A stretch of 64,000 nucleotides of DNA from Acidimicrobiia bacterium (GTDB taxonomy: Bacteria > Actinomycetota > Acidimicrobiia > Spongiisociales > UBA11373): NCBI GenBank assembly GCA_040902765.1, contig JBBDWO010000029.1:1-64000 (forward strand), written 5' to 3'. Within the stretch, counting starts at the first letter, position 1; every line of letters begins with the position of its first letter. A model generated the notes under the pieces. It did no database searches, was not told the origin of the DNA, and saw nothing but the letters and a program-made list of their open reading frames with translations. The translations under genes and the position numbers were made by a program. Below, piece by piece: positions 1 through 64,000 of the stretch.

Positions 1-61
1 AGACGGAAGACGGAAGACGGAAGACGGAAGACGGAAGACGGAAGACGGAAGACGGAAGACG
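1..61. repeat. 7-bp tandem repeat (AGACGGA)n
   Basis: About eight and a half exact copies of AGACGGA run from the window edge to just before the first gene, so the array may extend to the left. It is one of several word-like tandem repeats found in core intergenic gaps of this window. No coding function is visible. Confidence 0.9.
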
Positions 62-93
62 GGTGGCGCGAGGCCGTCACTACCCTCCTCGGC

Positions 94-1107
94 ATGACGA
101 CGCGCGTCGGGCTCATGGGCTTCGGACGGATCGGCAGATCCGTATTCCGACAGATCGACGAGCGTTCCGACCTCGAAGTCGGCGCCATCGTCGACATCGC
201 CGACCACGCCGCGCTCGCCTATCTCCTGCGCTTCGACACCATCCACGGGCGGTTCGGCAAGACCGTCGAACACCGGGAGGGGTTCCTCGTGGTGGACGGC
301 ACGCCCATCCCGATGCTGTCCGGTGCCGACCCCGGCGACATCGACTGGGGGGCCCTCGGTGTGGACGTGGTGGTCCAGGCAACCCGCAAACACCGCACCG
401 CAGCCGAGTGTCTCCGCCACATCGAGGCCGGCGCCAAGCGCGTCGTTCTCGCCTCGACGCCGCTCGATCCGGGCGACATGGACACCATCATCATGGGCGC
501 CAACGACCACCAGCTCGACGCCACCGATCGGGTCATCGCCCTCGGCTCGAACACGTCCAACGCTCTGGCGCCCGTCCTCAAGGCCCTGGACGCGAAATTC
601 GGTGTGGAGCGGGCCATGTTCACCGTGGTCCACGCCTTCACCAACCAGTCCAGGCTCGCCGACGTCCCGGGGGACGACCTGCGCACCAGTCGGGCCGCCG
701 CAGAGAACATCATCCCGTCCCACACCACCTCAGTGGAGATCATCGAAGGCGTGCTCCCCGAGTTTGCCGGGAAGCTCTCGGGCATGGCCCTCGGGGTGCC
801 GGTCTCCGACGGGTCCAACGTCGACATGGTCGCCATGCTCGCCACCCCCACCGACGTCGAAACGGTCAACGCCTACATGAAGTCCTTCGCCGCCGGATCA
901 CCGGTCATCGACTACACGCACGAACCGATCGTGTCACGCGACATCGTCGGCGATCCGCACTCGGGGATCTGGGATGGCCTGGCGACGATGGTGGTGGGCG
1001 AGACGATGCTCAAGTGCGTCATCTGGTTCGACAACGGGTGGGGTTACGCCGCCCGTGTCGTGGACGCGATCGCGGCCTTCGCCGCCATCGACCGGGAGGA
1101 ATCGTGA
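94..1107 (+). CDS. GAPDH-family paralogue lacking the catalytic cysteine
   Basis: This 337-aa protein has the full GAPDH fold signature: Rossmann start VGLMGFGRIGR (residues 5-15), the catalytic-base region HAFTNQ (His180), and a C-terminal WFDNGWGYAARV. The active-site segment, normally SNASCTTNCLAP, here reads SNTSNALAP (152-160). Three residues including the nucleophilic Cys are missing, so ordinary phosphorylating activity is not expected. It may be a regulatory or structural partner of the canonical enzyme, or may have another activity; that is inference. Its stop overlaps the GTG start of the canonical gene in a GTGA junction, implying coupled translation. A longer frame running through both genes is a different frame of this gene, not a fusion. 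Confidence 0.88.
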   Translation: MTTRVGLMGFGRIGRSVFRQIDERSDLEVGAIVDIADHAALAYLLRFDTIHGRFGKTVEHREGFLVVDGTPIPMLSGADPGDIDWGALGVDVVVQATRKHRTAAECLRHIEAGAKRVVLASTPLDPGDMDTIIMGANDHQLDATDRVIALGSNTSNALAPVLKALDAKFGVERAMFTVVHAFTNQSRLADVPGDDLRTSRAAAENIIPSHTTSVEIIEGVLPEFAGKLSGMALGVPVSDGSNVDMVAMLATPTDVETVNAYMKSFAAGSPVIDYTHEPIVSRDIVGDPHSGIWDGLATMVVGETMLKCVIWFDNGWGYAARVVDAIAAFAAIDREES

Positions 1108-2114
1108 CCATCCGCGTCGGCATCAATGGCTTCGGCCGGATCGGCCGCACCGTGTATCGGGTGATCAGCGGCCGCCCCGACTCGGACATCGAGATCGTCG
1201 GCATCAACGACCTCGCCGACGACGAGATGGTTGCCTACCTCCTGGAGTACGACACGGTGATGCGCCGGTTCCCCGGCGAGGTCCGCCACGAGCCCGGCTT
1301 CGTGATCGCCGGCGGTCATCGGGCGCAGCTGTTCACCGAACGCGATCCGGGGGCACTCCCCTGGGGCGAGCTGGGCGTCGACGTGGTGGTCGAAGCGACC
1401 GGCGTGTTCCGCACCCGCGAGAAGGTGACCAAGCACCTCGACGCCGGGGCCGGCGCCGTGGTGCTGTGCGTGCCGCCCAAGGACGAGCTCGACGCCATGA
1501 TCGTCCTCGGGGTCAACGACGACGACCTGGTCCCCGGAGTCAGGCTGGTCTCCAATGCGTCGTGCACCACCAACTGTCTCGCCCCCATCGTCAAGATCCT
1601 CGACGATGCCTTCGGAGTGGAGCGCGGGCTGATGACCACGGTCCACGCCTACACCAACGACCAGCGCCTGGCCGATGTGCCGCATTCCGACTTCCGACGG
1701 AGCCGCGGTGCCACTGAGAACATCATCCCGACCACGACGGGCGCCGCCCGGTCCGTGGGCAAGGTGTTCCCGCGACTCGCCGGCAAGCTCGACGGCATGG
1801 CGATGCGGGTCCCGGTTCCCGACGGGTCGACCGTCGACCTGGTCGTCGAAACCAGCCGGGCGGTGAACGTCGACGAAGTCAACGCCGCGGTGCGCACCGC
1901 CGCCGAGGGTCCGATGCGCGCAATCGTCGAGTACTCGGAGGCAGCCATCGTCTCCTCCGACGTGATCGGCAACCCCCACTCGAGCATCTTCGACGCACCG
2001 CTGACCCAGGTGCTCGGCGGGACCCTCGTCAAGGTGATCGCCTGGTACGACAACGAGTGGGGATACTCGAATCGGGTCGTCGATCTGATCGAACTCCTCG
2101 GCGACCTGGAGTGA
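1104..2114 (+). CDS. gap: Glyceraldehyde-3-phosphate dehydrogenase
   Basis: A canonical 336-aa NAD(P)-dependent GAPDH that oxidises and phosphorylates glyceraldehyde-3-phosphate in glycolysis. It has the N-terminal INGFGRIGR motif, the active site SNASCTTNCLAP with Cys154, catalytic His181 in HAYTNDQ, and the C-terminal WYDNEWGYSNRV. The GTG start is chosen because a GGGAGGA ribosome-binding site lies just upstream and because the family alignment begins there. It overlaps the stop of the Cys-less paralogue by four bases. Its stop lies four bases from the end of the convergent PlsY-flippase gene, leaving no room for a separate terminator. Confidence 0.97.
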   Translation: MTIRVGINGFGRIGRTVYRVISGRPDSDIEIVGINDLADDEMVAYLLEYDTVMRRFPGEVRHEPGFVIAGGHRAQLFTERDPGALPWGELGVDVVVEATGVFRTREKVTKHLDAGAGAVVLCVPPKDELDAMIVLGVNDDDLVPGVRLVSNASCTTNCLAPIVKILDDAFGVERGLMTTVHAYTNDQRLADVPHSDFRRSRGATENIIPTTTGAARSVGKVFPRLAGKLDGMAMRVPVPDGSTVDLVVETSRAVNVDEVNAAVRTAAEGPMRAIVEYSEAAIVSSDVIGNPHSSIFDAPLTQVLGGTLVKVIAWYDNEWGYSNRVVDLIELLGDLE

Positions 2115-2118
2115 CGAC

Positions 2119-3672
2119 TCAGTCGTCGCGGTCGTCGTCGCCTCTCGGGCCCAGGAACGTCATACCCCCGACCACCAGCCCGGCGGCTGCCGGGATCCAG
2201 TAGGAGACGACCCGAAAGACGAGGACGGGTCCGAGGGCGACCGCCGCGGGAACGCCGAAGATCGCCAGCCCGCCCACCAGACCCGCTTCGGTCAGGCCAA
2301 GACCACCCGGCGTCCCGGGCAACCCGCCGACGATCTGCGACGCCCCGAAGGCTGCCACCGTCTGACTCGGCTTGAGGTGCAGCCCGAAGGCGGCGAGAGT
2401 CAGGCCAAGGGTCGCTGCCTCCGAGGTGATTCGGGCGGCCACCATCCCCAAGGTGCGAGCGTCCACCCCCTCGTTGGTGAGCGATGGGACGAAGCGGTCG
2501 CGCAGCCGCCCCGGAAGGATCCGGGCCAGCGAGGCCAGGCGTGTCGAACCGAACAGCACCGCCATCCCGATGAGGAGCGCCACCGTGCCCATTCCGGCGA
2601 TCCCCTCCCGATGGGCCGTGGTCGGATGCCGCGCCCACACCCAGAGCAGCGCACCTCCCGTGCCGACGAGGAGTCCCCCATAGTTGAGGGCGGTGGCCCG
2701 CACGGCGGCCCCGGCGGTGCCCCGCACCTCCTTGCGGGCGGTCCATGCCATCGCCACCGGTGTGATCGCACCCCCGGCGGGAATGAGGCGGGCGACCCCC
2801 GACCCGACCAGCGCCGCCCGGAAAGCCGTGCTTCGCGACACTTCGCTCCCGCCGCGGTGGACACCGTCGCGGAACATGGCGCCGAACATCCACTTGCCGA
2901 TGAACTCGGTGCCCACCGCCGCCACCAGGAGCAGACCGCCGATGATCGACAGAGTGCCGATCTCGCCACGGGTGAACCACCACACGCCGACCGTGTACCC
3001 GCTGAGAGCCAGGCCGAGGGGAACCAGGTAGCGCCACGCTCGACGGCTCCCGGCAGGTCCGAGATCCTCGGAGGCGAAGCCCGGCCAGGGCCTGTCGGTG
3101 TCGTACACAGCCCGGAAGAAGGCGGCGGCATGCACATAGCCCTCGTTGCCCTGCATCCGCCGGAAGGCCATCGCCAGGGCAAGGCACACGGTGAGCACCA
3201 CGATCTCGGTCGGCTGCTGCCACACGACGGCGATCACCGGCAGGAAGCCCCACCCGAAGAACCCGGCGAATCCCCCACCGATCTTCCAGCCGATCACCGA
3301 CCAGATGAAGGGCCACAGGAGCAGCCACGGCTGGATGGTGACGATGATCCCGGCGGAGGCGGCGAGACCCCTTCCCCCTCGACGCGCCGGAGGCCAGTTG
3401 TTGCCGACGACGAGAGCGACGGCGGTGAGCACCACCCCCCAAAGCGGCAGACCGAACGCTCGGGCGACCACCACGGCGCCGATCCCCTTGAAACCGTCGA
3501 GCAGGGCGATACTCGCCCCGGCGAGCAGACCGGCGGACCGCGCCGCGTTGCCGGCCCCCATGTTCCCCGTCCCTGCCCGGCGCAGGTCCACGCCGAACGC
3601 CCTTCCCACGAGGAGTGCGAGGGGAAGGGAGCCGACGATGTAGGCGCCGAGCGGCACGAGGTAGTTCTTCAT
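2119..3672 (-). CDS. PlsY-like acyltransferase fused to a flippase-like membrane domain
   Basis: A 517-aa polytopic membrane protein. Residues 1 to about 190 match PlsY, which acylates glycerol-3-phosphate from acyl-phosphate: GSLP (14-17), GTGNMGAGNAAR (34-45), DGFKG (59-63) and an NNWPP...GGRG segment. In the third motif the usual GH is GN. The C-terminal part of about 300 residues resembles the LPG-synthase/UPF0104 flippase-like family, with the hallmark LPGTPGGLGLTE near the end. Single-domain PlsY is about 200 aa, so this is a fusion. A further in-frame ATG lies at 3705, but the PlsY alignment supports 3672. The supplier of acyl-phosphate, PlsX, is encoded at 16.6-17.6 kb. Confidence 0.85.
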   Translation of the reverse strand: MKNYLVPLGAYIVGSLPLALLVGRAFGVDLRRAGTGNMGAGNAARSAGLLAGASIALLDGFKGIGAVVVARAFGLPLWGVVLTAVALVVGNNWPPARRGGRGLAASAGIIVTIQPWLLLWPFIWSVIGWKIGGGFAGFFGWGFLPVIAVVWQQPTEIVVLTVCLALAMAFRRMQGNEGYVHAAAFFRAVYDTDRPWPGFASEDLGPAGSRRAWRYLVPLGLALSGYTVGVWWFTRGEIGTLSIIGGLLLVAAVGTEFIGKWMFGAMFRDGVHRGGSEVSRSTAFRAALVGSGVARLIPAGGAITPVAMAWTARKEVRGTAGAAVRATALNYGGLLVGTGGALLWVWARHPTTAHREGIAGMGTVALLIGMAVLFGSTRLASLARILPGRLRDRFVPSLTNEGVDARTLGMVAARITSEAATLGLTLAAFGLHLKPSQTVAAFGASQIVGGLPGTPGGLGLTEAGLVGGLAIFGVPAAVALGPVLVFRVVSYWIPAAAGLVVGGMTFLGPRGDDDRDD

Positions 3673-3787
3673 GGGTGGTGCGCGGTCCAGTGCCCGCCGG
3701 TCCATTCTCGCGGATAGCCGAGAGCAACGACAAAGAAAACGGCTATTGGCTATTGGCCAGAGTAAGACCGCCTGGTGGATTCGTGGC

Positions 3788-3836
3788 GAGAGGCTCCCCC
3801 CTCGCCCCTCGCCCCTCGCTACTCGAACAGTCCCTC
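3788..3836. repeat. Word-like intergenic repeat (GCGAGGGG family)
   Basis: Repeated CTCGCCC/CTCGCTA units, read as GCGAGGGGCGAGG on the minus strand, fill the gap downstream of rimM and touch its last codons. The same family recurs near 10.1, 10.45, 44.45 and 45.85 kb. Confidence 0.75.
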
Positions 3837-4352
3837 AGGGGGATCGACCACCACCGTGTCATCCCCCACCTCGCCGACGATGGCGTCGACGAATGGGACG
3901 AGCACCTCGGTTCCGTCGGGGGTGGTCACCACCAGCCGGTCCTGCGCATCACCGAGATCGACCCCGGACACGCGACCCAATACGGCACCGTCGGGGTTCA
4001 CCGCGGTCAGTCCCACGAGGTCGTCGGGCCAGAACTCGTCATCACCGAGGGAGCGCCGGTCGGCGGCATGGACATGCAGCACCAGCCCACGCAGCCGCTC
4101 GGCTGCGGTGCGATCGCCGATGCCTTCAAAGGCGAGGAGGTAGCCGCGGTCGCGATAGGGCGCTGCGGTGCGCAGCGTCAGTGAACCACCGTCGGCGAGA
4201 AGGAAGACGGCTCCTTGCTGGAATTCGCCAGGACCATCGGGAAGGACGCGGACGGTCACCTCGCCGCGCACGCCGTGTGGCCGTCCGATACGGGCGACCG
4301 GGACCAGGGGATCAGTCGATGAATTCAACCCGGGCCTGCAGGCCCTCTTCAT
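3819..4352 (-). CDS. rimM: Ribosome maturation factor RimM
   Basis: RimM assists assembly of the 30S head by binding ribosomal protein S19. The N-terminal beta-barrel opens with VARIGRPHGVRGEVTVR. The C-terminal PRC-barrel contains DLVGLTAVN and VPFVDAIVGEVGDD, a typical RimM ending. The length is typical at about 170 aa. The ATG at 4352 lies inside khpA; homology begins near residue 17, so a TTG at 4328 or another non-ATG start is equally possible. Order is rpsP-khpA-rimM as in many actinobacteria, but trmD and rplS, which usually follow, are not in this window. Confidence 0.92.
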   Translation of the reverse strand: MKRACRPGLNSSTDPLVPVARIGRPHGVRGEVTVRVLPDGPGEFQQGAVFLLADGGSLTLRTAAPYRDRGYLLAFEGIGDRTAAERLRGLVLHVHAADRRSLGDDEFWPDDLVGLTAVNPDGAVLGRVSGVDLGDAQDRLVVTTPDGTEVLVPFVDAIVGEVGDDTVVVDPPEGLFE

Positions 4353-4560
4353 CGGCCGCGACCTGGGCGATCTCGCGAATCGCCTTGGCGACCCTGCCCC
4401 GACGACCGATGACCCGCCCCATGTCGGGCTTGGCAGCCCGCACCTCGGCGGTGACCTCTTCGGGACCGTCCTCGACGATCGTGACGCTCACCGAGTCGGG
4501 ATCTTCGACGATCTCCTTGGCAAGGAACTCCACGACGCGCTCGACGATTTCGCCCTTCAT
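4312..4560 (-). CDS. khpA: KH-domain RNA-binding protein KhpA
   Basis: An 82-aa single KH domain with the RNA-binding GxxG loop in [16 protein letters not shown] (about residues 47-62). The family (YlqC/KhpA) binds RNA and usually sits between rpsP and rimM, as here. Its ATG overlaps the rpsP stop in an ATGA, and its own stop is overlapped by the rimM frame, so the three genes form one translationally coupled unit. Confidence 0.93.
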
Positions 4561-5054
4561 GGCTTTTCCTCCTCGTCGGTGGCGGTGTCATCGGCGGGCT
4601 CTGCGGCTGCCTCGTCGTCCTCGGCGACGGGAGCGGCTTCGGCTTCGGCCGCGACCTCGACCTCGACCTCGACGACCGGCTCGGCCGGCGTCTCCTCTAT
4701 CTCGACATCCTTAGCGTCGGTGACCGCCGCTTCCGCTTCCGCCTCCGCCTCGGCCTGACGCTGTGCGTCTTCACCGACCACGTGCACGGCGCGATCCTTC
4801 TCGGGTCGAGCCTCCATGGCACCGCTGACCTCGAGCAGCTTGCGTACCTGATCGGACGGCTGGGCGCCGCTCGCCAGCCAGTAGGCGGCGCGCTCGTTGT
4901 CGATCTCGATGATCGACGGCTCCTGGCGGGGGTCGTACCGTCCGATCTGCTCGATGAAGCGGCCGTCGCGCGGGCTGCGCGCGTCCGCCACCACCACCCG
5001 GTAGGTCGGCTGGTGCTTCTTCCCCTTGCGGGTCAGGCGGATCTTCACCGCCAT
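4557..5054 (-). CDS. rpsP: 30S ribosomal protein S16 with long acidic tail
   Basis: The first 80 or so residues are canonical S16: [20 protein letters not shown], the [13 protein letters not shown] segment, and [18 protein letters not shown]. The remaining residues form an Ala/Glu/Asp/Val-rich tail of about 70 amino acids ending DEEEKP. S16 is usually 80-100 aa; extended acidic C-termini do occur in some actinobacteria. It is the first gene of the rpsP-khpA-rimM unit, so the promoter should lie in the divergent gap toward upp. Confidence 0.95.
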
Positions 5055-5175
5055 TGGGTCACCTCTTCCTTCAGATCTCCGCCGGTGGTCCGCGGCGTGA
5101 CAGCAACATCGTCACACCCGACCATCGGTCCTGGATGCGTCGGCACGAAGCATGACCGACGGGGCAAAAGCATAC

Positions 5176-5216
5176 CAGTAGACAGACAGCAGGCGGCAGA
5201 CAGCAGACCCGGGACT
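5176..5216. repeat. Word-like intergenic repeat (CAGACAG/CGGCAGA family)
   Basis: Short imperfect repeats of CAGACAG, GCAGGCGGCAGA and CAGCAGAC lie in the divergent gap between rpsP and upp. Similar text recurs at 18.3 and 62.5 kb. Confidence 0.6.
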
Positions 5217-5241
5217 GCGAGCCTGAGTAACCTCGGGGGCC

Positions 5242-5859
5242 ATGCCAATCACCGTGCTCGATCACCCGCTCGCCCAACACTACCTCTCCGTCCTGCGGGA
5301 CAAGACGACCGAGCCGGAGACCTTCCGAGCCGCCGCTCGAAGGCTCACCTACGCGCTCTTGATCGAAGCGACCCGCGACCTGCCGACCAGGGCGACCACC
5401 GTAGAGACCCCCCTCGAGCCGACCGAGGGCAAGGTCGCCTCGCCGGTGGTGGCGATAGCCGTCCTGAGGGCGGGCCTCGGCCTGCTCGACGCCGTCGTCG
5501 ACATGATCCCCCATGTGAAGGTCGGATTCGCCGGCGTACAGCGCAACGAAGAGACCGCCGAGCCGATCGAGTACTACTTCAAGCCGCCCGACCTGGAGGA
5601 TGCGACGGTGCTCGTACTGGAGCCGATGCTCGCCACCGGCGGGTCCCTCTCCTGGGCGGTCTCCAAGGCAAAGGAGTCCGGTGCCACCAACATCATCTGC
5701 CTGTGTGTGGTCGCTGCGCCGGAAGGTGTCGCCGCCATGGAGTCGGCACATCCCGACGTTCGCATCGTGACAGCGACCCTCGATGCCGGACTCAACTCCA
5801 GCTTCTATATCACCCCGGGCCTCGGCGACATGGGGGATCGCCTTTTCGGAACGACATGA
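5242..5859 (+). CDS. upp: Uracil phosphoribosyltransferase
   Basis: This 205-aa enzyme converts uracil and PRPP to UMP. It carries VLRAGLGLLD, the PRPP loop VLVLEPMLATGGSLSWA, and the uracil-binding C-terminus ITPGLGDMGDRLFGT. The usual Asp of the PRPP loop (DPMLATGGS) is Glu here, a conservative change. It is first in a plus-strand salvage operon; its stop overlaps the next ATG (ATGA at 5856). Confidence 0.96.
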   Translation: MPITVLDHPLAQHYLSVLRDKTTEPETFRAAARRLTYALLIEATRDLPTRATTVETPLEPTEGKVASPVVAIAVLRAGLGLLDAVVDMIPHVKVGFAGVQRNEETAEPIEYYFKPPDLEDATVLVLEPMLATGGSLSWAVSKAKESGATNIICLCVVAAPEGVAAMESAHPDVRIVTATLDAGLNSSFYITPGLGDMGDRLFGTT

Positions 5860-6140
5860 CGGACTGGGAACGGGCGATCGCCAGCACCCTCGACGCGCTC
5901 TCCCCGGGCGAGGTCGTCACCTATGGTGAGATCGCGGCCCAGGCGGGCCGGCCCGGAGCGGCGCGGTCGGTGGGTCGGTACCTGAGCGTCTCCGACGGAG
6001 CTCACCCGTGGTGGCGGGTGGTCACCGTCACCGGCAGGCTCGTGCCCGGTCACGAGGCCGAGCAGGCCCGCCGGCTGCGAGCCGAGGGCGTCGCCGTCAC
6101 CGCCGGGCGAGTCGTCAAAGCCGGAAGTGACCGACGATGA
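5856..6140 (+). CDS. Alkyltransferase-like (ATL) DNA-binding protein
   Basis: A 94-aa protein with the MGMT DNA-binding domain: VVTYGEIAAQAGRPGAARSVGRYL followed, after a short linker, by PWWRVV and the LR.EGV region. In true O6-methylguanine methyltransferases the last motif is PCHRV with the acceptor Cys. Here Cys is replaced by Trp, the mark of ATL proteins, which flag alkylated bases for nucleotide excision repair instead of repairing them directly. It overlaps upp and the next phosphorylase gene by four bases on each side, so it is embedded in the salvage operon. Confidence 0.88.
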   Translation: MTDWERAIASTLDALSPGEVVTYGEIAAQAGRPGAARSVGRYLSVSDGAHPWWRVVTVTGRLVPGHEAEQARRLRAEGVAVTAGRVVKAGSDRR

Positions 6141-7441
6141 ACATCCTCGACCTGATCACCCGCAAGCGCGACGGCGAGCGGCTCGACGCCGACGAGATCG
6201 CCTGGTTGATCGACGCTTACACCAGAGGCAGGTTCGAGGACTACCAGATGGCAGCGATGCTGATGGCGGTGTTCATCCGTGGCCTGGACGCCGACGAGCT
6301 GAGCGCGTGGACCAGCGCCATGCTCCACTCGGGCGAGGTGCTCGACTTCTCCAGCCTGTCGCGGCCCAAGGCCGACAAGCATTCGACCGGTGGCGTCGGT
6401 GACAAGATCAGCATCCCGCTGGCGCCGACGGTCGCCGCCTGCGGTGTCGCCATCCCCATGATCAGCGGCCGGGGCCTCGGCCACACCGGTGGCACCCTGG
6501 ACAAGCTCGAGACCATCCCTGGCTTCCGCACAGCGATCGACCCGGGCGACTTCGCCACGATCCTGGCGGAAACGGGCCTGGTGCTCGCCGGCCAGTCGGA
6601 AACCCTGGTCCCCGCCGATCGCCTCATCTACGCCTTGCGCGACGTGACCGGGACGGTGCCGTCGATCCCGCTGATCGCGTCGTCGATCATGTCGAAGAAG
6701 CTCGCCGAGGGCATCGATGCCCTCGTCCTCGACGTGAAGGTCGGGGAGGGCGCCTTCATGCGCACCATCGAAGACGCCCGCGACCTGGCGCGCACCATGG
6801 TGGGGATCGGGGCGGCCTACGGCACCGCCACGAGCGCGCTGATCACCGACATGAACCAGCCGCTGGGCAGGGCCGTCGGGAACGCCAACGAGATCGCCGA
6901 GTCGGTCGAGGTGCTGAACGGGGGTGGTCCGCCCGACGTGGTCGAGCTGGTGATGGCGCTCGGCGCCGAGATGCTGGTCCAGACGGGCGTGGCACCCGAT
7001 GCCGACACGGCGCGCCAGGCGCTCGGTGACGCCATCAGCAGTGGACGCGCCCTCGAGACCCTGGTCGATGTGGCCCGGGCCCAGGGTGGCGACCCCGCCT
7101 GCCTCTACGACCCGTCGCTCCTGCCGCGCGCCGACGGCGAGATCGTCGTGACCGCCGAACGCGACGGGATCGTCGAACGCTGCAACGCCTACGACATAGG
7201 CCTTGCCGCAGTGCGACTCGGCGCCGGACGGGCCGTCATCGAGGAGGTCATCGACCCTGCCGTCGGGCTCACCATCGAGGCGCGGATCGGGATGGATGTG
7301 TCTGCCGGCGACCCCCTGGTACGGATCCACTACAACGACGAAGGCCGCGTGGGAGAGGCCGAGCGACTGGTTCGCCGGGCCCTGGTCATCGGAGATGGCC
7401 CGGTGGCGGCACCCACCCTGATCCATGAGGAGATCCGATGA
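6137..7441 (+). CDS. pdp: Pyrimidine-nucleoside (thymidine) phosphorylase
   Basis: A 434-aa enzyme that splits thymidine or uridine with phosphate into base and (deoxy)ribose-1-phosphate. Diagnostic segments are KHSTGGVGDK (phosphate binding), SGRGLGHTGGTLDKLE, SSIMSKKLAEG and DVKVGEGAFM. Length matches the 430-440 aa family norm. It is coupled by ATGA overlaps to the ATL gene before it and the purine phosphorylase after it, so base and sugar-phosphate release for pyrimidines and purines is co-expressed with upp. Confidence 0.96.
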   Translation: MNILDLITRKRDGERLDADEIAWLIDAYTRGRFEDYQMAAMLMAVFIRGLDADELSAWTSAMLHSGEVLDFSSLSRPKADKHSTGGVGDKISIPLAPTVAACGVAIPMISGRGLGHTGGTLDKLETIPGFRTAIDPGDFATILAETGLVLAGQSETLVPADRLIYALRDVTGTVPSIPLIASSIMSKKLAEGIDALVLDVKVGEGAFMRTIEDARDLARTMVGIGAAYGTATSALITDMNQPLGRAVGNANEIAESVEVLNGGGPPDVVELVMALGAEMLVQTGVAPDADTARQALGDAISSGRALETLVDVARAQGGDPACLYDPSLLPRADGEIVVTAERDGIVERCNAYDIGLAAVRLGAGRAVIEEVIDPAVGLTIEARIGMDVSAGDPLVRIHYNDEGRVGEAERLVRRALVIGDGPVAAPTLIHEEIR

Positions 7442-8268
7442 CCTACGAAGCCCTCCAGGCCGCCGCCACACACATCGCGACCGCGACCGGCCGCGACCGT
7501 CATCGGCTCGCCGTGGTACTCGGGTCGGGCCTGAGCAGCTACGCCGCAGGCCTCCCGTCGGCGATCGCCGTTCCCTACGACCAGATACCGGGCTTCCCGC
7601 AGCCCCGGGTCGACGGCCATGCCGGGACTCTGTTCTCGGTCGCCCTGGACGGCGAGCCGGCGATGATCCTGGCGGGGCGGGTGCACACCTACGAGGGCTG
7701 GGAGATGGGCGACGTCGTGTTCGCGGTGCGAACCGCCATCCTCGCCGGCTGCGAAACGGTCATGCTCACCAACGCCGCCGGCGGCATCGGCGAGGACATG
7801 AACCCCGGTGACCTCGTGCTGATCCGGGATCATCTCAACCTGACCGGGCGCAACCCGCTCGCCGGAGACAACGAAGCCCGCCTGGGCCCGCGCTTTCCCG
7901 ACATGACCGACGTCTACCCCCAAGAGCTGCGACGGGTCGCCACCGAGATCGCCGCCGAGCTGCGACTCGACCTCGCCGAAGGGGTGTACGCCTGGTTTCT
8001 CGGGCCGTCCTACGAGACCCCGGCCGAGGTGCAGATGGCGCAACGCCTCGGCGCCGACCTGGTCGGGATGTCCACCGTCCCCGAAGCCATCGCCGCACGC
8101 CACATGGGTGCCCGGGTCCTGGGCATATCACTGGTGACCAACCTCGCCGCTGGCATCTCACCGACACCCCTCAGCCACGAGGAAGTCACCGAGGTGGCGG
8201 AAGCGGCCAAGGAGCGCTTCACCGCCCTGCTCGATGCGCTCCTCCCGAGACTGGCGAGGAGCGAGTAG
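7438..8268 (+). CDS. punA: Purine-nucleoside phosphorylase (trimeric type)
   Basis: The 276-aa protein is of the trimeric PNP/MTAP class. It shows LGSGLS (phosphate loop), GRVHTYEG, LTNAAGGI, FLGPSYETPAE and GMSTVPE motifs, with VTNLAAGI near the end. It cleaves inosine and guanosine phosphorolytically. It is the last gene of the upp-ATL-pdp-punA operon, overlapping pdp by four bases. Confidence 0.96.
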   Translation: MTYEALQAAATHIATATGRDRHRLAVVLGSGLSSYAAGLPSAIAVPYDQIPGFPQPRVDGHAGTLFSVALDGEPAMILAGRVHTYEGWEMGDVVFAVRTAILAGCETVMLTNAAGGIGEDMNPGDLVLIRDHLNLTGRNPLAGDNEARLGPRFPDMTDVYPQELRRVATEIAAELRLDLAEGVYAWFLGPSYETPAEVQMAQRLGADLVGMSTVPEAIAARHMGARVLGISLVTNLAAGISPTPLSHEEVTEVAEAAKERFTALLDALLPRLARSE

Positions 8269-8366
8269 CGAGACCTTCCTGGCTCTTGCCTCGGCTGGAG
8301 GACTGGAGCCTGGCGCCTCTCCTCTAACATCCTCCCCGCCGACGGTCCACGAGGAGCTCCTACCGC

Positions 8367-9143
8367 ATGAAGATCGCCGTTTGTGTCAAGCAAATCCCGG
8401 ATCCGGCGACGCCGTACGGTCTCGATCCGGAGACCCACCTGGTGCAGCGCCCCGAGGATCAGGTCCTCGACGACACCGACCGCTACGGCATCGAGGTGGC
8501 CCTCCAGCTGGCCGAGGCCTCGGAAGGCAGCGTCGTCCTGGTGTCGATGAGCCCGGCGGGAACCCTGCAGGGCATCCGTCAGGCTCTCGCCATGGGTGCC
8601 GACGAGGCGGTGGTGGTGAGCGATCCGGCGCTACGCGGATCGGACGCCCTGGTGACGGCCCGAGTTCTGGCCGCGGCCATCCGCCGCCTCGACGCCGACG
8701 TCGTCATCGCCGGCACCGAGTCCACCGACGGTTACAGCGGCGTCGTCCCTCAGCAGGTGGCGGAGCTGCTCGACCTCCCCGCCCTCACCTTCGCCCGTAG
8801 GGTGGAAGCGACCGGTGACGGCATCCGGATCGAGCGCCAAACCACCACCGGCTACGACGTCGTCGAGGCGCCGCTCCCCGTGCTCATCTCGGTGACGGCT
8901 GCTGCGGTGGAGCCCCGCTACCCGACGTTCAAGGGGATCATGCAGGCAAAGAGCAAGACGGTCGAGCAGCCGACCGTCGGCGACCTCGGCCTGACCCCGG
9001 ACGAGGTGGGGCTAAAGGGCTCCGGGCAACGGGTCATCGAAGTTCGGCCAGCGCCGGCGCGGTCGGCGGGAACCAAGGTCGTCGACGATGGCGAGGCACA
9101 TCTCGCCATCGTGGAAGCACTCGAGAAGGCGAAGGTGATCTGA
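8367..9143 (+). CDS. etfB: Electron transfer flavoprotein beta subunit
   Basis: A 258-aa ETF beta (FixA) subunit that binds AMP and pairs with EtfA to carry electrons from acyl-CoA and other dehydrogenases. Typical features are the start MKIAVCVKQIPDP, the adenine-binding DVVIAGTESTDGYSGVVP loop, and the recognition segment around EAPLPVLISV. A GAGGAG ribosome-binding site precedes the ATG. etfA follows one base after the stop. Confidence 0.95.
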   Translation: MKIAVCVKQIPDPATPYGLDPETHLVQRPEDQVLDDTDRYGIEVALQLAEASEGSVVLVSMSPAGTLQGIRQALAMGADEAVVVSDPALRGSDALVTARVLAAAIRRLDADVVIAGTESTDGYSGVVPQQVAELLDLPALTFARRVEATGDGIRIERQTTTGYDVVEAPLPVLISVTAAAVEPRYPTFKGIMQAKSKTVEQPTVGDLGLTPDEVGLKGSGQRVIEVRPAPARSAGTKVVDDGEAHLAIVEALEKAKVI

Positions 9144-9144
9144 G

Positions 9145-10092
9145 ATGAAGACACTCGTATTCGCCGAGGGAACGCCCGCCGGGCCCTCGGCGTCGTCACT
9201 CGAGCTGCTGGCAAAGGCCCGCGAGGTCGGCGACCCCAGCGTTTTCTTCGCCGGGGAAGGATCGGATGCGACCTGGGCGGCGCTCGGCGCCCACGGGGCC
9301 ACCACCGTCCATCACCTAGAAATCGGTGACTCCCTCCCGGCGGCAGGCGCCGCCGCGTCGATGGCGGCGCTGATCGAACTCGAGGCGCCCGACCTCGTGC
9401 TCTTCGGACTCAATCCGACCGATCGCGACACGGCAGGACGACTGAGCGCGCGCCTCGGCGTGCCGCTCATCTCGAACGCCGTCGAAATCGATACCTCCAA
9501 GACGCCGATCACGGTGACCAACGAGATCCTCGGTGGTACCACGCTCGTGGAGACGGAGTTCACCGCCGGATCCCCCCACCTGGTCGTGGTGCGGCCCAAG
9601 TCGTTCATCGCCACGGAAGTGGGCGGCGGAACACCGACCGTGACCGCGGCACCTCCGACCGGGGATGGACCGGCGATGTCGGCTCGTGTCGTCGAGCGCC
9701 ACGAAGAGGCGTCGACGGGTCCCAAGCTGACGGAAGCCGACGTGATCGTCAGCGGCGGACGAGGAATGGGCGCCCCCGAGAACTTCGAGATAATCGAGCG
9801 GCTCGCCAGGCGACTCGGCGCTGCCGTCGGAGCGACCCGGGCGGTGGTCGACGCCGGCTGGGTGCCCTATTCGATGCAGGTGGGCCAGACGGGAAAGACG
9901 GTGAAGCCCAACGTCTACATCGCCTGCGGCATCAGCGGCGCCATGCAGCATCTCGTCGGGATGAAGGACTCGAGCGTGATCATCGCCATCAACAAGGACG
10001 AGGAGGCACCGATCTTCGGGGTGGCCGACCTCGGCGTCGTCGGCGACGTCCACAAGGTACTCCCCAAACTGCTCGAGGCGCTCGGGGAGTAG
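9145..10092 (+). CDS. etfA: Electron transfer flavoprotein alpha subunit
   Basis: A 315-aa ETF alpha subunit. The C-terminal FAD domain has SGGRGMGAPENFEII, GATRAVVDAGWVP, VGQTGKTVKPNVYIACGIS and a NKDEEAPIF segment, all diagnostic. It is in the usual etfB-etfA order and probably supplied by the acyl-CoA metabolism genes elsewhere in the window (ligase at 42.8-44.4 kb, CoA-transferase at 57.6 kb); that link is inference. Confidence 0.96.
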   Translation: MKTLVFAEGTPAGPSASSLELLAKAREVGDPSVFFAGEGSDATWAALGAHGATTVHHLEIGDSLPAAGAAASMAALIELEAPDLVLFGLNPTDRDTAGRLSARLGVPLISNAVEIDTSKTPITVTNEILGGTTLVETEFTAGSPHLVVVRPKSFIATEVGGGTPTVTAAPPTGDGPAMSARVVERHEEASTGPKLTEADVIVSGGRGMGAPENFEIIERLARRLGAAVGATRAVVDAGWVPYSMQVGQTGKTVKPNVYIACGISGAMQHLVGMKDSSVIIAINKDEEAPIFGVADLGVVGDVHKVLPKLLEALGE

Positions 10093-10153
10093 CGAGGGGC
10101 GAGGGACGAGGGGCCAGGAGCGAGGGGCGAGGGGCGAGTAGCGAGTAGCGCGC
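10091..10153. repeat. Word-like intergenic repeat (GCGAGGGG family)
   Basis: The whole gap after etfA consists of GCGAGGGGCGAGGGACGAGG-type units followed by GCGAGTAGCGAGTAGCG. It separates etfA from the convergent small membrane-protein gene. Confidence 0.85.
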
Positions 10154-10404
10154 TAGGGCGTGCTTCGCATGACCGAACGCCGTTCGCTCAGCATGTCGTG
10201 GGGAACGGGCTCGGGAAGGGCGATCCCGATGCCGAGCGCCACGAAGGCCAGGGCGGCAACCGGTCCCCACAGTTCGGGCCGATCGAGGACGATGGCGGCG
10301 CCAGCGAAGAAGCAGGCGGCCGTGGCCAGCAGCCATCCGAGGCCGACGAGGGCGCGGTGGGCGCCCGTCACTTTCCAATCAGAGGTGTGCTCCAGCGGGG
10401 TCAT
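10153..10404 (-). CDS. Small two-helix membrane protein
   Basis: An 83-aa protein with two hydrophobic stretches, ALVGLGWLLATAACFFAGAAIV and WGPVAALAFVALGIGIALP, and a charged C-terminus. I do not recognise a family. The ATG at 10404 is preferred over an upstream GTG at 10533, because the extra segment overlaps cdd and reads through the word-like repeat. It follows cdd on the same strand. Confidence 0.6.
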   Translation of the reverse strand: MTPLEHTSDWKVTGAHRALVGLGWLLATAACFFAGAAIVLDRPELWGPVAALAFVALGIGIALPEPVPHDMLSERRSVMRSTP

Positions 10405-10440
10405 GCGAGCACCTATCGGCGCGCGCAGCCTCCGAGTAAA

Positions 10441-10478
10441 GCCCCACTCGCCCCTGGCCCCTCGTCCCTCGCTACGGC
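10441..10478. repeat. Word-like intergenic repeat (GCGAGGGG family, reversed)
   Basis: CTCGCCCCTGGCCCCTCGTCCCTCGC units between cdd and the small membrane-protein gene; reverse complement of the 10.1 kb repeat type. It slightly overlaps the 3' end of cdd. Confidence 0.7.
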
Positions 10479-10855
10479 GACAGCCGGAACCCGTGCGGTA
10501 GGAGGTCGTCGAACCGGTGGACGATGGGACCATCGGGACCGTCCACGATCACCGTCTCGACACTGAACTCGACCATCAACTGTCGACAGTTGCCGCACGG
10601 ATAGCCGGGCTCGTCGGCGTCGAGGCAGGAGACGGCGACGGTGTCGATCTTGCGCACCCCCGAGGAGACGGCATGGCTGATGGCGCTGCCCTCGGCGCAG
10701 ATGGCCGAGCCGTGAGCACTGTTCTCGACGTTGGCGCCGGTGTAGGTGGATCCGTCGTCGGCGACCACCACCGCCCCGACCCGGTAGTTGGAGAACGGTG
10801 CGTAGGCGTGCTCGGCGACGGCTCTCGCCTGCTCGATGAGTTCCTCGGGTGTCAT
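10472..10855 (-). CDS. cdd: Cytidine deaminase
   Basis: A 127-aa zinc-dependent deaminase converting cytidine and deoxycytidine to uridine forms. It has NYRVGA, the catalytic CAEGSAI (zinc Cys and catalytic Glu) and the zinc-binding PCGNCRQ. Length fits the homotetrameric class. Its ATG overlaps the smc stop by four bases. Functionally it feeds the upp/pdp salvage operon just to the left on the opposite strand. Confidence 0.95.
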   Translation of the reverse strand: MTPEELIEQARAVAEHAYAPFSNYRVGAVVVADDGSTYTGANVENSAHGSAICAEGSAISHAVSSGVRKIDTVAVSCLDADEPGYPCGNCRQLMVEFSVETVIVDGPDGPIVHRFDDLLPHGFRLSP

Positions 10856-13800
10856 CGGTTCCTCCCCGACGTCGAGCCGACCCCGCGATCGGCGGTGGTG
10901 AGGCGCTTGGCGAGCACCTTCGACGACTCGCCCGGCTCCATGGTGACACCGTAGAGGACGTCGCCCGCCCCCATCGTCTGCTGTTGGTGGGTGACGATGA
11001 GCAGCTGTGAGTTGCCGCGTGCCGAGTCGACCAGCCGCAGGAAGCGGCGCAGGTTGGCATCGTCGAGGGCCGCCTCCACCTCGTCCAGCACGTAGAAGGG
11101 ACTGGGGCGTGCTTTGAACACGGCGAACAGGAACGCCAGTGCCGCCAGCGAACGCTCGCCGCCGGAGAGGAGGCTGAGCCGCCCGACCTTCTTGCCCATG
11201 GGCTGTGCGTGTACGTCCACCCCGGTCGTCATCGGATCGTCCGGGTCGGTCAGAGCCAGACGACCGGTACCGCCCGGGAAGAGCACCGCGACGTTCTCGG
11301 CGAACGTCGCCGAGATCTCCTCGAAAGCCTCGAGGAACAGACGGGTGATCTCTTCGTCGACCGCTCGGATGACCGTGCGCAGCTCGGCGCGGGATGACTC
11401 GAGATCGGCGAGCTGCTCCTGCATGAAGGTGACCCTGGCGGAGAGCTCCTCGTACTCGGCGGCGGCCAGCGGGTTCACCGGACCCAGGCGACGGAGGGAG
11501 GCGGCCAGGGATTCGAGTTCCTGCTCGGGGTCGGCGCCCTCGTCCAGGTCGGGGCGCGGAGCCGCCAGCGCCTCATCGTCGGAAGCATCCACCTCGCGGC
11601 GCAGCGCTTCGGCGGTCGCCTCCAGGCGGACCTTGAGCTCCGCCGACTCGACGGCCATCCGGGAAAGCTCCTCGCGCGCCGTCTCGATCTCGATGCCCAA
11701 GGCTTCGCGACGCTCCCGGGCACTGTCGAGACGGTCGCCTGCGGTACCCAGTTCCGACCGTAACGACGGCTCTCTCGCCCTGAGGGCATCGAGATGCTGG
11801 CGCACGATCTGCCCCACGACCCTGGCGCGCTCCTCCACAACGGCGAGAGCGTCGCTCGCCGTCGACTCTCGAGGATGTGCGGCCGCCAGGGCTGCGGTGA
11901 GCTCGTCCCGGCGAGCGGTGAGCAGTGAACGCCGCTCGGTGGCGGCGGCGAGCCGAAAGGTCGCCTCATCCCGCTGGTGTTGCACCTCTTCACGCCTGGC
12001 GGCGACCTCGGCCCGCCTCCGGCTCGAGTCCTCCCAGGCGAGGTGTCCGTCGCTGCTGGCGTCGTCGAAGTCTCCGAGGCGAGACCTCAGCTGTTCGGTC
12101 CGATCGAGTCTGGACGCCGCCTCCTCGGAGAGGATCCGCAACCGTCCATCCAACCGCTCGATCTCAGCCTGGTGCTCCGCCATGGAGCGCCCGACCAGGC
12201 GAGCCGCCTCCTCGGCACCTGCGCGCCGGCGGCGAATCGCCTCCACGGCGGAGGCCGCCGCCCGCTCCGCCTCACTCGAAGTGGCCACGGCGCGCTTGGC
12301 CGTTGCGTGGTGGCTCCGCGCCCGAGCGAGCTCGTTCGCCGCCCGATCCGAATCGATCCGTGCGGCCTCGACGGCTGCGCTGCCGGCGCCATCGGGGTGG
12401 GCGGCCACCATCCCCACCCGGGTGATCAGATCCCCTTCCGGTGTCACCGCACGAACGGTCGGATGTGCCGCCACAATGGCGCGAGCCGTCGCCCAGCCCT
12501 CGGCGACCACCACGTCGCCCAGCAGGGACGCCGCCAGCCGGGCATCACCCCGAGGACCCAGCCGATCGACGAGTGCTTCCAAACCTGAGGCCGCAGCGAC
12601 CTCGCGTGCCGGTGTCGGCACCTGCTCGTCCACGGCGACCAGGGCCACGCCGCCAAGCCCCGCCGACTTCAGGTCACCGGCCACCGTGCCCACCGCATCA
12701 CGGTCGGAGGCGACGAACCCATCGGCCCACGGACCGAGGGCGGCAGCCGTGGCCAACAACAGTTCGGCGGGTACGTCCAACCGATCGATGACCAACCCGA
12801 TCACCGATCCGGCCGACGACACCCTCCGGCGCGCCTCGGGATCGGCGAACCCGTCACGCGCCGCTTCGAGAGCCTCGAGGCGAGCCTGAGCGGCTGCGGC
12901 ACGCGCCTCTGCGGAACGCCACCTGGTGAGCGCGTTCGCCTCGTTCCCGGCGTCGGACCCGGCCCGGGTAGCGGCTCTCTCGAGGGCGGACTCGGCGGCA
13001 GCGAGATCCCCGGCGAGAGCGACCGTCTCGTCGGTGAGTCGCCGAGCCTCGGTCGCCTCCTGATCCATCACCGCGGAGACGGCGGCGCGGCGCCGGGTGA
13101 GATCACCCCGCTCCCGGTCATCCCGAAGCGCCGCAGCCTCCAGGGCGGCGAGGTCACCGCGCAGCGACGCCGCCATGCCCTCTGCGGGCAGGCGATCGGC
13201 ATCGGCGAGGGACCGCTCCTCGTCTTCGAGTCCTCTCACCAGGGTCCCGGCGCGGTCGGCGGCTTCGGTCGCCTGCCGTTCCTCGATGGTCGCCGCCTCG
13301 ATGCTCGACTCGACATCGGTGAGTTCGGCAGTGACTGCCTGGCGGCGCTCGGCGCCGCCGAGGGCGTCGCGCTCGATGCCGAGACGGCGCTCCCTGGCGA
13401 CCAGGGCGATCGTCTGCAACCGCTCGGCGGTCGCTTCGAGGCGGGCAGCCGCGGCCCGATCCCGTTCCAGTGCCTCGCCGGCGCCGCCGGCCGCCTCCTG
13501 CATCTCGGCGATCTGAACGGTCAATCCTTCGCGCTCGGAGATCGCAGCGTCGAGTCGCCCCCGCACGGCCTCCTCGAGGACCGTCAGTTCGTCACGACGG
13601 CCCCGGAGGCCCCGGAGCCTCTCACCGCCCCACCACAGGCGGAGTGCCCGCCACTCCGCCTTGACCGCGCCGTGCCGTTCCGCGGCATTGGCCTGACGCT
13701 TGAGCGGCCGGAGGCGCTTCTCCTCCTCGCCGAGCAGCTCTCGGGCCCGGACGATGTCGCCATCGGTGGCCTCGAGCCTGCTCACCGTTCGCTCGCGGCG

Positions 13801-14316
13801 GCGGCGGTGCTTGATGACTCCGGCGGCCTCCTCGATCACGGCGCGGTGGTCCTGGGGTGCGGCGTTGAGCACATCGTCGATCCGCCCCTGCCCAACGATC
13901 ACGTGCTGGTGGCGTCCGACCCCGCTGTCGGCGAGGAGCTCCTGGATGTCGAGCAGGCGGCAGGCGACGCCGTTCACCTCGTACTCGCTGGTCCCGTCGC
14001 GGAAGAGCCGTCGGCTGATGGTCACCTCGGACATGTCCAGATCGAGCAGGCCCATCGAGTTGTCGAAGGTGAGGCTCACCTCGGCGCGGCCGAGGGCCGG
14101 GCGGGTGGCGGTCCCGGCGAAGATGACGTCCTCCATCCGCTGGGTGCGCAGCGTCGTCGTCGCCTGGGTCCCCATCACCCATGCCACTGCGTCGACCAGA
14201 TTGGACTTCCCGGAGCCGTTGGGACCGACGATGACGGTGACGCCCGGTTGGCACTCGATCCGCGTTCGATCGGCGAACGACTTGAACCCGGCGATGGACA
14301 GCGTCTTCAGATGCAC
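10852..14316 (-). CDS. smc: Chromosome segregation ATPase SMC
   Basis: About 1154 aa. The N-terminal head has Walker A GPNGSGKSNLVDAVAWVMG. Two long charged coiled-coil arms flank a hinge near the middle (about residues 500-660). The C-terminal head has the signature LLSGGERSLAALAFLFA and Walker B FYVLDEVEAALDDAN. Condensin SMC homodimers organise and segregate chromosomes. The GTG at 14316 begins HLKTLSIAGFKSFA as in the family; an ATG at 14346 would add ten residues. It lies downstream of mutM and a lipoprotein gene, a common rnc-mutM-smc order. Confidence 0.95.
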   Translation of the reverse strand: MHLKTLSIAGFKSFADRTRIECQPGVTVIVGPNGSGKSNLVDAVAWVMGTQATTTLRTQRMEDVIFAGTATRPALGRAEVSLTFDNSMGLLDLDMSEVTISRRLFRDGTSEYEVNGVACRLLDIQELLADSGVGRHQHVIVGQGRIDDVLNAAPQDHRAVIEEAAGVIKHRRRRERTVSRLEATDGDIVRARELLGEEEKRLRPLKRQANAAERHGAVKAEWRALRLWWGGERLRGLRGRRDELTVLEEAVRGRLDAAISEREGLTVQIAEMQEAAGGAGEALERDRAAAARLEATAERLQTIALVARERRLGIERDALGGAERRQAVTAELTDVESSIEAATIEERQATEAADRAGTLVRGLEDEERSLADADRLPAEGMAASLRGDLAALEAAALRDDRERGDLTRRRAAVSAVMDQEATEARRLTDETVALAGDLAAAESALERAATRAGSDAGNEANALTRWRSAEARAAAAQARLEALEAARDGFADPEARRRVSSAGSVIGLVIDRLDVPAELLLATAAALGPWADGFVASDRDAVGTVAGDLKSAGLGGVALVAVDEQVPTPAREVAAASGLEALVDRLGPRGDARLAASLLGDVVVAEGWATARAIVAAHPTVRAVTPEGDLITRVGMVAAHPDGAGSAAVEAARIDSDRAANELARARSHHATAKRAVATSSEAERAAASAVEAIRRRRAGAEEAARLVGRSMAEHQAEIERLDGRLRILSEEAASRLDRTEQLRSRLGDFDDASSDGHLAWEDSSRRRAEVAARREEVQHQRDEATFRLAAATERRSLLTARRDELTAALAAAHPRESTASDALAVVEERARVVGQIVRQHLDALRAREPSLRSELGTAGDRLDSARERREALGIEIETAREELSRMAVESAELKVRLEATAEALRREVDASDDEALAAPRPDLDEGADPEQELESLAASLRRLGPVNPLAAAEYEELSARVTFMQEQLADLESSRAELRTVIRAVDEEITRLFLEAFEEISATFAENVAVLFPGGTGRLALTDPDDPMTTGVDVHAQPMGKKVGRLSLLSGGERSLAALAFLFAVFKARPSPFYVLDEVEAALDDANLRRFLRLVDSARGNSQLLIVTHQQQTMGAGDVLYGVTMEPGESSKVLAKRLTTADRGVGSTSGRNR

Positions 14317-14405
14317 GGAAGTACCAAGGCTAGCGGGGAATGACACGCTTGTTGTTCACGCTCAACGCTCAACGCACGATCGAACTGTCTTGCGTTGATT
14401 GAGCG

Positions 14406-15080
14406 TCAGTCGTCCAGTCCGCCCAGGAACTCCATCACCGCTTCGAAGTGACGCGGGCACAGGTAGTCGACGGCGGCAGCCAGGACGACGCCGACGACAG
14501 CGCCCCGGTCGGGATCGAGCCCGGCGGCAGGGAGGTCGGCGAAGGTCGATGCAACGACGCCGTACAGACTCCTGGCCGCCACCAGGACGCCCAACTCCCC
14601 GGTCGGGATCGACCCTCCGGCGGCGTCGAGCGCCGCGCAGATCGCCGGGCCGGCGTCGCGCACGATGATGGCGTCGACGATCCCGTCACCGATGGTGTCG
14701 AGCACGACCTGCTGATAGCGCCCCACCAGACCCTCCGGGCTGACCCGCTCGGGACACACCTCGACGACACCCGCCACCACCACTTCGACGGCGACGCCGT
14801 CGTCGGTCGGCGTGGCGTCGACCGCACCGATCCCGGCCACCGCGCTCAGCACCGCAGCGTCGAACGGCGCCGTCGACAGGCACACAGCCTCCACGGCACG
14901 GGCGAGATCACCCGGTGACACAGCCTCGTAGGCAGTGCCGGCGAAAGCACGCCCAGCCGACGCGGCGAAGTCGCGGGCGCGCAGACGCAGGTCGATGTCG
15001 TTGGTGGCGCCGGTGCCGTCGCCACCGCAAGCGGTGAGCACCACGGCCACGACGATCGCGACGAGCGGTCGCCGCCTCAT
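14406..15080 (-). CDS. Putative lipoprotein of unknown function
   Basis: A 224-aa protein with a lipoprotein signal: MRRRPL, a hydrophobic stretch, then the lipobox LTAC at about residues 14-17 followed by Gly-Gly-Asp. The mature part is Ala/Val-rich with several spaced Cys residues (EAVCLS, VEVCPE, AICAAL, YLCPRH) that could form disulfides. I recognise no family. The ATG at 15080 overlaps the mutM stop (ATGA) and places the signal peptide correctly, so it is preferred over upstream starts. Confidence 0.75.
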   Translation of the reverse strand: MRRRPLVAIVVAVVLTACGGDGTGATNDIDLRLRARDFAASAGRAFAGTAYEAVSPGDLARAVEAVCLSTAPFDAAVLSAVAGIGAVDATPTDDGVAVEVVVAGVVEVCPERVSPEGLVGRYQQVVLDTIGDGIVDAIIVRDAGPAICAALDAAGGSIPTGELGVLVAARSLYGVVASTFADLPAAGLDPDRGAVVGVVLAAAVDYLCPRHFEAVMEFLGGLDD

Positions 15081-15907
15081 TGCTGGCATCCCGCGCACCA
15101 GAAGGTGCTGCGGCTCCGGATCACCGACCGCTCCACGGTGCCGCCACATCGGCGGCACCGCTCGCCGGCACGACCGTAGACCCGGAGCCTGCGGAGGTAG
15201 TCGCCGGCACGACCGTCGGGCAGGAGGTAGGCGAGATCGTCCAGGCTGGTGCCGCCGTGGCGCAGACCGGCCTCGAGCACCGGACGAACCGAAGCGCGCA
15301 GGCGTCGGACCTCGTCGGTGGTGAGCGATCCGCCCGCTCGGCCGGGTCGGATCCGGGCCCGGAACAGCACCTCGTCGGCATAGATGTTGCCGAGGCCCGC
15401 CACCAGTCGCTGATCGAGCAGCAGCGCCTTGATCGGGGCCGACCGGCCCTCCAGGGCGTCGGCGAGTCGGCGGGTCCTGGGGAGGTCGTCGAGGGCATCG
15501 GGACCCCAGCCGGAACCGACCCCCGTACGCATTTCCTCGGGGGTGAGCACGGCGGTGAACCCGAAGGTACGCGGGTCCACCATCCGCACCTCGGTGCCAT
15601 CGCCCACCCGGACCACGACGTTGGTGTGGGGTGCCTCGGGATCTTCGGAGCGATGGATCGCCATGCGCCCGGACATCCCGAGATGGATCACCCAGGTGAG
15701 GTCGCCGTCCAGCGATGCCCTGAGCAGCTTGCCGACCCGCCCGAGCGACCTCACCGACCGACCGGTGAGCCGATCGGCGAAGTCTCCGGGACGCTCGTGA
15801 TGGCGAACCATGCGATCACGCCGGACCGATACCCCGACGATGCGCTGGCCCTCGAGCACCGGTGCCAGGTGACGGCGGGTGGACTCCACTTCCGGGAGCT
15901 CGGGCAT
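15077..15907 (-). CDS. mutM: Formamidopyrimidine-DNA glycosylase
   Basis: A 276-aa bifunctional glycosylase/AP-lyase that removes 8-oxoguanine and formamidopyrimidines. The start PELPEVE supplies the catalytic N-terminal Pro. HLGMSGRM, the helix-two-turn-helix segment LVAGLGNIYADEVLF, and a C-terminal zinc finger (CRRCGG...CAGCQ) are all present. The start at 15907 is fixed by the PELPEVE motif. It follows rnc by five bases and overlaps the lipoprotein gene by four. Confidence 0.96.
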   Translation of the reverse strand: MPELPEVESTRRHLAPVLEGQRIVGVSVRRDRMVRHHERPGDFADRLTGRSVRSLGRVGKLLRASLDGDLTWVIHLGMSGRMAIHRSEDPEAPHTNVVVRVGDGTEVRMVDPRTFGFTAVLTPEEMRTGVGSGWGPDALDDLPRTRRLADALEGRSAPIKALLLDQRLVAGLGNIYADEVLFRARIRPGRAGGSLTTDEVRRLRASVRPVLEAGLRHGGTSLDDLAYLLPDGRAGDYLRRLRVYGRAGERCRRCGGTVERSVIRSRSTFWCAGCQQ

Positions 15908-15912
15908 CGCCG

Positions 15913-16602
15913 TCAGCCGGCGTCGAGGCCGAGCGCGGTGAGCGCCTCGCTGGCAGCGACGGCCTCGGCACGCTTCTTCGAAGAGCCCGTCCCACGCCCC
16001 ACCACGACCCCATCGACCAGGACCTCGGCATCGAAGATACGCTCGTGATCCGGGCCGCTGCCTTCGGTTCGGTACACCGGTGCCTCGCCGCGGACGGCGA
16101 GCGCCTCCTGCAGGGTCGACTTGTGATCGGCCTCCCCGGGAGTCGCCGCCCCCTGTTCGATGAGTGGCCGCCACAGGCGGAGGATCACCGCAGAGACGGC
16201 ATCGAACCCGCCGTCGAGATAGACGGCAGCGAGTACCGACTCCATCACGTCGGAGACGATCGCATCCTTGTTGCGCCCGCCGGATACCTCCTCTCCCTTC
16301 CCGAGGTACATCGCCTCGGGGAGGCCGAGCTGGGTGCCGAGGACGGCGAGCGGACGCTCGCTGACCACCGCGGCGCGCGTCTTGGTCATCTCTCCCTCAC
16401 TCATGTCCCACCGGGTGTAGAGCTCGGTGGTCACCACCAGGTCGAGGACGGCGTCGCCGAGGAACTCGAGTCGACCGTACGAGTCCGCCAGCTGCTCCTG
16501 CTCGGCCCCGTACGACGGGTGCGTCAGGGCGACGATCAGCAGCGACCGGTCGACGAAGGAGTGGCCGAGGGCAGCCTCGAGGCGGTCGAGTGGATCATCC
16601 AC
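15913..16602 (-). CDS. rnc: Ribonuclease III
   Basis: A 229-aa double-strand-specific RNase for rRNA and mRNA processing. The nuclease domain has the signature RLEFLGDAVLDLVV, and metal-binding residues recur in DVMESVLAAVYLDGG. A dsRNA-binding domain follows (STLQEALAVRG to KKRAEAVAASEAL). The GTG start at 16602 lies inside the plsX 3' end (eight-base overlap) and gives the usual N-terminus; the longer frame from 16695 is only plsX in another frame. Confidence 0.95.
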   Translation of the reverse strand: MDDPLDRLEAALGHSFVDRSLLIVALTHPSYGAEQEQLADSYGRLEFLGDAVLDLVVTTELYTRWDMSEGEMTKTRAAVVSERPLAVLGTQLGLPEAMYLGKGEEVSGGRNKDAIVSDVMESVLAAVYLDGGFDAVSAVILRLWRPLIEQGAATPGEADHKSTLQEALAVRGEAPVYRTEGSGPDHERIFDAEVLVDGVVVGRGTGSSKKRAEAVAASEALTALGLDAG

Positions 16603-17575
16603 CGATACCAGCCTCGATCCGGGCGACGAGGCCCCGGTCGGCCCCATCGGCGGCGACGCGCAAGGCGTTGGCGATGGCGACCCTGGAGGAGGCACCGTGG
16701 GCGATCACCACCGTCCCCTTCACGCCCAGGAGGTGGGCCCCACCGTGCGCCTCGGGATCGAACCGCTCCCTGAGACGCATGATCTTGGGCAGGACCGCAC
16801 TCGCCGCCGCCTGCACCTGTGCGTCTTCGTCCGATGCCAGCGCCTCCAGGACGGCCGTACCGACCCCCCGGGCGACACCCTCGACCGCTTTGATCAACAC
16901 GTTGCCGGTGAAGCCGTCGGTGACGAACACGTCGGCCACACCCGCTCCGAGATCGCGCCCCTCGACATTGCCGACGAAGCGCACCGGCGCATCCGCCAGC
17001 AGCGCGTGAGCCGCCTTCTCGAGGTCACGCCCCTTGGACGGCTCCTCGCCGATGTTGAGCAGACCGACGGTGGGGTGATCGATGCCCAGGTACACCTGTG
17101 CCATCACCGATCCCATGACGGCGAACTGGGCGAGATGTTCGGGGCTCACCTCGAGGTTCGCCCCGGCGTCGAGGACAACGGTCGGGATGCCGATCGGGTA
17201 CACGGCGGCGATGGCCGGCCGGCTCACGCCCCGGATCCGTCCGATCCCGATGGCCGCCGCCGCCATGGTGGCACCGGTGGACCCGGCACTCACCATCCCC
17301 GCGACCTCGCCATCGGAGACCAGCCGGGCGCACACGAGCACCGATGCGTCCTTCTTCTCTCGCAGCGCTGCCGCGGGATCCTCCCCCATCCCGATCACCT
17401 CGGCGGCGTGGACGATGGGCAGTGAGGCGCCAGCGGCGGCGAGCTCTGCCGTGAGAACCGCCTCGTCGCCCACCAGGACGACGTCGACACCCGACCCGGC
17501 GGCGTCGATGCCCCCGAGGACGATCTGGTGCGGCGCATAATCGCCGCCCATCGCGTCCAGGGCTATCCGAGCCAT
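16595..17575 (-). CDS. plsX: Phosphate acyltransferase PlsX
   Basis: A 326-aa enzyme making acyl-phosphate from acyl-ACP, the substrate of PlsY. Diagnostic segments are the start ALDAMGGDYAP, VSAGSTGATMA, LDAGAN, LLNIGEEPSKG and VTDGFTGNVLIKA. It is located in the conserved DUF177-rpmF-plsX-rnc series, ten bases after rpmF. Confidence 0.96.
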   Translation of the reverse strand: MARIALDAMGGDYAPHQIVLGGIDAAGSGVDVVLVGDEAVLTAELAAAGASLPIVHAAEVIGMGEDPAAALREKKDASVLVCARLVSDGEVAGMVSAGSTGATMAAAAIGIGRIRGVSRPAIAAVYPIGIPTVVLDAGANLEVSPEHLAQFAVMGSVMAQVYLGIDHPTVGLLNIGEEPSKGRDLEKAAHALLADAPVRFVGNVEGRDLGAGVADVFVTDGFTGNVLIKAVEGVARGVGTAVLEALASDEDAQVQAAASAVLPKIMRLRERFDPEAHGGAHLLGVKGTVVIAHGASSRVAIANALRVAADGADRGLVARIEAGIGG

Positions 17576-17585
17576 CAGGACCGAC

Positions 17586-17762
17586 TCAGGCGGTCGGCGT
17601 CACCTCGCGCCCCTTGTAGGAACCGCACGTCGGGCAGACGCGGTGCGGCAGCTTGGCTGAGCCGCACTGCGGACACGGTGAGCTCTTCACCACCGTCGCC
17701 TTCCACCCCGCCTTGCGCTGGCGCGTGCGGGACCGGGACATCTTCTTCTTGGGGACCGCCAT
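17586..17762 (-). CDS. rpmF: 50S ribosomal protein L32
   Basis: A 58-aa protein read as MAVPKKKMSRSRTRQRKAGW..., with a zinc ribbon CPQCG...CPTCG, so the Cys-containing form of L32. It ends REVTPTA. A GGAAAGG ribosome-binding site precedes the ATG. It is short enough to be missed by size cut-offs. It sits between DUF177 and plsX, the standard order. Confidence 0.96.
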   Translation of the reverse strand: MAVPKKKMSRSRTRQRKAGWKATVVKSSPCPQCGSAKLPHRVCPTCGSYKGREVTPTA

Positions 17763-17777
17763 GGCGCGCCCTTTCCA

Positions 17778-18281
17778 TCACTGGGGTTCTAGCAGTTCAC
17801 GCAGGACGGCGAACGGAGAGTCGCTCTCCGCTTCGTGCCCGGCGCAAGCTTCGGCATTCAAGTCGCCTCCGCACACAGAGCAAAGTCCGAGACAGCCCGG
17901 CGCGCAGGTCGGGGCGAGGGGAAGCTCGAGCAGGAGGGCGTCACGAAGCACATCTTCGATGTCGGCGACGCCGTCGCGCAACGGATACCCATCCGGATCG
18001 TCTTCGACTCCCATGAGTTCCATGACCTCGACGTCGATCGTCTCGTCCCACTCGGTCAGGCACCGGTGACAGGTGAGCTGGGCGTCGATGGAGACGGTTC
18101 CGCGCACCAACACGCCGCCGGCACCGCCTTCGACGGTGAGTCGTGCCGCCACGACGGGCCCCACGGTCGTGCTGCCGACCATCCACTCGACGGGAGCCGC
18201 GATCTCGACGGGACGACGGATACCCGGCTGGGCGAGCAGGTCGTGGACGGGAATCCGGAACGGAGAGGATCCGGGGGACAT
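17778..18281 (-). CDS. DUF177 (YceD) protein
   Basis: A 167-aa member of the YceD/DUF177 family, which is linked to 23S rRNA accumulation and almost always precedes rpmF, as here. Visible features are the central CHRCLTEWDE and a C-terminal Cys cluster CAPGCLGLCSVCGGDLN that probably binds zinc. It is the first gene of the unit ending in rnc-mutM. Confidence 0.9.
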   Translation of the reverse strand: MSPGSSPFRIPVHDLLAQPGIRRPVEIAAPVEWMVGSTTVGPVVAARLTVEGGAGGVLVRGTVSIDAQLTCHRCLTEWDETIDVEVMELMGVEDDPDGYPLRDGVADIEDVLRDALLLELPLAPTCAPGCLGLCSVCGGDLNAEACAGHEAESDSPFAVLRELLEPQ

Positions 18282-18293
18282 GGCGCCATCGTA

Positions 18294-18336
18294 GATGGCG
18301 GATGGCAGAAGGCAGAAGGCAGAAGGCGGCGTGCAG
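18294..18336. repeat. Word-like intergenic repeat (GGCAGAAGGCAGA family)
   Basis: GATGGCGGATGGCAGAAGGCAGAAGGCAGAAGGC lies immediately upstream of the DUF177 gene. Similar CAGA-rich text is at 5.2 and 62.5 kb. Confidence 0.8.
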
Positions 18337-18377
18337 CAAGCAGTGTGAACGGGTACTTGGTACTTGGTTCGGTGTAT

Positions 18378-18530
18378 GCGATCCGACTCTCCTCCCCCGA
18401 AGGGGGAGGTGGCAGCGGCCGCAGGTCGCTGACGGAGGGGGAGGCCAGACGCGCCGCGGGGTCTCCGTAGCGTTCCCCCTCCCCCCTCCCCGCCTGCGGC
18501 GGTACTCCCCCCTACGGGGGGAGAGAGTGG
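18378..18530. repeat. REP-like palindromic element
   Basis: Contains perfect hairpins CCTCCCCC-gaa-GGGGGAGG (18391-18409) and CTCCCCCC-tac-GGGGGGAG (18505-18523), with GACGGAGGGGGAGG between. The same words occur in inverted orientation at 45346-45448, so this is a dispersed element. It fills the gap between the sepIVA-like gene and DUF177 and may act as a terminator or mRNA stabiliser. Confidence 0.8.
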
Positions 18531-19052
18531 CTACTCGTCCCCGTCCCGCCGACGCGCCTGGTGGAGTTCGCCGCGGGCGCGGCGCACCTGGGAGAGGAGG
18601 TCCGACAGCACGGCCTCGGTCTGCTCGAACGCCTGATCGCTGTAGTCCTCGGCTTCGAGTCGGATGCGGGTCGCTTCGGATTCGGCGTGCCGTACGAGCA
18701 CGTTGGCCTCGTCGACCGCCTCCTTGACGATGTAGGACTCGCTGATGAGTTCCTCGGAGTGCTCCCGGGCCCGTTCCAGCATCTCCTTGGCCTTCTCGTT
18801 GGTTCGGGCCACGAACGTCTCACGCTCCCGCACCATCCAGCGGGCCGCCCGCATCTCCTCGGGGAGGTCGTCGCGCAGGCGGTAGAGCATGTCGAGCAGG
18901 AGATCGCGGTCGATCATGACGTTGCTCGACAGCGGCACGTTGCGGGCGCCCTCGACGGCGATGATCAGCTCGTCGACCAGCTCGAGGAGTTCCCCCATCC
19001 TTGGCGGGACCGGGACCTCGTCGGGCTGAACGGCGTCGTGCTCGTCGGTCAT
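18531..19052 (-). CDS. sepIVA: SepIVA-like (DivIVA-family) coiled-coil protein
   Basis: A 173-aa, highly charged, mostly helical protein. A short N-terminal domain (PPRMGELLELVDELI) is followed by long coiled coil from about residue 55 onward (MVRERETFVARTNEKAKEML...). In mycobacteria the protein immediately upstream of DUF177-rnc-mutM is SepIVA, a septation and polar-growth factor, and this position matches. The assignment rests on context plus general character, as I cannot align it. It overlaps coaD by four bases. Confidence 0.7.
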   Translation of the reverse strand: MTDEHDAVQPDEVPVPPRMGELLELVDELIIAVEGARNVPLSSNVMIDRDLLLDMLYRLRDDLPEEMRAARWMVRERETFVARTNEKAKEMLERAREHSEELISESYIVKEAVDEANVLVRHAESEATRIRLEAEDYSDQAFEQTEAVLSDLLSQVRRARGELHQARRRDGDE

Positions 19053-19522
19053 GCCGGGAACCGATCCGCCAGTGCCTTGGCCACGACGGGCGGCACCAAC
19101 TCGTCCACGTTGCCCCCGAACGAGGCGACCTCCTTGACCAGGGAAGACGAGAGGTAACCGAGGTCCGGACGGGTGGGCACGAACATCGTGTCGATTCCGG
19201 AGAGGTGCCGGTTCATCTGCGCCAGCTGGAGCTCATAGTCGAAGTCCCCCTGGGCTCGTAGGCCCTTGACGATCACGTCGCCGCCGACCTGCCGGGCGAA
19301 GTCCACGAGGAGTCCCTCGAATCCCGCCACCTCGATATTTTCCCACGGGCAGGCCTCGACGAGCATCGCGTTGCGCTCCTCAGGGGTGAACATCGGCTGC
19401 TTGGACGGGTTGATCACGATGCCGACCACGACACGGTCGAAGATCGCCGCGCACCGGGCGATCACGTCAACGTGACCGTTCGTCGGTGGGTCGAAGCTTC
19501 CCGGTACCAGAGCCGTCGTCAC
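19049..19522 (-). CDS. coaD: Phosphopantetheine adenylyltransferase
   Basis: A 157-aa enzyme for the penultimate step of coenzyme A synthesis. It has PGSFDPPTNGHVDVI with the HxGH-like TNGH motif, VKGLRAQGDFDYELQ and MNRHL, and YLSSSLVKE near the end. It is four-base overlapped with rsmD and the sepIVA-like gene, the usual recG-rsmD-coaD order. Confidence 0.97.
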   Translation of the reverse strand: MTTALVPGSFDPPTNGHVDVIARCAAIFDRVVVGIVINPSKQPMFTPEERNAMLVEACPWENIEVAGFEGLLVDFARQVGGDVIVKGLRAQGDFDYELQLAQMNRHLSGIDTMFVPTRPDLGYLSSSLVKEVASFGGNVDELVPPVVAKALADRFPA

Positions 19523-20061
19523 GCCTTCTCCTTCGACAGCCTCGTGATCTCCGCGCCGCCGTATCGCCGCCTGTCCGTCACCACCAGGCCTGGTGGGAGC
19601 GGCGATTCCACGCTGCCCGTTCGTCGGTGCAGTACGACCACACCTCCGTCGTTCAGCCGTTCGCCGAGCGCGGCGAGCACCTGTTCCACGGACGGTAGTG
19701 GTGCGTCATACGGAGGGTCAACGAATGCCAGGTCGTAGGTGGCGGTGTCCGACGCCAGGAACCGTTCGACGTTCCCTCGGACGACGGTGCCACCGAGACC
19801 CACCGCCTCGATGTTCGCCTCGAGCACTCGAAGCGCTTCGCGGTCGGACTCGACGAAAACCACCGCGTCTGCGCCGCGACTGAGCGCCTCGAGGCCGACA
19901 CTCCCGGTCCCCGCATACAGGTCGAGGACGGCAGCGTCGACCACGAACGAGGCCAGGGACGAGAAGATCGCCTCCCGCACCCGGTCCATCATCGGGCGGG
20001 TCTGGCTACCCCGAGGACTGCGCAGCCGGCGCCCCTTGGCCGTGCCCGCGATGATCCTCAT
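19519..20061 (-). CDS. rsmD: 16S rRNA (guanine966-N2)-methyltransferase RsmD
   Basis: A 180-aa SAM-dependent methyltransferase. It begins MRIIAGTAKGRRLRSPRG, with SAM-binding LDLYAGTGSVGLEALSRGA and the catalytic FVDPPYD. The ATG at 20061 overlaps the recG stop (ATGA) and matches the family start; the longer frame upstream is recG in another frame. Confidence 0.95.
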   Translation of the reverse strand: MRIIAGTAKGRRLRSPRGSQTRPMMDRVREAIFSSLASFVVDAAVLDLYAGTGSVGLEALSRGADAVVFVESDREALRVLEANIEAVGLGGTVVRGNVERFLASDTATYDLAFVDPPYDAPLPSVEQVLAALGERLNDGGVVVLHRRTGSVESPLPPGLVVTDRRRYGGAEITRLSKEKA

Positions 20062-22145
20062 GAGATCATCAGCCAATCGACCGCGTCGCCGAGCAGCGCT
20101 TCGAGCTCCTCGCGGAGCTCCTGGTGACCGGTCAGTTCCGGGTCGTTGGCGACCAGCTTGAACGCCTCGCGGCGGGCCTCGACGAGGATCTCGAAATCCT
20201 CCAGGATGTCGGCGAGCCGCAGGTCGGCGAGGCCGGCCTGGCGCATGCCGAAGACGGTGCCCTGACCGCGGATGCGCAGATCCTCCTCCGCCAGACGGAA
20301 CCCGTCGCCGGTGGCGGCCATGGCCGCCAGCCTCGCCTCGCCTTCCTCGGTAGTCGGCTCGGCGATCAGCACGCAATGCGACGGGTGCTCGCCGCGGCCC
20401 ACCCGCCCCCGCAGCTGATGGAGCTGGCTGAGCCCGAACCGGTCGGCGTCCTCGACCACCATCACCGTCGCATTCGGGATGTCGATCCCGACCTCGATGA
20501 CGGTGGTCGCCACCAGCACGTCGATCTCACCCTGGCGCATCCGGGCCATCACCGCCTCCTTGTCGGCGGATCGCAGCTGTCCGTGGATGAGCTCCACCCG
20601 CAGGTTGGAAAACACCGCCGACAGTCGCTCGTGCTCGGCGGTGGCCGACGCCGCCTCCAACTTGTCCGAATCCTCCACCAGCGGGCAGACCACGAAGGCC
20701 TGCCGGCCCGCCTCCACTTCGCTGCGGATCAGCCGGTAGACGCGCTGGAGACTCGGCGCGTCCTTGCCCATGACGGTCGTCGTGATCGGTTGGCGACCGC
20801 CGGGCAGCTCGTCGATGGTGGTCACGTCGAGGTCGCCGTACAGGGTCATGGCTAGCGTCCGCGGTATGGGCGTCGCCGTCATGATCAACAGGTCGGGCGT
20901 CGGCCCCTCGCCCTTCTCCTTGAGCATCACCCGCTGCGCCACCCCGAACCGATGTTGCTCGTCGACCACCGCCACCCCGAGGTTGGCGAACCGCACCCCC
21001 TCCTGGATCAGCGCGTGGGTGCCGACGACGACATCGATCTCACCCTTGGCGGTGCGCTCCAGGACCGACTCCCGATCCCTGGACGAGCCGGTGAGGACCG
21101 CCATGCGCACGCCGACCAGCGAGGCGAGGTCGACCATCCCCAGGTAGTGCTGGTCGGCGAGTACTTCGGTCGGGGCCATCACCGCGCCCTGGTAGCCGCT
21201 CTGCACCGCGATCAACAGGGCGGCCATCGCCACCACCGTCTTGCCCGACCCGACTTCGCCGAGCAGCAGGCGGTGCATCGGGTGCGGCGCGGCCATGTCG
21301 GTCTGGATCTCATCGATAGCCCGGCGCTGGGCTCCGGTCAGCTCGTAGGGCAGGGCGTCGATGAAGGCGTCGACCAGGCCACCGGAGAGGGAATGCACGA
21401 TGCCCATCGCCTCTTCTGCCTGACGGTGCTTGCGCATGGCGAGCGCCACCTCGAGCCGGAACAACTCGTCGAAGACGAGCCGATCACGGGCCCTGGCCGC
21501 CGCCTCGAGGTCGGCGGGGAAGTGGATGTCCCGGATCGCCGGATCCCGGTCGACGAGCCCCAGCCGCCGACGCACCTCCTCGGGGACGGGGTCGACGAGC
21601 GACTGGACCCGGCCAAGGGCGTTGTGCACGGCTCTCCGCAGGTAGCCGGGGGCGACGCCGCCAACGGTGGAGTGAACCGGCATCACCCGGCCGGTGACCA
21701 ACGATTCGGCCGACGAGGCGAGGACGTCGACGTCAGGTGACTTCATCTGGAGCCGCCCCCGGGCGCTCTCCACCTTCCCGGAGAGCGCCACTTCGCTCCC
21801 CGGCGAGAGCTGCCGCTCGCGGAACCCCTGGTTGAACCAGGTGGCGATCAGGGGCCGGCCGGAGTCGTCCTTGATCGTGGCCTCGATGATCTGGAGGTTG
21901 CGCCGCGGGCGACGACTGGTCACCTTGGCGACGGTACCGATCACCGTCACCTCCTCTCCCAGCGGAACCTCGGCGATGCCCACGGTCTGCGACCGATCGA
22001 CATATCGCCTGGGTGCATGGAGGAGCAAGTCGGCGACGGACTCGACCCCGGCCTTGCGCAGATCCGCCCCCCGCTTGCCCGACAGCCCCTTCACCTGGTC
22101 GATGTCGACGGTCGACAGGTAGGCAAGGGAATGGTCGGAGGTCAC
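20058..22145 (-). CDS. recG: ATP-dependent DNA helicase RecG
   Basis: A 695-aa branch-migrating helicase that rescues stalled forks. An OB-fold wedge domain is followed by Walker A LLGEVGSGKTVVA, the DEQH box in VVDEQHRFGVAQR, MTATPIPRTLAM, and the C-terminal motif VI block QLRGRVGRG. Length and order fit the family. It heads the recG-rsmD-coaD-sepIVA unit and is divergent from rpmB. Confidence 0.96.
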   Translation of the reverse strand: MTSDHSLAYLSTVDIDQVKGLSGKRGADLRKAGVESVADLLLHAPRRYVDRSQTVGIAEVPLGEEVTVIGTVAKVTSRRPRRNLQIIEATIKDDSGRPLIATWFNQGFRERQLSPGSEVALSGKVESARGRLQMKSPDVDVLASSAESLVTGRVMPVHSTVGGVAPGYLRRAVHNALGRVQSLVDPVPEEVRRRLGLVDRDPAIRDIHFPADLEAAARARDRLVFDELFRLEVALAMRKHRQAEEAMGIVHSLSGGLVDAFIDALPYELTGAQRRAIDEIQTDMAAPHPMHRLLLGEVGSGKTVVAMAALLIAVQSGYQGAVMAPTEVLADQHYLGMVDLASLVGVRMAVLTGSSRDRESVLERTAKGEIDVVVGTHALIQEGVRFANLGVAVVDEQHRFGVAQRVMLKEKGEGPTPDLLIMTATPIPRTLAMTLYGDLDVTTIDELPGGRQPITTTVMGKDAPSLQRVYRLIRSEVEAGRQAFVVCPLVEDSDKLEAASATAEHERLSAVFSNLRVELIHGQLRSADKEAVMARMRQGEIDVLVATTVIEVGIDIPNATVMVVEDADRFGLSQLHQLRGRVGRGEHPSHCVLIAEPTTEEGEARLAAMAATGDGFRLAEEDLRIRGQGTVFGMRQAGLADLRLADILEDFEILVEARREAFKLVANDPELTGHQELREELEALLGDAVDWLMIS

Positions 22146-22177
22146 GGTGGAGAGGGTATAGGAGCGTCCGGCTACCA

Positions 22178-22258
22178 GCTACCAGCCGGAGGACGACACC
22201 GCCAATACCTACGCTCGCCGAGCGATGCCGGTAGCCGGTAGCCGGCAGCTGGCTGGTG
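22178..22258. repeat. Word-like intergenic repeat (CGGTAGCCGGTAGCC family)
   Basis: ACCAGCTACCAGCC and GGTAGCCGGTAGCCGGCAGC units fill the divergent gap between recG and rpmB. The same family is at 45920-45978. A possible -10 (TATTCT, about 22263) for rpmB lies just to the right. Confidence 0.75.
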
Positions 22259-22305
22259 GCTGCTATTCTGCCCGCCCGTCCCCCTTCGACTAATGAGGTT
22301 TCCCC

Positions 22306-22494
22306 GTGTCATACCGTTGCGAGGTCTGCAACAAGGAGCCGTGGGTCGGCAAGCAAGTCAGCTTCTCGCACAAGCGCTCGAGTCGGCGCTGGCTGCCGAA
22401 CATCCAGCGCGTCCGGGTTCGCCACGGCAGCAACTCCCGCCGGGCCCGCGTGTGCACCTCCTGCCTGAAGGCCGGCAAGGTCGAAAAGGTCTAG
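22306..22494 (+). CDS. rpmB: 50S ribosomal protein L28
   Basis: A 62-aa L28 with two Cys pairs (CEVC near the N-terminus and CTSC near the C-terminus), the zinc-binding form, and the typical VSFSHKRSSRRWLPNIQRVRV. It starts at GTG with a GAGG ribosome-binding site seven bases upstream. Its position beside recG is common in Gram-positive bacteria. Confidence 0.95.
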   Translation: MSYRCEVCNKEPWVGKQVSFSHKRSSRRWLPNIQRVRVRHGSNSRRARVCTSCLKAGKVEKV

Positions 22495-22567
22495 CCAGGG
22501 CCCCAGGCTCCAGGCTCCAGACCTGCCGCGATACGATGGATCCTCAGCCGATCAGGAGTCCGGGCAG

Positions 22568-22780
22568 GTGCAAGGCGTAGTCAAGGTGTATGACCCCAAG
22601 ACCGGTGTCGGCATCGTGATCACCGAGGCCGACCGTCGCGAGGTGTTCCTGCGTCCGGGGAGCCTCAAAGGCAGCGTGTTTCGCACCCTTCGCCAGGGTC
22701 AGCGCATCGTGTTCGACACCGAAGCCGACGGCGAACGCATCTACGCCACTTCAGTGCGCATGGGCTCCGACGGATCCTGA
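22568..22780 (+). CDS. Divergent cold-shock-domain protein
   Basis: A 70-aa protein reading GVVKVYDPKTGVGIV...VFLRPGSLKGSVFRTLRQGQRIVFDTE, which parallels CspA (GTVKWFNPEKGFGFI...VFVHFSAI...FRTLEEGQ.VEFD). The RNP1 and RNP2 aromatic residues that stack on nucleic acid (FGF, VFVH) are replaced by VGI and VFLR. The fold is probably kept while RNA binding is altered or lost. GTG start with AGGAG upstream. It is a single gene between rpmB and the Lrp-type domain. Confidence 0.7.
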   Translation: MQGVVKVYDPKTGVGIVITEADRREVFLRPGSLKGSVFRTLRQGQRIVFDTEADGERIYATSVRMGSDGS

Positions 22781-22811
22781 TTCGGCCGGGACTCCCCTGC
22801 CGACCGAGCGG

Positions 22812-22817
22812 TATAGT
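22812..22817 (+). promoter_or_regulatory. Candidate -10 element (TATAGT)
   Basis: TATAGT lies 33 bases upstream of the ATG of the Lrp-type domain gene, which also has a GGGAGTGAG ribosome-binding site. No clear -35 is seen at the expected distance. Confidence 0.4.
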
Positions 22818-22849
22818 CCGAACTCGTCCACCTAATCAGAGGGAGTGAG

Positions 22850-23083
22850 ATGGTCGAGGCGTACATCCTCATCCAGGCCGAGGTCGGCAAGGCAGCTCGG
22901 ATCGCCGCAGAAGTCGGAAAGATCGACGGTGTCGCACAGTCGGCAGCGGTCATGGGACCCTATGACGTCGTCGTGCACGTCACCGCCGACGACAACGACG
23001 CCCTCGGCAACCTCGTCGTGGCCAAGATCCAGGCCGTCGAAGGCGTGACCCGTACGCTCGCCTGCCCGGTCGTCCGGATCTAG
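22850..23083 (+). CDS. Stand-alone Lrp/AsnC ligand-binding domain
   Basis: A 77-aa protein consisting only of the Lrp effector (RAM/SAM) domain: VEAYILIQAEVGKA, GPYDVVVHVTADD, then VEGVTRTLACPVVRI. There is no DNA-binding helix-turn-helix. Such stand-alone domains bind small molecules such as amino acids and may modulate full-length Lrp proteins. Its TAG stop shares bases with the convergent ddl stop (CTAG). Confidence 0.88.
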   Translation: MVEAYILIQAEVGKAARIAAEVGKIDGVAQSAAVMGPYDVVVHVTADDNDALGNLVVAKIQAVEGVTRTLACPVVRI

Positions 23084-24111
23084 GGGGCGGCCGCAGGTCG
23101 TCCACCGAGGGCGATCGACACCAACTCGTCGCACAGGTCGGCGTACGGCAGGCCGGTGGCGTCCCACATCATCGGGAACATCGACTTCGGCGTGAACCCC
23201 GGCATGGTGTTCAGTTCGTTGACGAGGAACCCGCGCCCGCCCTCCTCGTAGAAGAAGTCGACGCGAGCGAGGCCGCGGCACTCGAGGACCTGGAACGCCC
23301 GGCAGGCAAGGTCCCGAACCATCTCTTCGGCTGCCTCGCTGAGCGGGGCAGGTACCAACAGCTCGGTGGCGTCGTCGCGGTACTTTGCGTCGTATGTGTA
23401 CCAGCCGTTCTTGACGACGATCTCGCCGGGAACCGACGCCCGCGGTCCCTCGAGCACGGCCACCTCGATCTCGCGGCCCCGGACCTCCGGCTCGACCAGC
23501 ACCTTGTCGCCGTGCCGGAACGCCTCGTCGATGGCATCTTTGAGCGACCCCCCCTCGTCGGCGCGCCCGACCCCCACCGACGAACCGAGTGATGCCGGTT
23601 TGACGAACACGGGGAAACCGAGATCGCCGGAGGTGTCATCGACGACGCCCGCGGGATCGTCGAGCCAGGCGGCCCGACGGATGACCACGAACGCGCCGAC
23701 GGGAAGCCCGGCATCTCGGAGAAGCCGCTTCGCTACGTCCTTGTCCATGGCGACGGCGGAACCGACCACCCCCGCCCCCACGTACGGAAGATCCGCCATC
23801 TCGAACAGGCCCTGAATCGTGCCGTCCTCCCCGAACGGGCCGTGGAGGACCGGAAAGGCCACATCTACGACGTCGGCGCGACCCTCGCCCACGATCCTCC
23901 CCCCGGGGACCTCCAGCCTGGCGAGCGGTCCATCGGCGACCAGCGGCCGGCTGTCCGGGTCGGCGTAGTGCCAGGTGCCCGCCTTGCCGATGCCGATCGG
24001 AATCACCGTGTGGCCACGCGACTGGAGCGCCTCCAGCGTGGACACCGCGGACACGCACGAGACCTCGTGCTCCTCGGAGCGCCCACCGAAGAAGAGTGCG
24101 ACCCTGGCCAC
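23080..24111 (-). CDS. ddl: D-alanine--D-alanine ligase
   Basis: A 343-aa ATP-grasp enzyme forming D-Ala-D-Ala for peptidoglycan. It has FFGGRSEEHEVSCVSA, PVLHGPFGEDGTIQGLFE, the ATP-grasp segment FPVFVKPASLGSSVGV, and RVDFFYEEGG...NELNTMPGFT. GTG start at 24111, five bases from the fabI stop; longer frames upstream overlap fabI in another frame. Confidence 0.95.
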   Translation of the reverse strand: MARVALFFGGRSEEHEVSCVSAVSTLEALQSRGHTVIPIGIGKAGTWHYADPDSRPLVADGPLARLEVPGGRIVGEGRADVVDVAFPVLHGPFGEDGTIQGLFEMADLPYVGAGVVGSAVAMDKDVAKRLLRDAGLPVGAFVVIRRAAWLDDPAGVVDDTSGDLGFPVFVKPASLGSSVGVGRADEGGSLKDAIDEAFRHGDKVLVEPEVRGREIEVAVLEGPRASVPGEIVVKNGWYTYDAKYRDDATELLVPAPLSEAAEEMVRDLACRAFQVLECRGLARVDFFYEEGGRGFLVNELNTMPGFTPKSMFPMMWDATGLPYADLCDELVSIALGGRPAAAP

Positions 24112-24116
24112 CGGCG

Positions 24117-24908
24117 CTACTCGCCGTCGGTGCCGGGGCCGGCCGCCACGGCATGGAAGCCACCGTCGACGTGGACCACTTCGCCGCTGGTCATCGGTGC
24201 CCAGTCCGACAGCAGTACGCAGTTCATCATGGCGACCGGGCCCGGATCGCCCACGTCCCACCCCAGCGGGGCTCGCTCGCCCCACACCCGTTCGAAGGCC
24301 GAGAAGCCAGGGATGTTCTTGGCCGCCACCGTGGCCAGCGGGCCTGCCGACACCGCGTTGACCCGGATGCCGTGGGGTCCCAAATCGCGAGCGAGGTAGC
24401 GGGTCACGGACTGGAGGGCCGACTTGGCCACCCCCATCCAGTCGTAGGCCGGCCACGCCTGCGAATTGTCGAAATCGAGAGTGACGAGGGCGCCGCCGCC
24501 CGCCTTCTGCATCAGCGGCAGGAGCCCGACGGCGAGGGTCTTGTAGGAGAAGGCCGAGGTGGTGAAGGCGGTCGCGGCGCTCTCCGCCGGCGTGTTGAGA
24601 AAGTTGCCGCCGAGAGCGTCCTCGGGGGCGAAGGCGATGGCGTGGAGCGCCCCGTTCACTCGCCCCCACCGGCTGTCGAGGTCGGCGACGATGGCCTCCA
24701 TGTGGGCGGGATCGTTGATGTCGAGTTCGAGTACGTCGGGTTCGACGGGGAGTCGGCTCGCCACACGCTTGGTGAGGCTCATCCCCCGGCCGAATCCGGT
24801 GAGAACCACTTCGGCGCCCTGCTCCTGGGCGATCCGGGCGGTGTGCCAGGCGATCGAGTCGTCGGTGAGCACACCGGTGATCAGCAGGCGTTTGTCCTTG
24901 AGGAGCAT
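24117..24908 (-). CDS. fabI: Enoyl-ACP reductase, InhA-type FabI
   Basis: A 263-aa short-chain dehydrogenase-like reductase completing fatty-acid elongation cycles. Signatures are LLITGVLTDDSIAWHTA (NADH binding), ALHAIAFAP, the catalytic Tyr/Lys pair in YDWMGVAKSAL, and a C-terminal VVHVDGGFHA. The SIAWHTA form is typical of actinobacterial InhA/FabI. It lies just upstream of ddl on the same strand. Confidence 0.94.
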   Translation of the reverse strand: MLLKDKRLLITGVLTDDSIAWHTARIAQEQGAEVVLTGFGRGMSLTKRVASRLPVEPDVLELDINDPAHMEAIVADLDSRWGRVNGALHAIAFAPEDALGGNFLNTPAESAATAFTTSAFSYKTLAVGLLPLMQKAGGGALVTLDFDNSQAWPAYDWMGVAKSALQSVTRYLARDLGPHGIRVNAVSAGPLATVAAKNIPGFSAFERVWGERAPLGWDVGDPGPVAMMNCVLLSDWAPMTSGEVVHVDGGFHAVAAGPGTDGE

Positions 24909-24947
24909 CGCTGGGAGGTTACCCGTATGCGATCGGTCGCCCGGGCA

Positions 24948-25301
24948 CTACGTGTTCGCCCAGGCGCGAAGCCCCAGTCCCATCACGAATAGGAGCAGCA
25001 GCCCGTAGGCGAGCGCTGGTCGCTTGGCCAGTTGGCTGCGGTAGATGTAGGCGAAGGTGAAGGTGAACACGATCACCACCCCGTAGAACAGGTGGAAGTC
25101 GTCGGCGGGCCGCACCCCTTGGGCGTACATGGCGACGCCGAACCCGACCTGGGCGAGCATCGCCACCACGGCGGCGCCGACCGCGTATCGGGACCATGAC
25201 GGTGGCTTCCGTTTGGCCAGGGCGAAGATCAAACCGCCGAGCCCGACGAGGCCGCAGACGACCACCGCGACGTAGAACCAGTTGGCATGGAGTGTGCGCA
25301 T
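24948..25301 (-). CDS. Four-helix membrane protein, unknown
   Basis: A 117-aa protein starting MRTLHANWFYVAVVVCG with about four hydrophobic segments, the third being FHLFYGVVIVFTFTFAYIY. I do not recognise the family. The start at 25301 places the first helix near the N-terminus; the ORF can extend eight codons upstream. It may be co-transcribed with fabI-ddl. Confidence 0.65.
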   Translation of the reverse strand: MRTLHANWFYVAVVVCGLVGLGGLIFALAKRKPPSWSRYAVGAAVVAMLAQVGFGVAMYAQGVRPADDFHLFYGVVIVFTFTFAYIYRSQLAKRPALAYGLLLLFVMGLGLRAWANT

Positions 25302-25347
25302 CGAGCGGCAGCCTACCGCCCCCACCCCGAGCGCCTACGCTCACTCC

Positions 25348-25542
25348 GTGACCACTGATCAGCCGAGTGACGCCGACCGCGAAGACCAGCGTCGACGCGA
25401 CAGCCTGGAGGCCGAACGCGTCCAACGCGAGGAGAGCCTCGCCGCCGAGGAGCGACGTAAGAACGACAGCGCCGAGGCCGAACAGCGCCGCCTCCAGGAG
25501 CGCAGCGACGACGACGACCGCCAGCGCGGCGACACCGCCTGA
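25348..25542 (+). CDS. Small highly charged protein
   Basis: A 64-aa, Glu/Arg/Asp-rich, probably helical protein (EAERVQREESLAAEERRK, ending RSDDDDRQRGDTA). GTG start. No family recognised. A related but broken copy lies at 37683-37815 (HAERKQREESLPAEERPK...DDDDRRRG), so the two copies bracket most of the accessory region. Confidence 0.55.
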   Translation: MTTDQPSDADREDQRRRDSLEAERVQREESLAAEERRKNDSAEAEQRRLQERSDDDDRQRGDTA

Positions 25543-25552
25543 TCCCGCGGCG

Positions 25553-26098
25553 ATGGAGCGGATCTCGGTCATAGGCAGTTCCGCCTCGGGCAAGTCCACC
25601 ATGGCCCGCACCCTGGCCGATTGCCTCCACCTGCCGTACCTCGAACTCGACGCGGTCTTCCACCAGCCGGGCTGGCAGCCGAAACCCGACGACGAGTTCC
25701 AAGCCGATGTGTCGGCGTTCGTCGCCGCGGACCGCTGGGTCGTCGACGGCAACTACACGAGTCATGGCGTATCTCAGCTCGTGTGGCCGCGTGCCGACAC
25801 CGTCGTGTGGATGGATCCGCCGAGGCGCGTGGTGATGATCAGGGTGATCCGACGCACGCTGCGAAGGATCATCACCCGCGAGGAGCTGTGGAACGTCAAC
25901 CGTGAGCCCTGGAGCAACCTCTACAGCACGAAGGCAGAGAAGAACATCATCGTGTGGGCATGGACCCGCTTCGAGCACACACGGGCCAAATACGAAGCAA
26001 TGCTCACCGACGGCACCTGGGCGCACGTGAACGTGGTGCGGCTTCGGAAGAAGCGAGAGGTGCGGGACTTCGGTGGAGCGCTCCGCTCAGGGGCGTGA
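25553..26098 (+). CDS. Adenylate-kinase-like P-loop kinase
   Basis: A 181-aa P-loop NTPase with Walker A IGSSASGKST followed by LPYLELDAVFHQPGW and WVVDGNYTS, the pattern of FlaR-like 'topology modulation' or adenylate-kinase-related proteins. The true substrate is unknown. Its TGA stop lies in the first copy of the dispersed accessory repeat. Confidence 0.8.
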   Translation: MERISVIGSSASGKSTMARTLADCLHLPYLELDAVFHQPGWQPKPDDEFQADVSAFVAADRWVVDGNYTSHGVSQLVWPRADTVVWMDPPRRVVMIRVIRRTLRRIITREELWNVNREPWSNLYSTKAEKNIIVWAWTRFEHTRAKYEAMLTDGTWAHVNVVRLRKKREVRDFGGALRSGA

Positions 26099-26134
26099 TC
26101 GCAGGCCTCACCCAGCGTGCGGGAATGTCATCCG
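26096..26134 (+). repeat. Accessory boundary repeat, copy 1
   Basis: TGATCGC, then CCTCACCC, then the core AGCGTGCGGGAATGTCAT. It lies between the kinase gene and higB, and supplies the kinase stop codon. Confidence 0.85.
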
Positions 26135-26166
26135 AAGCGGACTGATACTCGCAGTAGCGTTAGAGC

Positions 26167-26523
26167 GTGGGAGCCAAGAGACGCTGGCGTGACTACCGAA
26201 CCCCCGGCGGACGAAGACCGGTCAAGCAGTTCATCGATGGTCTGTCAGATGCGGATGCCGCTGCAATCGTCGCTGCCATGAAGGACGTGGAGGTGAATGG
26301 CAACGAAGTCGCGCACCATCTTGACGGTGACATCTACGAGGTGCGTGCTGCTGGTGACAAGCAGGCTTTCCGCATCCTGTACGCAACGGAGGGCAAGGAG
26401 GACCAAGTGCTTCTGGCCCTTGAATCGATCTCCAAGAAGACCCAGAGGACTCCCCGGCAGGCCATCCAGCTCGCGAAGCGGAGGCTTGCCGACTGGCGAT
26501 CGCGTGGCCGGAAGCAGTCTTGA
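26167..26523 (+). CDS. higB: HigB-type toxin (Gp49-like family)
   Basis: A 118-aa RelE-superfamily, phage Gp49-like protein: RRPVKQFIDGLSDAD, HHLDGDIYEVRA, a core FRILYATEG, and LLALESISKKTQRTPRQAIQLAKRR. HigB/RelE toxins cleave mRNA on ribosomes. GTG start. It precedes an XRE antitoxin, the toxin-first order typical of higBA. Confidence 0.85.
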   Translation: MGAKRRWRDYRTPGGRRPVKQFIDGLSDADAAAIVAAMKDVEVNGNEVAHHLDGDIYEVRAAGDKQAFRILYATEGKEDQVLLALESISKKTQRTPRQAIQLAKRRLADWRSRGRKQS

Positions 26524-26559
26524 ACTGCTATATCGTATTTGGTATATCGCTAACGATAT
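26520..26559 (+). promoter_or_regulatory. Promoter/operator between higB and higA
   Basis: TTGAAC (26520-26525) and TATATC (26543-26548) are spaced 17 bases, a good sigma-70-type promoter. The -10 overlaps a perfect inverted repeat ATATCG-ctaa-CGATAT (26544-26559), and another ATATCG is at 26530-26535. This suggests antitoxin-autoregulated internal transcription of higA. Confidence 0.6.
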
Positions 26560-26595
26560 GCCAATGTGATGCCGAAGAAGTACACGGGAGGGGCA

Positions 26596-26937
26596 ATGAC
26601 CGACTTTCTCACTGAACTCATCGAAGAGCGAGGCGAAGCAAACGAGCACTTCGCCGAGCTGGTCGCCGCCGCCTTCAAGCGACGCGAGCTCGTTCGACAA
26701 CTTGCTGAGATCCGCACCGAACTTTCGATCTCGCAGACACGGCTTGCCGCACTGATGGGAACGTCACAGTCCGCGGTTGCGCGACTTGAGTCCGGCGACA
26801 CTGACGCGCGCGCCTCCACCCTTGCACGATATGCAGCTGCCCTGGGGCACCGAATCGAGTTTGAGATCGTTGAGGAGTCCATCCCGCGAAGCGATGGCAA
26901 GCCCCAGAGGCGCCGTCAAGAAATCGCCTCGGCCTGA
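26596..26937 (+). CDS. higA: HigA-type antitoxin (XRE family)
   Basis: A 113-aa XRE protein. Its helix-turn-helix reads LSISQTRLAALMGTSQSAVARLESG. The ATG at 26596 has a strong GGGAGGGG ribosome-binding site; an upstream ATG at 26566 is possible. It likely neutralises HigB and represses via the palindrome over its own promoter. Confidence 0.85.
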   Translation: MTDFLTELIEERGEANEHFAELVAAAFKRRELVRQLAEIRTELSISQTRLAALMGTSQSAVARLESGDTDARASTLARYAAALGHRIEFEIVEESIPRSDGKPQRRRQEIASA

Positions 26938-26977
26938 ACTGCGCCAGCCGCACAACCGGCTCGTCGGCACGCAGCAC

Positions 26978-27023
26978 TGATCACGTCGCGGCACCCTCGC
27001 CGAGCGTGCGGGAATGTCACCTG
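26978..27023 (+). repeat. Accessory boundary repeat, copy 2
   Basis: TGATC, GCACCCTCGCCG, then GAGCGTGCGGGAATGTCAC. GCAC/GTGC and CTC/GAG can pair as a small hairpin. It lies between higA and the NYN gene. Confidence 0.85.
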
Positions 27024-27084
27024 AGTGGCGACGAGCATATGTGGAACCCCGACGACCGAGGGGGTGTCGTAGCCAACCCATACG

Positions 27085-27732
27085 ATGCCACGAGTGGCAA
27101 GGGTCAATGTGTATGTGGACGGCTTCAATCTCTACTTCGGGGCTCTCAAGGATCATCCTGATCTGAAGTGGCTCGATCTCGCTGCGCTCGCCAAACGCCT
27201 ACTCAAGGACGACGACACCGTCAACCAGATCAGGTACTTCACCGCTCGGATCGACTCGAGAGGTGATCCGCAGGCGCCCCAGCGACAGGAGACCTACCTC
27301 AGAGCGCTCAGGACCATCCCGAACCTGTCCATCGACTACGGACGGTTCAAGACGCGAACGAAGATGCAACGCCTCGCAAATCCACCCGCCTCGGGTCCGA
27401 AACGCGTCGAAGTGCTCGTCACCGAGGAGAAGGGATCGGACGTCAACCTCGCGACACATCTGCTCTGGGACGCGTTCAACGGCGAAGGCTCGACGTCCCT
27501 CGTCATATCGGGCGACACCGACCTCGTTCGCCCCATCGAGGTAGTGGCTCGACGTCTGAATAGGAAGGTGGGGGTCGTCAACGGGACGCTGAACGCCGCA
27601 CCAAGCCATGAGCTCGTGAGAGTCGCCTCGTGGATCAAGCGCCTGAGGATCGGAGTCCTCCGTGACTCACAGTTTCCAGAGAGCCTTTCCGACTCCACCG
27701 GCACATTCCGTCGGCCCGCTGGCTGGACATAG
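27085..27732 (+). CDS. NYN-domain (PIN-like) ribonuclease
   Basis: A 215-aa NYN/LabA-type protein. Acidic active-site residues appear in VYVDGFNLYF (Asp12), KGSDVNLATHLLWDAF (Asp119, Asp129) and SGDTDLVRPI (Asp144, Asp146). Family members are metal-dependent RNases, several linked to phage defence or RNA turnover. It stands alone between boundary repeats, followed by a strong hairpin. Confidence 0.85.
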   Translation: MPRVARVNVYVDGFNLYFGALKDHPDLKWLDLAALAKRLLKDDDTVNQIRYFTARIDSRGDPQAPQRQETYLRALRTIPNLSIDYGRFKTRTKMQRLANPPASGPKRVEVLVTEEKGSDVNLATHLLWDAFNGEGSTSLVISGDTDLVRPIEVVARRLNRKVGVVNGTLNAAPSHELVRVASWIKRLRIGVLRDSQFPESLSDSTGTFRRPAGWT

Positions 27733-27758
27733 GGAATCAGCCAGAAGGAGATAACGCA

Positions 27759-27782
27759 GAGACCCGCCTCGCGGCGGGTCTC
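27759..27782 (+). terminator. Strong GC hairpin after the NYN gene
   Basis: GAGACCCGCC-tcgc-GGCGGGTCTC is a perfect ten-base-pair stem with a four-base loop, 27 bases past the NYN stop. No T-tract follows on the plus strand, so it may be a factor-assisted terminator. Confidence 0.6.
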
Positions 27783-27843
27783 GCACCCAGCCACCGAGGC
27801 GACTGGGGGTCTGCAGTCATTATCGGGGTCATAGCCTGCTCAG

Positions 27844-27999
27844 TCAAGCGAATAGGTTCCGCAGTTGTTCGATCAGGTCTCGCCCAGGGGTGATCGTGGC
27901 GTAGTGCTCCTCGACGAGTCGTTCGATGGGTAGGGTTCGGCGTGCGCTACGTCTGCCTTGGGGTGGTGCGCGGTTGCGGAAGGAACCATGACAGCGTTC
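27844..27999 (-). pseudogene. Fragment resembling the C-terminus of a large serine recombinase
   Basis: The minus strand encodes, in a frame without a usable start, RTLPIERLVEEHYATITPGR... followed by DLIEQLRNLFA and a stop. This resembles the region after the zinc ribbon of large serine recombinases, where an 'HYATI' segment is common. The match is from memory and weak; the catalytic part is absent. If real, it is a remnant of a mobile element in the accessory region. Confidence 0.25.
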
Positions 28000-28028
28000 G
28001 GCCTTCGTTCGTTGGGGAGGGGTACTGC

Positions 28029-28994
28029 GTGGGTGAGGATGTTCGTCCGGCGCTCAAGTTCGGTGCTGACTGCTTCAGTCAGCACACAGATTGGCCGTCG
28101 TATCTGAGGGCAATGCAAGCTGCTGAGGATCTGGGCTACGACTCCCTGTGGACACCGGATCATCTGATCCCCACCCCGCCCGATGCCGACCCCGAAGGTG
28201 CGATTCTGGAGCCTTACATGTGCCTGGCCGGAGTAGCCGCCATGACCTCGAGGGCCACTCTTGGCTGCCTGGTCAGCCCGATCAGCCTCCGCCAACCGGC
28301 GCTCCTGGTGAAGATGATCACGGCCCTCGACCACATGAGCAACGGAAGAGCGATCCTCGGTTTGGGTGCCGGATGGCATCAGGAGGAGCATCGGCAATAC
28401 GGATTCGAGTTCGGGAAGGGATTCGGGGAGCGGCTCGACTGGCTTCGGCAGGCTCTCCCGGTGATGCGGGGAATGCTTGACGGAACTCGTCCGTCGTCTT
28501 TGGGAGGTCGATATGACATCCAGGAAGCGGTGAACTCCCCCGCACCCGTCCAGGCCCGCCTTCCTATCCTGATCGGCGGCACCGGCCCCAGGGTGACACT
28601 CCGACTCGTGGCCGAGTACGGAGACATGTGCAACCTGATCGGATCGCCGGACCAGGTCGCCACTGCCGAGGCCAAGCTGATCGAGCACTGTGAAGCGATC
28701 GATCGGGATCCGGCCCAGATCGAACGAACGGTCGCAATCCGTCAGCCCGTCATCCGCGATTCCCGCTCGGAAGCCGAACAGGTGCTGAACGAGATCTTCG
28801 CTCACAACGACTCCGAGCCGTGGAGCAGGGACATGATGGGAACTCCGCAGGACCTGGTTGAGAGATGTGCTCCATATGTCGAGATGGGCTACCGGCACCT
28901 CGTCTTTCAATACCTCGCCCCCTTCGATGCGCAGACGATGGAGCGCCTCGCTACTGAGGTGAGGCCGCAGCTCGAGGCCATCGCCAACGCCTGA
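28029..28994 (+). CDS. Luciferase-like (LLM) F420-type oxidoreductase
   Basis: A 321-aa member of the bacterial luciferase-like family: LGYDSLWTPDHLI, TLGCLVSPISLRQPALL, GRAILGLGAGWHQEEH, and LPILIGGTGPRVTLRLVAEYGD. Such proteins usually use F420 or FMN to oxidise small molecules. The GTG at 28029 is preferred over upstream starts because GGGGAGGGG lies just before it. It is a metabolic gene within a defence-like region; a second LLM gene lies at 41.4 kb. Confidence 0.85.
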   Translation: MGEDVRPALKFGADCFSQHTDWPSYLRAMQAAEDLGYDSLWTPDHLIPTPPDADPEGAILEPYMCLAGVAAMTSRATLGCLVSPISLRQPALLVKMITALDHMSNGRAILGLGAGWHQEEHRQYGFEFGKGFGERLDWLRQALPVMRGMLDGTRPSSLGGRYDIQEAVNSPAPVQARLPILIGGTGPRVTLRLVAEYGDMCNLIGSPDQVATAEAKLIEHCEAIDRDPAQIERTVAIRQPVIRDSRSEAEQVLNEIFAHNDSEPWSRDMMGTPQDLVERCAPYVEMGYRHLVFQYLAPFDAQTMERLATEVRPQLEAIANA

Positions 28995-29103
28995 CCCACC
29001 AGGACCTTCTGTGCGGCCCCCAAGTGTGGATCACCTGACTGGCGTGAGACGGAACGGAATCACAGCGAAGTCCTGACAGGGGTGCTGAAGGACCCGTGAC
29101 TCG

Positions 29104-29134
29104 TGATCGCCGCCGCCTCGGGGAGAGTGCGGGA
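29104..29134 (+). repeat. Accessory boundary repeat, copy 3
   Basis: TGATCGCC, GCCTCGGGG, then AGAGTGCGGGAATGTCACC. It lies between the LLM gene and the convergent GNAT gene, ending four bases from the GNAT stop. Confidence 0.85.
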
Positions 29135-29137
29135 ATG

Positions 29138-29644
29138 TCACCGGAGGGATTCCCGCCGCGGCGGATCCTGAGCGCGGGAGTGCAGCAACGTCACCGAGTG
29201 ATTGTCCGTCCTTACGACCTCGAAGCCGAACCGCTCGTACAGGCTCACGGCCCGGTTTCGGTCGTCGACCGAGAGGCTGCACCGAGTTACAGACCCCAGC
29301 AAGCGTCCCATGAGTGCGGTTCCCAGCCCATGTCCTCTCCATTTGGCAACAACCGCGATCGAGACCTCGGGCGTGTCTTCGTCTACGAATCCGTAGCCTG
29401 GTGCGTCACTCCCGAACCGGCGTACCCAAACCGCTCCCGCGGGGTCGCCTGACACGGTCTCAGCAACCCAGCCAGCATCTCCTGGCTGGCTGCCGAAGTC
29501 CCGGACGTACCTTGCAAGCTCGGGTTCGTCGACGACGGCCCTCCGCAACCGTGGATCTCCGCGTGGTACGAACAGCGCCTCGTACAACATGTCCACGAGA
29601 AACGGCTCGTCGTGCTCCGTCGCCTCACGGATACGGAACTCCAT
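29138..29644 (-). CDS. GNAT-family N-acetyltransferase
   Basis: A 168-aa acetyltransferase: EFRIREATEHDEPFL at the start, acetyl-CoA loop AKWRGHGLGTALM (the RGxGxG/A pattern), and VDDRNRAVSLYERFGFEVV at the end. The substrate cannot be inferred. The ATG at 29644 matches the fold start; a second ATG seven codons upstream and still longer frames exist. Confidence 0.8.
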   Translation of the reverse strand: MEFRIREATEHDEPFLVDMLYEALFVPRGDPRLRRAVVDEPELARYVRDFGSQPGDAGWVAETVSGDPAGAVWVRRFGSDAPGYGFVDEDTPEVSIAVVAKWRGHGLGTALMGRLLGSVTRCSLSVDDRNRAVSLYERFGFEVVRTDNHSVTLLHSRAQDPPRRESLR

Positions 29645-29798
29645 ACGCAGTGACGCTAGCGACATGCCCGCAGACAGCTCCGCCAGGTTCGGCCAGAGCC
29701 TGGAATTGTTGTATGCGTACGCGGCCGTCGCCCTCGGCTGGCGTTGCGACTGCCCCATGATCTCCCCGATCGCGGCTCTGACTGCGAGATGATCGACG

Positions 29799-30704
29799 GT
29801 GACCCGCAGGGTCGTCGAGGGTTGCCTACTCCGACGCGATGCTGAAGAGCCGGACGAGTTCGTGGTGTGGGTATGCGACTGCCTTGAGATCCAGTTGTCG
29901 CCACAGGACACATGGTTACCGGTCCGAGCTGGCTTGCCCCTCGCTACGGTCTACGCCATGGCTGGCTACGGAACGCATCTCTTCTGCCGGTCTTGGGCGG
30001 ATGATCTGATCCGTCGACTACTTGAGGTGTCACGAGGCTGGGCAAGAGAACTGCGCCTCGAGATGCACTACCGAACTCGCGCGGTTGACGGAGATAGCAC
30101 GCGGTGGGAACTCTGGGTGGACGGCAACTCCTTCGCCATCGCAGCTTGGAGCAGACAACTGGAGCGCGAATTGCCGACGGTCGCTCGAGGATTCGACCGC
30201 ATTCGCGAGAGCACGGCAGCGGCCATCGCTGAGTCTTTGGCAACGCGATGGATCGGTTGGTGTGTCGGCGATGAAACGGATCCCCGAGTCCGGACGTCCA
30301 CACGCGACGAGGGCCGATGGATCTGGCCCATCGTTGACTACCCCCTCGACACGCCGAACACTGCCCGACTGATCATGGCCGACGACTTGCTCGCGAGATG
30401 GCTTGTCGGAGAACTTCCCGAAGAGACCGTGGTTGAAGAGCTGCACACCATTGTCGAGGCGCTGTTACGCCACCGGCTCAGTGCGGGTCGATCAGTTCGT
30501 TGGCCCGAACTGCTTGTCCGGGCAGACGACGCGGGCCTACTGAGCCCGACTGAAGTCAAGGTACTGGAGGTGTTCAACCGTACGTGGCGTCGTGAGCTGA
30601 AGCACATGGGACGGGTGCTCACGACCGAGGAGCGTAAGGAAGCGAAGCGATTGTTGTGGAGTGTCCTATCGATTGCAGAGAACGCGCTCGGGAGTGCCAA
30701 GTGA
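29799..30704 (+). CDS. Hypothetical protein
   Basis: A 301-aa soluble protein from a GTG start; an internal ATG at 29958 would give 248 aa and may be the true start. The C-terminal third has LLSPTEVKVLEVFNRTWRREL and ends with TEERKEAKRLLWSVLSIAENAL, predicted helical. There are no recognised motifs. Codon use is less GC-biased than in the core genes. Confidence 0.6.
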   Translation: MTRRVVEGCLLRRDAEEPDEFVVWVCDCLEIQLSPQDTWLPVRAGLPLATVYAMAGYGTHLFCRSWADDLIRRLLEVSRGWARELRLEMHYRTRAVDGDSTRWELWVDGNSFAIAAWSRQLERELPTVARGFDRIRESTAAAIAESLATRWIGWCVGDETDPRVRTSTRDEGRWIWPIVDYPLDTPNTARLIMADDLLARWLVGELPEETVVEELHTIVEALLRHRLSAGRSVRWPELLVRADDAGLLSPTEVKVLEVFNRTWRRELKHMGRVLTTEERKEAKRLLWSVLSIAENALGSAK

Positions 30705-30879
30705 CTCTGGTGAGATCGTGTGCCGGCTAGGCGGCACCTCGGTCGTCGACCAGCGTCTGAGCGAGACGACGAGTCCAACTCCTGCGCCTCGATCGTGTCG
30801 TCAGCCTCTGGAACTGTGGCCGGTGATGTACTACTTGAGACCTGTCTTGGCCTTACGCGATCGCATTTCATGCTTCGAA

Positions 30880-31243
30880 CTAGCACTCAATGACCACGGT
30901 TCCCACTCCCACGTGCCTTCCCCATCCGCTTTTCGTTTCGAACTCCACTGCGCGCGACAATTCTCTGGCGTCCCTGAAGCAGGGGCGGTTGCACTTGAGG
31001 CACAATATCCCTGGCGAGCCTGCTCTACCTCGGGGTGGCCCGGGTGTGCAACGGATGGGCTCAGGGACTGTGCGGTTGATCTGAACACACACTTCCCTGG
31101 ATTCGCCGCAGCCGCCGCAGACCAGTCTTGCCTTGACGACCGCCGCAGACCAGTCTTGCCTTGACGAATCGCTCCAAGTTGCACCTCCAAGTCGAGATGG
31201 GCTCAACGTATCTCCAAGGTGTGACACGTTTGTGCAATCTCAT
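30880..31243 (-). pseudogene. Zinc-ribbon protein gene broken by an exact 28-bp duplication
   Basis: From an ATG at 31243 the frame reads MRLHKRVTPWRYVEPISTW... to VKARLVCGG, then is thrown out of frame by a perfect tandem 28-bp duplication (31112-31167). Removing one copy restores a 336-bp, 111-aa frame continuing CGES...IRCTPG...ILCLKCNRPCF to VGVGTVVIEC. Cys pairs CGGC and CLKC suggest a zinc ribbon. The mutation looks recent because the two copies are identical. Confidence 0.65.
31112..31167. repeat. Perfect 28-bp tandem duplication
   Basis: Two identical 28-bp units, 31112-31139 and 31140-31167. The length is not a multiple of three, so it frameshifts the overlapping zinc-ribbon gene. 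Confidence 0.95.
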
Positions 31244-31432
31244 CGGTTAACTGGCCAACGAGGATGAGGTTCACCGGCTGCAAGTTCGTGTTCTGAGTGT
31301 CTCGCGGGTGTCAAGTCGAGACAGACGGAATGTCCGCTCCCTAATCTGGCGGGGTGACTCCCGATGTAGACCACGTGGGCGCCCACCACGATCTCGAGCT
31401 CTCGATCTAGCTCGGTGCTGAGGCACTGAGGA

Positions 31433-31471
31433 CATCACCGCCACCTCGGCCGACGTACGTAAATGCCATCA
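31433..31471 (+). repeat. Accessory boundary repeat, degenerate copy
   Basis: CCTCGGCC then GACGTACGTAAATGCCAT aligns to the repeat core with mostly transition differences (about 18 of 26 positions match by eye). It falls where a boundary is expected, between the zinc-ribbon pseudogene and the AbiC-like gene. Confidence 0.45.
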
Positions 31472-31518
31472 GAACCTTGGGCCGACGGTGGTCCTGGATC
31501 TGGGTCGGCCGCGCCGAC

Positions 31519-32373
31519 CTATTCAAACCTACCGGATGACCTGAATGACAACTTCTCGGAACCCATGCTGACCGCAAGCTCATGCCAAGCGGTCTTGAGC
31601 CACCCGTAGCTCGCATCGATGGCCATGAAGTGCAGTCCTCGGAAGATGCCGAACTCCTCGGCATGCTCGGCGATGTCCCCATCGCGCTCGTTCACATCTC
31701 CCGACAGCATCCAGACCATCAAGAGAAGAAGCTCGTCGGAGGACAGTTGGGCTCGTAACAGCCGGCCGTACGTGAGGGCGCGATCGGTGTCCTCCATCGC
31801 GCCGAGAAACCTAAGTATCTCTCCCACCAACCTGAAGTAGTGGCCCATGTAGGGATAGCTGTCGCTGCTCAACTCGCCATAGGCCTGCTCTGCACGCTGG
31901 ACGGGAGACAGAGATCCGCTGGTCTCTTGAAGCAGGCGGTGCATCTGCAGAGCTAGGTGGTGGAGCGCCTGCCTTCCTGTGACGATGCCTCCAAGGTCGA
32001 GATCGCTCACCGTGTCACGATGCATTTCTAGCAGAGCGAAGAAGGCCGCTTCAGTGCGCTGTGACTCGATCGAGGCAAGCTGCGTCGCCACGACCTCACG
32101 TTGCTCCTCCATAGCCTGGCGGGCTCGTGCGATCTCCGCGCTTTGCAGTTCCAATTCGCGATTCTGGAAGAACAGCGCCACGACAACGCCCGCAAAGGCC
32201 AAGCCCGAGAACAGCGCTCCGACCAGGCCGAAGGCATCGCCCCACAGGGCGCGTTCACGCAGTCCGGGCCAGATCAGAGGCGGCCCAAACCCGACAACAA
32301 TCCACAGCAGCATGACGCCGCCGAAAGCGACGATCGCAACGGGTGTGACCCTGCGGAGCTGCCGTTCGGTCAT
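31519..32373 (-). CDS. AbiC-like putative phage abortive-infection protein
   Basis: A 284-aa protein with two N-terminal membrane helices (about 11-33 and 46-69), a coiled coil NRELELQSAEIARARQ, then FFALLEMHRDTV and the family hallmark YGRLLRAQLSSDELLLL (202-218). This layout matches the putAbiC family, linked to abortive infection in phage-infected cells. The mechanism is unknown. It occupies its own repeat-bounded interval. Confidence 0.8.
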   Translation of the reverse strand: MTERQLRRVTPVAIVAFGGVMLLWIVVGFGPPLIWPGLRERALWGDAFGLVGALFSGLAFAGVVVALFFQNRELELQSAEIARARQAMEEQREVVATQLASIESQRTEAAFFALLEMHRDTVSDLDLGGIVTGRQALHHLALQMHRLLQETSGSLSPVQRAEQAYGELSSDSYPYMGHYFRLVGEILRFLGAMEDTDRALTYGRLLRAQLSSDELLLLMVWMLSGDVNERDGDIAEHAEEFGIFRGLHFMAIDASYGWLKTAWHELAVSMGSEKLSFRSSGRFE

Positions 32374-32446
32374 CGGCTAGACAGCGTAGACCGAGCGAAC
32401 AGGATGGCACGTGACGAACAGAGATGGCCCGACAAACTCGCGGAGG

Positions 32447-32487
32447 TGATGCACCCCGCCTCAGCCAGCGTGCAGGAATGTCACCAG
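32447..32487 (+). repeat. Accessory boundary repeat, copy 4
   Basis: TGATGCACCCC, GCCTCAGCC, then AGCGTGCAGGAATGTCACC. GCAC/GTGC can pair. It lies between the AbiC-like and DUF3800 genes. Confidence 0.85.
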
Positions 32488-32505
32488 CGGAGAACGCCGA
32501 GTCGG

Positions 32506-33351
32506 CTACGGGGGTGAGAATAGGGCTGACCCAGGCTGGCGCCCCACCGGGTCGGAAACCGTGATTCCTCCACGCCACCGACCGCTGATATCGGAGTAGC
32601 GATACTGCAAGTCCTGAAACCGAGAGCCATACCGCATCCGCAAGGTGTCGTACTGCGGTGCGACGTGGACGCCTGTGATTACGCCTGCGCAGTAGGTCCT
32701 CGTTGCCATCGGGAACAGCACGCCGTTCACCAGATCCGCGATCTGTAGTCCGACGTGATTCCCGCTGCGTCCGAAGGTCGGCACTTCTACAACCCGGTTC
32801 AACTCGTCACCGAGGACTCGGTGCTTCATCGTGTACAGAGAATGGGCCACTCTCTCATCCAGCTGGTGAGTCCGGCTGTCCGCGACAACCATGCCTTCTC
32901 CGTCGTTGGAGATCAGGTATTGCTGGAACGCTCGGCACAGTGCTTGCATCGAGTAGGTGTAGGTGGAGCGACCATTGAAGGAGGCGCCGGGTGTCTTGAC
33001 CCACACTCGGGCGATCAGGCGGGCGTCGTGTGTTTCGAGTAGGTCGAACACTCGGTCCACAAACCCGATCGCTGTCCTTCTCTCGTCGCGCGAGCCGCTC
33101 CGCACGGCCCTGCGGATATCTGAAGCCTTGACCTCAACCAACACCGAGTCCAGATGGTGGCTCAATGACGACATCAGACCGGGGTAGAACCGGGTCTTGA
33201 GATCGAGGTAGGCCGCTGAAAGCGCTCCGACCTCGCTTGCGTCGATGATGAGGCCACCCAGCACGAAGACCGGCGCAACTACGGTCGGGCTCGCGCTTGC
33301 CAAGGGTATCGGCTGAGCATCACCCGCCTCATCGACGTAACAGAGGTACAT
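32506..33351 (-). CDS. DUF3800 protein (predicted RNase H-like nuclease)
   Basis: A 281-aa DUF3800 protein. It starts MYLCYVDEAGD, the family's acidic first motif (Asp7, Glu8, Asp11), and has VVADSRTHQLDE and GLQIADLVNGVLF later. The family is often encoded in defence islands and is predicted to be nuclease-like. The ATG at 33351 is preferred because homology begins exactly there. A ten-base-pair hairpin sits in its leader. Confidence 0.8.
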   Translation of the reverse strand: MYLCYVDEAGDAQPIPLASASPTVVAPVFVLGGLIIDASEVGALSAAYLDLKTRFYPGLMSSLSHHLDSVLVEVKASDIRRAVRSGSRDERRTAIGFVDRVFDLLETHDARLIARVWVKTPGASFNGRSTYTYSMQALCRAFQQYLISNDGEGMVVADSRTHQLDERVAHSLYTMKHRVLGDELNRVVEVPTFGRSGNHVGLQIADLVNGVLFPMATRTYCAGVITGVHVAPQYDTLRMRYGSRFQDLQYRYSDISGRWRGGITVSDPVGRQPGSALFSPP

Positions 33352-33403
33352 ATGGGGCCACTCTGCCAGATGCAGGCGGTGTGGGCCAGGCCTACAGGCA
33401 CAA

Positions 33404-33432
33404 CTGTGGCCCGACACAAGGCCGGGCCACAG
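33404..33432 (-). promoter_or_regulatory. Hairpin in the DUF3800 leader
   Basis: CTGTGGCCCG (33404-33413) pairs perfectly with CGGGCCACAG (33423-33432) around a nine-base loop, about 53 bases upstream of the DUF3800 start. It could be an operator or an attenuating RNA hairpin. Confidence 0.5.
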
Positions 33433-33559
33433 GACTTGCCGTCTGAGCCGAAGCCCCCACGGCGAACGATCAATGTCGCTGCCACAGAGCTTATCGCAAG
33501 GGCTGTGGCTCTGCAATAGGAATCGGTCCCATTGGCCCTGCAGTTGAGTGTTGTCGGTG

Positions 33560-33600
33560 TGATCGCTCCACCCTCGGCCAGGGTGCGGGAATGTCACCAG
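33560..33600 (+). repeat. Accessory boundary repeat, copy 5
   Basis: TGATCGCTC, CACCCTCGGCCAGGGTG, then CGGGAATGTCACC. CACCCT and AGGGTG form a perfect six-base-pair stem immediately before the conserved core. Confidence 0.85.
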
Positions 33601-33809
33601 GCCCGAGGGGCACCCCGTTCGCCAATGGGGCAATGGACGTCACTCTCAGCGCTGGTGTCTTCTCGTACTCCGATTCCGGCGGCTCCCGCGATCCTGTCGC
33701 ACTACTCCACGCCATGGGCCGATCCGCGGCCGACTGGCAACCGGTCTTCGACCGAGTGTGAGGGCAAGTACCTGCAGTGGAGATAGGGGCCACGCACTAC
33801 CCTCGGCAG

Positions 33810-34214
33810 GTGACATCATTCGAATCAATTCGGCAGGCGGTGACGAGTCACGAACAGCTCGCCATCGCCATGGCAAGCGCCACGGCTCTCGACGAGCAGG
33901 CCCGCAAGCTTGCCGAACCGCTCACCGCCCAATTCAAGGTTCTCATGGGCGAACACAGCGCCCTCGCCGCCGCGATGCGGGGGTTCGCGCGCGCGGAGTT
34001 CTCCTTCGGGAGTCTTGATCAAGCCATCCTTGGCAAGGCCGTGGACATGGCGGGGTCGTTGAAACGGCTCGCCTCGGGATTCGCCAGGCTGACGAAGACG
34101 GCATCGGCTCTGGGGCCGCAGTGGCCATCGATGGGCTTGAGGAGCGCCACGCCGGGTTGGTCTCAGCGGTCGCGCAGGAGGTTGCGGACAGGGCAGCGCC
34201 ATCCGATGTCCTGA
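33810..34214 (+). CDS. Hypothetical helical protein, possibly 5' part of a frameshifted gene
   Basis: About 134 aa from a GTG start, helical in character (TSFESIRQAVTSHEQLAIAM...). After about residue 98 the sequence becomes Arg/Ser-rich and looks out of frame, while the frame at 34121 takes over with normal composition. The two may be one gene with an indel near 34.1 kb. Confidence 0.5.
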   Translation: MTSFESIRQAVTSHEQLAIAMASATALDEQARKLAEPLTAQFKVLMGEHSALAAAMRGFARAEFSFGSLDQAILGKAVDMAGSLKRLASGFARLTKTASALGPQWPSMGLRSATPGWSQRSRRRLRTGQRHPMS

Positions 34215-34405
34215 CCGATCGCGGAAACAACGGCAACCTCCAACTGCAAGACGTCGCTCAGCTGTCCGGCCTTGTTCTCTTCTCCTTTGCCACCGTCCTA
34301 GCAGTCAGGGTCGCCTGGCTTACTACCGAAGGAGCCACATTCGTTGGCAGCGTTGCTGCTCTCGCCTTGTTGTGGGAGCGGGTGGTTAGCAAGTTCAACG
34401 AATAG
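34121..34405 (+). CDS. Hypothetical membrane-ending protein, possibly 3' part of the previous gene
   Basis: A 94-aa frame (GTG AIDGLEERHAGLVSAVAQEV...) ending in two hydrophobic segments, LSGLVLFSFATVLAVRVAWL and TFVGSVAALALLW. It overlaps the preceding frame by 94 bases and stays open upstream, which supports either a frameshifted single gene or programmed frameshifting. Confidence 0.5.
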   Translation: MAIDGLEERHAGLVSAVAQEVADRAAPSDVLTDRGNNGNLQLQDVAQLSGLVLFSFATVLAVRVAWLTTEGATFVGSVAALALLWERVVSKFNE

Positions 34406-34410
34406 CACAC

Positions 34411-34450
34411 ACTCTCCACGGCCAAGCGTGTGGGGATGCCCCCCAGGTCC
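34411..34450 (+). repeat. Accessory boundary repeat, degenerate copy
   Basis: CCACGGCCAAGCGTGTGGGGATGCC resembles the repeat core (AGCGTG.GGGAATGTC) and lies between the membrane-ending gene and the reverse transcriptase. It is weaker than the other copies. Confidence 0.4.
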
Positions 34451-34481
34451 GAGGCCCTATTAGCCGTTCGCCCGCTATCGC

Positions 34482-36236
34482 TCAAAATGGTTCGTCGTCT
34501 GGTCCGTAGTCGTCCCGCGCCACCGGAGCTGAACGAGTCGCAGCGGCGTCTGCCGCTCTGGTCACTCCAAGGTGCTGCACGAGGACATCAAGAATGCGCT
34601 CGCCACCGCGGCAAGCGTCAAGGAACACCTCCGCCCAAGAGGCACCAGCCTCTAACGCAAGGTCGGCCGCGATCACAAGGTCGGGGCGGAAGGCTTGTGG
34701 ACACTGCTTCCATAAACGGGCAAGGTCGACTCGCGTGAGCTCGCCGCGCGTGCCCAACAGACGGATCGCCGCCGCTCTGCGTGCCCAGTGTGCTGCGCCG
34801 TCCTCTGCATCGCGCCGCGCGGCCTCGATGAGTATTGCCGGGCAACTGCCGGAGACGGTTTCGGCGACGCGGTAGAGCCAGGCGGCCTGGGACGCGAAAA
34901 CGAACTGCTTCTCCGCGAGGACCGCTGCGACCACCTCGGCAACGTCACCGGCCTGCGAACTCGCCACGGCGAGGAGGTAGGTCGCGATCGCGTCCGTCTC
35001 CGACGGGTAAGCCCGCAAGAGATTGGCGCACTGATCGATTGCGAACCCGTCGTCAGCCGCGGCGAGCGTCGTTAGCGACTCTCTGAGGGTCGTGTGAAAC
35101 ACCTCCTTGGGCCAAGCCTTCTTGCCCGAACCGGGCCGATGCTTGACAGACTCCCGAAACAGGGCCTTTGCTGTCTCGACGTCGCTGGGAGTGAGATCGT
35201 CGCGCAGAATCTCGATCGCCTCACTCATGTCGAGACGCTGGTATGGCCCCAAGCCCTCGGTCCACTCCGCGGCAAACCGAATGAGGGTGTCGGGATCGTC
35301 ACCGAGCTCATCGATCATCTCCTCCGGGACTTGGAGGTGGATGAGTACCCGACGGATCTCCGCCGGCTTGCCGGACTGGAGTGCGGCGAGCTGTGCCTGC
35401 TCGTAGCGCTGCTGAAGTGCGGACTTCTCTCTCTCGTGGGCTCCAAGGGTTACCGCGTAACCGGAGACAGTCTCAACGCTGCTCTTCTCGCCGTTCAGGT
35501 TGAGACCCAACTCTCGCAGGTTGTCCTCAAAGAGAGCGAGCGCCTCGCGACCGCGCCCGTATGACGAAGCGGCGATGCGAACATCGTCGCCATGTCGCCA
35601 GTAGTCATGACCTGCAATCAACATTGAACGGTCGACGGGGGAGAGAAAGAACGTTGCGAGGACGTCTGATTCGACTAAACCCTGGGGAATGCCTCGATCT
35701 GATCGGGTGACCCTGCCAAGGAACTCTTCCAGGGCATCGACCACCTCCCGCTGGCCAGTCGCCTCGATCAAGAGGGATGCCAACCGAGAGTGGCTAATGG
35801 TCTCGTAGAAGCCTGCAACGTCAGCGACGACGATGTGAGTTGGTCGCGACTCAAGAGGCACACGCAAGAACTCGGCCCATCTCTTCGGTACCGGGGCTGA
35901 TCGGGGCCACAGGCTCGCCTCTGGGCTTGCCAGGGCCAACTCAATCCGAGGGGCGAGCCCTCTCGTGAGAGCGGCGTAGACCACTCGATCTTCGAGGGTG
36001 AGGAGCGCAGCGGAGCGCGTAGTGAAGTCGCTCTTCGGCACAGGAACCCTGATGAGAGCGACCGGCTGATATTGACCCCGTTCCATCGCACGACTTATCC
36101 GCTCCCAAAGCCGCCTGCCAACTTGCCCGAGCAACTTGTCCTCCGGTCGGGACGGCAGAAGATCGTTCCGAGTGACGGTTTGAGCCGCAGCCCCGATGTC
36201 AAGGTGGGGTGCCGCTCTTGAGAAAACGTCAGCCAT
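34482..36236 (-). CDS. Defence-type reverse transcriptase with helical C-terminus
   Basis: A 584-aa protein. Reverse-transcriptase motifs: A in VVADVAGFYETISH (Asp139), B as GIPQG (182-186), C as HGDD (215-218) in place of YxDD, and D as LGLNLNGEKS (243-252). The C-terminal 300 residues are helical and repeat-like, as in Abi/unknown-group RTs of the defence-associated (DRT) kind. No maturase or intron features are seen, so it is not a group II intron. An associated ncRNA or protein partner is not evident. Confidence 0.8.
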   Translation of the reverse strand: MADVFSRAAPHLDIGAAAQTVTRNDLLPSRPEDKLLGQVGRRLWERISRAMERGQYQPVALIRVPVPKSDFTTRSAALLTLEDRVVYAALTRGLAPRIELALASPEASLWPRSAPVPKRWAEFLRVPLESRPTHIVVADVAGFYETISHSRLASLLIEATGQREVVDALEEFLGRVTRSDRGIPQGLVESDVLATFFLSPVDRSMLIAGHDYWRHGDDVRIAASSYGRGREALALFEDNLRELGLNLNGEKSSVETVSGYAVTLGAHEREKSALQQRYEQAQLAALQSGKPAEIRRVLIHLQVPEEMIDELGDDPDTLIRFAAEWTEGLGPYQRLDMSEAIEILRDDLTPSDVETAKALFRESVKHRPGSGKKAWPKEVFHTTLRESLTTLAAADDGFAIDQCANLLRAYPSETDAIATYLLAVASSQAGDVAEVVAAVLAEKQFVFASQAAWLYRVAETVSGSCPAILIEAARRDAEDGAAHWARRAAAIRLLGTRGELTRVDLARLWKQCPQAFRPDLVIAADLALEAGASWAEVFLDACRGGERILDVLVQHLGVTRAADAAATRSAPVARDDYGPDDEPF

Positions 36237-36252
36237 GCTGAAGAGCCTAGGA

Positions 36253-36290
36253 CCCTGGGCCTCAGGCAGCGTGTGGGCATGTCATCCGAG
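36253..36290 (+). repeat. Accessory boundary repeat, copy 6
   Basis: CCTGGGCCTCAGG (stem CCTG/CAGG), then CAGCGTGTGGGCATGTCATCC. It lies between the RT start and the next minus-strand gene. Confidence 0.8.
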
Positions 36291-36310
36291 GAGGGTTCCC
36301 TGTCCGAGAT

Positions 36311-36757
36311 TCAGAGTCCGGAGTCCCTCCTGAGTTGGAACTCGGCGTAGGACCGGCCGAGGATCCGTTCGTGAAGGAGCTTCCGCAAGTCCTGAAGGTG
36401 CCGTAGCAGGTCAGACTTCCACTGCTCCTGCTCCTCCGTAAGCGGCGAACCAGGGTCGGTGTGAAGGCGAGTCTCAGCATCCCATCTGGTGAGCGTGTTG
36501 AACACAGAACGCGCTCTGTCGATCAATAATTGCTCCTTGACCCCAAGAGCCCATCCCTTTGAGATCAGCCGACCGAATCCCTGTCGCGCCCGCGGCCAAT
36601 TCTCACTACTGACGGACGACGCGAGCGGGGATAGGATCTCAGCCGCCTCAATTCTCGACTTCCTGATGAATTCGCGCCGGCTCACGAACACAGCCCCCGC
36701 CAGGGACAACGCGCCACCGAAGAGCGCGCCGATCAGCCCCAAGAAGATGTTGTCCAT
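36311..36757 (-). CDS. Small membrane-anchored protein
   Basis: A 148-aa protein with one N-terminal membrane helix (NIFLGLIGALFGGALSLAGAVFV) and a charged helical cytoplasmic part. No family recognised. The start at MDN (36757) is chosen for helix placement; another ATG is five codons upstream. Confidence 0.6.
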   Translation of the reverse strand: MDNIFLGLIGALFGGALSLAGAVFVSRREFIRKSRIEAAEILSPLASSVSSENWPRARQGFGRLISKGWALGVKEQLLIDRARSVFNTLTRWDAETRLHTDPGSPLTEEQEQWKSDLLRHLQDLRKLLHERILGRSYAEFQLRRDSGL

Positions 36758-36784
36758 GTCATCACTCCCCACTCCGAGTCTACG

Positions 36785-36820
36785 GGCTGGATTCAGCCAG
36801 CGTGCGGGAATGTCACCGGA
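36785..36820 (+). repeat. Accessory boundary repeat, copy 7
   Basis: GGCTGGATTCAGCC (stem GGCTG/CAGCC), then AGCGTGCGGGAATGTCACC. It lies between the divergently oriented small membrane-anchored gene and the next plus-strand gene. Confidence 0.85.
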
Positions 36821-36863
36821 GCAGGCTGTGTGAGGGATGAGGTTGCCGGGATACGATCTCCAG

Positions 36864-37628
36864 ATGTACGACCAGACCCGAATCGTCGATATCGACTCTG
36901 TGGACTCGTGGCCGCCCTTGGTGCTTGAGCTGATCGACCGGGTGATCGACAGCTTGGTGGGCGATGATTGGCTCAGGTATCCGAGGGATCACTTCAGGAC
37001 CGGGGACTTCGAGGAGGAGGAGCGCCTGCTGAGAGAGGCGCTGTCGTCGCATCGCCTTCTCGCGCACCACGCTGCCCGGCTACTTCAGCACGAGATTGAT
37101 GACATTCAGGAATCGTCCGGGCTGCGCGTCCTGACGGAGGATCTGCGGCTCGCAAAGGTGCAATCTGCTCTGGAGCATTATCCGGAGCTCGCAGCCCTTG
37201 ACCCGGGAGGGACAAAGATCCTTTCCGATGGGCCGAATTCCTGGCAGGGAACAGCAGGCGGCCGGATCGGCACGATCGACTTTGTGGCGCCGTTCAGCAT
37301 CTTCGAGCATCAGACGTGGGGCTTCTGGAACCTCTTTGACACCTGGGGTGGCGAGACACTGGGATGGCTCAAGGACGGCAGGGAGTCGAGCGAACTCCTG
37401 ATGCGCCTCACGGAGGCGAGCAAGCCCGTCATCGTCGAGTTCGGCGCGCGAGTCGCGACACTGAATACGTACAAGATGCTGCTTCCCGCGTTTGTCGGGA
37501 GTCGTGGCAGCGCGGACGACTACTGGGGTCAGTGGCGAACCAACGAGTCGATCCCGCCGGATTGGGTCGGGGAATTGATCACGCCCGATAGCCCACGGTG
37601 GCCGGATGGGCACGTCGAGGTGGCATAG
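36864..37628 (+). CDS. Hypothetical protein
   Basis: A 254-aa soluble protein (start MYDQTRIVDIDSVDSW; an ATG at 36837 is also in frame). The N-terminal half is acidic and helical; the C-terminal half has Trp-rich segments (HQTWGFWNLFDTWGGETLGW). No recognised family. Last gene before the broken charged-protein copy. Confidence 0.6.
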   Translation: MYDQTRIVDIDSVDSWPPLVLELIDRVIDSLVGDDWLRYPRDHFRTGDFEEEERLLREALSSHRLLAHHAARLLQHEIDDIQESSGLRVLTEDLRLAKVQSALEHYPELAALDPGGTKILSDGPNSWQGTAGGRIGTIDFVAPFSIFEHQTWGFWNLFDTWGGETLGWLKDGRESSELLMRLTEASKPVIVEFGARVATLNTYKMLLPAFVGSRGSADDYWGQWRTNESIPPDWVGELITPDSPRWPDGHVEVA

Positions 37629-37682
37629 GGAACGGAGCGCCAGGACTAGGTCCGAACCGCGGTCAGGCTGGCTGCAAGTGCC

Positions 37683-37815
37683 ATGCCGAGCGCAAGCAGC
37701 GCGAGGAGAGTCTCCCCGCCGAGGAACGCCCCAAGTCAGATCACGACGACGCCGAGCAAGGCGAGCGCAGGAACGGAGCGGATGACGACGACCGCAGGCG
37801 CGGCGTTTACGGACT
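37683..37815 (+). pseudogene. Degenerate copy of the small charged-protein gene
   Basis: The frame encodes HAERKQREESLPAEERPK...AEQGERR...ADDDDRRRG, clearly related to the protein at 25348-25542 at both protein and DNA level (GCGAGGAGAG.CT..CCGCCGAGGA is shared). The N-terminus and a proper start are missing, so it is probably a remnant. Confidence 0.6.
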
Positions 37816-37879
37816 GAGCGGCGCCTAGAAGAGCGCTCGCCTTCTCCTTTCTTGGTGCCTTCTCGAGATGGGAATCTGC

Positions 37880-37928
37880 GTTTAAGATCTTAAGTGGATT
37901 GACAGACGCTTAAACTCACGATTAGTCT
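37880..37928 (+). promoter_or_regulatory. Promoter with palindromes upstream of the DGQHR gene
   Basis: A perfect -35 TTGACA (37899-37904) and a weak -10 TAGTCT (37923-37928) at 18 bases. Inverted repeat GTTTAAG (37880-37886)/CTTAAAC (37909-37915) brackets the -35, and the 12-bp palindrome TTAAGATCTTAA overlaps the left arm. Binding of a repressor there is plausible. Confidence 0.6.
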
Positions 37929-37961
37929 CTTGCGAAGTCCCACCAAGGAAGGTAACGCCCC

Positions 37962-39245
37962 ATGTCCACACCAGATATTCCGACGCTTCCTAAGACTCTT
38001 TCGGGTCTTCAGCCGACGGATGACTATGTCGCGCAACAAACGTCCCAGGGCGGGCGGCTTCACTATGCGGTCGCGTTGCCACTTTCGCAGGTGCCGGTGG
38101 TGCTTCCTGTTCCGGACCCGGCCATACCGCTCGAAGACAACCGACAGGTCAGGGTCAATCACGCTCAGTCCTTCGCCGAGTACATCAAGAAGAACGCGGA
38201 GTGGCATGCCGGTCCCCTGACAGTTCGGACCACAGCGCGCGCCGTCTCGTTTGAGCCCTTTCCCGGGGGGGACTACGGGACTTTGAAAGTCGGCGTCCTG
38301 AAGGTGCCACGAAATGACCGGCGCAGTTTTCGCATTGTCGACGGGCAACACCGTGTCCTAGGCGTGTCTCGGCTCCTTGAGCAGCTGAGCAACGAGGTCA
38401 CCAACCAAGTGTCGAAGGTCGCTGCCGCCAAGCGAAACGGTGAACCCGCCGCGGCTGTGAACTCGCTGCAGGAGAAATTGCGTGACTTGGAGAGAATTCA
38501 GAAGCGGGTGTCGGAGGACTCAATCTTCATGGACCTGATCATTGAGAACGACACGGAGAAGGCACGTCAGATCTTCGTTGATGTCGCCAACAACGCCGTC
38601 GGAGTCACGAAGTCCGTCACCTCGCGCTTCGACTCGAGGAAGGTGGTCAATCGCGCTCTCCATGGCCTTCTAAGCGATGGCGACCTGAGCCCGGCCCTGA
38701 TCGGTCGAGTCGACCTGCAGCAGGACCGAATTGGAGGAGCCAATCCCAATCTGTTGGGCGCCAAGCACGTCGCAGACATCATCCGGATTGTCGCGGTGGG
38801 GCCTACCGGCCGTGTCTCTCGGGCCCAGGAGAAGACGCTTGACGCCGAGCTACTCGCCAGGCAAGCGAACCGGTTCTTTGAAGTGCTATCGAAAGGCTTC
38901 CCCGAGATTGAGGCAATCGCAACCGGTAGGAAGGGTCCGGCTGAACTCCGGCCCCGCAGTCTGGTGTTGTCGACCACGATGCTTCGGGTACTGGCTGGCG
39001 TCTACTACAACCTGAAGACCAACTCCGCGTCGGAGGCGGACATCGTGTCCTTCTTCAATCGCCTCGCAAAGCACATGGAAGCCCCAGTTGATGGGACGAC
39101 CCCGAGTGGCCAGCTCCTTCTAGGCGCGACGACGAGCGAGGCATTCACAGACGGTGCGACGGCGCCGGGAGCTCGGGCGCAGCAAGTGCGGGAGTTGGCA
39201 ACCGTATTGACAGAGTGGGCTACAACGCCACCACCGGGGTTTTGA
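37962..39245 (+). CDS. DGQHR-domain (DndB-like) protein
   Basis: A 427-aa protein with the ParB-like signature IVDGQHR (125-131), QVRVNHAQSFAEYI upstream, and IFVDVANNAVGVTKSVTSRFDSRK, as in DndB/DGQHR proteins. DndB controls phosphorothioate modification operons, but no dndCDE are nearby. AAGGAAGG precedes the ATG by nine bases. Its TGA overlaps the next ATG (TGATG), so the two are coupled. Confidence 0.85.
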   Translation: MSTPDIPTLPKTLSGLQPTDDYVAQQTSQGGRLHYAVALPLSQVPVVLPVPDPAIPLEDNRQVRVNHAQSFAEYIKKNAEWHAGPLTVRTTARAVSFEPFPGGDYGTLKVGVLKVPRNDRRSFRIVDGQHRVLGVSRLLEQLSNEVTNQVSKVAAAKRNGEPAAAVNSLQEKLRDLERIQKRVSEDSIFMDLIIENDTEKARQIFVDVANNAVGVTKSVTSRFDSRKVVNRALHGLLSDGDLSPALIGRVDLQQDRIGGANPNLLGAKHVADIIRIVAVGPTGRVSRAQEKTLDAELLARQANRFFEVLSKGFPEIEAIATGRKGPAELRPRSLVLSTTMLRVLAGVYYNLKTNSASEADIVSFFNRLAKHMEAPVDGTTPSGQLLLGATTSEAFTDGATAPGARAQQVRELATVLTEWATTPPPGF

Positions 39246-40183
39246 TGGGCGCAAGGAACTGGACAACTGGAGCGCGAGACTACCCAATGAACCTTGAGGA
39301 TCTCCGTGGCTCTCAGGTAGGCGATGTAGCCCTCCTCTTCGATGACAGCACGGTCGTGTCAGCGGCCTTCCATTACCACGCGCAGATCGCCTTCGCTCAC
39401 ACCGTCAACGAGCTGATTCGCCTTAGTGGCCAATCGGTGCCGATGCACTGGGATCCGAGAGTTGGCTCAGTCGAGTGGTGGCGAGTGATTGAGGGAACGG
39501 TTGCACTGCTACACAGGGTGCTTCTCCGAGAGCGAGAATCGGGGTTGCGGCCGGACCTAGCTGACTCAACAGATGAAAGAGCCGACGTCCTTGACAAGTG
39601 GTCGGCGATCGCTCGATGGTTCTCGAACGGCCTTCACTCTCCACCATCCCAACTAACTGGGCTGGTGGTAGAGCTCAGGGACTTCCGGAACTCCTTTGAG
39701 CACGCCACGCGAGCAAGCACTCGCACCCGCAAACACTCGAAGCTCGCAGAGGCCCCCGCCGCAGCGAATGTCGCTGATGCCATGGAGGCCATGGCTATCT
39801 GTGTGGCCGCCTCCGCTTACTTCCGCTACGTCCTCCCGGGGACTGACCTTATGCCGCAGATAGTCGCCCCCTCGCGAGAGCACGTGATGTTTGAACCACT
39901 GGATGTCGTCGCGCGCGAGGCCCTGTTCCCAATGTACCTGCGACTTCTTGAGGCTCGCGGCCTTGGGACCGACATCTCCCTCTACAACGGTCTTGGCCAG
40001 ATCAGAGGGCAGGCCCTCGTGAGTACGGCCCTCATCGTTCGGTATGAGGACGAGAACAGTCTGCCCGACGCGGTGCAAACGATCGATGTGCTCAGCGATC
40101 TCGGAACTTGGGTGGAGACCCGAGAGACCCCGGATCCAGGCATGTTTCGCCTACCTTCGTACGGCGTCCGGTCGCAACAATAA
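39245..40183 (+). CDS. HEPN-like protein coupled to the DGQHR gene
   Basis: A 312-aa protein. Residues 148-153 are RNSFEH, within ELRDFRNSFEHATR, matching the RNxxxH catalytic signature of HEPN RNases; the surrounding region is helical. No other domain is recognised. HEPN proteins act as RNases in toxin-antitoxin and abortive systems. The start at 39245 is fixed by the TGATG coupling. HEPN assignment rests on this motif alone. Confidence 0.6.
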   Translation: MGARNWTTGARDYPMNLEDLRGSQVGDVALLFDDSTVVSAAFHYHAQIAFAHTVNELIRLSGQSVPMHWDPRVGSVEWWRVIEGTVALLHRVLLRERESGLRPDLADSTDERADVLDKWSAIARWFSNGLHSPPSQLTGLVVELRDFRNSFEHATRASTRTRKHSKLAEAPAAANVADAMEAMAICVAASAYFRYVLPGTDLMPQIVAPSREHVMFEPLDVVAREALFPMYLRLLEARGLGTDISLYNGLGQIRGQALVSTALIVRYEDENSLPDAVQTIDVLSDLGTWVETRETPDPGMFRLPSYGVRSQQ

Positions 40184-40387
40184 GCGGTGACCGAACCCGC
40201 CCTCGACAGGTGGTGGGAGGCCATCCAAGTCAAGGACTCATGTGCAAGGCTCAGTAGCTCGATCTGTGTTGCGACTATTTCGACTATTGCGTTAAATGCG
40301 GTGATCGTGTAGGTTTGCTGCAGGAGGTAGATCATCAGCAACCAACCCGCCGCGAGAGTCTCGGAAGTCAACGATACGGCCCCCGGC

Positions 40388-40789
40388 GTGCTCGCCGACT
40401 TCCTGCGTCGTCATCCCACCCCATCCACACGCGTGATGCTCGTCGCTGATGATGTTGGTGCTCCAACCATGATCACAGTCCCATCTGAGGCTCTCAAGAT
40501 GTTCATCGAGGTCCTCGACCACTTGAAGGACGGCGTGGGAGTCTCGATCGTGCCACAGAGTGCAGAACTCACGACTCAGCAAGCCGCGGACTTGTTGGGC
40601 GTGTCCCGGCCATTCCTGATTGACAAGGTCCTGCTGCCGAATGGACCCCTTGAGTTTCGCACTGTGGGGCGTCACCGCCGGATTCGGTTTGTCGACCTGG
40701 ACACATTTCGGAAGGCCGAGGCTGCCCGACGGAAGAGGGCCGCCGATCGCGTAACCAAAATTGGCATAGATGCCGGGTTGGACGACTGA
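40388..40789 (+). CDS. Excisionase-type HTH antitoxin
   Basis: A 133-aa protein with a MerR/excisionase-like helix-turn-helix, ELTTQQAADLLGVSRPFLI...RTVGRHRRIRFVD, the usual antitoxin of PIN_3 toxins. GTG at 40388. A strong AGGAGG (40322-40327) stands before in-frame ATC codons at 40331 and 40334 with no ATG/GTG, so the true start may be non-canonical and about 18 codons upstream. Confidence 0.8.
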   Translation: MLADFLRRHPTPSTRVMLVADDVGAPTMITVPSEALKMFIEVLDHLKDGVGVSIVPQSAELTTQQAADLLGVSRPFLIDKVLLPNGPLEFRTVGRHRRIRFVDLDTFRKAEAARRKRAADRVTKIGIDAGLDD

Positions 40790-41341
40790 GTGGCCTTCCG
40801 CGTCCTCTACGACGCAAACGCCGTATTCGGTGCGCTGCAACGGAGCATTCTTGTTCGTGTTGGTGTGGCGCAGGCCAGGTTCAACCTTCGGGTCCTTCTC
40901 ACTGACGCCATCCTTGACGAGATGGTTGACGCGGTTCGACGGAAGTACTCGGACTTCAGTGAGACGCAGGGTGAGAGCCTGAAACTCGCGATCAAAGAGG
41001 CCATCCCAGATTGCCTGGTGACCGGGTACAACTACGCGATCGAGAGCGTCACCATCGCGGACCCTGACGATGGGCACGTTGTGGCCGCCGCAATCCACTC
41101 AAACTCACAACTGATCATCACCGATGACGTAGCGTTCACATCCGACGCCCTCGAACCCCACGGTCTCGAAGCACAGAGCCCAGACGACTTCCTCACCGAC
41201 CTGTTCGACCTAAACCCCGCGACGGTCCGACAGATCGTCAACGACGAGGCATCTGAAAGGAACTGTGACACCGAGGAGCTAATCGACCTCCTGGAGCAGC
41301 GCGGCTTGATCCGCCTCGCCCAACACCTGCGCCGCGACTGA
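40790..41341 (+). CDS. PIN-domain toxin
   Basis: A 183-aa PIN_3-type RNase: YDANAVFGA (Asp8) at the start, ADPDDGHVVAAAI (the acidic DxxDxH cluster) and LIITDD later, with a helical C-terminal extension. The GTG follows directly after the antitoxin TGA. Confidence 0.85.
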   Translation: MAFRVLYDANAVFGALQRSILVRVGVAQARFNLRVLLTDAILDEMVDAVRRKYSDFSETQGESLKLAIKEAIPDCLVTGYNYAIESVTIADPDDGHVVAAAIHSNSQLIITDDVAFTSDALEPHGLEAQSPDDFLTDLFDLNPATVRQIVNDEASERNCDTEELIDLLEQRGLIRLAQHLRRD

Positions 41342-41414
41342 GGACTCCACGCCTTGACCTAGCGTCGACAAGACCAGGGACGTGCGCCGACTCTCAGATG
41401 TGAAACCAGCGCTA

Positions 41415-42332
41415 TCAGCAAGCGTGCACTCTCTCGACTACGTCGGCCATCGCCTCGACGGCTTCTACGGTCTTCGGGTAGAGGTCGCAACGTACTTCGG
41501 TGAAGCCGAGGGACTGGAACCCGAGGAGTGTGCTGGTTATCTCCTCGGGCGAACCGGAGAGTGGGTGTCCGATCCCTGTCGCTCCGTCCGCCTCGGCGCT
41601 ATTCATGGGATCCAGGGTGTAGGCGTCGAGGGTCCGCACCAGAGTGTCGGGATCTCTGCCGACCTCTTCGCAGGCTCGTTCAAGCTCTTCTACCAAGGGG
41701 GTCAGTGTCTCTGTCGCGGTCCGGTGGTCGGTGGACCACCAGTTCCACGCGTCGGCGTACTGGGCGGCCAGCCTCATCATCTTCGGGCCCCCGGCGGCGA
41801 TGATGATCGGCGGGCCACCCGGGCGCGGGCCTTGGAGTACCAGTTCAGATTGCTTGGCGGAGTGAAAGTCGCCGTCGTAGTCGACGGAACCCGACTTGAG
41901 CAGACCGTGGATGATCTCGATCGCCTCCGCGAAGCGTGAGTACCGGTGGTCGGTCGGGAACCCGAACGCCTCATAGTCCGAGTCCGGGGTGTTGCCAGCG
42001 CCGATGCCGAACAGGTAGCGCCCACCCGATATCTCATCGATAGTCACCGCCATCTTCGCGGTGAGGGCCGGAGATCGATAGGGAGCGTTGACGACGGACT
42101 GGCCAATGTTGATCCGGCCCGTAGCGGCTGCGAGCGCCGCCGCGATGGACATCGACTCCAGGCAGCCGTAGGTCTCCTTGGGACCGCGATACAAGAGTGC
42201 GTCCTCGAACACGAAGCTGTCGAATCCCACGGCTTCGGCCGCGCTGGCAAGGCGGAGAACCCGTTCCCAGGTGGGGGCCGGCTTCGACCCGTCTGGGCTT
42301 CCGTGCAGCTGAGCGATTAGCCCAATTCTCAT
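41415..42332 (-). CDS. Luciferase-like (LLM) F420-type oxidoreductase
   Basis: A 305-aa LLM-family protein: FDSFVFEDALLYRG, ATGRINIGQSVVNAPYRSP, GRYLFGIGAGNTPDSDYEAFGFP, and PPIIIAAGGPKMMRLAAQYADAWN. The cofactor is probably F420 or FMN; the substrate is unknown. It marks the return to core-like composition after the accessory region. Confidence 0.9.
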   Translation of the reverse strand: MRIGLIAQLHGSPDGSKPAPTWERVLRLASAAEAVGFDSFVFEDALLYRGPKETYGCLESMSIAAALAAATGRINIGQSVVNAPYRSPALTAKMAVTIDEISGGRYLFGIGAGNTPDSDYEAFGFPTDHRYSRFAEAIEIIHGLLKSGSVDYDGDFHSAKQSELVLQGPRPGGPPIIIAAGGPKMMRLAAQYADAWNWWSTDHRTATETLTPLVEELERACEEVGRDPDTLVRTLDAYTLDPMNSAEADGATGIGHPLSGSPEEITSTLLGFQSLGFTEVRCDLYPKTVEAVEAMADVVERVHAC

Positions 42333-42363
42333 CGTGACTCCAATCCCGATCTCATCGATCGTC

Positions 42364-42825
42364 TCATGTTTCCTTCGTCACCTCGGCCACCTCGGCCGCC
42401 AGGTGTTTGATCAGCGCTGCTGCATCCACGTTGATCGCTACGCCGTGGGCGCCGCCGCCGATCGAGGCGAGGCCGTCTATGGAGGCGTCGGCGATGACCG
42501 GCAGGGTGGTGGTGGAGCCGAAGGGGGTGATCGCGCCGGGGGTGTAGCCGGTGGCTGCCAGCGCTTCGTCTGCAGACGCCAGGGACAGGCGCGACACGCC
42601 AAGCACACTGCGCAGTTTCGCCCAGTCGATGACTCGGTCCCCTGGGACCAGAACCATGAGGAAGTCGCCTTCGCCGCGGCGGACCACGATCGTCTTGACC
42701 ACCTGGCGGAGGTCGACACCACGGGCCTCGGCCGCCTCCTCCACGCTGGCCACCGGGCCGTACTCGATGACCTCATGGTCGAGACCCGACTCCGTCGCAG
42801 CGCGCGTGGCCGGTGTCTCAGTCAT
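42364..42825 (-). CDS. ybaK: YbaK/EbsC aminoacyl-tRNA deacylase
   Basis: A 153-aa YbaK/ProX-type editing domain: QVVKTIVVRRG carries the conserved Lys, followed by DFLMVLVPGD, GYTPGAITPFG and a C-terminal GGGAHGVAINVD. These enzymes hydrolyse mischarged aminoacyl-tRNAs such as Cys-tRNA(Pro). The start overlaps the 3' end of the ligase gene by eight bases. Confidence 0.92.
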   Translation of the reverse strand: MTETPATRAATESGLDHEVIEYGPVASVEEAAEARGVDLRQVVKTIVVRRGEGDFLMVLVPGDRVIDWAKLRSVLGVSRLSLASADEALAATGYTPGAITPFGSTTTLPVIADASIDGLASIGGGAHGVAINVDAAALIKHLAAEVAEVTKET

Positions 42826-44419
42826 CGAGCAGGACGTCGGCGAAGCGATCGCGGACGACCTTCTTGTCGAACTTGCCGGTGCCCGTCTTGGGCAACTCCT
42901 CGGCGAATTCGATCACATCGGGTAGCCACCACTTGGCCACCCGACCGTCCAGGAACTCCAGCAACTCCTCGGCGGTCACTTCGGAGCCAGGGCGCCGCAC
43001 CACCAGCGCCAGCGGCCGTTCCTGCCACTTGACGTGCTTGACGCCGATTACCGCCGCCTCGGCGACCCCTGGATGGGCCATCAGTTCGCGCTCCAGGTCG
43101 AGCGACGAGATCCACTCCCCGCCCGATTTGATCACGTCCTTGGCACGGTCGGTGATGACGATGTATCCCTCGGGAGTGATCTTGCACACATCGCCGGTCC
43201 GCATCCAGCCGTCGACGAACGCCTCCTGGCGTTCGTCCCGGAAGTACTGGGCGGCGATCCACGGGCCGCGAATGAGCAGCTCGCCGAACGCATCACCGTC
43301 GTGCGGCAGTTCGGCGCCGTCCTCGTCGACGATCTTCACCTGGAGCCCCGGCACCGGCAGCCCCGCCGTTTCCAGCCTGTCGAGGCGTTCGTCGAGGTCG
43401 AGATCCCGGTGCTCGGGAAGGAGCAGTGAGATCGAGGCCACCGGATTGGTCTCGGTCATCCCCCACCCCTGCTGCAGAACGATCCCCCGATCGCGCTGGA
43501 ACCACTCGATCATCGCCCGCGGCACCGCCGACCCTCCACACATCAACGCCCGAATCGAAGAGGTGTCCGCGTCGGGATGGTCCATCAGGTGCTGCTGGAT
43601 GCCCGCCCACACGGTCGGCACTCCTGCCGAGAAGGTCACCCGCTCGCGCTCGTAGAGGCCGACCAGCCCTTCCGGCGAGAGGTCGGGTCCCGGGTAGACG
43701 ATCCGGGCGCCGACGGTGGTCGCCGAGAACGGGTACCCCCAGGCGGCGGCGTGGAACATGGGAACCACGGGCAACACCGTGTCCGCGGCCGAGATCGAAA
43801 AGACGGCGAGCGACGAGATCGTGTGCAGGTAGGTGGACCGCTGCGTGTAGGCGACGCCTTTGGGGTTACCGGTCGTGCCTGACGTGTAACAGAGCATCAT
43901 CGGGGATCGCTCGTCGAGGATCGGCCAAGCGCCCCAGGACGGGGCATCGGCGATCAGGTCGTCGTAGGCGATGGCGTTGGGGAGATCACCGACCACCTCC
44001 GGCCCCATGACCACGAAGTGCTCCACTGTCTCCAATTCGCCAGCGAACCGCTCCACCAACGGCACCAGGTCGGGGTCCACGAAGAGCACGCGATCGGCAG
44101 CGTGGTTGACGATGTAGGCGAGCTGATCGGGGAACAGCCTGATGTTCAAGGTGTGGCAGACGCGGCCGGTGTTGGCCGTCGCCCAGTAGAGCTCGTGATG
44201 GCGCTGGTTGTTCCAGGCGAAGGTGGCCACGGCATCCCCCGTGTCCACCCCGAGATCATCGAGGGTGGCAGCGAGCCGCCGAACCCGCTCGTCAGTGTCG
44301 CCGTAGGTGGAGCGACGGATGCTGCGGTCGTACTCCACCGACACGATCTCGCGGCCCGGGTGCACCCGCACCGCGTTGTCGTACAGCGTCGACATGAGCA
44401 GCGGGAAGTCGTCCATCAT
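42818..44419 (-). CDS. Acyl-CoA synthetase (AMP-forming ligase)
   Basis: A 533-aa ANL-family ligase activating fatty or related acids with ATP and CoA. AMP-binding CYTSGTTGNPKGVAYTQ, QGWGMTETNP, GWMRTGDVCKITPEGYIVITDRAKDVIKSGGEW, and the C-terminal catalytic Lys in PKTGTGKFDKKVVR are present. The start MMDDFPLLMSTLYDN is typical; the longer frame runs through the word-like repeat. Confidence 0.93.
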   Translation of the reverse strand: MMDDFPLLMSTLYDNAVRVHPGREIVSVEYDRSIRRSTYGDTDERVRRLAATLDDLGVDTGDAVATFAWNNQRHHELYWATANTGRVCHTLNIRLFPDQLAYIVNHAADRVLFVDPDLVPLVERFAGELETVEHFVVMGPEVVGDLPNAIAYDDLIADAPSWGAWPILDERSPMMLCYTSGTTGNPKGVAYTQRSTYLHTISSLAVFSISAADTVLPVVPMFHAAAWGYPFSATTVGARIVYPGPDLSPEGLVGLYERERVTFSAGVPTVWAGIQQHLMDHPDADTSSIRALMCGGSAVPRAMIEWFQRDRGIVLQQGWGMTETNPVASISLLLPEHRDLDLDERLDRLETAGLPVPGLQVKIVDEDGAELPHDGDAFGELLIRGPWIAAQYFRDERQEAFVDGWMRTGDVCKITPEGYIVITDRAKDVIKSGGEWISSLDLERELMAHPGVAEAAVIGVKHVKWQERPLALVVRRPGSEVTAEELLEFLDGRVAKWWLPDVIEFAEELPKTGTGKFDKKVVRDRFADVLLDD

Positions 44420-44442
44420 GTGGGGCACGAAGCTAAATCTAG

Positions 44443-44500
44443 AGGAGCGAGGGGCGAGAGGCGAGAGGCGAGAGGCGAGGGGCGACGGGCGATAGGCGGG
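44443..44500. repeat. Word-like intergenic repeat (GCGAGGGG/GCGAGAGG family)
   Basis: GAGGAGCGAGGGGCGAGAGG followed by further GCGAGAGGCGAGAGG and CGATAGGCGGG units fills the divergent gap between the ligase and VanY genes. Confidence 0.85.
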
Positions 44501-44524
44501 CGCCGACCTACCCTCCAAGCCGCC

Positions 44525-45343
44525 ATGGGAACTCGTCGCCCGCCGGATCGCCGCCTACCGAAGCACATCTACGTGCGCCGCAGGATCGCCGTCGGCGTGG
44601 GTGTCATCCTCGCCGTGGTGCTCGCCACGACCCTGATCGGGCGACTGTTTGGTGCCGGAGGCACCTCCCTCCTCGACACGACGACGCTCGCCACGCCGAC
44701 TACCACCACGATCCCGGCACCGCCGCCCTGCACCACCGGTGACCTGGTGATCTCCGAGGACCCGGCCACGGCATGGGCGACGGTGGTCGTCGACACGGCT
44801 CGGCGCCTCCCCGCCACTTATGCGCCAGACGATCTCGTGTCGGCAGCCAACGCTGGCTTCGCCGTCGGCGAAGGCGTCCTCGTCCGCTCATTCTTGATCA
44901 CCGACCTCGTTGCGCTGCGCCAGGCTGCTGCCGACAACGGAACACCGGTGACGATGCTGGCCGCCTACCGCAGCTTCGATGCGCAGCAGCAGATCCTCGA
45001 CCAGCGGATCACCGAGTTTGGCGAGGAGGAGGCGCTGCGCCGTGCCGCCCGACCGGGCCACTCGGAGCATCAGCTGGGCACCACGGTCGACCTCACCAGC
45101 GAGGGACTGAGCGACGTCGACCAGGCATGGGGATGGTCGCCCACCGGCCTTTGGGTGGCAGCCCATGCCCACGAGTTCGGATTCCTCGTCACCTACCCGG
45201 AGGGAGCCGAAGCGTTCACCTGTTACACCTACGAGCCCTGGCACCTTCGATATGTGGGGCGCGACCTCGCAGCCGCGGTGGTCGAGTCCGGCCTCACTCT
45301 GCGGGAGTACCTCTACGCCTTTCACACCCCGCTCGGAGCCTGA
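44525..45343 (+). CDS. VanY-type D-Ala-D-Ala carboxypeptidase
   Basis: A 272-aa membrane-anchored peptidase: positively charged N-terminus, one helix (VGVGVILAVVLATTLIG), a Thr/Pro-rich linker, then a VanY domain with RPGHSEHQLGTTVD and EPWHLRYVG (zinc-binding His and Asp). It likely trims peptidoglycan stem peptides outside the cell. The ATG at 44525 is chosen for the signal-anchor. Confidence 0.92.
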   Translation: MGTRRPPDRRLPKHIYVRRRIAVGVGVILAVVLATTLIGRLFGAGGTSLLDTTTLATPTTTTIPAPPPCTTGDLVISEDPATAWATVVVDTARRLPATYAPDDLVSAANAGFAVGEGVLVRSFLITDLVALRQAAADNGTPVTMLAAYRSFDAQQQILDQRITEFGEEEALRRAARPGHSEHQLGTTVDLTSEGLSDVDQAWGWSPTGLWVAAHAHEFGFLVTYPEGAEAFTCYTYEPWHLRYVGRDLAAAVVESGLTLREYLYAFHTPLGA

Positions 45344-45345
45344 CC

Positions 45346-45448
45346 GAGCCACCTCCCCGCCTTCGGAGGCCGCACGCGACGCGTGAGCCCTCCCCCTCCG
45401 TCTCGGCCCTTGCGGGCCGAGCCACCTCCCCCTACGGGGGAGGGGAAC
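45346..45448. repeat. REP-like palindromic element
   Basis: Hairpins CTCGGCCC-ttgc-GGGCCGAG (45402-45421) and CCTCCCCC-tac-GGGGGAGG (45425-45443), with CCTCCCCCTCCGTC upstream. It is the inverted counterpart of the element at 18378-18530. It follows the VanY stop directly and could serve as its terminator. Confidence 0.85.
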
Positions 45449-45740
45449 GCGGAAAATCCCGAGAAAGTCACTGGCCGGAGCCAGAACCCTCTCGGGATAT
45501 TTCCGTCTGAGCGGAGCCTTGCGACTCTGCCCTCCCTCGATCTCGAGCCGAAGCTCGGTGCCGAAGTTGGTCCGGCAGTCGTCCGGTCCTTTCGGCCGGT
45601 GCGACCCTCCCGAAGGAGCTGGGTCGGAACCGCCGCCGACCGTTGCCGGTCGTTGGCACCACCACATCGCTGTAGTGACAAGGGGAACCTTACGACCCCG
45701 ACAGGGCCGGGTCAAACTGAACGGCTAGTCCGTTTTCGCG
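45449..45740 (+). ncRNA. Candidate structured RNA, copy A
   Basis: Begins with a 15-base-pair stem, CGGAAAATCCCGAGA (45450-45464) against TCTCGGGAtaTTTCCG (45490-45505, one bulge), whose loop contains CTGGC-cgga-GCCAG. Further on is GAGC-CGAA-GCTC. It ends in GGGTCAAACTGAACGG and GTTTTCGCG. Copy B at 45981-46298 has the same order with different bases in the stems. The strand is not certain. Confidence 0.55.
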
Positions 45741-45835
45741 CCCCACCGGAAGTTTTCACGCACTGCTTTCGCGAGCTCACAGCCACAGAGAGCTCGCACC
45801 ACACAGCTCACAGCAAACAACTGACAGCCAGAGCG

Positions 45836-45978
45836 GCTCGAGACGAGGAGCCAGGGACGAGGGACGAGAAGCCAGGAGCGAGGAGCCAGGGATGACGGAT
45901 GACGGACAACCGTCTGGCTGTGGAGCTGGTAGCCAGTAGCTCTGAGCTGGTAGCCGGTAGCCGGTAGCCGGTAGCCGA
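45836..45978. repeat. Word-like repeats between the two RNA-like units
   Basis: GACGAGGAGCCAGGGACGAG-type units (45840-45892) are followed by GGATGACGGATGACGG and by GGTAGCCGGTAGCCGGTAGCC (to 45978). Two of the window's word families occur side by side. Confidence 0.85.
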
Positions 45979-45980
45979 CC

Positions 45981-46298
45981 CCGAAAAAGGTGGAACCCCG
46001 AGGAAGCGTTGGCCGAAGCCGCTGCCCCCTCGGGGCTCCATGTCCCCCTGTCGAACTCTCCTTGCGGAAAGCTCCCCAGGGGGAACCGTCTCAGCGTTGC
46101 CGCCGATCCGGCACCCTCCGTCAGACCGAAGTCTTCAGGTGGGCCGTGGCCCCGCTGAGTGCCGAGTCGGACCCGGAGGCCCTCCACTGCGACCCCTCGG
46201 GGCCGCCTTCCCGTTTCCTTGCGGTCCCGGGAAGGAGTGGGGGGAAGATAGGCGAGTACGGCAACCGGGTCAAATGGAACGGGTAGGTAGTTTTCGCG
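45981..46298 (+). ncRNA. Candidate structured RNA, copy B
   Basis: Stem TGGAaCCCCGAGG (45991-46003) with CCTCGGGGcTCCA (46028-46040), inner GGC-CGAA-GCC, then AGAC-CGAA-GTCT, ending GGGTCAAATGGAACGGGTAG and GTTTTCGCG. The sequence differs from copy A mainly in paired positions that remain paired. It lies about 95 bases before an MFS gene. Open frames in it are not shared with copy A. Confidence 0.55.
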
Positions 46299-46392
46299 CT
46301 CTTGCGGCCGATTTCGCGGGCGTACCTGAGTTCCACCGATCCTCCCCCGGCGCGACTCGCAGCGCCCTACCGGCTCCTAGGCTCGCTCTGCC

Positions 46393-47574
46393 ATGCCCGG
46401 ATTCCTCACGCCCCGGTTCGTCTCGACCTGGTTTGCGTCTCTGTTCCAGGGCATGTCGTTCTTCCTCTTCGTCCACTTCCCCGGGTTCCTGCGCGACGAC
46501 CTCGGCGCCTCCGAGCAGCAGATCGGTGTGATCTTCGCGGCCACAGCACTCAGCGCCATCGCGGTGCGCCCCTGGATGGGTCGCTCGATCGACCGCCTCG
46601 GCAGGCGACCGCTCTTCATGGCGGGCAACGCGCTCAACGTGCTCGTCGTTGCCGCCTATCTCAAGGTCGACGCCATCGACCCGTGGCTGTTCACCGTTCG
46701 CATCGGGCACGGCATCGCCATCGCCCTCGTGTTCTCGGCGATGCTCGCCTACGCCGCCGACCTGGTCCCGCCCGAGCGACGCATCCAGGGTCTCTCGCTG
46801 TTCGGGGTGGCCGGACTACTTCCCATAGCGATCGGCGGCTTCCTGGGGGACCTGGTGATAGGGAGGTGGGGCTTCGACGGACTCTTCATCACCGCGCTCG
46901 CCCTGGCCGTAGTAGCACTGCTACTCACTCTCCCACTCTTGGAGGTGGCGCCGCGGCTGGAGCCGGGAACCGCGGTGTCGTTCACCCGTCCCCTCCGCCA
47001 GCGCGATCTGCTCCCCATGTGGTGGATCTCGTTCGTCTTCGCGATGACCCTGACCGGCTACTTCACCTTCATTCGGACCTTCGTCGACACCACCGGTGTC
47101 GGCTCGGTGGGCGCGTTCTTCGGCACATACGCGGCGACGGCCATCCTGCTCAGGTTGTTCTTCGGCTGGGTGCCGGATCGGGTGGGCCCGAAACGGGTCC
47201 TGTACCCGGCGATCGCCATCTTCGGCTGCGGTCTCGTCGTCCTCTCCAGCGCCGGCAGCACCGGGGGAATCATGCTCGCCGGCGTGCTGTGCGGAGCCGG
47301 TCACGGCTCGCTGTTTCCCATCCTGTTCACCGAGTCGTTCGGGCGAGCGGCGCCGCGTGACCGCGGATCGGCGTCGGCGATCTTCACCGGCGTCTTCGAC
47401 CTGGGCACGCTGGTCGGAGGGCCGATCCTCGGCTCGCTGATCGTGCTCGTCGGCTACCAATCCATGTACCTGATCACCGCCGGTTGGCTGGTGGTCGGCA
47501 CCCTGGTCTTCGCCGTGTGGGACGGCGATCTCGCTCGCCGCAGGCGACGCACCCCCGACCCCGTCGGTACGTGA
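46393..47574 (+). CDS. MFS transporter
   Basis: A 393-aa, 12-helix major facilitator protein. Motif A is GRSIDRLGRRPLF in the 2-3 loop, with a second half-copy GWVPDRVGPKRVL. It probably exports or imports a small molecule; the substrate cannot be told. It follows RNA-like unit B, which might act as its leader. Confidence 0.9.
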   Translation: MPGFLTPRFVSTWFASLFQGMSFFLFVHFPGFLRDDLGASEQQIGVIFAATALSAIAVRPWMGRSIDRLGRRPLFMAGNALNVLVVAAYLKVDAIDPWLFTVRIGHGIAIALVFSAMLAYAADLVPPERRIQGLSLFGVAGLLPIAIGGFLGDLVIGRWGFDGLFITALALAVVALLLTLPLLEVAPRLEPGTAVSFTRPLRQRDLLPMWWISFVFAMTLTGYFTFIRTFVDTTGVGSVGAFFGTYAATAILLRLFFGWVPDRVGPKRVLYPAIAIFGCGLVVLSSAGSTGGIMLAGVLCGAGHGSLFPILFTESFGRAAPRDRGSASAIFTGVFDLGTLVGGPILGSLIVLVGYQSMYLITAGWLVVGTLVFAVWDGDLARRRRRTPDPVGT

Positions 47575-47637
47575 TCGAACACCGCGGCTCGAGCCGAACT
47601 ACATTCATGTCACTCCCTCCACCTAGGCTTCCTGACC

Positions 47638-48435
47638 ATGACGCTGGAGACCCTGTCACCGAGTCGGGCTGGTGACTTCAAGCACTGCCCGCAGCTGTTC
47701 AAGTTCCGTGCCATCGATCGGCTCCCCGAGCCGACGACGGTGTACCAGGCGCGGGGGACCACGGCCCACCTCGCGCTCCAGCGGCTCTTCGACCTCCCGG
47801 CTGAGCAGCGGACACCCGACACCCTGTTCGATCTGTTCCGTGCCGCGTGGGCCGAGGTTCGGGCCGGGGAGTACGAGGGGCTCTTCGAGTCTGTCGAGGA
47901 CGAGCGTGCCTGGGGGATCGAGAGTCTCGAGTTGCTCGCCAACTACTTCGCCGTGGAGGATCCGACCGCTTTCGACCCGATCGAACGGGAACTCGACATG
48001 CTCGAAGACCTCGGCGGCATCACGATCCGGGGGATCCTCGACCGCATGGAGAAAGACGCCGCCGGTCGGCTCGTGATCACCGACTACAAGACCGGCAAGG
48101 CTCCCCCGGAGCGGTACGCCCTACCGGCCTTCTTCGCCCTGAAGATCTATGCCCTGCTCATCCGCCAGCGGACCGGAACGACACCCGACGCCATTCAGCT
48201 CATCTACCTCAACGGTCCGACCGTGTATCGGATCGACATCAACGACGCCCAACTCGATGCCATGGACCGTCAGTTGCGCGCCCTGTGGTCGGCGATCGAC
48301 AAGGCGATCACCACCGGGCACTTCCCACCGCGGCCGAGCCGGCTCTGTGACTGGTGCTCGTTCCAAGACCTATGCCCGGCGTTCAACAAGAGCGTCGACG
48401 GCACGGAGCGGCTGGCGGTGGCTGTCGGAGAGTGA
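47638..48435 (+). CDS. RecB/Cas4-like PD-(D/E)XK nuclease with Fe-S cysteines
   Basis: A 265-aa nuclease: LSPSRAGDFKHCP (first Cys), GILDRMEKD and VITDYKTGK (PD-(D/E)XK core), and CDWCSFQDLC (three Cys), the four-Cys iron-sulfur pattern of RecB-family exonucleases such as Cas4. No cas genes or CRISPR array are nearby. It resembles the nuclease domains of AdnA and AdnB encoded just downstream. Confidence 0.85.
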   Translation: MTLETLSPSRAGDFKHCPQLFKFRAIDRLPEPTTVYQARGTTAHLALQRLFDLPAEQRTPDTLFDLFRAAWAEVRAGEYEGLFESVEDERAWGIESLELLANYFAVEDPTAFDPIERELDMLEDLGGITIRGILDRMEKDAAGRLVITDYKTGKAPPERYALPAFFALKIYALLIRQRTGTTPDAIQLIYLNGPTVYRIDINDAQLDAMDRQLRALWSAIDKAITTGHFPPRPSRLCDWCSFQDLCPAFNKSVDGTERLAVAVGE

Positions 48436-48444
48436 TACTCCGGA

Positions 48445-49719
48445 TCAGGGGAAGACGCCGCGAGCGAGCTTGGCGTCGACCACCCGCCTGATCCCCTTGA
48501 TCAGCGCCGCGGTACGCATGTCGGTCTGATACTTTTCGGCGACGGCGACCACGTCGGCGAACGACCGGCCCATGATCTCGCGGAGCCGGCCGACGATCTC
48601 GTTCTCGGTCCAGAAGTAGTTCTGCAGGTCCTGCACCCACTCGAAGTACGACACGGTGACGCCACCCGCGTTGGCGAGAATGTCGGGGACCACGAACACG
48701 CCGTTCTCGAGGAGGATCCGATCCCCTTCGATCGTTGTCGGCCCGTTGGCTCCCTCGAGGATGAGCTTCGCCTTGATGTCGGCGGCATTGCCCTTGGTGA
48801 TCACCCCGCCGGTGGCGCACGGCATGAGCACCTGGACGTCGAGCTCCAGGAGTTCCGCGTTGGTGATCCGCTCGCCGCCCCCGGTGAACCCGGCGAGGTT
48901 CTTCTCGTTCTGAACCCAGGTGACGGCGTCGGCGATCGGGATCCCCTTCGGGTTGTATACCCCGCCGGTGACGTCGGAGATGGCCACCACCTTGGTGCCG
49001 AGCTCGTGCGCTGCCACGGCGGCGTAGAGGCCGACGTTCCCGAACCCCTGGATGGCGACAGTGGCGCCCTCCACTGCGAGCCCGGCCCTGTCGGCGGCCG
49101 CCGGGATCAGGCTCACCATCCCCCTACCCGTGGCTTCGCGACGGGCCACGGATCCACCGAGGGCAGGGGGCTTGCCCGTGACCACCGCCGGCTCCGAGTG
49201 GCCGACCTGCTGGCTGTAGGTGTCCATGATCCAGGCCATCGTCTGCTCGTCCGTGCCCATGTCGGGCGCGGGGATGTCCTTGTTGGGGCCGATGAAGTTG
49301 ATGATCTCTGCGGTGTACCGACGGGTCACCCGCTGCTTCTCGGACCGCGACAGGATGGTCGGGTCCACCCGCACGCCACCTTTCGCCCCCCCGAAGGGCA
49401 GGCCGACGATGGCGCATTTCCACGTCATCAGCATGGCGAGGGCGGCGACTTCGCCGAGGTTCACGTCGGGAGCGAACCGGATCCCGCCCTTGGTCGGGCC
49501 CATCGACAGGACGTGCTGCACCCGATACCCGAACAGGCTCTCGACCTCCGAGTACTCGTCCTTACGGTACGGAAAGGTCACGACGAGGGACCGCTGCGGC
49601 ACCCTGAGCCGGGTGGCCACGTTGGCGTCGATGGCCATCATCTCGGCTACGCGATCGAACTGTTCGACCGCGTCGTGATACAGGGGCGAGTCCCACTCTC
49701 GGAGTCCGACGCCGTCCAT
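48445..49719 (-). CDS. Glutamate dehydrogenase (Glu/Leu/Phe/Val type)
   Basis: A 424-aa dehydrogenase interconverting glutamate and 2-oxoglutarate or a related pair. It has the catalytic GLPFGGAKGGVRVDP, GPNKDIPAPDMGTDEQTM, the dinucleotide-binding VAIQGFGNVG, and ILEGANGPTT. The ATG at 49719 gives the normal length; the longer frame upstream overlaps adnA. It is convergent with the nuclease gene and divergent from adnA. Confidence 0.93.
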   Translation of the reverse strand: MDGVGLREWDSPLYHDAVEQFDRVAEMMAIDANVATRLRVPQRSLVVTFPYRKDEYSEVESLFGYRVQHVLSMGPTKGGIRFAPDVNLGEVAALAMLMTWKCAIVGLPFGGAKGGVRVDPTILSRSEKQRVTRRYTAEIINFIGPNKDIPAPDMGTDEQTMAWIMDTYSQQVGHSEPAVVTGKPPALGGSVARREATGRGMVSLIPAAADRAGLAVEGATVAIQGFGNVGLYAAVAAHELGTKVVAISDVTGGVYNPKGIPIADAVTWVQNEKNLAGFTGGGERITNAELLELDVQVLMPCATGGVITKGNAADIKAKLILEGANGPTTIEGDRILLENGVFVVPDILANAGGVTVSYFEWVQDLQNYFWTENEIVGRLREIMGRSFADVVAVAEKYQTDMRTAALIKGIRRVVDAKLARGVFP

Positions 49720-49819
49720 GTCTCCCACGCTCCTCAGTGGCTGCTGTACGCGAGCCAATCTACCCGGGTGCGTGCGCGACCCGCCTGGTCGTGTCACACC
49801 CACCGAGTACCTTGGCCCG

Positions 49820-52756
49820 GTGCAGGGTTCAGAGACGCGGATCGACCCGGATGCCTGGGATGCAGCCATCGCCGACACCGACGGACCCCAGCTGGTCGTC
49901 GGCGGCCCCGGCTCGGGCAAGACCGAGTTCCTGGTGCGACGCGCTCGGCATCTCATCGACGTCTCCGGAGCTCGACCCGACCATCTCCTGCTGTTGTCGT
50001 TCTCGCGTCGCGGTGCTGCCGACCTGCGAACCCGGCTCGCAACCACGCTCGACCGCTCGTTCAGTCGGATCCCAGCCCTGACCTTCCACTCCCTCGCCCT
50101 CCAGATCATCGAAGCCCACGGGGCCGAGGGAGACTGGCCGACCCCGCCAACGCCGCTCACCGGTCCGGAGCAGGTCACCCTCGTCGCCGAGGTACTGGCG
50201 GGTGAGGATCCGAAGGCCTGGCCGCAGCCCTTCCGTGGGCTCCTCGGCACTCGATCCTTCGCCGCCGATCTCGCCGACTTCTGCATGCGAGCCGCCGAAC
50301 GCCTCATCGGGCCCGACGAGATCGAGGGGTTCGCCCGGGCCGACTGGCGGGCCGTCCCCGGGTTCATGCACCGCTACCGCGACACCCTCGTCGACCGCGG
50401 CCGTATCGACTACGGCTCGTTGCAGGCGGAGGCCATCCGGCTCCTCGCCCGACCGGAGGTGCGGCAGGAGCGACGCAGGATCCCGACGCACATCCTGGTC
50501 GACGAGTACCAGGACACCACCGTCTCACAGGCGACGCTGCTCGACCACCTCGCCGGCCCGGGTGGCAACCTCACCGTCGCCGGGGATCCCTACCAGTCCG
50601 TCTACTCCTTCCGGGGCGCAGAGGTGGGCAACATCGGTGCCTTCCCCACTCGGTTCGGCAGCGCCGAACACCCGGCTCGACGGCTGGTGCTCAACACCTC
50701 GTTTCGCGTTCCCGAGGCGATCCTCTCGGCGGCGGTGCGGGTCACCGCGGGCACCGGACTCCCCGGTGCGGCCGGTCCGGTGATCCCGGCTCCCGGGGAG
50801 GGATCCGTCGAGACCTACCGCTTCGATCAGCAGTCGCACGAGGCCGAGTGGATCGCCGCCGAGATCCAGCGGGCGCATCTGGTGGGACGCATCCCCTATC
50901 GCAACATGGCGGTACTCGTCAGGTCGAAGCGCAGCCTGCTCGGAGAACTGGCGAGAGCGCTCCATCGCCGTCACATACCCCACGAACAGCCCAACGACCG
51001 CCTCGTCGGTCACCGCCTGGTGCGATGCATCGGAGATCTGGTGGAAGCGGCCACGGCCGACGGAGCCCGTCGGACCGATGCCCTGCGACGGGTGCTGCTC
51101 GGACCCCTGGTGGGATTGCCGTTGGGGCGGGTCCGCGAGATGGAGCGCACCGCCTTGCGGGGCGCGGCGTGGACCGACGTGATCGCCTCCGACGACGGCG
51201 GGAGTGAGATTGGCGAGCTCGTCACCGATCCGACCTGGGCTGCTACGGCACCCGCATCCGACGGCTTCTGGACCGTGTGGACGACGCTCGGCGTGTTCGA
51301 CCGTGTAGCGCGTGACCCGGCAGCAGTCGACGACCGAGCCGCCCTGGCATCGTTCGGGCAGGCACTGGAACGCCTCCGCGACCGCGACCCGACGTCGACG
51401 CTGCGCGACTACTTCGCCGCGGCGGACGCCGAGGACTTCGAGGCGGAGCCGCTCCTCGAGTTTCGGGCGTCGGACACCGACCAGGTCACCCTCACCACGC
51501 TCCACCAGGCCAAGGGCCAGGAGTACGACGTCGTCTTCATCGCCGACGCCCGAGAAGGCGTCCTCCCCGACCTGAGGACCAGGGACTCGATCCTCGGGAC
51601 CCGCCACCTCTCCCCCACCCACGGCGGCGACGATGGTGCCTACACCCGGTTCCGCATCCAGGAGGAGATGCGCCTCGTCTACACCGCTCTCTGTCGTGCC
51701 CGACGCCGCGCCGTCGTCACCTGCACGTCGATGGGCGTCGACATGACCGGAGGCGCCCCCAGCCGGATCCTCCCGCTCATCGCCGGCAAGCCCATGGAGG
51801 AGGCAGCCGGGGCCCCGGGGGAGCACCAGGAGCCGATCACGGCTCTGGAGGCCGAAGCATGGCTGCGCCGCATCGCGCGTGACCCGCAGAAGCCAGCGGT
51901 GGACCGGCTCGCCGCCCTCGCCGCCCTCACCCGCCCGAGTGCCTGGCGACCCCGCGATCCGGGGCACTTCGCCGGGGTGCTGGATCGTGGTCCCGACCAG
52001 GGCGTCACCGAGATACCCCTGCGAATGTCGCCGAGTCGGGCAGAGTCGTACCTGACCTGTCCCAGGCGCTACGTGCTCGAACGCGGGCTGGGCCTCGGCA
52101 ACGCCGGGTCCACCTACGCCTCACTCGGGAGTGCCATCCACGACGCCCTCGAACGCGCCGAGTCGGCCGCTCTGGCCAGAGGGGACGAGCACGGAACGGC
52201 GGAAGAGGCGCGGGCCGCCCTCGATGACGTCTTCGAGCCGGCGGACTACGGGGGAAGCCCATGGGCCGAGGCGTGGCATGCCCGGGCAGCGTGGATCATC
52301 ACCCGCCTGTACGACCTGTGGCCGGGGAAGGGGCCGGCCCTCGGCCTCGAGGTCTCCGTCGAGCGCGAGGTCGACGGGGTCCGATGGGTGGGCCGCATCG
52401 ACCGCATCGAACAGCGAACCGACGGAGTGTGGGTCATCGACTACAAGACGGGCACATCGGCACCGAACAAGGCCGATGCCGCGGTGTCGGTCCAGTTGGG
52501 CTTCTACGTGAGTGCCGTAGACGCGCCGGAGGTCGCCGGCGCTGAGATGTGGTTCCCGGCCGCCAAGCAGGTTTCGATCAAGCGCCGCCAGTTCGACCTG
52601 TCCCGCCTCCCCGATGTCGAGGAGGCGATGCGAATCGCCCAGCAGGGTATCGGCGACGAGCGGTGGGACCCGGAGCCGGGAGCCCATTGCGAACAGTGCG
52701 CCCATCGGACGCTGTGTCCGGCCTGGCCTGAGGGCGCGGAGGCATACGCCGGATGA
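49820..52756 (+). CDS. adnA: AdnA-like helicase-nuclease subunit
   Basis: A 978-aa protein with an N-terminal UvrD-like motor (Walker A GGPGSGKTEFLVRR, ILVDEYQDTTVSQ, TLHQAKGQEYDVVFI) and a C-terminal RecB-type nuclease (WVIDYKTGT) with iron-sulfur Cys at CPRRYVL and CEQCAHRTLC. In mycobacteria AdnAB resects double-strand breaks. GTG start at 49820. It overlaps adnB by four bases. Confidence 0.9.
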   Translation: MQGSETRIDPDAWDAAIADTDGPQLVVGGPGSGKTEFLVRRARHLIDVSGARPDHLLLLSFSRRGAADLRTRLATTLDRSFSRIPALTFHSLALQIIEAHGAEGDWPTPPTPLTGPEQVTLVAEVLAGEDPKAWPQPFRGLLGTRSFAADLADFCMRAAERLIGPDEIEGFARADWRAVPGFMHRYRDTLVDRGRIDYGSLQAEAIRLLARPEVRQERRRIPTHILVDEYQDTTVSQATLLDHLAGPGGNLTVAGDPYQSVYSFRGAEVGNIGAFPTRFGSAEHPARRLVLNTSFRVPEAILSAAVRVTAGTGLPGAAGPVIPAPGEGSVETYRFDQQSHEAEWIAAEIQRAHLVGRIPYRNMAVLVRSKRSLLGELARALHRRHIPHEQPNDRLVGHRLVRCIGDLVEAATADGARRTDALRRVLLGPLVGLPLGRVREMERTALRGAAWTDVIASDDGGSEIGELVTDPTWAATAPASDGFWTVWTTLGVFDRVARDPAAVDDRAALASFGQALERLRDRDPTSTLRDYFAAADAEDFEAEPLLEFRASDTDQVTLTTLHQAKGQEYDVVFIADAREGVLPDLRTRDSILGTRHLSPTHGGDDGAYTRFRIQEEMRLVYTALCRARRRAVVTCTSMGVDMTGGAPSRILPLIAGKPMEEAAGAPGEHQEPITALEAEAWLRRIARDPQKPAVDRLAALAALTRPSAWRPRDPGHFAGVLDRGPDQGVTEIPLRMSPSRAESYLTCPRRYVLERGLGLGNAGSTYASLGSAIHDALERAESAALARGDEHGTAEEARAALDDVFEPADYGGSPWAEAWHARAAWIITRLYDLWPGKGPALGLEVSVEREVDGVRWVGRIDRIEQRTDGVWVIDYKTGTSAPNKADAAVSVQLGFYVSAVDAPEVAGAEMWFPAAKQVSIKRRQFDLSRLPDVEEAMRIAQQGIGDERWDPEPGAHCEQCAHRTLCPAWPEGAEAYAG

Positions 52757-55700
52757 GACTCACCCCCGAACAGGAGCGCATCGTCGCTCACCCGCTCGAG
52801 CCGCTGCGGGTCACCGCGGGCGCCGGGACCGGCAAGACGCAGACCATGACCATGCGCCTGGTCCGCCTGGTGACGGATCACGACATCGCCCCCGAAGAGG
52901 CGCTCGGTATCACCTTTACCAACAAGGCCGCCGAAGAGCTCGCCGATCGTCTGCGCACGAACCTCCCGGATCACACCGCCGCCGGCCACGAGGTCCAGGT
53001 GCAGACGTACCACGGCTTCGCCCACGGCCTGCTGCGCGAGTTCGGACCGCTCATCGGCATCCCGCGCCAGCCCCGAATCGTGCCGCCGGGTTACGCCCGC
53101 CAGATGCTGCTCGACGCCCTCGGTGACACCCCCCACCGGGCGCTCGACCTCACCCGCTCCGCAACGATCGTCGAAGACCTGCAACGGCTGGCATCCAGCG
53201 TCGGTGACCATCTGGTCGACCTCTCCACCATCGCCGACGACGACGCAGACCCCGAGGACGACGTCCTCCTCCGGCGCAGCGACATGGTCGCCGTACTCAA
53301 GGCGTACGCGCGACGAAAGCAGGAGCTGGGCGCCGTCGACTACGCCGACATGGTGGCGCTGGCATGCCGACTCGTAGATGACGCCGCCATCGCCGAGCGC
53401 ATCCAGAACCGCTACCGCGTCGTGCTGCTCGACGAGTATCAAGACACGAACCCGGGTCAACGCGAACTGCTCCGACGGGTCTTCGGCGGCGGCTTCCCGG
53501 TCACCGCGGTCGGCGATCCGGATCAGACCATCTACGAGTGGCGCGGTGCCTCACCGGCCAACTTCGAGGACTTCCCCCACCACTTCCCGCTGGCGTCGGG
53601 GGCCCCATCACCGTCGCTCCCCCTGTCGGTCAACTGGCGTTCCGGCCCGGAGATCCTCACCGTCGCCAACGCGGTTCGGGCCGAGATCTCCCGCGCCGGC
53701 GACATCGACGAGCTACGGGCTCGGACCGATGCACCGCCGGCCACGGTACGAACCCACTGGCTTCGCACCGCCCTGGACGAGGCGGCATGGATCGCCGACG
53801 AAGCCGTTCGACTTCACGCCACGGGACGCCAGTGGAGCGACCTGGCCATCCTCTTTCGCAAGCACCGCCAGATGGCGGCGGTGCGCGACGCCCTGGTCGC
53901 CCGCGGGGTACCGGTGGAGGTCGCCTCGCTCGGAGGGCTCCTCGAAGTGCCCGAGGTCGCCGACCTCCATGCCTGGCTGCGCCTCCTGGGTCGACCCCAG
54001 GATGGGATCGCTCTGGCGAGGATCCTCACCGGGGCCTCGTTCCGCCTCGGACTCGGTGACCTCGCCCCGCTCGCACGCTGGGCGGAACGCTTGCGGCGTC
54101 GTGCCGACGAGGACGAGCCGCTCGGCTGGGCGCTGGTGGATGCCCTCGAGCACGTCGGCACCATCGAGGGACTCAGCGACGAGGCTCGCCGACGACTGGC
54201 TCGCTTCATGGGACTCCACCGGGATCTCGTGGGTGCCGCCCAGTCGACGAACCTCGCCGAGTTGTGCCGACTCATCCTCGATCGCACCGGCGCCTGGGCC
54301 GAGGTCGACGCGCTCGGCGACACGGCCCGTCTGACCGTCCGGCTCAACCTGTACCGCCTCCTCGACCTGGTCGAGTCGTGGAGCCCGCTGGAGGGTGCGC
54401 CATCGCTCACCGCCTTCCTGCAGCACCTGGACCTGCTCGCCGAGGACGGCGCCGAGGACGGGCTCGACACTGCGAACGTGAGCGGCGAGGACGCCGTGCT
54501 GCTCATCACCGTGCACCGCGCCAAGGGCCTCGAGTGGCCCGTGGTGTTCCTCCCTGCCCTCTGTGACGGCACCTTCCCCGGCAACGTGGTCACCTACGAA
54601 GACCCGCTCAGCCGTCCCGAGGTCCTCCCCTACCGGTTCCGCCTCGATCAACGCCACCTGCCAGACCTGGGCGACGACCCGGAAGAGCGCAAGGAACTGC
54701 TCCGAGAACGCCACCGGGATCAGGAGTGGCGCACCGCCTACGTGGCCGTCACCCGCGCGCGTGAGGAACTCGTCGCCAGCGGCGCCTTCTGGTACACGAC
54801 GGGACGGCCGAAGCAGCCCAGCCCGCTCTTCTCGCTCATCGACACCATCGCCGTCGCCGAGCCCGACCGGAGCGAGGATCCCGGCGAAGCGCCGACGAGC
54901 CTGATACCCGAGACCGGATGGCGGTCCGTGCCCGACCCCCTGTTCGCCGACGGGTGGCAGCGAGCCCTCGCCGAGGCGGTCGTCGACCCGGCGACCGTGG
55001 ATCGCGCCGCGGGAGACGCCGGGCTCGTTGCCGAGTTCGAACAACGGGTCGATGCGCTCCAGGCACGGCTCGACGGCCTTCCGGCTTCACCGGAACCGGA
55101 CCCTGCGTCCGATCGGCCCCGGATGTCGGTGAGTGGCGTGGTCACGTTCGCCGCCTGCCCGCAGCGCCATCACTGGGCATACGTCGATCGGCTCCCGCGA
55201 CGACCCTCGCCCGCTGCCCGACACGGCGTCGACGTCCACAAGCGCATCGAGCGCCGGCTGCGCGGCATCCAGACGTTCGACGACCTCGACGGTGTGGTCT
55301 TCTCCGCGGACGACGCCGAGGTGGCCTCGGCCCGCGGTGCGGCATCCGCATACTCGACGTTCCAGGCGTCCCGGTTCGCCTCCCTCGAACCGCTCCTCGT
55401 CGAAGCCCCCTTCAGTCTGAAGATCGGTGACACGAGGATCGAAGGCCGCATCGATGCTGTCTTCGAGACCCCGGATGGCGTGTGGGAGATCGTCGACTTC
55501 AAGAGCGGGCGCCCATCCGACGACCCGACGCGCCGCGTCCAACTCCAGGCGTACGCCCTGGCGGTGGCACGGGCCGGGCTGGTGGAGGGACGGCGCCCCG
55601 GCCCGCTCCGGGGCACATTCCTGTACCTCGGCGAGGACGAGCCGACCGAGGTGTCGGAGGATGTCGACGACGCATGGCTCGACGAAGCGGCCGCCGCCGT

Positions 55701-55830
55701 CGCCGACGTCGTCGCTCGTGCGGGTGCCGGAGAGACCGCTCCGACGCCGTCACCCGGGTGCCGCTGGTGCGACTTCAGCCGGTTCTGCCCGGCGGGAACC
55801 GCCTGGCTCGCCGACAACGCCGCCGACTGA
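52753..55830 (+). CDS. adnB: AdnB-like helicase-nuclease subunit
   Basis: A 1025-aa partner of AdnA: Walker A TAGAGTGKTQTMTMRLVR, VVLLDEYQDTNPGQ, GDPDQTIYEWRGA, TVHRAKGLEWPVVFL, and a C-terminal nuclease EIVDFKSGRP with Cys at CPQRHHW and CRWCDFSRFC. This motor has the more canonical helicase motifs, as reported for AdnB. Encoded directly after adnA as in actinobacteria. Confidence 0.92.
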   Translation: MRLTPEQERIVAHPLEPLRVTAGAGTGKTQTMTMRLVRLVTDHDIAPEEALGITFTNKAAEELADRLRTNLPDHTAAGHEVQVQTYHGFAHGLLREFGPLIGIPRQPRIVPPGYARQMLLDALGDTPHRALDLTRSATIVEDLQRLASSVGDHLVDLSTIADDDADPEDDVLLRRSDMVAVLKAYARRKQELGAVDYADMVALACRLVDDAAIAERIQNRYRVVLLDEYQDTNPGQRELLRRVFGGGFPVTAVGDPDQTIYEWRGASPANFEDFPHHFPLASGAPSPSLPLSVNWRSGPEILTVANAVRAEISRAGDIDELRARTDAPPATVRTHWLRTALDEAAWIADEAVRLHATGRQWSDLAILFRKHRQMAAVRDALVARGVPVEVASLGGLLEVPEVADLHAWLRLLGRPQDGIALARILTGASFRLGLGDLAPLARWAERLRRRADEDEPLGWALVDALEHVGTIEGLSDEARRRLARFMGLHRDLVGAAQSTNLAELCRLILDRTGAWAEVDALGDTARLTVRLNLYRLLDLVESWSPLEGAPSLTAFLQHLDLLAEDGAEDGLDTANVSGEDAVLLITVHRAKGLEWPVVFLPALCDGTFPGNVVTYEDPLSRPEVLPYRFRLDQRHLPDLGDDPEERKELLRERHRDQEWRTAYVAVTRAREELVASGAFWYTTGRPKQPSPLFSLIDTIAVAEPDRSEDPGEAPTSLIPETGWRSVPDPLFADGWQRALAEAVVDPATVDRAAGDAGLVAEFEQRVDALQARLDGLPASPEPDPASDRPRMSVSGVVTFAACPQRHHWAYVDRLPRRPSPAARHGVDVHKRIERRLRGIQTFDDLDGVVFSADDAEVASARGAASAYSTFQASRFASLEPLLVEAPFSLKIGDTRIEGRIDAVFETPDGVWEIVDFKSGRPSDDPTRRVQLQAYALAVARAGLVEGRRPGPLRGTFLYLGEDEPTEVSEDVDDAWLDEAAAAVADVVARAGAGETAPTPSPGCRWCDFSRFCPAGTAWLADNAAD

Positions 55831-55835
55831 GCCGA

Positions 55836-56291
55836 TCAGCGCACGCGGCCGTCCTCGACGTCGAGCACGAGCGTGACCGGGCCGTCGTTGATCAGCGTCA
55901 CCTCCATGGAAGCCCCGAACTCGCCGGTGGCGACCGGGATCCCGGCCGCCTCGATCCGGCTGGCGACCGCGGCGACGAGGCGCTCGGCCTCGGATGGCCC
56001 ACCGGCTCCGACGAACGACGGGCGCCGGCCCTTTCGGAGGTCGGCGACGAGCGTGAACTGGCTCACGACGAGCACTGCGCCACCGACGTCGCCCACGGCC
56101 AGATTCATCGAGCCGCCGTCGTCACGAAAGATGCGCAGGCCGACGATCTTGTCGGCCATCGTCTCCGCGTCCCGGTCCTCGTCGCCGTCGGCGACGCCGA
56201 GCAGGACGAGCAGACCGGGCCCGATCTCCCCGACGGCGCGACCCTCGACCACCACCGAGGCTCGGGCCACCCGCTGAACGACGGCTCTCAC
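55836..56291 (-). CDS. dtd: D-aminoacyl-tRNA deacylase
   Basis: A 151-aa Dtd that removes D-amino acids from tRNA. Diagnostic segments are [31 protein letters not shown] and the C-terminal [10 protein letters not shown]. It overlaps the FlgM-like gene by four bases. Confidence 0.96.
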
Positions 56292-56488
56292 CGGCCGGCG
56301 ACGGGAGTGTCCGGGCGAGGCCGACGGTGCAGGGACTTCAGGACCGCCTCGGCGACCTTGTCTGCGGGGACTCGATACTCGCCGCGACGCACCTGATCGG
56401 TGATCTCGGCGACGTAGCGGCGGCGCTCTACCACGGCTCGCCTCGTGATGGGAAGGGGTGCATGTGATATCTCCTCGTGGCCGCTCAC
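56288..56488 (-). CDS. FlgM-like small protein
   Basis: A 66-aa protein whose C-terminal half, [31 protein letters not shown], has the pattern of the FlgM sigma-28-binding helix region (I..I...G.Y.V....A..LL). No flagellar genes are in this window, so either this is an orphan anti-sigma factor or a similar-looking helical protein. The GTG start overlaps the ychF stop (GTGA). Confidence 0.5.
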
Positions 56489-57558
56489 ACCGAGAACCTC
56501 ACGACGATCACGTCGCCTTCGTGGATCTGGTGGTCACGACCCTCGATCCGGACCTTTCCTGCTGCCTTCGCTGCGTCCCATCCTCCCACCTCCAGCACCG
56601 TCTCTATCGGCGAAATCTCGGCGCGAATGAAACCGCGCTGTAAGTCGCTATGGATTTTTCCCGCGGCCTCCGCCGCTGACGAGCCCTTCCTGACCGTCCA
56701 GGCACGGGATTCCTTCGGGCCGACGGTGAAGAACGAGACGAGGCCGAGAGCGGCGTAGGTGGCCCTGGTGACCGCGGAGAGGGCGCCGTCGCCGAGGCCG
56801 AGTGCCTCGAAGAGCTCGGCGCGCTCGCCCGGGTCCAGCCGGGATCCCTCCTCTTCGATTCGTGCGGAGAGGGTGATGACCTCGTCTCCCTCCGGTACGA
56901 CGGCGGCGACGGCAGCGCGCAGTGATTCGGCGTCCCCCTCGTCCTCTCCGACGTTCACCACCCACACCGCCGGTAGCAGCGAGAGGGGAGCCATGTCCCG
57001 AAAGGCATCCAGGTCCGACGACGACCACTCCTTCGACCGGAGCGCGGCCCCTTCGGCCAGTACTGCGGCAGCACGGGCAATGGCATCGGCAGCCGAGCGC
57101 TTCACCGCCTCGGCCGATGCCTCCTTGGACGCCCGCTCGGCGCGCCGGTCGAACACCTCGGCATCGGCGAGGGCGAGTTCCAGGAGCAGGCTCTCAGCCT
57201 GAGCAACCGGATCGGTGCCCCATCCCGCATCGGCGACACCCGGATCCTCGAAGGCGCGTAGCACGATCAGCAGTGCCTCCATCTCACGCAGCCGTCCGAT
57301 GGCCTGCCCGTTGGGTGAGCCGTCGGCGGAGTGGAGCGCCGGCAAATCGACGAGTTCGAGCACCGCGTGAGTGATCTTCTTCGAACCCTCCACCCGGGCA
57401 GCGGCCTCGAGCCGGTCGTCGGGAACCCGGGCGACACCCAGGTTCGGCTCGGTCGTCGCATACGGGTGAGGGGCGGTGACGGCTTCGAGGCCGGTGAGGG
57501 CATTGAAGACGGTCGTGCGACCGGAGTTGGGGAAACCGATGATGCCCAGGCGAGCCAT
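56485..57558 (-). CDS. ychF: YchF/OLA1-family nucleotide-binding protein
   Basis: A 357-aa YchF: N-terminal G domain ([20 protein letters not shown]), [27 protein letters not shown] as the altered base-recognition motif, and a C-terminal TGS domain ([14 protein letters not shown]...[18 protein letters not shown]). The Walker A Lys is Arg here (GRTT for GKST), which is unusual. The ATG at 57558 matches the family start. Confidence 0.9.
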
Positions 57559-57619
57559 TGGACGGCGACGATACCCGCCCTGCCCCACCACCCGGACGTC
57601 GGGACCGAGACGCGACCGG

Positions 57620-58756
57620 TCAGGCGACGGCGCCGACCGACCTGAGATGCGCGATGTCGCCCTCGGAGTAGCCGAGATCGGCGAGCACGACGGCGCCGTC
57701 CGCCCCGGGTGGTCGACCCGGCACCGGAATCGTCGGCACTGAACCCCCGAACCGCGGAGCTGGTCCCGGCTGCACGATGCCGCCCAGATCCACGAACGTC
57801 CCCCGAGCCGCCAGGTGGGGGTCGGTGGCGACCTCGCCGAGAGCCAGCACGGGAACGACGCACGCATCCGTCCCGGCGAAGGTCGCCGTCCACTCGTCTC
57901 TGGTACGCGTGGAGAAAACGACCTCGAAACACTCTCGCAGGGTCGGCCACCCCGAACGGTCGTACTGATCGGGCAGGTCGTCCTCGTCCAGGCCCAGCCC
58001 AGAAAGGAGCTGCCGGTAGAACTGCGGTTCGAGCGCCCCCACCGCCACATGTCGACCATCGGCAGTGGCGTAGCACCGGTAGAATGGGGCACCGCCGTCC
58101 AAGAGGTTGTCGTCACGCTCGTCCGACCACAGACCCTCGGCGCGCATGCCGTGGATCATGGCGGTGAGCAGCGCGGCACCCTCCACCATGGCCGCGTCGA
58201 CCACATCGCCCTTGCCCGACGATCCTCTGGCGACCAGGGCGGCGAGGATGCCCGAGACCAACATCATGGCGCCACCACCAAAGTCGGCCAGGAGGTTGAG
58301 CGGGGGTGGTGGCGGACGATCGGCAGGCCCGATCGTTCCCAGTGCCCCACCGAGGGCGGCATACCCGATGTCATGACCTGCCTCGCCCGATCGGGGACCG
58401 TCCTGTCCCCAACCCGTCATCCGCCCGTAGACGAGGCGGGGATTACGGCCCAGGCAGGCGTCGGGACCGAGGCCGAGGCGCTCCATCACGCCGGGTCGCA
58501 AACCCTCTACGAGCACGTCGGAGCGCTCCACCAGCCGCAGCGCCACCTCGACCGCGTCGGGGTGCTTGAGGTCGAGACCGATCGACGCCGACCGCCCCCT
58601 GAGCAGCGGGTCCCGCGGCGCCGGCCCCCCGCAGGCCTCGGGTCGTTCGATGCGGACCACTCGCGCACCCATGTCAGCGAGCATCATCGAGGCGAACGGC
58701 CCCGGTCCGATCGAGGCGAACTCGACCACCGAGACGCCGTCCAACGGGCCGGTCAC
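57620..58756 (-). CDS. CaiB/BaiF-type CoA-transferase (AMACR-like)
   Basis: A 378-aa class III CoA-transferase family member. The segments RMTGWGQDGPRSGEAGHDIGYAALGGAL and NLLADFGGGAMMLVSGILAAL are those of alpha-methylacyl-CoA racemases. It begins PLDGVSVVEFASIGPGPFASM. Probable role is epimerising 2-methylacyl-CoA for beta-oxidation, fitting with the ETF and acyl-CoA ligase. It overlaps sbcC by four bases. Confidence 0.9.
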   Translation of the reverse strand: MTGPLDGVSVVEFASIGPGPFASMMLADMGARVVRIERPEACGGPAPRDPLLRGRSASIGLDLKHPDAVEVALRLVERSDVLVEGLRPGVMERLGLGPDACLGRNPRLVYGRMTGWGQDGPRSGEAGHDIGYAALGGALGTIGPADRPPPPPLNLLADFGGGAMMLVSGILAALVARGSSGKGDVVDAAMVEGAALLTAMIHGMRAEGLWSDERDDNLLDGGAPFYRCYATADGRHVAVGALEPQFYRQLLSGLGLDEDDLPDQYDRSGWPTLRECFEVVFSTRTRDEWTATFAGTDACVVPVLALGEVATDPHLAARGTFVDLGGIVQPGPAPRFGGSVPTIPVPGRPPGADGAVVLADLGYSEGDIAHLRSVGAVA

Positions 58757-61269
58757 CGCGTCGCTCCCGACTCGACCACCGTGTGATCCGTGATCGGGTG
58801 GCGGCTGAGGACGATGAGGTCCTCGAGCCGATCCCGCATCCCCTCGACATGGCTCACCAGCACCACGAGACGGCCAGTGCCACCGGTGACGAGACGCTCG
58901 ATACCGTCCATCGCCAGGTCGATGTGCTCGGCGTCGAGACTCCCGAAACCTTCGTCGAGGAAGAAGGCGTCGAGGCGACCCCCCTGTCTCCCCACCATCT
59001 CGGCGAGTGCCAGCGCCAGGGCCAGGGAAGCCAGGAACGATTCGCCTCCACTCAGGCTGTCGGGGCGGCGGCGGCCCTCTGCGGCGGACAGGTCCAGGAT
59101 GTCGAACTCCCCGTCGTCGGAGAACCGATACCGACGGCCGCTGAGCGTCTCGAGGTGGTCACCGGCCAGACCGGCGAGAACCTGCCGTCGCTCGCCGAGC
59201 ACGTAGTCGAGGAAGGCGGCGGGCCGGAGGTCGGTCATCAGGCGTTCCAGGAGCGACGCCTGCTCCACCAGGCCGACCTCCCCTTCGTCGAGGCGATCCA
59301 GCTCGGCCAGGCGGCGCTCGATCAGCTCCACCTCGGTTGCCAGCGCGGTCACTGAACGGTCGGCCTCGGTCATCACCTCGACGAGATCGTCGCCAGCGGC
59401 GAGTCCGGCCGATTCGAGGAGCCCGGTGCGTTCGAGACGAGCCGCTTCCAGCACCTGACCCAGCTGATCGTGGGACTCCCCCGCCGCTCCCCGCCGCTTC
59501 AACCATGTCCGCCGGATCCCGTCGAGGGCGGCGGCGAAGGACGATGCGTCGGCGCCGACGTCGATGTCCAGGTCGAGTCGCGCCACCAGCCTGTCGAGCC
59601 CGGATCTGAGGGCCTGGACGCCGGTGCGGGTCGCATCCCGATCCACTTTCGCCGTGTCGACCGCGGCACGCGCCGCCTGTTCGGACTCACCCGCCGTGCC
59701 CGCCGCGACTTCCGCGGCGACCACGGCCTCCCTCAGTTCCGAGAGGCGGACCTGCGGGTCGCCATCCCCGAGAAGCTTCGCCGTTTCCTCTACCAGGAGA
59801 GCCACCTCGGCCTCGAGCCGCGCCACACCGTCCGTCGCCGCGGTGAGGGTTGACTCGGCGTCGCGATGACGACCCGTCGCTGCCTCGAGCGCCGCTTCCG
59901 CCCTGGCGACGGCAGCCTTCGCCGCACTCTCGCGCCCCCTGGCGTCGGCGCCCTCGGTCACGATCCGGCCCAGCGCCGCCTCGGCTTCACTCAACTCCGG
60001 CGGTGTTTCCAACGACGGCACGGACCGCACCACCTGCTCGCACACCGGGCAGGGCTCGCCGACCGAGAGGTCCGATCGCAGCGCGTAGGCGCGGCTCCGG
60101 CCATGCGCGTCATGGAGTGCCTGACGGGCTCTCTCCTCCTCCAGGGCAGCGGCCGCCGAGGCGCTGGCCGCGACCTCCACCTCGGCCGCGGCCGCGGTCA
60201 GCGCAGCCTCCGCCTCGGCGACGGCTTCTGCTGCCGCGGCCACCGCCGCCTCCAAAGGAGGGACCCGGGACTGATCACGCTCCACCGCTGCCCGCGATGC
60301 CTCGACTCTGCTCACCAGGTCGCTGGCCGCGTCCAGCGCCTCTCTTCCGCCAGCGGCCCCGAGCGCGGCGCCGTGGGCGGTGCGGGCCTCGGTGGCGGTT
60401 TGGGTGGCGGCAGCCAGCGCCTCCTCGGCCGCGGCCACCGCGGTCTCGGACTCGGCGAGTGCCGAGAGCACGCGGTCGGCATCCTCACGCGACGGGATCG
60501 ACGCCGACAGCTCGTCGAGGAAGGTGACGTCCTTGGCGGCCGCCGCTGCGGCTGCCTCGGTGTCTCTCAGGCGCTCGTCGACCTCACCGACGCGAGTCCG
60601 CATTTCTCGCACGGTCTCAGCCCGGGAGGTCGCCTCGTCGAGCGCCCGCTGCTTCTCCGGCAGGGCGGTGCGGTCGGTCTCCGCAGATGCTCTCCGCTCC
60701 TGCAGGACCTTGAGGTCCACCGAAACCGCGTCGAGGCGGCGTTTGGTGGCGTCTCGCATGGCGTCGAGCCGATCGAAACCGAACACCCCTTTGAGCACCG
60801 CGTTGCGCTCGGTCGGTGTCGCCTCGAGAAACTGGGCGAACTGGTTCTGGGCGAGGAGCACCGAACGCCGGAAGGCGTCGAAGTCGAGGCCAAGGATCCG
60901 TTCCACCTCGGCGGTCACCTCGCGCTCCTTGTCGGCGACCTCACGCGCCTCGCCGTCCTCGAGGCGATACAGGGTGTGTGCGGAGGCCCCGGAACGACGA
61001 AGCGCCCGCACCGTCCGCCACGTCGTGCCGTCTACTTCGAAGGTCAGCGACACCTGAAGGGCATCACGGCGCTGGTTGATGAGGCTCTTGGTCCCGGAGC
61101 CGATTCGTGGCGTCTTCCCGTAGAGGGCGAAGGCGATGGCGTCGAGGATCGACGACTTCCCGCTGCCGATCGGTCCGACGATCCCGAGGAGCGTCCGGTC
61201 GGTGAAGTCGAACATGACCGGCTCGGCATAGGACCGGAAGCCGCTCAGGGTGAGCTCAGTCGGCCGCAT
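58753..61269 (-). CDS. sbcC: Exonuclease subunit SbcC (Rad50-like)
   Basis: An 838-aa Rad50-like ATPase: Walker A GPIGSGKSSILDAIAFALYG, long coiled coils around a zinc-hook GEPCPVCEQVV, signature LSGGESFLASLALALALAE and Walker B/D-loop FFLDEGFGSLD. With SbcD it cleaves hairpins and blocked DNA ends. Shorter than E. coli SbcC but usual for actinobacteria. Confidence 0.94.
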   Translation of the reverse strand: MRPTELTLSGFRSYAEPVMFDFTDRTLLGIVGPIGSGKSSILDAIAFALYGKTPRIGSGTKSLINQRRDALQVSLTFEVDGTTWRTVRALRRSGASAHTLYRLEDGEAREVADKEREVTAEVERILGLDFDAFRRSVLLAQNQFAQFLEATPTERNAVLKGVFGFDRLDAMRDATKRRLDAVSVDLKVLQERRASAETDRTALPEKQRALDEATSRAETVREMRTRVGEVDERLRDTEAAAAAAAKDVTFLDELSASIPSREDADRVLSALAESETAVAAAEEALAAATQTATEARTAHGAALGAAGGREALDAASDLVSRVEASRAAVERDQSRVPPLEAAVAAAAEAVAEAEAALTAAAAEVEVAASASAAAALEEERARQALHDAHGRSRAYALRSDLSVGEPCPVCEQVVRSVPSLETPPELSEAEAALGRIVTEGADARGRESAAKAAVARAEAALEAATGRHRDAESTLTAATDGVARLEAEVALLVEETAKLLGDGDPQVRLSELREAVVAAEVAAGTAGESEQAARAAVDTAKVDRDATRTGVQALRSGLDRLVARLDLDIDVGADASSFAAALDGIRRTWLKRRGAAGESHDQLGQVLEAARLERTGLLESAGLAAGDDLVEVMTEADRSVTALATEVELIERRLAELDRLDEGEVGLVEQASLLERLMTDLRPAAFLDYVLGERRQVLAGLAGDHLETLSGRRYRFSDDGEFDILDLSAAEGRRRPDSLSGGESFLASLALALALAEMVGRQGGRLDAFFLDEGFGSLDAEHIDLAMDGIERLVTGGTGRLVVLVSHVEGMRDRLEDLIVLSRHPITDHTVVESGATR

Positions 61270-62422
61270 CCGCCACCTCTTCGGCGATCTCTCTGAACAG
61301 GGCCATGAGCGGGTCGGACGGCTCGGCGGCGTGGGTCTCCAGGTGATAGGCGGCGTACAGCTCGTCGAGGCTCACCCCGGCCGCGACTGTGCCTTCCACC
61401 GTCGGCCGGTCGTACTCGGGCCGCACCTTGACGACGTCGGGGAAGCGCTCCCGAACCTGATCGAGCAGACCAGGCTCGGGACCGTCGGTGCGGACGATGA
61501 GGTCGAGGAGGACGCCATCGAGGTCGTCGCGGGCAATCAACTCCTCCCAGGTGCCCGATGCCGTCACCAGGCGACGGCCGCCGGTGATCGGCACCGACCT
61601 GACCGAGGCCGGCACCCCCGGTTCGAGGTCCACCACGACGACCCGCTTCTCCTCGCCGGCCTCGCCGAAGTCCAACTGGAGGAGCGACCCGGCGTACTCG
61701 GCCGGGACGATCGACCCCGGGACCGGCTGCGGAGCGTGGATGTGGCCCAGGGCGACGTAGTCGACGGCGCTGGGCACGGCGGCCTCGGTGGCCGCATAGG
61801 CCTCGCCGATGTGGAGGTCCCGCTCGCCCCTGGGTACCCCGGTGCGCACTTTGACGCCGCCGACCATGTAGTGGCCGGCCAACACGGTCGCGTCGGCGTC
61901 AGAGGTTTCCTCGGCGAGGGCCTTCGCATAGGCCTCGGTGATCTTGCGCACCCGATCGGCATAGGTGCCATACCACTCGTCCACCTTGGCCATGAAGTCC
62001 ACCACCTGCGCGGCACGCAGGAACGGGAAGCACGCCACCAGCAGCCGGGCGTCGCCGATGGGGAGAGCGACGATCCCACCGTCCCGTGGGCCGCGGATCG
62101 ACCCGATCAGACGGACACCGAACGGCCTCAGGAACGGGTCGAGCGTGTCGAACAACTGCGGCGAGTCGTGGTTGCCGGCGACGACCACCACCGGACGGGT
62201 CCCGCCGGCGGCGAGACGAACCAGCCCATCTAGCCCCAGCCTGAGGGCATCGACCGGCGGCACCGCCCGATCGAAGAGGTCGCCCGAGTGGACGACCGCA
62301 TCGACCGACTCACGCTCGGCGATGGCGATCACCTCGTCGATGACCTCGCGGTGCTCCTCCATGCGGTCGTGCCGATCGAGCCGCTTCCCGACATGCCAGT
62401 CGGAGGTGTGGAGGAGTCTCAT
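61256..62422 (-). CDS. sbcD: Exonuclease subunit SbcD (Mre11-like)
   Basis: A 388-aa metallophosphoesterase nuclease: LLHTSDWHVGKRLD, VVHSGDLFDRAVPP, VVVAGNHDSPQLF and YVALGHIHAPQPV contain the metal ligands. It overlaps sbcC by 14 bases, so the two subunits are co-translated. Confidence 0.95.
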   Translation of the reverse strand: MRLLHTSDWHVGKRLDRHDRMEEHREVIDEVIAIAERESVDAVVHSGDLFDRAVPPVDALRLGLDGLVRLAAGGTRPVVVVAGNHDSPQLFDTLDPFLRPFGVRLIGSIRGPRDGGIVALPIGDARLLVACFPFLRAAQVVDFMAKVDEWYGTYADRVRKITEAYAKALAEETSDADATVLAGHYMVGGVKVRTGVPRGERDLHIGEAYAATEAAVPSAVDYVALGHIHAPQPVPGSIVPAEYAGSLLQLDFGEAGEEKRVVVVDLEPGVPASVRSVPITGGRRLVTASGTWEELIARDDLDGVLLDLIVRTDGPEPGLLDQVRERFPDVVKVRPEYDRPTVEGTVAAGVSLDELYAAYHLETHAAEPSDPLMALFREIAEEVADAAD

Positions 62423-62454
62423 TGGGGTGACTCGATCATCAGTGACGAGTTGCG

Positions 62455-62530
62455 GACGGCAGACCGCAGACGGCAGAAAAACAATCGCTCACGGCATCTG
62501 CTTTCTGCCATCTGCTCTCTGCAATCTGGG
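62455..62530. repeat. Word-like intergenic repeat (GGCAGA/CTGCCA family)
   Basis: CGGCAGACCGCAGACGGCAG, then CATCTGCTTTCTGCCATCTG with CTCTCTGC, an imperfect inverted pair between sbcD and the HerA-like gene. It could fold into a long imperfect hairpin. Confidence 0.7.
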
Positions 62531-62535
62531 CGAGC

Positions 62536-64000
62536 TCATGCGAGCCCTACGAACGGATCGTCGCCGGAGTCGTCGACCTCCTCCTTGCGGGTCGCCCACG
62601 GTGGGAAGGGGAAGTCCACTACCAGGGGGACCGGGATCGCCGGTTGGGACACGACCATGGTGCCGGGCTTGAGCAGCCGGGCCCGGGCCCGGGTGGAGGG
62701 CAGCATCCATCCGTACTCCGACCTCTCGGCCTCGGCGGCATCGAGACGGCCGGTGACCCGCACGGCGGCGTTCTCCAGCACCTCCGGCGCCACCCGTGAC
62801 GCCGTCTGCTGGGCGCCGACGAGCAGTACCCCCAGTGAGCGACCGCGCTGGGCGATGTCGATGAGCATGTCCTTGATCGGGCTCGATCCTTCACGGGGCG
62901 CGTACTTGTTGAGCTCGTCGAGGACGACCACCGACAATGGGAACCGCTGGCCGCTGCGTTCCTTCTCCCCGAAGGTCTCGGCGAGCAGCGCTCCGACGAC
63001 GAACCGCTGGCCGAGATCGTGGAGCGACTGGATGCCGACGACCGTCACCTGGGACTGTGACCGGTCGATTCGGCGGCTGTCACCCGCCTGGATGAGGTGG
63101 CCGAGACGGATCACCGCAGCCTGCATGCGGCGCATGAAGGCGGACACCGTGCCGCCCTGGACCCGACCGGTCCAACGGGGATCTGGTTCGCCGTCGGGGG
63201 GGTCGAGGAATTCCTCCAGCGCCAGGAACAGGCTGTCGAGGTCGGTGATGACCCGCTCGCCCTTGTGCGGGTTGACCATTGCCCCATGACCATGCCCCTC
63301 AGACGGGTCACGCAGGACGATGGCGCCGGGCTGTCCGGCGACGTCGACGGCGAACCGCCGCAGCTGCGCCTCGACGCGCTCGGCGACGAAGGAGATCTGG
63401 TTGCGGGTGTCGGAAGCGTCGGTGAACACGAACCGCAGCAGGCCCTCGTTGACGAACTCGCGGGGGGTCCAGGCGAACACCGATACGTCCTGGCGGCCGG
63501 CGATGTCGGCCACCATGACGTCGCCCGACCGCGGCTTCGGTGGCGCCCACAGCGACACCGAAGGGAAGGGCTCTGGGGTGACCCCCAGCACGCCCCACGC
63601 CCGGGCGGCATCCGCCGAGAAGTCCTTGTTGCCCTTGTCCAGCCACAGCAGGTCCTCGCCCTTGACGTTGAAGACGAGTACCCGCAGGTTCTTGCCGGCG
63701 TCGCCGACGATGTCGCGGCGCCCCGTGAGCATCCTCAGGAAGAACAGGGCGAACGAGGTCTTGGTGGCGACCCCCGAGATACCCGATATCGACATGTGGC
63801 CGCCCTTGCGTCCGTCGAAGAAGTCGACGTCGACGTACACCGGCAGGCCGTCGCGGCCGAGGCCCACGGGTAGCGGCCGGCCCATCTCGTCGGCGTAGAG
63901 CGCCTTCTCCCGGGCCTCGCCGGTGGCCCTCGCCACGGCACCTCCCGGATCCGGCGACACCCACAGCTCGGGATCGACCCGGATGACGGCGATCTGTGCC
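62536..64000 (-). CDS. HerA-like ATPase, 5'-truncated by the window end
   Basis: At least 487 aa, open at the right window edge (upstream residues read AQIAVIRVDPELWV). It resembles HerA/DUF87 translocase ATPases: a P-loop-like GISGVATKTSFALF in place of the usual GxxGxGKS/T, Walker B VVVLDELNKYAP, then GVLLVGAQQTASRV. HerA partners nucleases in DNA end processing; its place next to sbcCD is consistent. No nurA is seen in the window. Confidence 0.8.
   Translation of the reverse strand, partial: AQIAVIRVDPELWVSPDPGGAVARATGEAREKALYADEMGRPLPVGLGRDGLPVYVDVDFFDGRKGGHMSISGISGVATKTSFALFFLRMLTGRRDIVGDAGKNLRVLVFNVKGEDLLWLDKGNKDFSADAARAWGVLGVTPEPFPSVSLWAPPKPRSGDVMVADIAGRQDVSVFAWTPREFVNEGLLRFVFTDASDTRNQISFVAERVEAQLRRFAVDVAGQPGAIVLRDPSEGHGHGAMVNPHKGERVITDLDSLFLALEEFLDPPDGEPDPRWTGRVQGGTVSAFMRRMQAAVIRLGHLIQAGDSRRIDRSQSQVTVVGIQSLHDLGQRFVVGALLAETFGEKERSGQRFPLSVVVLDELNKYAPREGSSPIKDMLIDIAQRGRSLGVLLVGAQQTASRVAPEVLENAAVRVTGRLDAAEAERSEYGWMLPSTRARARLLKPGTMVVSQPAIPVPLVVDFPFPPWATRKEEVDDSGDDPFVGLA

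Follow-up and report, generated by a model that had tools for sequence, protein, structure and literature searches.

Arrays of exchangeable single genes between dyad sites that resemble a serine-recombinase target in a family of uncultured soil Actinomycetota

Genomes from one family of uncultured Actinomycetota of the soil contain rows of single, swappable genes between sites of about 53 bp that look like the target of a serine recombinase. The repeats were recognised in a 64,000-nucleotide stretch of one genome (the window) and followed through its relatives; we read them as the recombination sites of an integron-like gene-cassette capture system in which a large serine recombinase (LSR) is most likely at work, and put the probability of this reading at about 70%. 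Integrons are the textbook case of bacteria gathering single genes at a dedicated platform and, to our knowledge, all known integrons combine a tyrosine recombinase with folded single-stranded sites. If the reading is true, the arrays would represent an independent solution using serine chemistry, and cassette capture would have evolved more than once.

Results

A directional site divides a lineage-specific island into units

The core AGCGTGCGGGAATGTCAC, searched with up to three mismatches, gives seven matches in the window, every one on the plus strand, where shuffled sequence would give 0.09. A position-weight profile spanning −14 to +23 relative to the core start was iterated over the relatives, and the profile so trained finds exactly eight strong plus-strand sites in the window (29.6–41.5 bits; Table 1), the best minus-strand match reaching 13.9 bits. 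The original prediction had listed nine copies of a repeat of about 40 bp, all on the plus strand and all at gene boundaries. Eight of the nine are retained by the profile, every one of them on the plus strand, including the copy at 31433 that had been called degenerate, which is real because it scores 31.1 bits; the copy at 34411 scores below 10 bits and is not supported. The length also had to be revised, as the repeat is a dyad of about 53 bp that runs from about −29 to +23, counted from the core start. When the genome to which the window belongs was searched with the pattern (up to two mismatches), six of eight matches fell in the window array. A lone weak site-like match at window position 48167 (20.8 bits), outside the island, is probably due to chance. 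The window gave no match in a search of Rfam and holds no tRNA or tmRNA that could have been the integration target.

Table 1. Features of the island and its cassette array in the window.
Feature	Coordinates	Strand	Remarks
Lineage-specific island with cassette array	25302..42363	.	flanks match syntenic regions, interior does not (blastn/tblastn)
Cassette site 1	26085..26137	+	core start 26114; profile 41.3 bits
Unit 1: higBA-type toxin-antitoxin pair (Gp49 + HTH_3)	26167..26937	+	Pfam
Cassette site 2	26974..27026	+	core start 27003; profile 41.5 bits
Unit 2: NYN-domain protein + luciferase-like monooxygenase	27085..28994	+	NYN protein = PADLOC HEC-09, 5.6e-45
Cassette site 3	29095..29147	+	core start 29124; profile 36.6 bits
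Unit 3: GNAT acetyltransferase (−) + hypothetical protein (+)	29138..30704	.	Pfam
Cassette site 4	31423..31475	+	core start 31452; TACGTAAATG type; profile 31.1 bits
Unit 4: putAbiC-domain protein	31519..32373	-	PF16872, 5.9e-11
Cassette site 5	32438..32490	+	core start 32467; profile 38.0 bits
Unit 5: DUF3800 protein	32506..33633	-	PF12686, 1.2e-12
Cassette site 6	33551..33603	+	core start 33580; profile 40.1 bits
Unit 6: small frameshifted gene (+) + reverse transcriptase (−)	33777..36236	.	defence class UG22
Cassette site 7	36239..36291	+	core start 36268; profile 29.6 bits
Unit 7: small protein, family not assigned	36311..36772	-	no Pfam match
Cassette site 8	36770..36822	+	core start 36799; profile 35.4 bits
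Right part of island: uncharacterised protein, DndB-domain protein, more ORFs, second luciferase-like monooxygenase	36837..42230	.

The island that holds the array (~17 kb) is absent from the orthologous interval of genome G008, where the flanking genes are adjacent and lie about 77 bp apart; its absence is closely similar in G002 and G004, where the corresponding interval is short and site-free. Measured from flank to flank, the interval spans 18.7 kb in the window as opposed to 1.9–4.9 kb in six relatives. An accessory region had been recognised here from the start but was drawn too small, as the whole of the island is missing from the G008 interval. The profile search recognised no site in the right part of the island. 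The listed open reading frame of unit 5 runs past site 6, and its real start is probably downstream.

The sites are clustered, co-oriented and intergenic across the family

The repeat is present in all 13 other genomes of the same family that were examined (14 of 14 with that of the window), at 1 to 32 profile matches per genome; in the remaining families of the order its frequency is close to that of a reversed-pattern control. The array-bearing loci of the 14 genomes (0.83 Mb) contain 169 sites of at least 16 bits (166 at 18 bits or more), compared with one profile match in 2.5 Mb of shuffled control. Within a genome, arrays are spread over several unrelated loci. When all loci are taken together, 90 of the 93 neighbouring site pairs within 5 kb are co-oriented and 156 of 157 sites lie outside called genes, though the DNA is 77% coding, which bears out the predicted placement at gene boundaries; the sites are often near stop codons. 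The median unit measures 790 bp and most commonly holds one gene, and some units span just 52–143 bp. Genes run against the direction of the site in 61 cases and with it in 47, in agreement with the claim that the sites keep one direction irrespective of gene strand, and the clustering and shared orientation across genomes speak against a random scatter of copies. Unit genes have a GC content of 0.626 and a codon score of 0.128, both below the values for the loci overall (0.660 and 0.236, respectively).

Exact-pattern matches outside the lineage, in IMG/VR (L069–L071) and in Kosakonia, Bacillota and Ectothiorhodospira contigs (L064, L066 and L067), have no profile score and were set aside as chance. 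Direct repeats of about 160–320 bp occur near array sites at L110 5699–6107, L092 8130–8489 and L039 8885–9518, possibly as unit duplications.

The site resembles a double-stranded dyad

Alignment of 148 distinct sites from −29 to +23 reveals a dyad centred at −3, with inner arms CCGTCCCCT / AGCGTRCGG and an outer motif, CTCNGGTGACA, at −28 to −18 that has its mirror copy at +12 to +22. Conservation is strong in the right arm and weak in the left. RNAalifold on 66 of the sites returned no pairs and no consensus fold, and the short stems of differing sequence that the original prediction had taken as a sign of conserved structure show no covariation; the claim of a folded element is therefore not supported. 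Because of both results the symmetry is attributed to a double-stranded binding site and not to a folded attC, and the inverted repeats make better sense as paired arms of a protein-binding dyad. In its anatomy, the ~53-bp dyad is like a serine-integrase att site. A reading of the cassette sites as attL-type hybrids was tried and dropped because both arms show the long spacing; the arms lie 18 bp from the centre, and the internal sites are all of one type.

The array anatomy, with one gene per unit and co-oriented sites, would also be seen in a canonical sedentary integron whose attC family is divergent. Such an integron should carry IntI, and no protein in the 14 genomes rises above the curated cut-off of TIGR02249; together with the missing fold and covariation and a site consensus that is free of a GTTRRRY core, this leaves the explanation a practically negligible probability. 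The same results support the original view that the repeat is not a recognised attC.

Flanks are exchanged at the sites

All site pairs were compared over 370 bp on either side, with adjacent sites of one array, which share flanks trivially, set aside. About 15 pairs have a common left flank up to the site and unrelated right flanks, and five pairs have a common right flank and unrelated left flanks; both flanks are common to only one between-contig pair, which comes from near-identical DNA. The window's higBA unit, bounded by sites 26114 and 27003, recurs at 83–88% nucleotide identity in G003, which belongs to another genus, where it sits between two sites of the same kind in surroundings unrelated to those of the window. 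A third higBA homologue lies between the PNP and etfB genes of G008, which places higBA at different loci in three genera; the PNP/etfB spot in the window genome is an empty 98-bp gap. An empty unit of 52 bp is present twice in one G008 array. Neither this duplicate nor linkage within the site, which is ambiguous, pinpoints the base of the crossover.

These comparisons of natural genomes show units that have evidently been exchanged and lost at site boundaries. The predicted integron-like cassette array thus holds as a way of working, in that units are gained, lost and placed in new contexts with the breaks at the sites; gain and loss between relatives is further seen in the array that is missing from the same spot, where gene order is not identical. 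A static regulatory, terminator or insulator repeat would account for the intergenic position of the sites and their frequent proximity to stop codons. It would not be expected to keep its direction irrespective of gene strand, to have flanks that exchange at the site or to leave empty loci in relatives, nor do the sites form a hairpin, and we consider this explanation very improbable.

A clade of large serine recombinases is linked to the arrays

A 2.3-kb segment recurs beside arrays in several genomes; it encodes an LSR, and most copies also encode an HUH replication protein (PF23343). The LSR has the domains Resolvase, Recombinase and Zn-ribbon (PF00239, PF07508 and PF13408) and matches generic LSR domains; its closest counterparts among phage integrases are serine integrases from phages of Mycobacterium and Streptomyces, at no more than 45% identity over half the protein. 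Copies of at least 50% identity occur in 8 of the 14 family genomes (counting a partial 52% copy in G013) and in none of the other genomes of the order sample, which yielded distant copies only. Eight of the ten members of the LSR clade have a site within 4 kb (G107 counted), the two others being a frameshifted copy in G011 and a copy of 50% identity in G001; seven distant LSRs (about 33–43% identity) have no site nearby. The complete module has a fixed order, in which co-oriented sites are followed by Rep pointing the same way, LSR pointing the other way and then the chromosome.

The original prediction had asked for a recombinase gene at one end of the array. The window array and its island contain no LSR, whereas sister arrays in other genomes have one at their end, and the window genome itself encodes this LSR on another contig (C20, 85402–86781); this copy (L095) is the exception to the module order and has just weak sites around it. 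In the sister arrays, the role of an integrase with its own site adjacent appears to be played by LSR, not by IntI; the window array has none in cis. G008 has two copies, one interrupted (L033 13013–14436, on contig C6) and one intact (on C10). The small HUH replication-type protein that travels with LSR (REP_ORF2-G2P) is found at L111 2476–2949, L073 13899–14378, L095 6945–7418 and L138 3968–4444, and its company suggests that the LSR element has a circular form that replicates.

Most members of the LSR clade carry a variant of the array site. It lies just upstream of the LSR start codon and is oriented as the LSR gene, with its core start 22–24 bp before the start codon in the same register in five LSRs. 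In four upstream regions it is the best profile match, each at the 0.4–0.5% level of background windows, and it is so too in G107, a genome outside the profile training, at 18.4 bits. Its outer arm motif is found at +10, compared with +15 in the cassette sites; among nine LSR ends, the +10 position has the top score in five and comes within 1 bit of the top in three more. In serine integrases, attB-type arms have the zinc-ribbon motif 5 bp nearer the centre than attP-type arms (PMC3783163), and the shift from +15 to +10 matches this rule. In G009, the same left flank of about 90 bp, beside copies of one gene, joins an LSR-type arm in L111 and a cassette-type arm in L037; the break falls within the core, and the pair represents a natural recombinant of the two site types.

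An array end made up of LSR, Rep and variant site is element-like, and it would fit, as would the hybrid-type arm at the LSR end, a tandem accretion in which small LSR elements integrate one after another at a single attachment locus and then decay; accretion has been described for serine-integrase elements in streptococci. The units would then be remnants, not cassettes moved singly in trans. They are mostly single genes of about 0.8 kb, however, and can be far shorter; the same unit is found beside different neighbours; and the internal sites are of one type and not attL/attR pairs. Tandem accretion of this kind is accordingly regarded as unlikely.

The host XerC and XerD recombinases could instead move the units at dif-like sites, like plasmid dif modules or IMEX phages. 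XerC- and XerD-like recombinases are encoded in every genome, arrays exist also without an LSR, and no dedicated tyrosine recombinase was found beside arrays; in G008, which has several arrays, the XerC/XerD-type proteins are the only PF00589 proteins. The dif site has 28 bp with 11-bp arms and is unlike the long dyad described above, the LSR bears a variant of the array site, and the sites are nearly confined to one family though Xer is universal. We judge movement by Xer to be quite improbable.

Discussion

Each unit consists of one gene, sometimes two, and one site, and would be excised and inserted at the site core, in which case each junction keeps a site of the same orientation and arrays can grow, shrink and shuffle. 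In the scheme that we favour, an LSR that acts mostly in trans would cut at the dyad centre, and units would be released as single-site circles and reinserted at another site. The LSR, often with the HUH replication protein, forms the end of some arrays and bears its own variant site, the LSR-proximal site being perhaps the product of the original integration of the LSR element. The window array would depend on the LSR from contig C20. We infer the part of LSR as the catalyst of exchange, the site pairs used, the circular intermediates and any role of Rep. The more specific proposal, that an LSR working largely in trans recombines like-with-like double-stranded sites into multi-locus arrays of single genes, defence and toxin-antitoxin genes among them, and that this evolved independently of IntI/attC, is one we hold to be probable, with somewhat less assurance than the general reading.

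Characterised LSRs join attP with attB and disfavour like-with-like pairings (PMC3783163), yet the arrays consist of one site type; this, together with the small share of array-bearing genomes that keep a member of the LSR clade (only 9 of 26, some with partial or frameshifted copies), is the main gap in the proposal. Either many arrays are orphans or another enzyme acts on them. The orphans might be relics comparable to attC clusters that lack an integrase, or such an enzyme might serve them. Neither polymorphism within a species nor a circular form was seen in the genomes compared. The arrays make it testable whether the directionality rules of LSRs bend in nature, and an LSR that tolerates like-with-like sites would, if it exists, be of use in genome engineering.

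We rate the system as one that works like an integron without belonging to the integron family. With integrons, sedentary chromosomal integrons and CALIN it shares arrays of single-gene units, co-oriented sites and the exchange of units between genera, as well as many arrays that lack an integrase in cis and, apparently in some sister arrays, an integrase gene with its own site by its start; it differs from them in having no IntI, a site with neither fold nor GTTRRRY boxes, genes on both strands, and a likely enzyme that is a serine rather than a tyrosine recombinase. SCC/SCCmec and the Enterococcus cassette chromosome (Ccr) also involve LSR cassettes, which can line up as tandem composites with direct repeats at their boundaries, but SCC is large, sits at one conserved gene of the rlmH type and usually carries ccr, whereas here one-gene units occupy many loci, usually away from the recombinase. 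Serine-integrase phages and integrative elements of Actinobacteria have the same order of Resolvase, Recombinase and Zn-ribbon, an attP-like dyad and an upstream att-like site; they integrate once at an attB, and in the literature searched none was found described as building single-gene arrays. Plasmid dif modules (XerC/XerD) resemble the units in being small gene modules, often toxin-antitoxin, between short recombination sites; they differ in their 28-bp sites on plasmids, the alternating orientation of these sites and the lack of a dedicated recombinase. No description of a serine-recombinase cassette array was found in the open literature, a scope that leaves subscription papers and preprints aside.

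Cargo of the units and minor observations

Few of the 98 unit proteins share a Pfam family; they include hydrolases, GNAT and HTH/toxin-antitoxin proteins, DoxX, cyclases and single matches to many others. The main matches to defence models are the window's reverse transcriptase of unit 6 (34482–36236; PADLOC RT_UG22, 1.7e-93), a candidate defence class found here inside a cassette unit, its HEC-09 NYN protein and, in the unit proteins overall, a SoFic-like protein. If the reading is true, the arrays would be a new place to look for accessory genes, that of the window alone holding the UG22 reverse transcriptase, an AbiC-like protein, NYN/HEC-09 and a toxin-antitoxin pair.

In the right part of the island, the DndB-domain protein (37962–39245) has no other dnd genes noted alongside. 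A small, highly charged open reading frame (..RREESLAAEERR..DDDDRQRG..) at 25411–25531 has a degenerate second copy at 37685–37805, both inside the island, and the non-coding tail of unit 3 contains a perfect 28-bp tandem duplication, CCGCCGCAGACCAGTCTTGCCTTGACGA, at 31112–31167.

Follow-up and report, generated by a model that had tools for sequence, protein, structure and literature searches.

DndB (PF14072/TIGR03233), a regulator of DNA phosphorothioation (sulphur modification), is the autorepressor of dndBCDE clusters, and in Salmonella it acts through palindromes to repress its own operon (PMC4507180). The protein has been assigned to the ParB fold (PMC10853773, PMC12704722), and a DndB-like protein has been found to bind both ATP and GTP (PMC12704722). 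In 2013, Anantharaman et al. described HEPN families encoded in operon with ParB-fold genes, together with HEPN-ParB fusions (PMC3710099). Our literature search found no paper joining DGQHR proteins with HEPN. What DndB-like proteins do where no dnd cluster surrounds them is a question on which the subfamily described here bears.

Organization and setting of the locus

Both genes of the locus lie on contig C29, part of an assembly of 1.99 Mb that is 97% complete; the window is the whole 64,000-nucleotide stretch of this contig that was analysed. The features of the locus are:

37880..37915, no strand: inverted repeat GTTTAAG ... CTTAAAC (arms 37880-37886 and 37909-37915), bracketing TTGACA
37882..37893, no strand: 12-bp palindrome TTAAGATCTTAA, candidate operator of gene 1, 80 bp before its start codon
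37899..37904, + strand: TTGACA, a -35-like hexamer, for which no good -10 was found
37962..39245, + strand: gene 1, 427 aa, DndB-like, DGQHR at residues 127-131, predicted ParB/Srx-type NTPase fold
39245..40183, + strand: gene 2, 312 aa, mostly helical, RNSFEH at residues 148-153, candidate HEPN RNase

Direct reading of the sequence confirmed the features given for the pair in the preliminary description: the DGQHR pentamer, the TGATG overlap, and the 312-aa partner with its RNSFEH motif. The genes overlap by one base, the TGA stop codon of gene 1 occupying 39243-39245 and the ATG start codon of gene 2 occupying 39245-39247. A good ribosome-binding-like sequence (AGGAAGG) is found upstream of gene 1, and reading of the sequence in front of gene 2 revealed no obvious ribosome-binding site, which fits translational coupling. 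Neighboring bacterial genes, even unrelated ones, often overlap by a few bases, so coupling by itself says little about a shared function. The codon-position GC of both genes resembles that of other genes in the surrounding island, and this similarity, together with the overlap, makes co-expression of gene 1 and gene 2 likely.

The island and its principal genes are:

26000..42000, no strand: low-GC island holding the locus, 60-63% GC versus 66-73% in flanking 2-kb blocks
26167-26937: HigBA-like genes
27085-27732: NYN gene
31519-32373: putAbiC
32506-33354: DUF3800
34482..36236, - strand: UG22-class reverse transcriptase (DRT; PADLOC RT_UG22, 1.7e-93, residues 11-550 of 584; Pfam RVT_1)
40388-40789, + strand: HTH_17 gene (Pfam)
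40790-41341, + strand: PIN_3 gene (Pfam), forming a toxin-antitoxin-like pair with the HTH_17 gene

These observations support a DGQHR gene that overlaps the next gene translationally and lies in a defence setting away from any dnd cluster. The reverse transcriptase beside the pair had been overlooked in the earlier account; its C-terminal part continues for about 300 aa past the RT domain, and a literature search returned no relevant paper naming UG22. The island also holds non-defence genes, e.g., a luciferase-like monooxygenase, and the window contains no tRNA. Two further island proteins encoded on the + strand (36837-37628, 263 aa; 29799-30704, 301 aa) gave no significant Pfam or PADLOC match.

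Family and predicted fold of gene 1

Gene 1 matches Pfam PF14072 with 107.2 bits (1.2e-30, cut-off 29.1) and the NCBIfam DGQHR profile TIGR03187 with 75.7 bits (4.8e-21, cut-off 58.85), so that by profile score the DGQHR motif is a true family match and no chance pentamer. The pentamer is invariant across a 17-sequence alignment, in which blocks such as FVDV and HVAD are also conserved. The protein had been called DndB-like, which holds at the level of the family but not for DndB proper: the score against the DndB equivalog TIGR03233 is 32.6 bits versus a cut-off of 328. The DpdB profile gave 12.8 bits (cut-off 300).

An AlphaFold2 model built from a 15-sequence alignment reached pLDDT 75. Its structural matches are weak (SspE, Z 6.9; PadC, 6.0; ParB, 5.9; Noc, 5.8; BrxU, 5.7), within a Z range of 5.6-6.9 in which unrelated helical rows score equally high, and the two SspE rows (Z 6.9 and 6.7) have rmsd values of 19.4 and 17.6. 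Foldseek returned no match for this model. The model matches are consistent with the published ParB-fold assignment of DndB, and do not prove that gene 1 shares it.

A subfamily without sign of a Dnd system

Searching with an alignment of three sequences, we obtained 18 full-length relatives of gene 1, 35-50% identical to it and located on 15 genome contigs, 2 plasmids and 1 viral contig (loci designated L below). The closest, L009 (50% identity), comes from a MAG labelled Acidobacteria; the named hosts are mostly actinobacterial. Gene 1 is a member of a rare, mainly actinobacterial DGQHR subfamily. The claim that no dnd gene lies nearby extends to the whole assembly, which yielded one PF14072 gene, no match to DndC, and none to DndD above cut-off. 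The same result for DndC and DndD was obtained in all 12 of the relatives' genomes tested, and the subfamily thus shows no sign of the Dnd phosphorothioation system.

Several relatives have defence genes as neighbors. In Microbispora amethystogenes (L010, 1-10433), BREX-type PglZ-BrxD-BrxHI and a kinase gene are followed by the DGQHR gene and then by a 960-aa TPR protein. A DruM-type (Druantia-type) methylase and Vsr lie near the DGQHR gene in L023, a PD-Lambda-5_A-like protein and a D12 methylase in L018, PDC-S28 and HNH in L014, and type I restriction and Pycsar genes on the L007 plasmid. Other relatives sit among ordinary genes, and proximity to defence genes is noted here locus by locus.

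Some further features of these loci were noted. The DGQHR genes of L007 (Hoyosella) and L008 (Streptomyces) are solitary genes on mobilizable MOBF plasmids; both are annotated as DndB, and the 13-kb stretches fetched around them carry no other annotated dnd gene. On the L008 plasmid a TPR protein is likewise encoded downstream of the DGQHR gene. Nocardia aurantiaca (L022) encodes two proteins with DGQHR-type motifs next to each other, since the DGQHR gene is immediately preceded by a ParB-like gene (5095-5940) carrying VDGQHR.

A candidate operator upstream of gene 1

The preliminary description gave the pair its own promoter, bracketed by inverted repeats. TTGACA, GTTTAAG and CTTAAAC are all present, and the extended arms (37877-37886 and 37909-37918) are 90% complementary, but a consensus promoter scan found no -35/-10 pair before gene 1, leaving the promoter only half supported. 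The palindrome TTAAGATCTTAA, a more significant element than the repeat, had been missed. When TTAAGNNCTTAA was searched with at most one mismatch, the 1.99 Mb assembly contained a single match, the one at TTAAGATCTTAA; 0.01 sites of this type are expected in the window. The element TACGN10CGTA was not found by direct reading of the 130 bp upstream of gene 1.

We tested the window-derived motif on the 140 bp preceding gene 1 in the 18 relatives. Sites scoring at least 8/10 were found in four of them (L018, L021, L007, L008), versus 0.12 expected, and were absent in the other 14; the entire 229 kb of the relatives' loci contains only 12 such sites. Best or near-best sites cluster at -93 to -96 before the start codon in six loci (L007, L008, L011, L018, L021, L023). 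With background windows from the relatives' loci as reference, the combined P of the upstream sites was 4e-5. Shuffling only the upstream sequences, with their AT-richness preserved, gave a combined P of 0.17, which is not significant, with L018, L021, L007 and L008 significant singly. L009 has no TTAAG palindrome. Like L007, it carries an 8-nt perfect inverted repeat that differs in sequence but has similar spacing, the arms in L009 being 19 nt apart.

Gene 1 is the sole shared gene seen at these loci, which makes its product the likeliest binder. From the recurrence of the sites, the sharing of gene 1 alone, and the precedent of Salmonella DndB, we infer that gene 1 probably regulates itself; of the mechanistic steps proposed below, this one is the best supported.

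Gene 2 and the recurrence of the pair

Gene 2 is an orphan in every set searched. It matched no Pfam family up to E = 10, HEPN profiles included; NCBIfam and PADLOC, searched up to E 1, and PHROGs gave no match either, and PDB sequences gave a single insignificant row. No homologue was found in 1,077 genome scans (296 from the phylum, 138 from the order, 395 from the class and 248 from the order of L009's genome, the sets overlapping), plasmids, phages or viral contigs, one of these empty searches having been run without a positive control. Weak order-level matches (E 0.005-0.009) were rejected as unrelated proteins, several of them polyprenyl-synthase-like. Phage matches at E 0.06, spanning 64 residues and falling in genes for hyaluronidase or hypothetical proteins, were also rejected.

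The RNSFEH motif had been read as the HEPN RNase signature. It is indeed present, in the form Rx4-6H with N, D or H after the R, and lies in the middle of a helix (134-161) predicted with low confidence, as in HEPN domains. Shuffled sequences with the composition of gene 2 contain R-x4-6-H in 91% of cases, R[NDH]x3H in 9% and RNx3H in 2%; the loose form of the motif is thus close to chance and carries little weight. For an orphan sequence, the missing HEPN profile match is in turn not decisive. Structure prediction, proposed earlier as a check against HEPN folds, gave an all-helical single-sequence AlphaFold model whose pLDDT of 43.8 is too poor to judge the fold, and Foldseek and VIA-align returned generic helical bundles only. 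We treated the Foldseek rows as meaningless at this pLDDT and discounted a Csx1-Crn2 row (Z 8.3) with an rmsd of 9.1. The helical look of the model and the residue that follows the R make a HEPN assignment of gene 2 plausible.

The survey of co-occurrence, set beforehand as a refuting test, gave this answer within the searched data: the pair does not recur. No gene 2 homologue was found within the fetched flanks of any of the 18 relatives (0/18; tblastn against the fetched loci returned gene 2 itself only), and gene 1 is followed there by assorted unrelated genes or by none. PF14072 loci drawn from the phylum likewise had no gene-2-like partner beside them; one has an overlapping downstream gene, which we read as not HEPN-like. 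Since every relative of gene 1 lacks gene 2, gene 1 functions without it. The earlier proposal of a self-contained two-gene defence or toxin-antitoxin system is therefore not supported, in the 18 relatives or in the wider searches for gene 2, and by these comparisons the pair looks like a one-off variant and not a widespread new system.

Discussion

How might a DGQHR gene that stands alone elsewhere work together with a partner found only here? Gene 1, from its rare actinobacterial subfamily, would encode an NTP-binding protein with a ParB/Srx fold. By attaching to the TTAAG-type palindrome and the inverted repeat of its promoter, this protein would repress its own gene, the way DndB represses dnd operons. 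Gene 2, all-helical and probably a HEPN-type RNase, would have been captured into this operon and be translated by coupling to gene 1. In the uninfected cell, the transcript would be held down and the gene 2 protein restrained by gene 1; upon phage infection, altered NTPs or foreign DNA would change the state of gene 1, repression or inhibition would be released, and the freed RNase would stop growth. The abortive-infection role is suggested by the island setting and by the HEPN/ParB precedent. We assign this whole account, a self-repressed DGQHR gene with a captured probable HEPN gene acting in abortive defence, a tentative probability of roughly 0.38. Against it weighs the HEPN assignment, which draws on a near-chance motif and a poor model with generic helical-bundle matches. 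Further points against it are the absence of gene 2 from the relatives, the frequency of short overlaps between unrelated neighbors, the missing TTAAG palindrome in L009, and the 14 of 18 relatives without an 8/10 site. The more far-reaching version, in which an NTP-binding DGQHR repressor from a phosphorothioation-free subfamily serves as infection sensor and restraint for a new, diverged HEPN RNase, forming an abortive module unrelated to dnd, we consider rather unlikely.

Nearly as likely as the captured-effector account is a reading without any two-gene system: gene 1 would be a regulator or NTPase of the DGQHR type that acts alone and represses itself, as in its relatives, and gene 2, whether HEPN or not, would be one of the island's unrelated genes that ended up downstream of it. 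In favor of this reading, gene 2 is an orphan in all sets searched, the fetched flanks of 18/18 relatives lack it, and islands bring unrelated genes next to one another; yet the TGATG overlap and the similar codon-position GC make co-expression likely, and operons of ParB-fold and HEPN genes have published precedents (PMC3710099). A type II toxin-antitoxin system, with gene 1 as antitoxin and autorepressor and gene 2 as HEPN toxin, would explain the gene order, the overlap and the palindromic candidate operator of the pair, and it accords with the toxin-antitoxin genes in the surroundings and with the 5' position taken by the partner in HEPN dyads such as MNT-HEPN (PMC3710099). Gene 1, however, persists without any toxin partner in every relative, unlike an obligate antitoxin; no homologous pair was found, with a recurring two-gene operon present in 0/18 relatives; and both proteins exceed the usual size of toxin-antitoxin components. 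A classical toxin-antitoxin system is for these reasons quite unlikely. That gene 1 is a DndB, left over from a DNA phosphorothioation system or acting as a sensor for one, is very improbable: it shares PF14072 with DndB and its model weakly resembles SspE, a PT sensor (Z 6.9, rmsd 19.4; Z 6.7, rmsd 17.6), but its 32.6 bits are far under the equivalog cut-off of 328, TACGN10CGTA is missing from the 130 bp upstream, and neither DndC nor an above-threshold DndD was detected here or in 12 relatives' genomes. We rejected this role on the DndC and DndD results, which largely refute it.

Whichever reading of gene 2 is preferred, the sequence comparisons point to a useful by-product: a small, solitary actinobacterial DGQHR subfamily without DndC/DndD, recurrently near defence genes and with an operator-like palindrome in some members. 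Whether it regulates itself and takes part in defence can be tested directly in laboratory hosts. If the HEPN pairing is real, the ParB-HEPN theme known so far would reach into the DGQHR branch as well, a modest step for a single instance.

Comparison with known systems

Gene 1 shares with DndB the DGQHR motif, the PF14072 family and palindromic sites in its own promoter; unlike DndB, it scores far below the equivalog cut-off and resides in an assembly without dndC and without dndD above cut-off, and its candidate operator is of the TTAAG type whereas that of DndB is TACGN10CGTA. With DpdB of the dpd system it has the DGQHR domain in common, at only 12.8 bits against the cut-off of 300. HEPN-MNT type II toxin-antitoxin systems likewise place a 5' partner gene before a candidate HEPN gene in one operon, but their partner is a nucleotidyltransferase, whereas here it is a predicted ParB-fold protein, and the present pair is not conserved. 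The HEPN and ParB operons (MAE_28990, RiboL-PSP-HEPN) and fusions (Saro_3948) similarly set a ParB-fold gene, here a predicted one, beside a candidate HEPN gene in a defence context; in contrast to the MAE_28990 and RiboL-PSP-HEPN operons, gene 2 matches no Pfam HEPN profile, no methylase gene is adjacent, and gene 1 belongs to the DGQHR/DndB branch.

Follow-up and report, generated by a model that had tools for sequence, protein, structure and literature searches.

Two genes for structured RNAs, A and B, lie on the minus strand of the window (the whole 64,000-nucleotide stretch analysed, from an Acidimicrobiia bacterium), under promoters built like those of DNA replication genes. The explanation that best accounts for the whole, to which we assign a probability of about 0.7, is that both genes are driven by replication-regulon promoters and that their RNAs act in trans by binding protein. 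We are close to certain that A and B belong to a family of structured non-coding RNAs and that both are encoded on the minus strand. This family is previously undescribed, although it falls within a known kind, the structured non-coding RNAs of bacteria. It is absent from Rfam. Most genomes of its actinobacterial order, which is large and for the most part uncultured, have a member, as do genomes of one genus outside that order. Two promoter boxes at fixed spacing form a precise code that unites the RNA genes with dnaA, nrdJ and dnaB.

Gene A (type 1) occupies 45447..45680 on the minus strand and is supported by orthologs in the same family, covariation and strand asymmetry. Both ends of its predicted transcript of ~234 nt are themselves predictions, the start from the -10 box and the end from a hairpin and T run. 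The promoter elements, all on the minus strand, comprise a -10 box, TAAGGT (45687..45692); a -35 box, TTGACC, 17 bp from it (45710..45715); and a proximal CGCGAAA box whose start lies 25 bp upstream of that of the -35 box (45734..45740). A distal box with one mismatch, CGTGAAA, lies 20 bp farther upstream (45754..45760), and a third box, CGCGAAA, at 45767-45773. At the other end, the minus-strand hairpin at 45457..45497 (TCCCGAGAGGG...CTCGGGA), followed by TTTTCC, coincides with a match to the covariance model described below (45447-45505, E 2.0e-12); judged from its sequence, it is a probable terminator and shared module.

Gene B (type 2), with orthologs in other genera of the family and likewise supported by covariation and strand asymmetry, extends over 45986..46238 on the same strand, with a predicted transcript of ~253 nt. 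Its -10 box, TATCTT (46245..46250), is separated by 17 bp from the -35 box, TTGACC (46268..46273), and its proximal and distal boxes, 20 bp apart, both read CGCGAAA (46292..46298 and 46312..46318); all four are on the minus strand. At the 3' end of B, the conserved hairpin (CCCCGAGGGGG...CCTCGGGG) covers 45996..46035 (minus strand; model match 45986-46043, E 2.4e-13).

A preliminary description of this DNA had proposed that 45449-46298 holds two diverged tandem copies of one structured RNA, read on the plus strand, with near-identical ends. Two units with similar ends are indeed present, as a 54-nt direct repeat (45707-45760 and 46265-46318) that is 74% identical. These ends had been taken for parts of the RNA and are instead promoter DNA: the GGGTCAAA end is the reverse complement of the -35 box (TTTGACCC), and GTTTTCGCG is that of the upstream CGCGAAAAC (proximal) boxes.

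The surrounding genes are partly conserved. Several genomes have a divergent MFS gene on one side of the RNA genes and, downstream on the other, bPH and acyl-CoA synthetase genes, and several relatives carry two RNA genes in tandem on one strand. The window has the MFS transporter gene as divergent neighbour (46393..47574, plus strand; Pfam PF07690), followed by a PD-(D/E)XK nuclease gene; such a nuclease gene is also found near the RNA locus in two other families. Downstream of the locus is the acyl-CoA synthetase (AMP-binding) gene found there in other genomes as well (42818..44518, minus strand; Pfam PF00501). The gene nearest downstream of A is a plus-strand VanY gene (44519-45343), at the position held elsewhere by the bPH gene; thus A has no downstream gene to control in cis. 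Degenerate short tandem repeats (GAGGAGCCAGGGACGA, GGTAGCCGGTAGCC, GGCGAGAGGCGAGA) are present in spacers by the RNA genes (45840-45978 and 44447-44500), and simple repeats of a like kind flank the RNA at two loci in other genomes.

Folding of the single sequences on the plus strand gave z-scores of only -1.8 and -1.7. Such folding is weak evidence, and the proof of structure drawn from these sequences is comparative. In an alignment of A with nine type-1 orthologs (n=10), 24 of 71 pairs showed changes on both sides that kept pairing, and covarying cells numbered 55, compared with 23.0 +/- 3.7 in shuffled alignments, none of which reached the observed value in 500 trials; the signal was lost when the pairing partners were slid. 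The type-2 alignment (B with five orthologs, n=6) gave both-side changes in 15 of 82 pairs and 24 covarying cells against 9.2 +/- 2.6. In the genus outside the order, the RNA has a conserved body upstream of the hairpin, with covariation of its own (23 of 68 pairs; 37 cells vs 9.3). Across these three independent alignments, 0 of 500 shuffles reached the observed covariation, and each consensus fold consists of 8-15 separate helices. The earlier argument that paired changes which keep pairing mark selection on an RNA is therefore upheld in related genomes by both the type-1 and type-2 alignments. A conserved reading frame, the other explanation then considered for the similarity, was sought across both alignments and is absent.

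The same alignments assign the strand. Cells with G.U rather than A.C at paired columns numbered 100:18 (type 1) and 57:11 (type 2) on the minus strand, and 34:26 and 23:21 in the best plus-strand fold; each structure was derived from the strand being scored, which tilts the counts that way for both, so it is the difference between strands that matters. Consensus energies were -80 vs -65 kcal/mol (minus vs plus, type 1) and -112 vs -81 kcal/mol (type 2), the sense-strand values having z-scores of -9.1 and -11.6 relative to column-shuffled alignments. Pairs in the 3' hairpin such as GC:27 / GU:16 are valid only in the minus-strand sense. On that strand, homologs have TTGAC, 17-18 bp and TANNNT upstream of the body, with CGCGAAA repeats farther up, and their bodies close with CCCCGAGAGGG...CTCGGGG and then T-rich sequence. 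This layout of promoter and 3' hairpin meant that the strand had to be reversed. The plus-strand reading is thus contradicted by G.U counts, energies and promoter position alike; of the earlier proposal, the structured RNA under selection stands on the covariation, and the pair of diverged plus-strand copies gives way to two distinct types on the minus strand.

We compared the RNA bodies, leaving out promoter and 3' hairpin, to assess how A and B are related. Their alignment with each other is no better than that of shuffled sequences (z = 0.14), which is at odds with their being diverged copies of one RNA; the A body aligned with type-1 bodies of other genomes at z 12-22, and the B body with type-2 bodies at z 8.5-21. 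By sequence, A and B are two different RNA types that have in common a promoter architecture and a 3' hairpin. Blastn with unit A found matches in most genomes of the family, in 7 of 9 genera; blastn together with the hairpin model found no further copy in the genome of the window besides A and B. The bodies are rich in UNCG and GNRA loops. From predicted start to first hairpin they span about 50 to over 600 nt, although some of the longest distances may skip an unrecognised hairpin. At six loci the body contains hairpin units (GGTGTAAAAGCC, CCGGGAAACCGG, CTCGGAAACGAG) repeated a variable number of times, a pattern that would fit growth by hairpin duplication.

A covariance model of the 3' hairpin was built from 44 units, and the search of genomes with such a model that had been suggested for this locus was positive. 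It matched 117 of the 138 genomes of the order, with E-values down to 5e-18, and the genome of the window exactly twice, at A and B. With only these two matches in its own genome and such breadth in the order, the hairpin marks an RNA family and is not a common terminator. Publicly named records with matches are Acidimicrobiia and related actinobacterial metagenome-assembled genomes, with a few labelled Acidobacteria or simply bacterium. Outside the order, weaker matches cluster in some families. One genus there has a match in 34 of 41 genomes, nearly always a single one; it is the hairpin that suggests common ancestry of this RNA with A and B.

Searches for known RNAs agree with the initial statement that the locus fits no known class. 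Rfam 15 at gathering score had no match on either strand of the window, and on 40 related loci it returned one unrelated tRNA only; permissive searches there, and of the RNA from the outside genus, gave nothing credible. ARAGORN found no tRNA or tmRNA in the window. A search of its genome for 6S RNA (RF00013) at E 10 was negative, while 8 of 14 control genomes matched. No published account of the CGCGAAA element, or of these RNAs in Acidimicrobiia, was recognised in the literature searched. The consensus folds, with 8-15 separate helices, are unlike the single long hairpin with a large central bubble of 6S and Ms1. Identity as a leader or riboswitch was rejected (own promoter and 3' hairpin, next gene in the window on the opposite strand), as was a phage origin (similar phage DNA was not found).

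The promoter code is constant: across 62 units the two boxes stand 20-21 bp from each other, the start of the proximal one precedes the -35 element by 25 bp, and the spacer is 17-18 bp; the unit search left play in these distances, so their constancy is a result, and units lacking boxes would have been missed. Of 137 genomes in the order, 130 have a box pair; the pattern read backwards, as a control, gave 7 matches. Nearly specific to the order, the full pattern (box pair plus TTG) occurs in 106 of its 138 genomes, against 6 of 257 in the remainder of the class and 3 from the sampled rest of the phylum. Three of the six class matches outside the order precede dnaA, in small low-GC genomes. Where a box pair lies upstream of dnaA in three such genomes, of another family of the class, an RNA gene was not seen. 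The CGCGAAA element may, from its distribution, be older than the RNA genes.

We examined 40 box-pair loci unlike the known RNA loci. Twenty precede nrdJ, ten dnaA and one dnaB; these loci were picked among the matches listed, and the shares are no estimate for all sites. Representative proteins were confirmed by NCBIfam, and the other dnaA sites by the Walker A motif only. At nrdJ the 25-bp spacing is kept nearly without exception: in the family of the window, 11 of 12 nrdJ promoters, including the one in the same genome, have CGCGAAA exactly 25 bp upstream of TTG, a coincidence expected at about 3e-4 per promoter. The dnaA gene of this genome has a box 25 bp before TTG and lacks a good -10; across the family, dnaA has the proximal box in some genomes only, mostly with a poor -10. 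Because the RNA genes have these promoter elements in common with nrdJ and dnaA, we consider it very likely that the RNAs belong to a DNA-replication regulon; the element is shared, and the genes would be co-expressed. The boxes could also be a general strong-promoter element rather than a replication signal. The promoter of the RNA in the outside genus has DnaA-box-like repeats (24, compared with 1.0 in shuffled sequence and 0.04 per 150 bp elsewhere). If these repeats bind DnaA, they support a tie between RNA and replication through a different element, and we infer from the sequences that this genus swapped CGCGAAA boxes for DnaA-like repeats. Seven of the family's nrdJ promoters also contain a perfect DnaA box (TGTGGATAA or TGTGGACAA) ~190-220 bp downstream of the CGCGAAA box.

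From sequence features, we infer that A and B are expressed as RNAs. Each would be transcribed from its own sigma-70-type promoter into a stable, highly structured RNA; a DNA-binding protein on the paired CGCGAAA boxes would activate transcription, and the conserved 3' hairpin would probably end it. The RNAs would then act in trans by binding protein, with the 3' hairpin as the likely common handle. Protein binding is favoured because the body is a fast-evolving series of closed, tetraloop-capped hairpins while the 3' hairpin is held constant, and a trans-acting, protein-binding role is probable. Whether the RNAs tie gene expression or growth state to replication or to dNTP supply is a closer question, on which we lean slightly against. 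More tentatively still, and with considerable doubt, an RNA family with constant ends and a fast-changing body, which occurs in more than one order of the class and is built through a paired CGCGAAA element into a replication regulon with dnaA, nrdJ and dnaB, might use protein binding, in a manner unseen in other bacteria, to control initiation or dNTP supply. If true, the replication link would offer a testable example, outside known models, of a non-coding RNA with a part in controlling bacterial replication, as well as a lead to its regulator. Confirmation of the replication link by experiment would raise the novelty of the finding.

The main rival, which we regard as unlikely, is that A and B are the Acidimicrobiia counterpart of RNA-polymerase-binding RNAs (6S, Ms1, CoRP) and adjust polymerase availability; their promoters would resemble those of replication genes since both follow growth rate. 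RNA polymerase is a plausible partner. Unknown abundant polymerase-binding RNAs are expected in bacteria without 6S and Ms1, and one such RNA per species, not always 6S or Ms1, has been proposed (PMC11077062); the genome of the window lacks a 6S match. The sizes are near that of Ms1, about 230 nt in Streptomyces and 304 nt in M. smegmatis (PMC9130861, PMC4191392); the tandem pair is reminiscent of 6S-1 and 6S-2, and Ms1 synteny phrases include a 'PH' protein, as a bPH-domain gene flanks A/B-type RNAs in several genomes. However, the consensus is a string of hairpins and no long rod with a central bubble, and the published Ms1 list is without Acidimicrobiia. The hallmark neighbour of Ms1, a HAD hydrolase, was not recognised in the open reading frame lists beside the RNA, where the neighbours in the window are AMP-binding, VanY, MFS and PD-(D/E)XK genes and the other loci were inspected by eye over flanks of ~1.5 kb.

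Less probable again is a base-pairing mechanism, with unpaired conserved segments binding nrdJ and dnaA mRNAs to adjust their translation. A promoter common to the RNA, nrdJ and dnaA would suit it, and CcnA provides a precedent with ctrA and gcrA in Caulobacter (PMC8959179), but the loops of A and B are mostly closed UNCG or GNRA tetraloops that offer no seeds. Predicted duplexes with the nrdJ leader did not exceed in strength those formed with its shuffled versions (z -1.4 to +2.5, in a crude test that leaves accessibility aside). A cis-acting leader or attenuator of the bPH and fadD genes would explain why the RNA lies just upstream of these genes, on their strand, in several genomes; it is very improbable, since every RNA comes with a promoter and a 3' hairpin of its own, often two RNAs in tandem, and the gene downstream of A faces the other way. 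That A and B are two GC-rich hairpins or terminators, alike by chance and without function as RNA, might be argued from the modest single-sequence z-scores; it is refuted by covariation in three alignments and by a hairpin model that reaches E 5e-18 over 117 genomes and matches its own genome only twice.

The closest known systems share some features with A and B. Like Ms1 of Mycobacterium and Streptomyces (MTS2823, scr3559), A and B are actinobacterial, fast-evolving in sequence and within about 230-304 nt, and are stand-alone genes with their own promoter and terminator; a PH-type gene is among the Ms1 synteny words. Ms1, however, folds like 6S into a rod with a central bubble and neighbours a HAD hydrolase gene, whereas the A/B family is multi-hairpin, often paired, at another locus and under replication-regulon promoters. 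The likeness to 6S RNA (RF00013) is that of a stand-alone structured RNA sometimes present in two copies; A and B differ in fold and have no Rfam match in window or genome. CcnA of Caulobacter crescentus is also a non-coding RNA gene in a replication and cell-cycle circuit, but it pairs with mRNAs at ribosome-binding sites, which was not found for A and B, and phylum and regulator differ. As in NrdR/DnaA control of ribonucleotide reductase promoters, DnaA-type boxes also occur in the nrdJ promoters of these genomes; the CGCGAAA pair, set at a fixed spacing, is distinct from them and drives RNA genes as well.

A few loci depart from the usual arrangement. Six genomes of one genus have 5-10 box pairs each, none with TTG at the usual distance, and no hairpin match; the RNA and box system seems to have been changed or lost in this genus. 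One locus has a run of four CGCGAAA boxes, spaced at 19-22 bp, without RNA-like sequence behind them. At two others, an excisionase-type helix-turn-helix gene lies ~400 nt downstream of a box pair and is followed in one of them by a ClpS-like reading frame; this gene is a candidate for the regulator of the boxes or for another member of the regulon.
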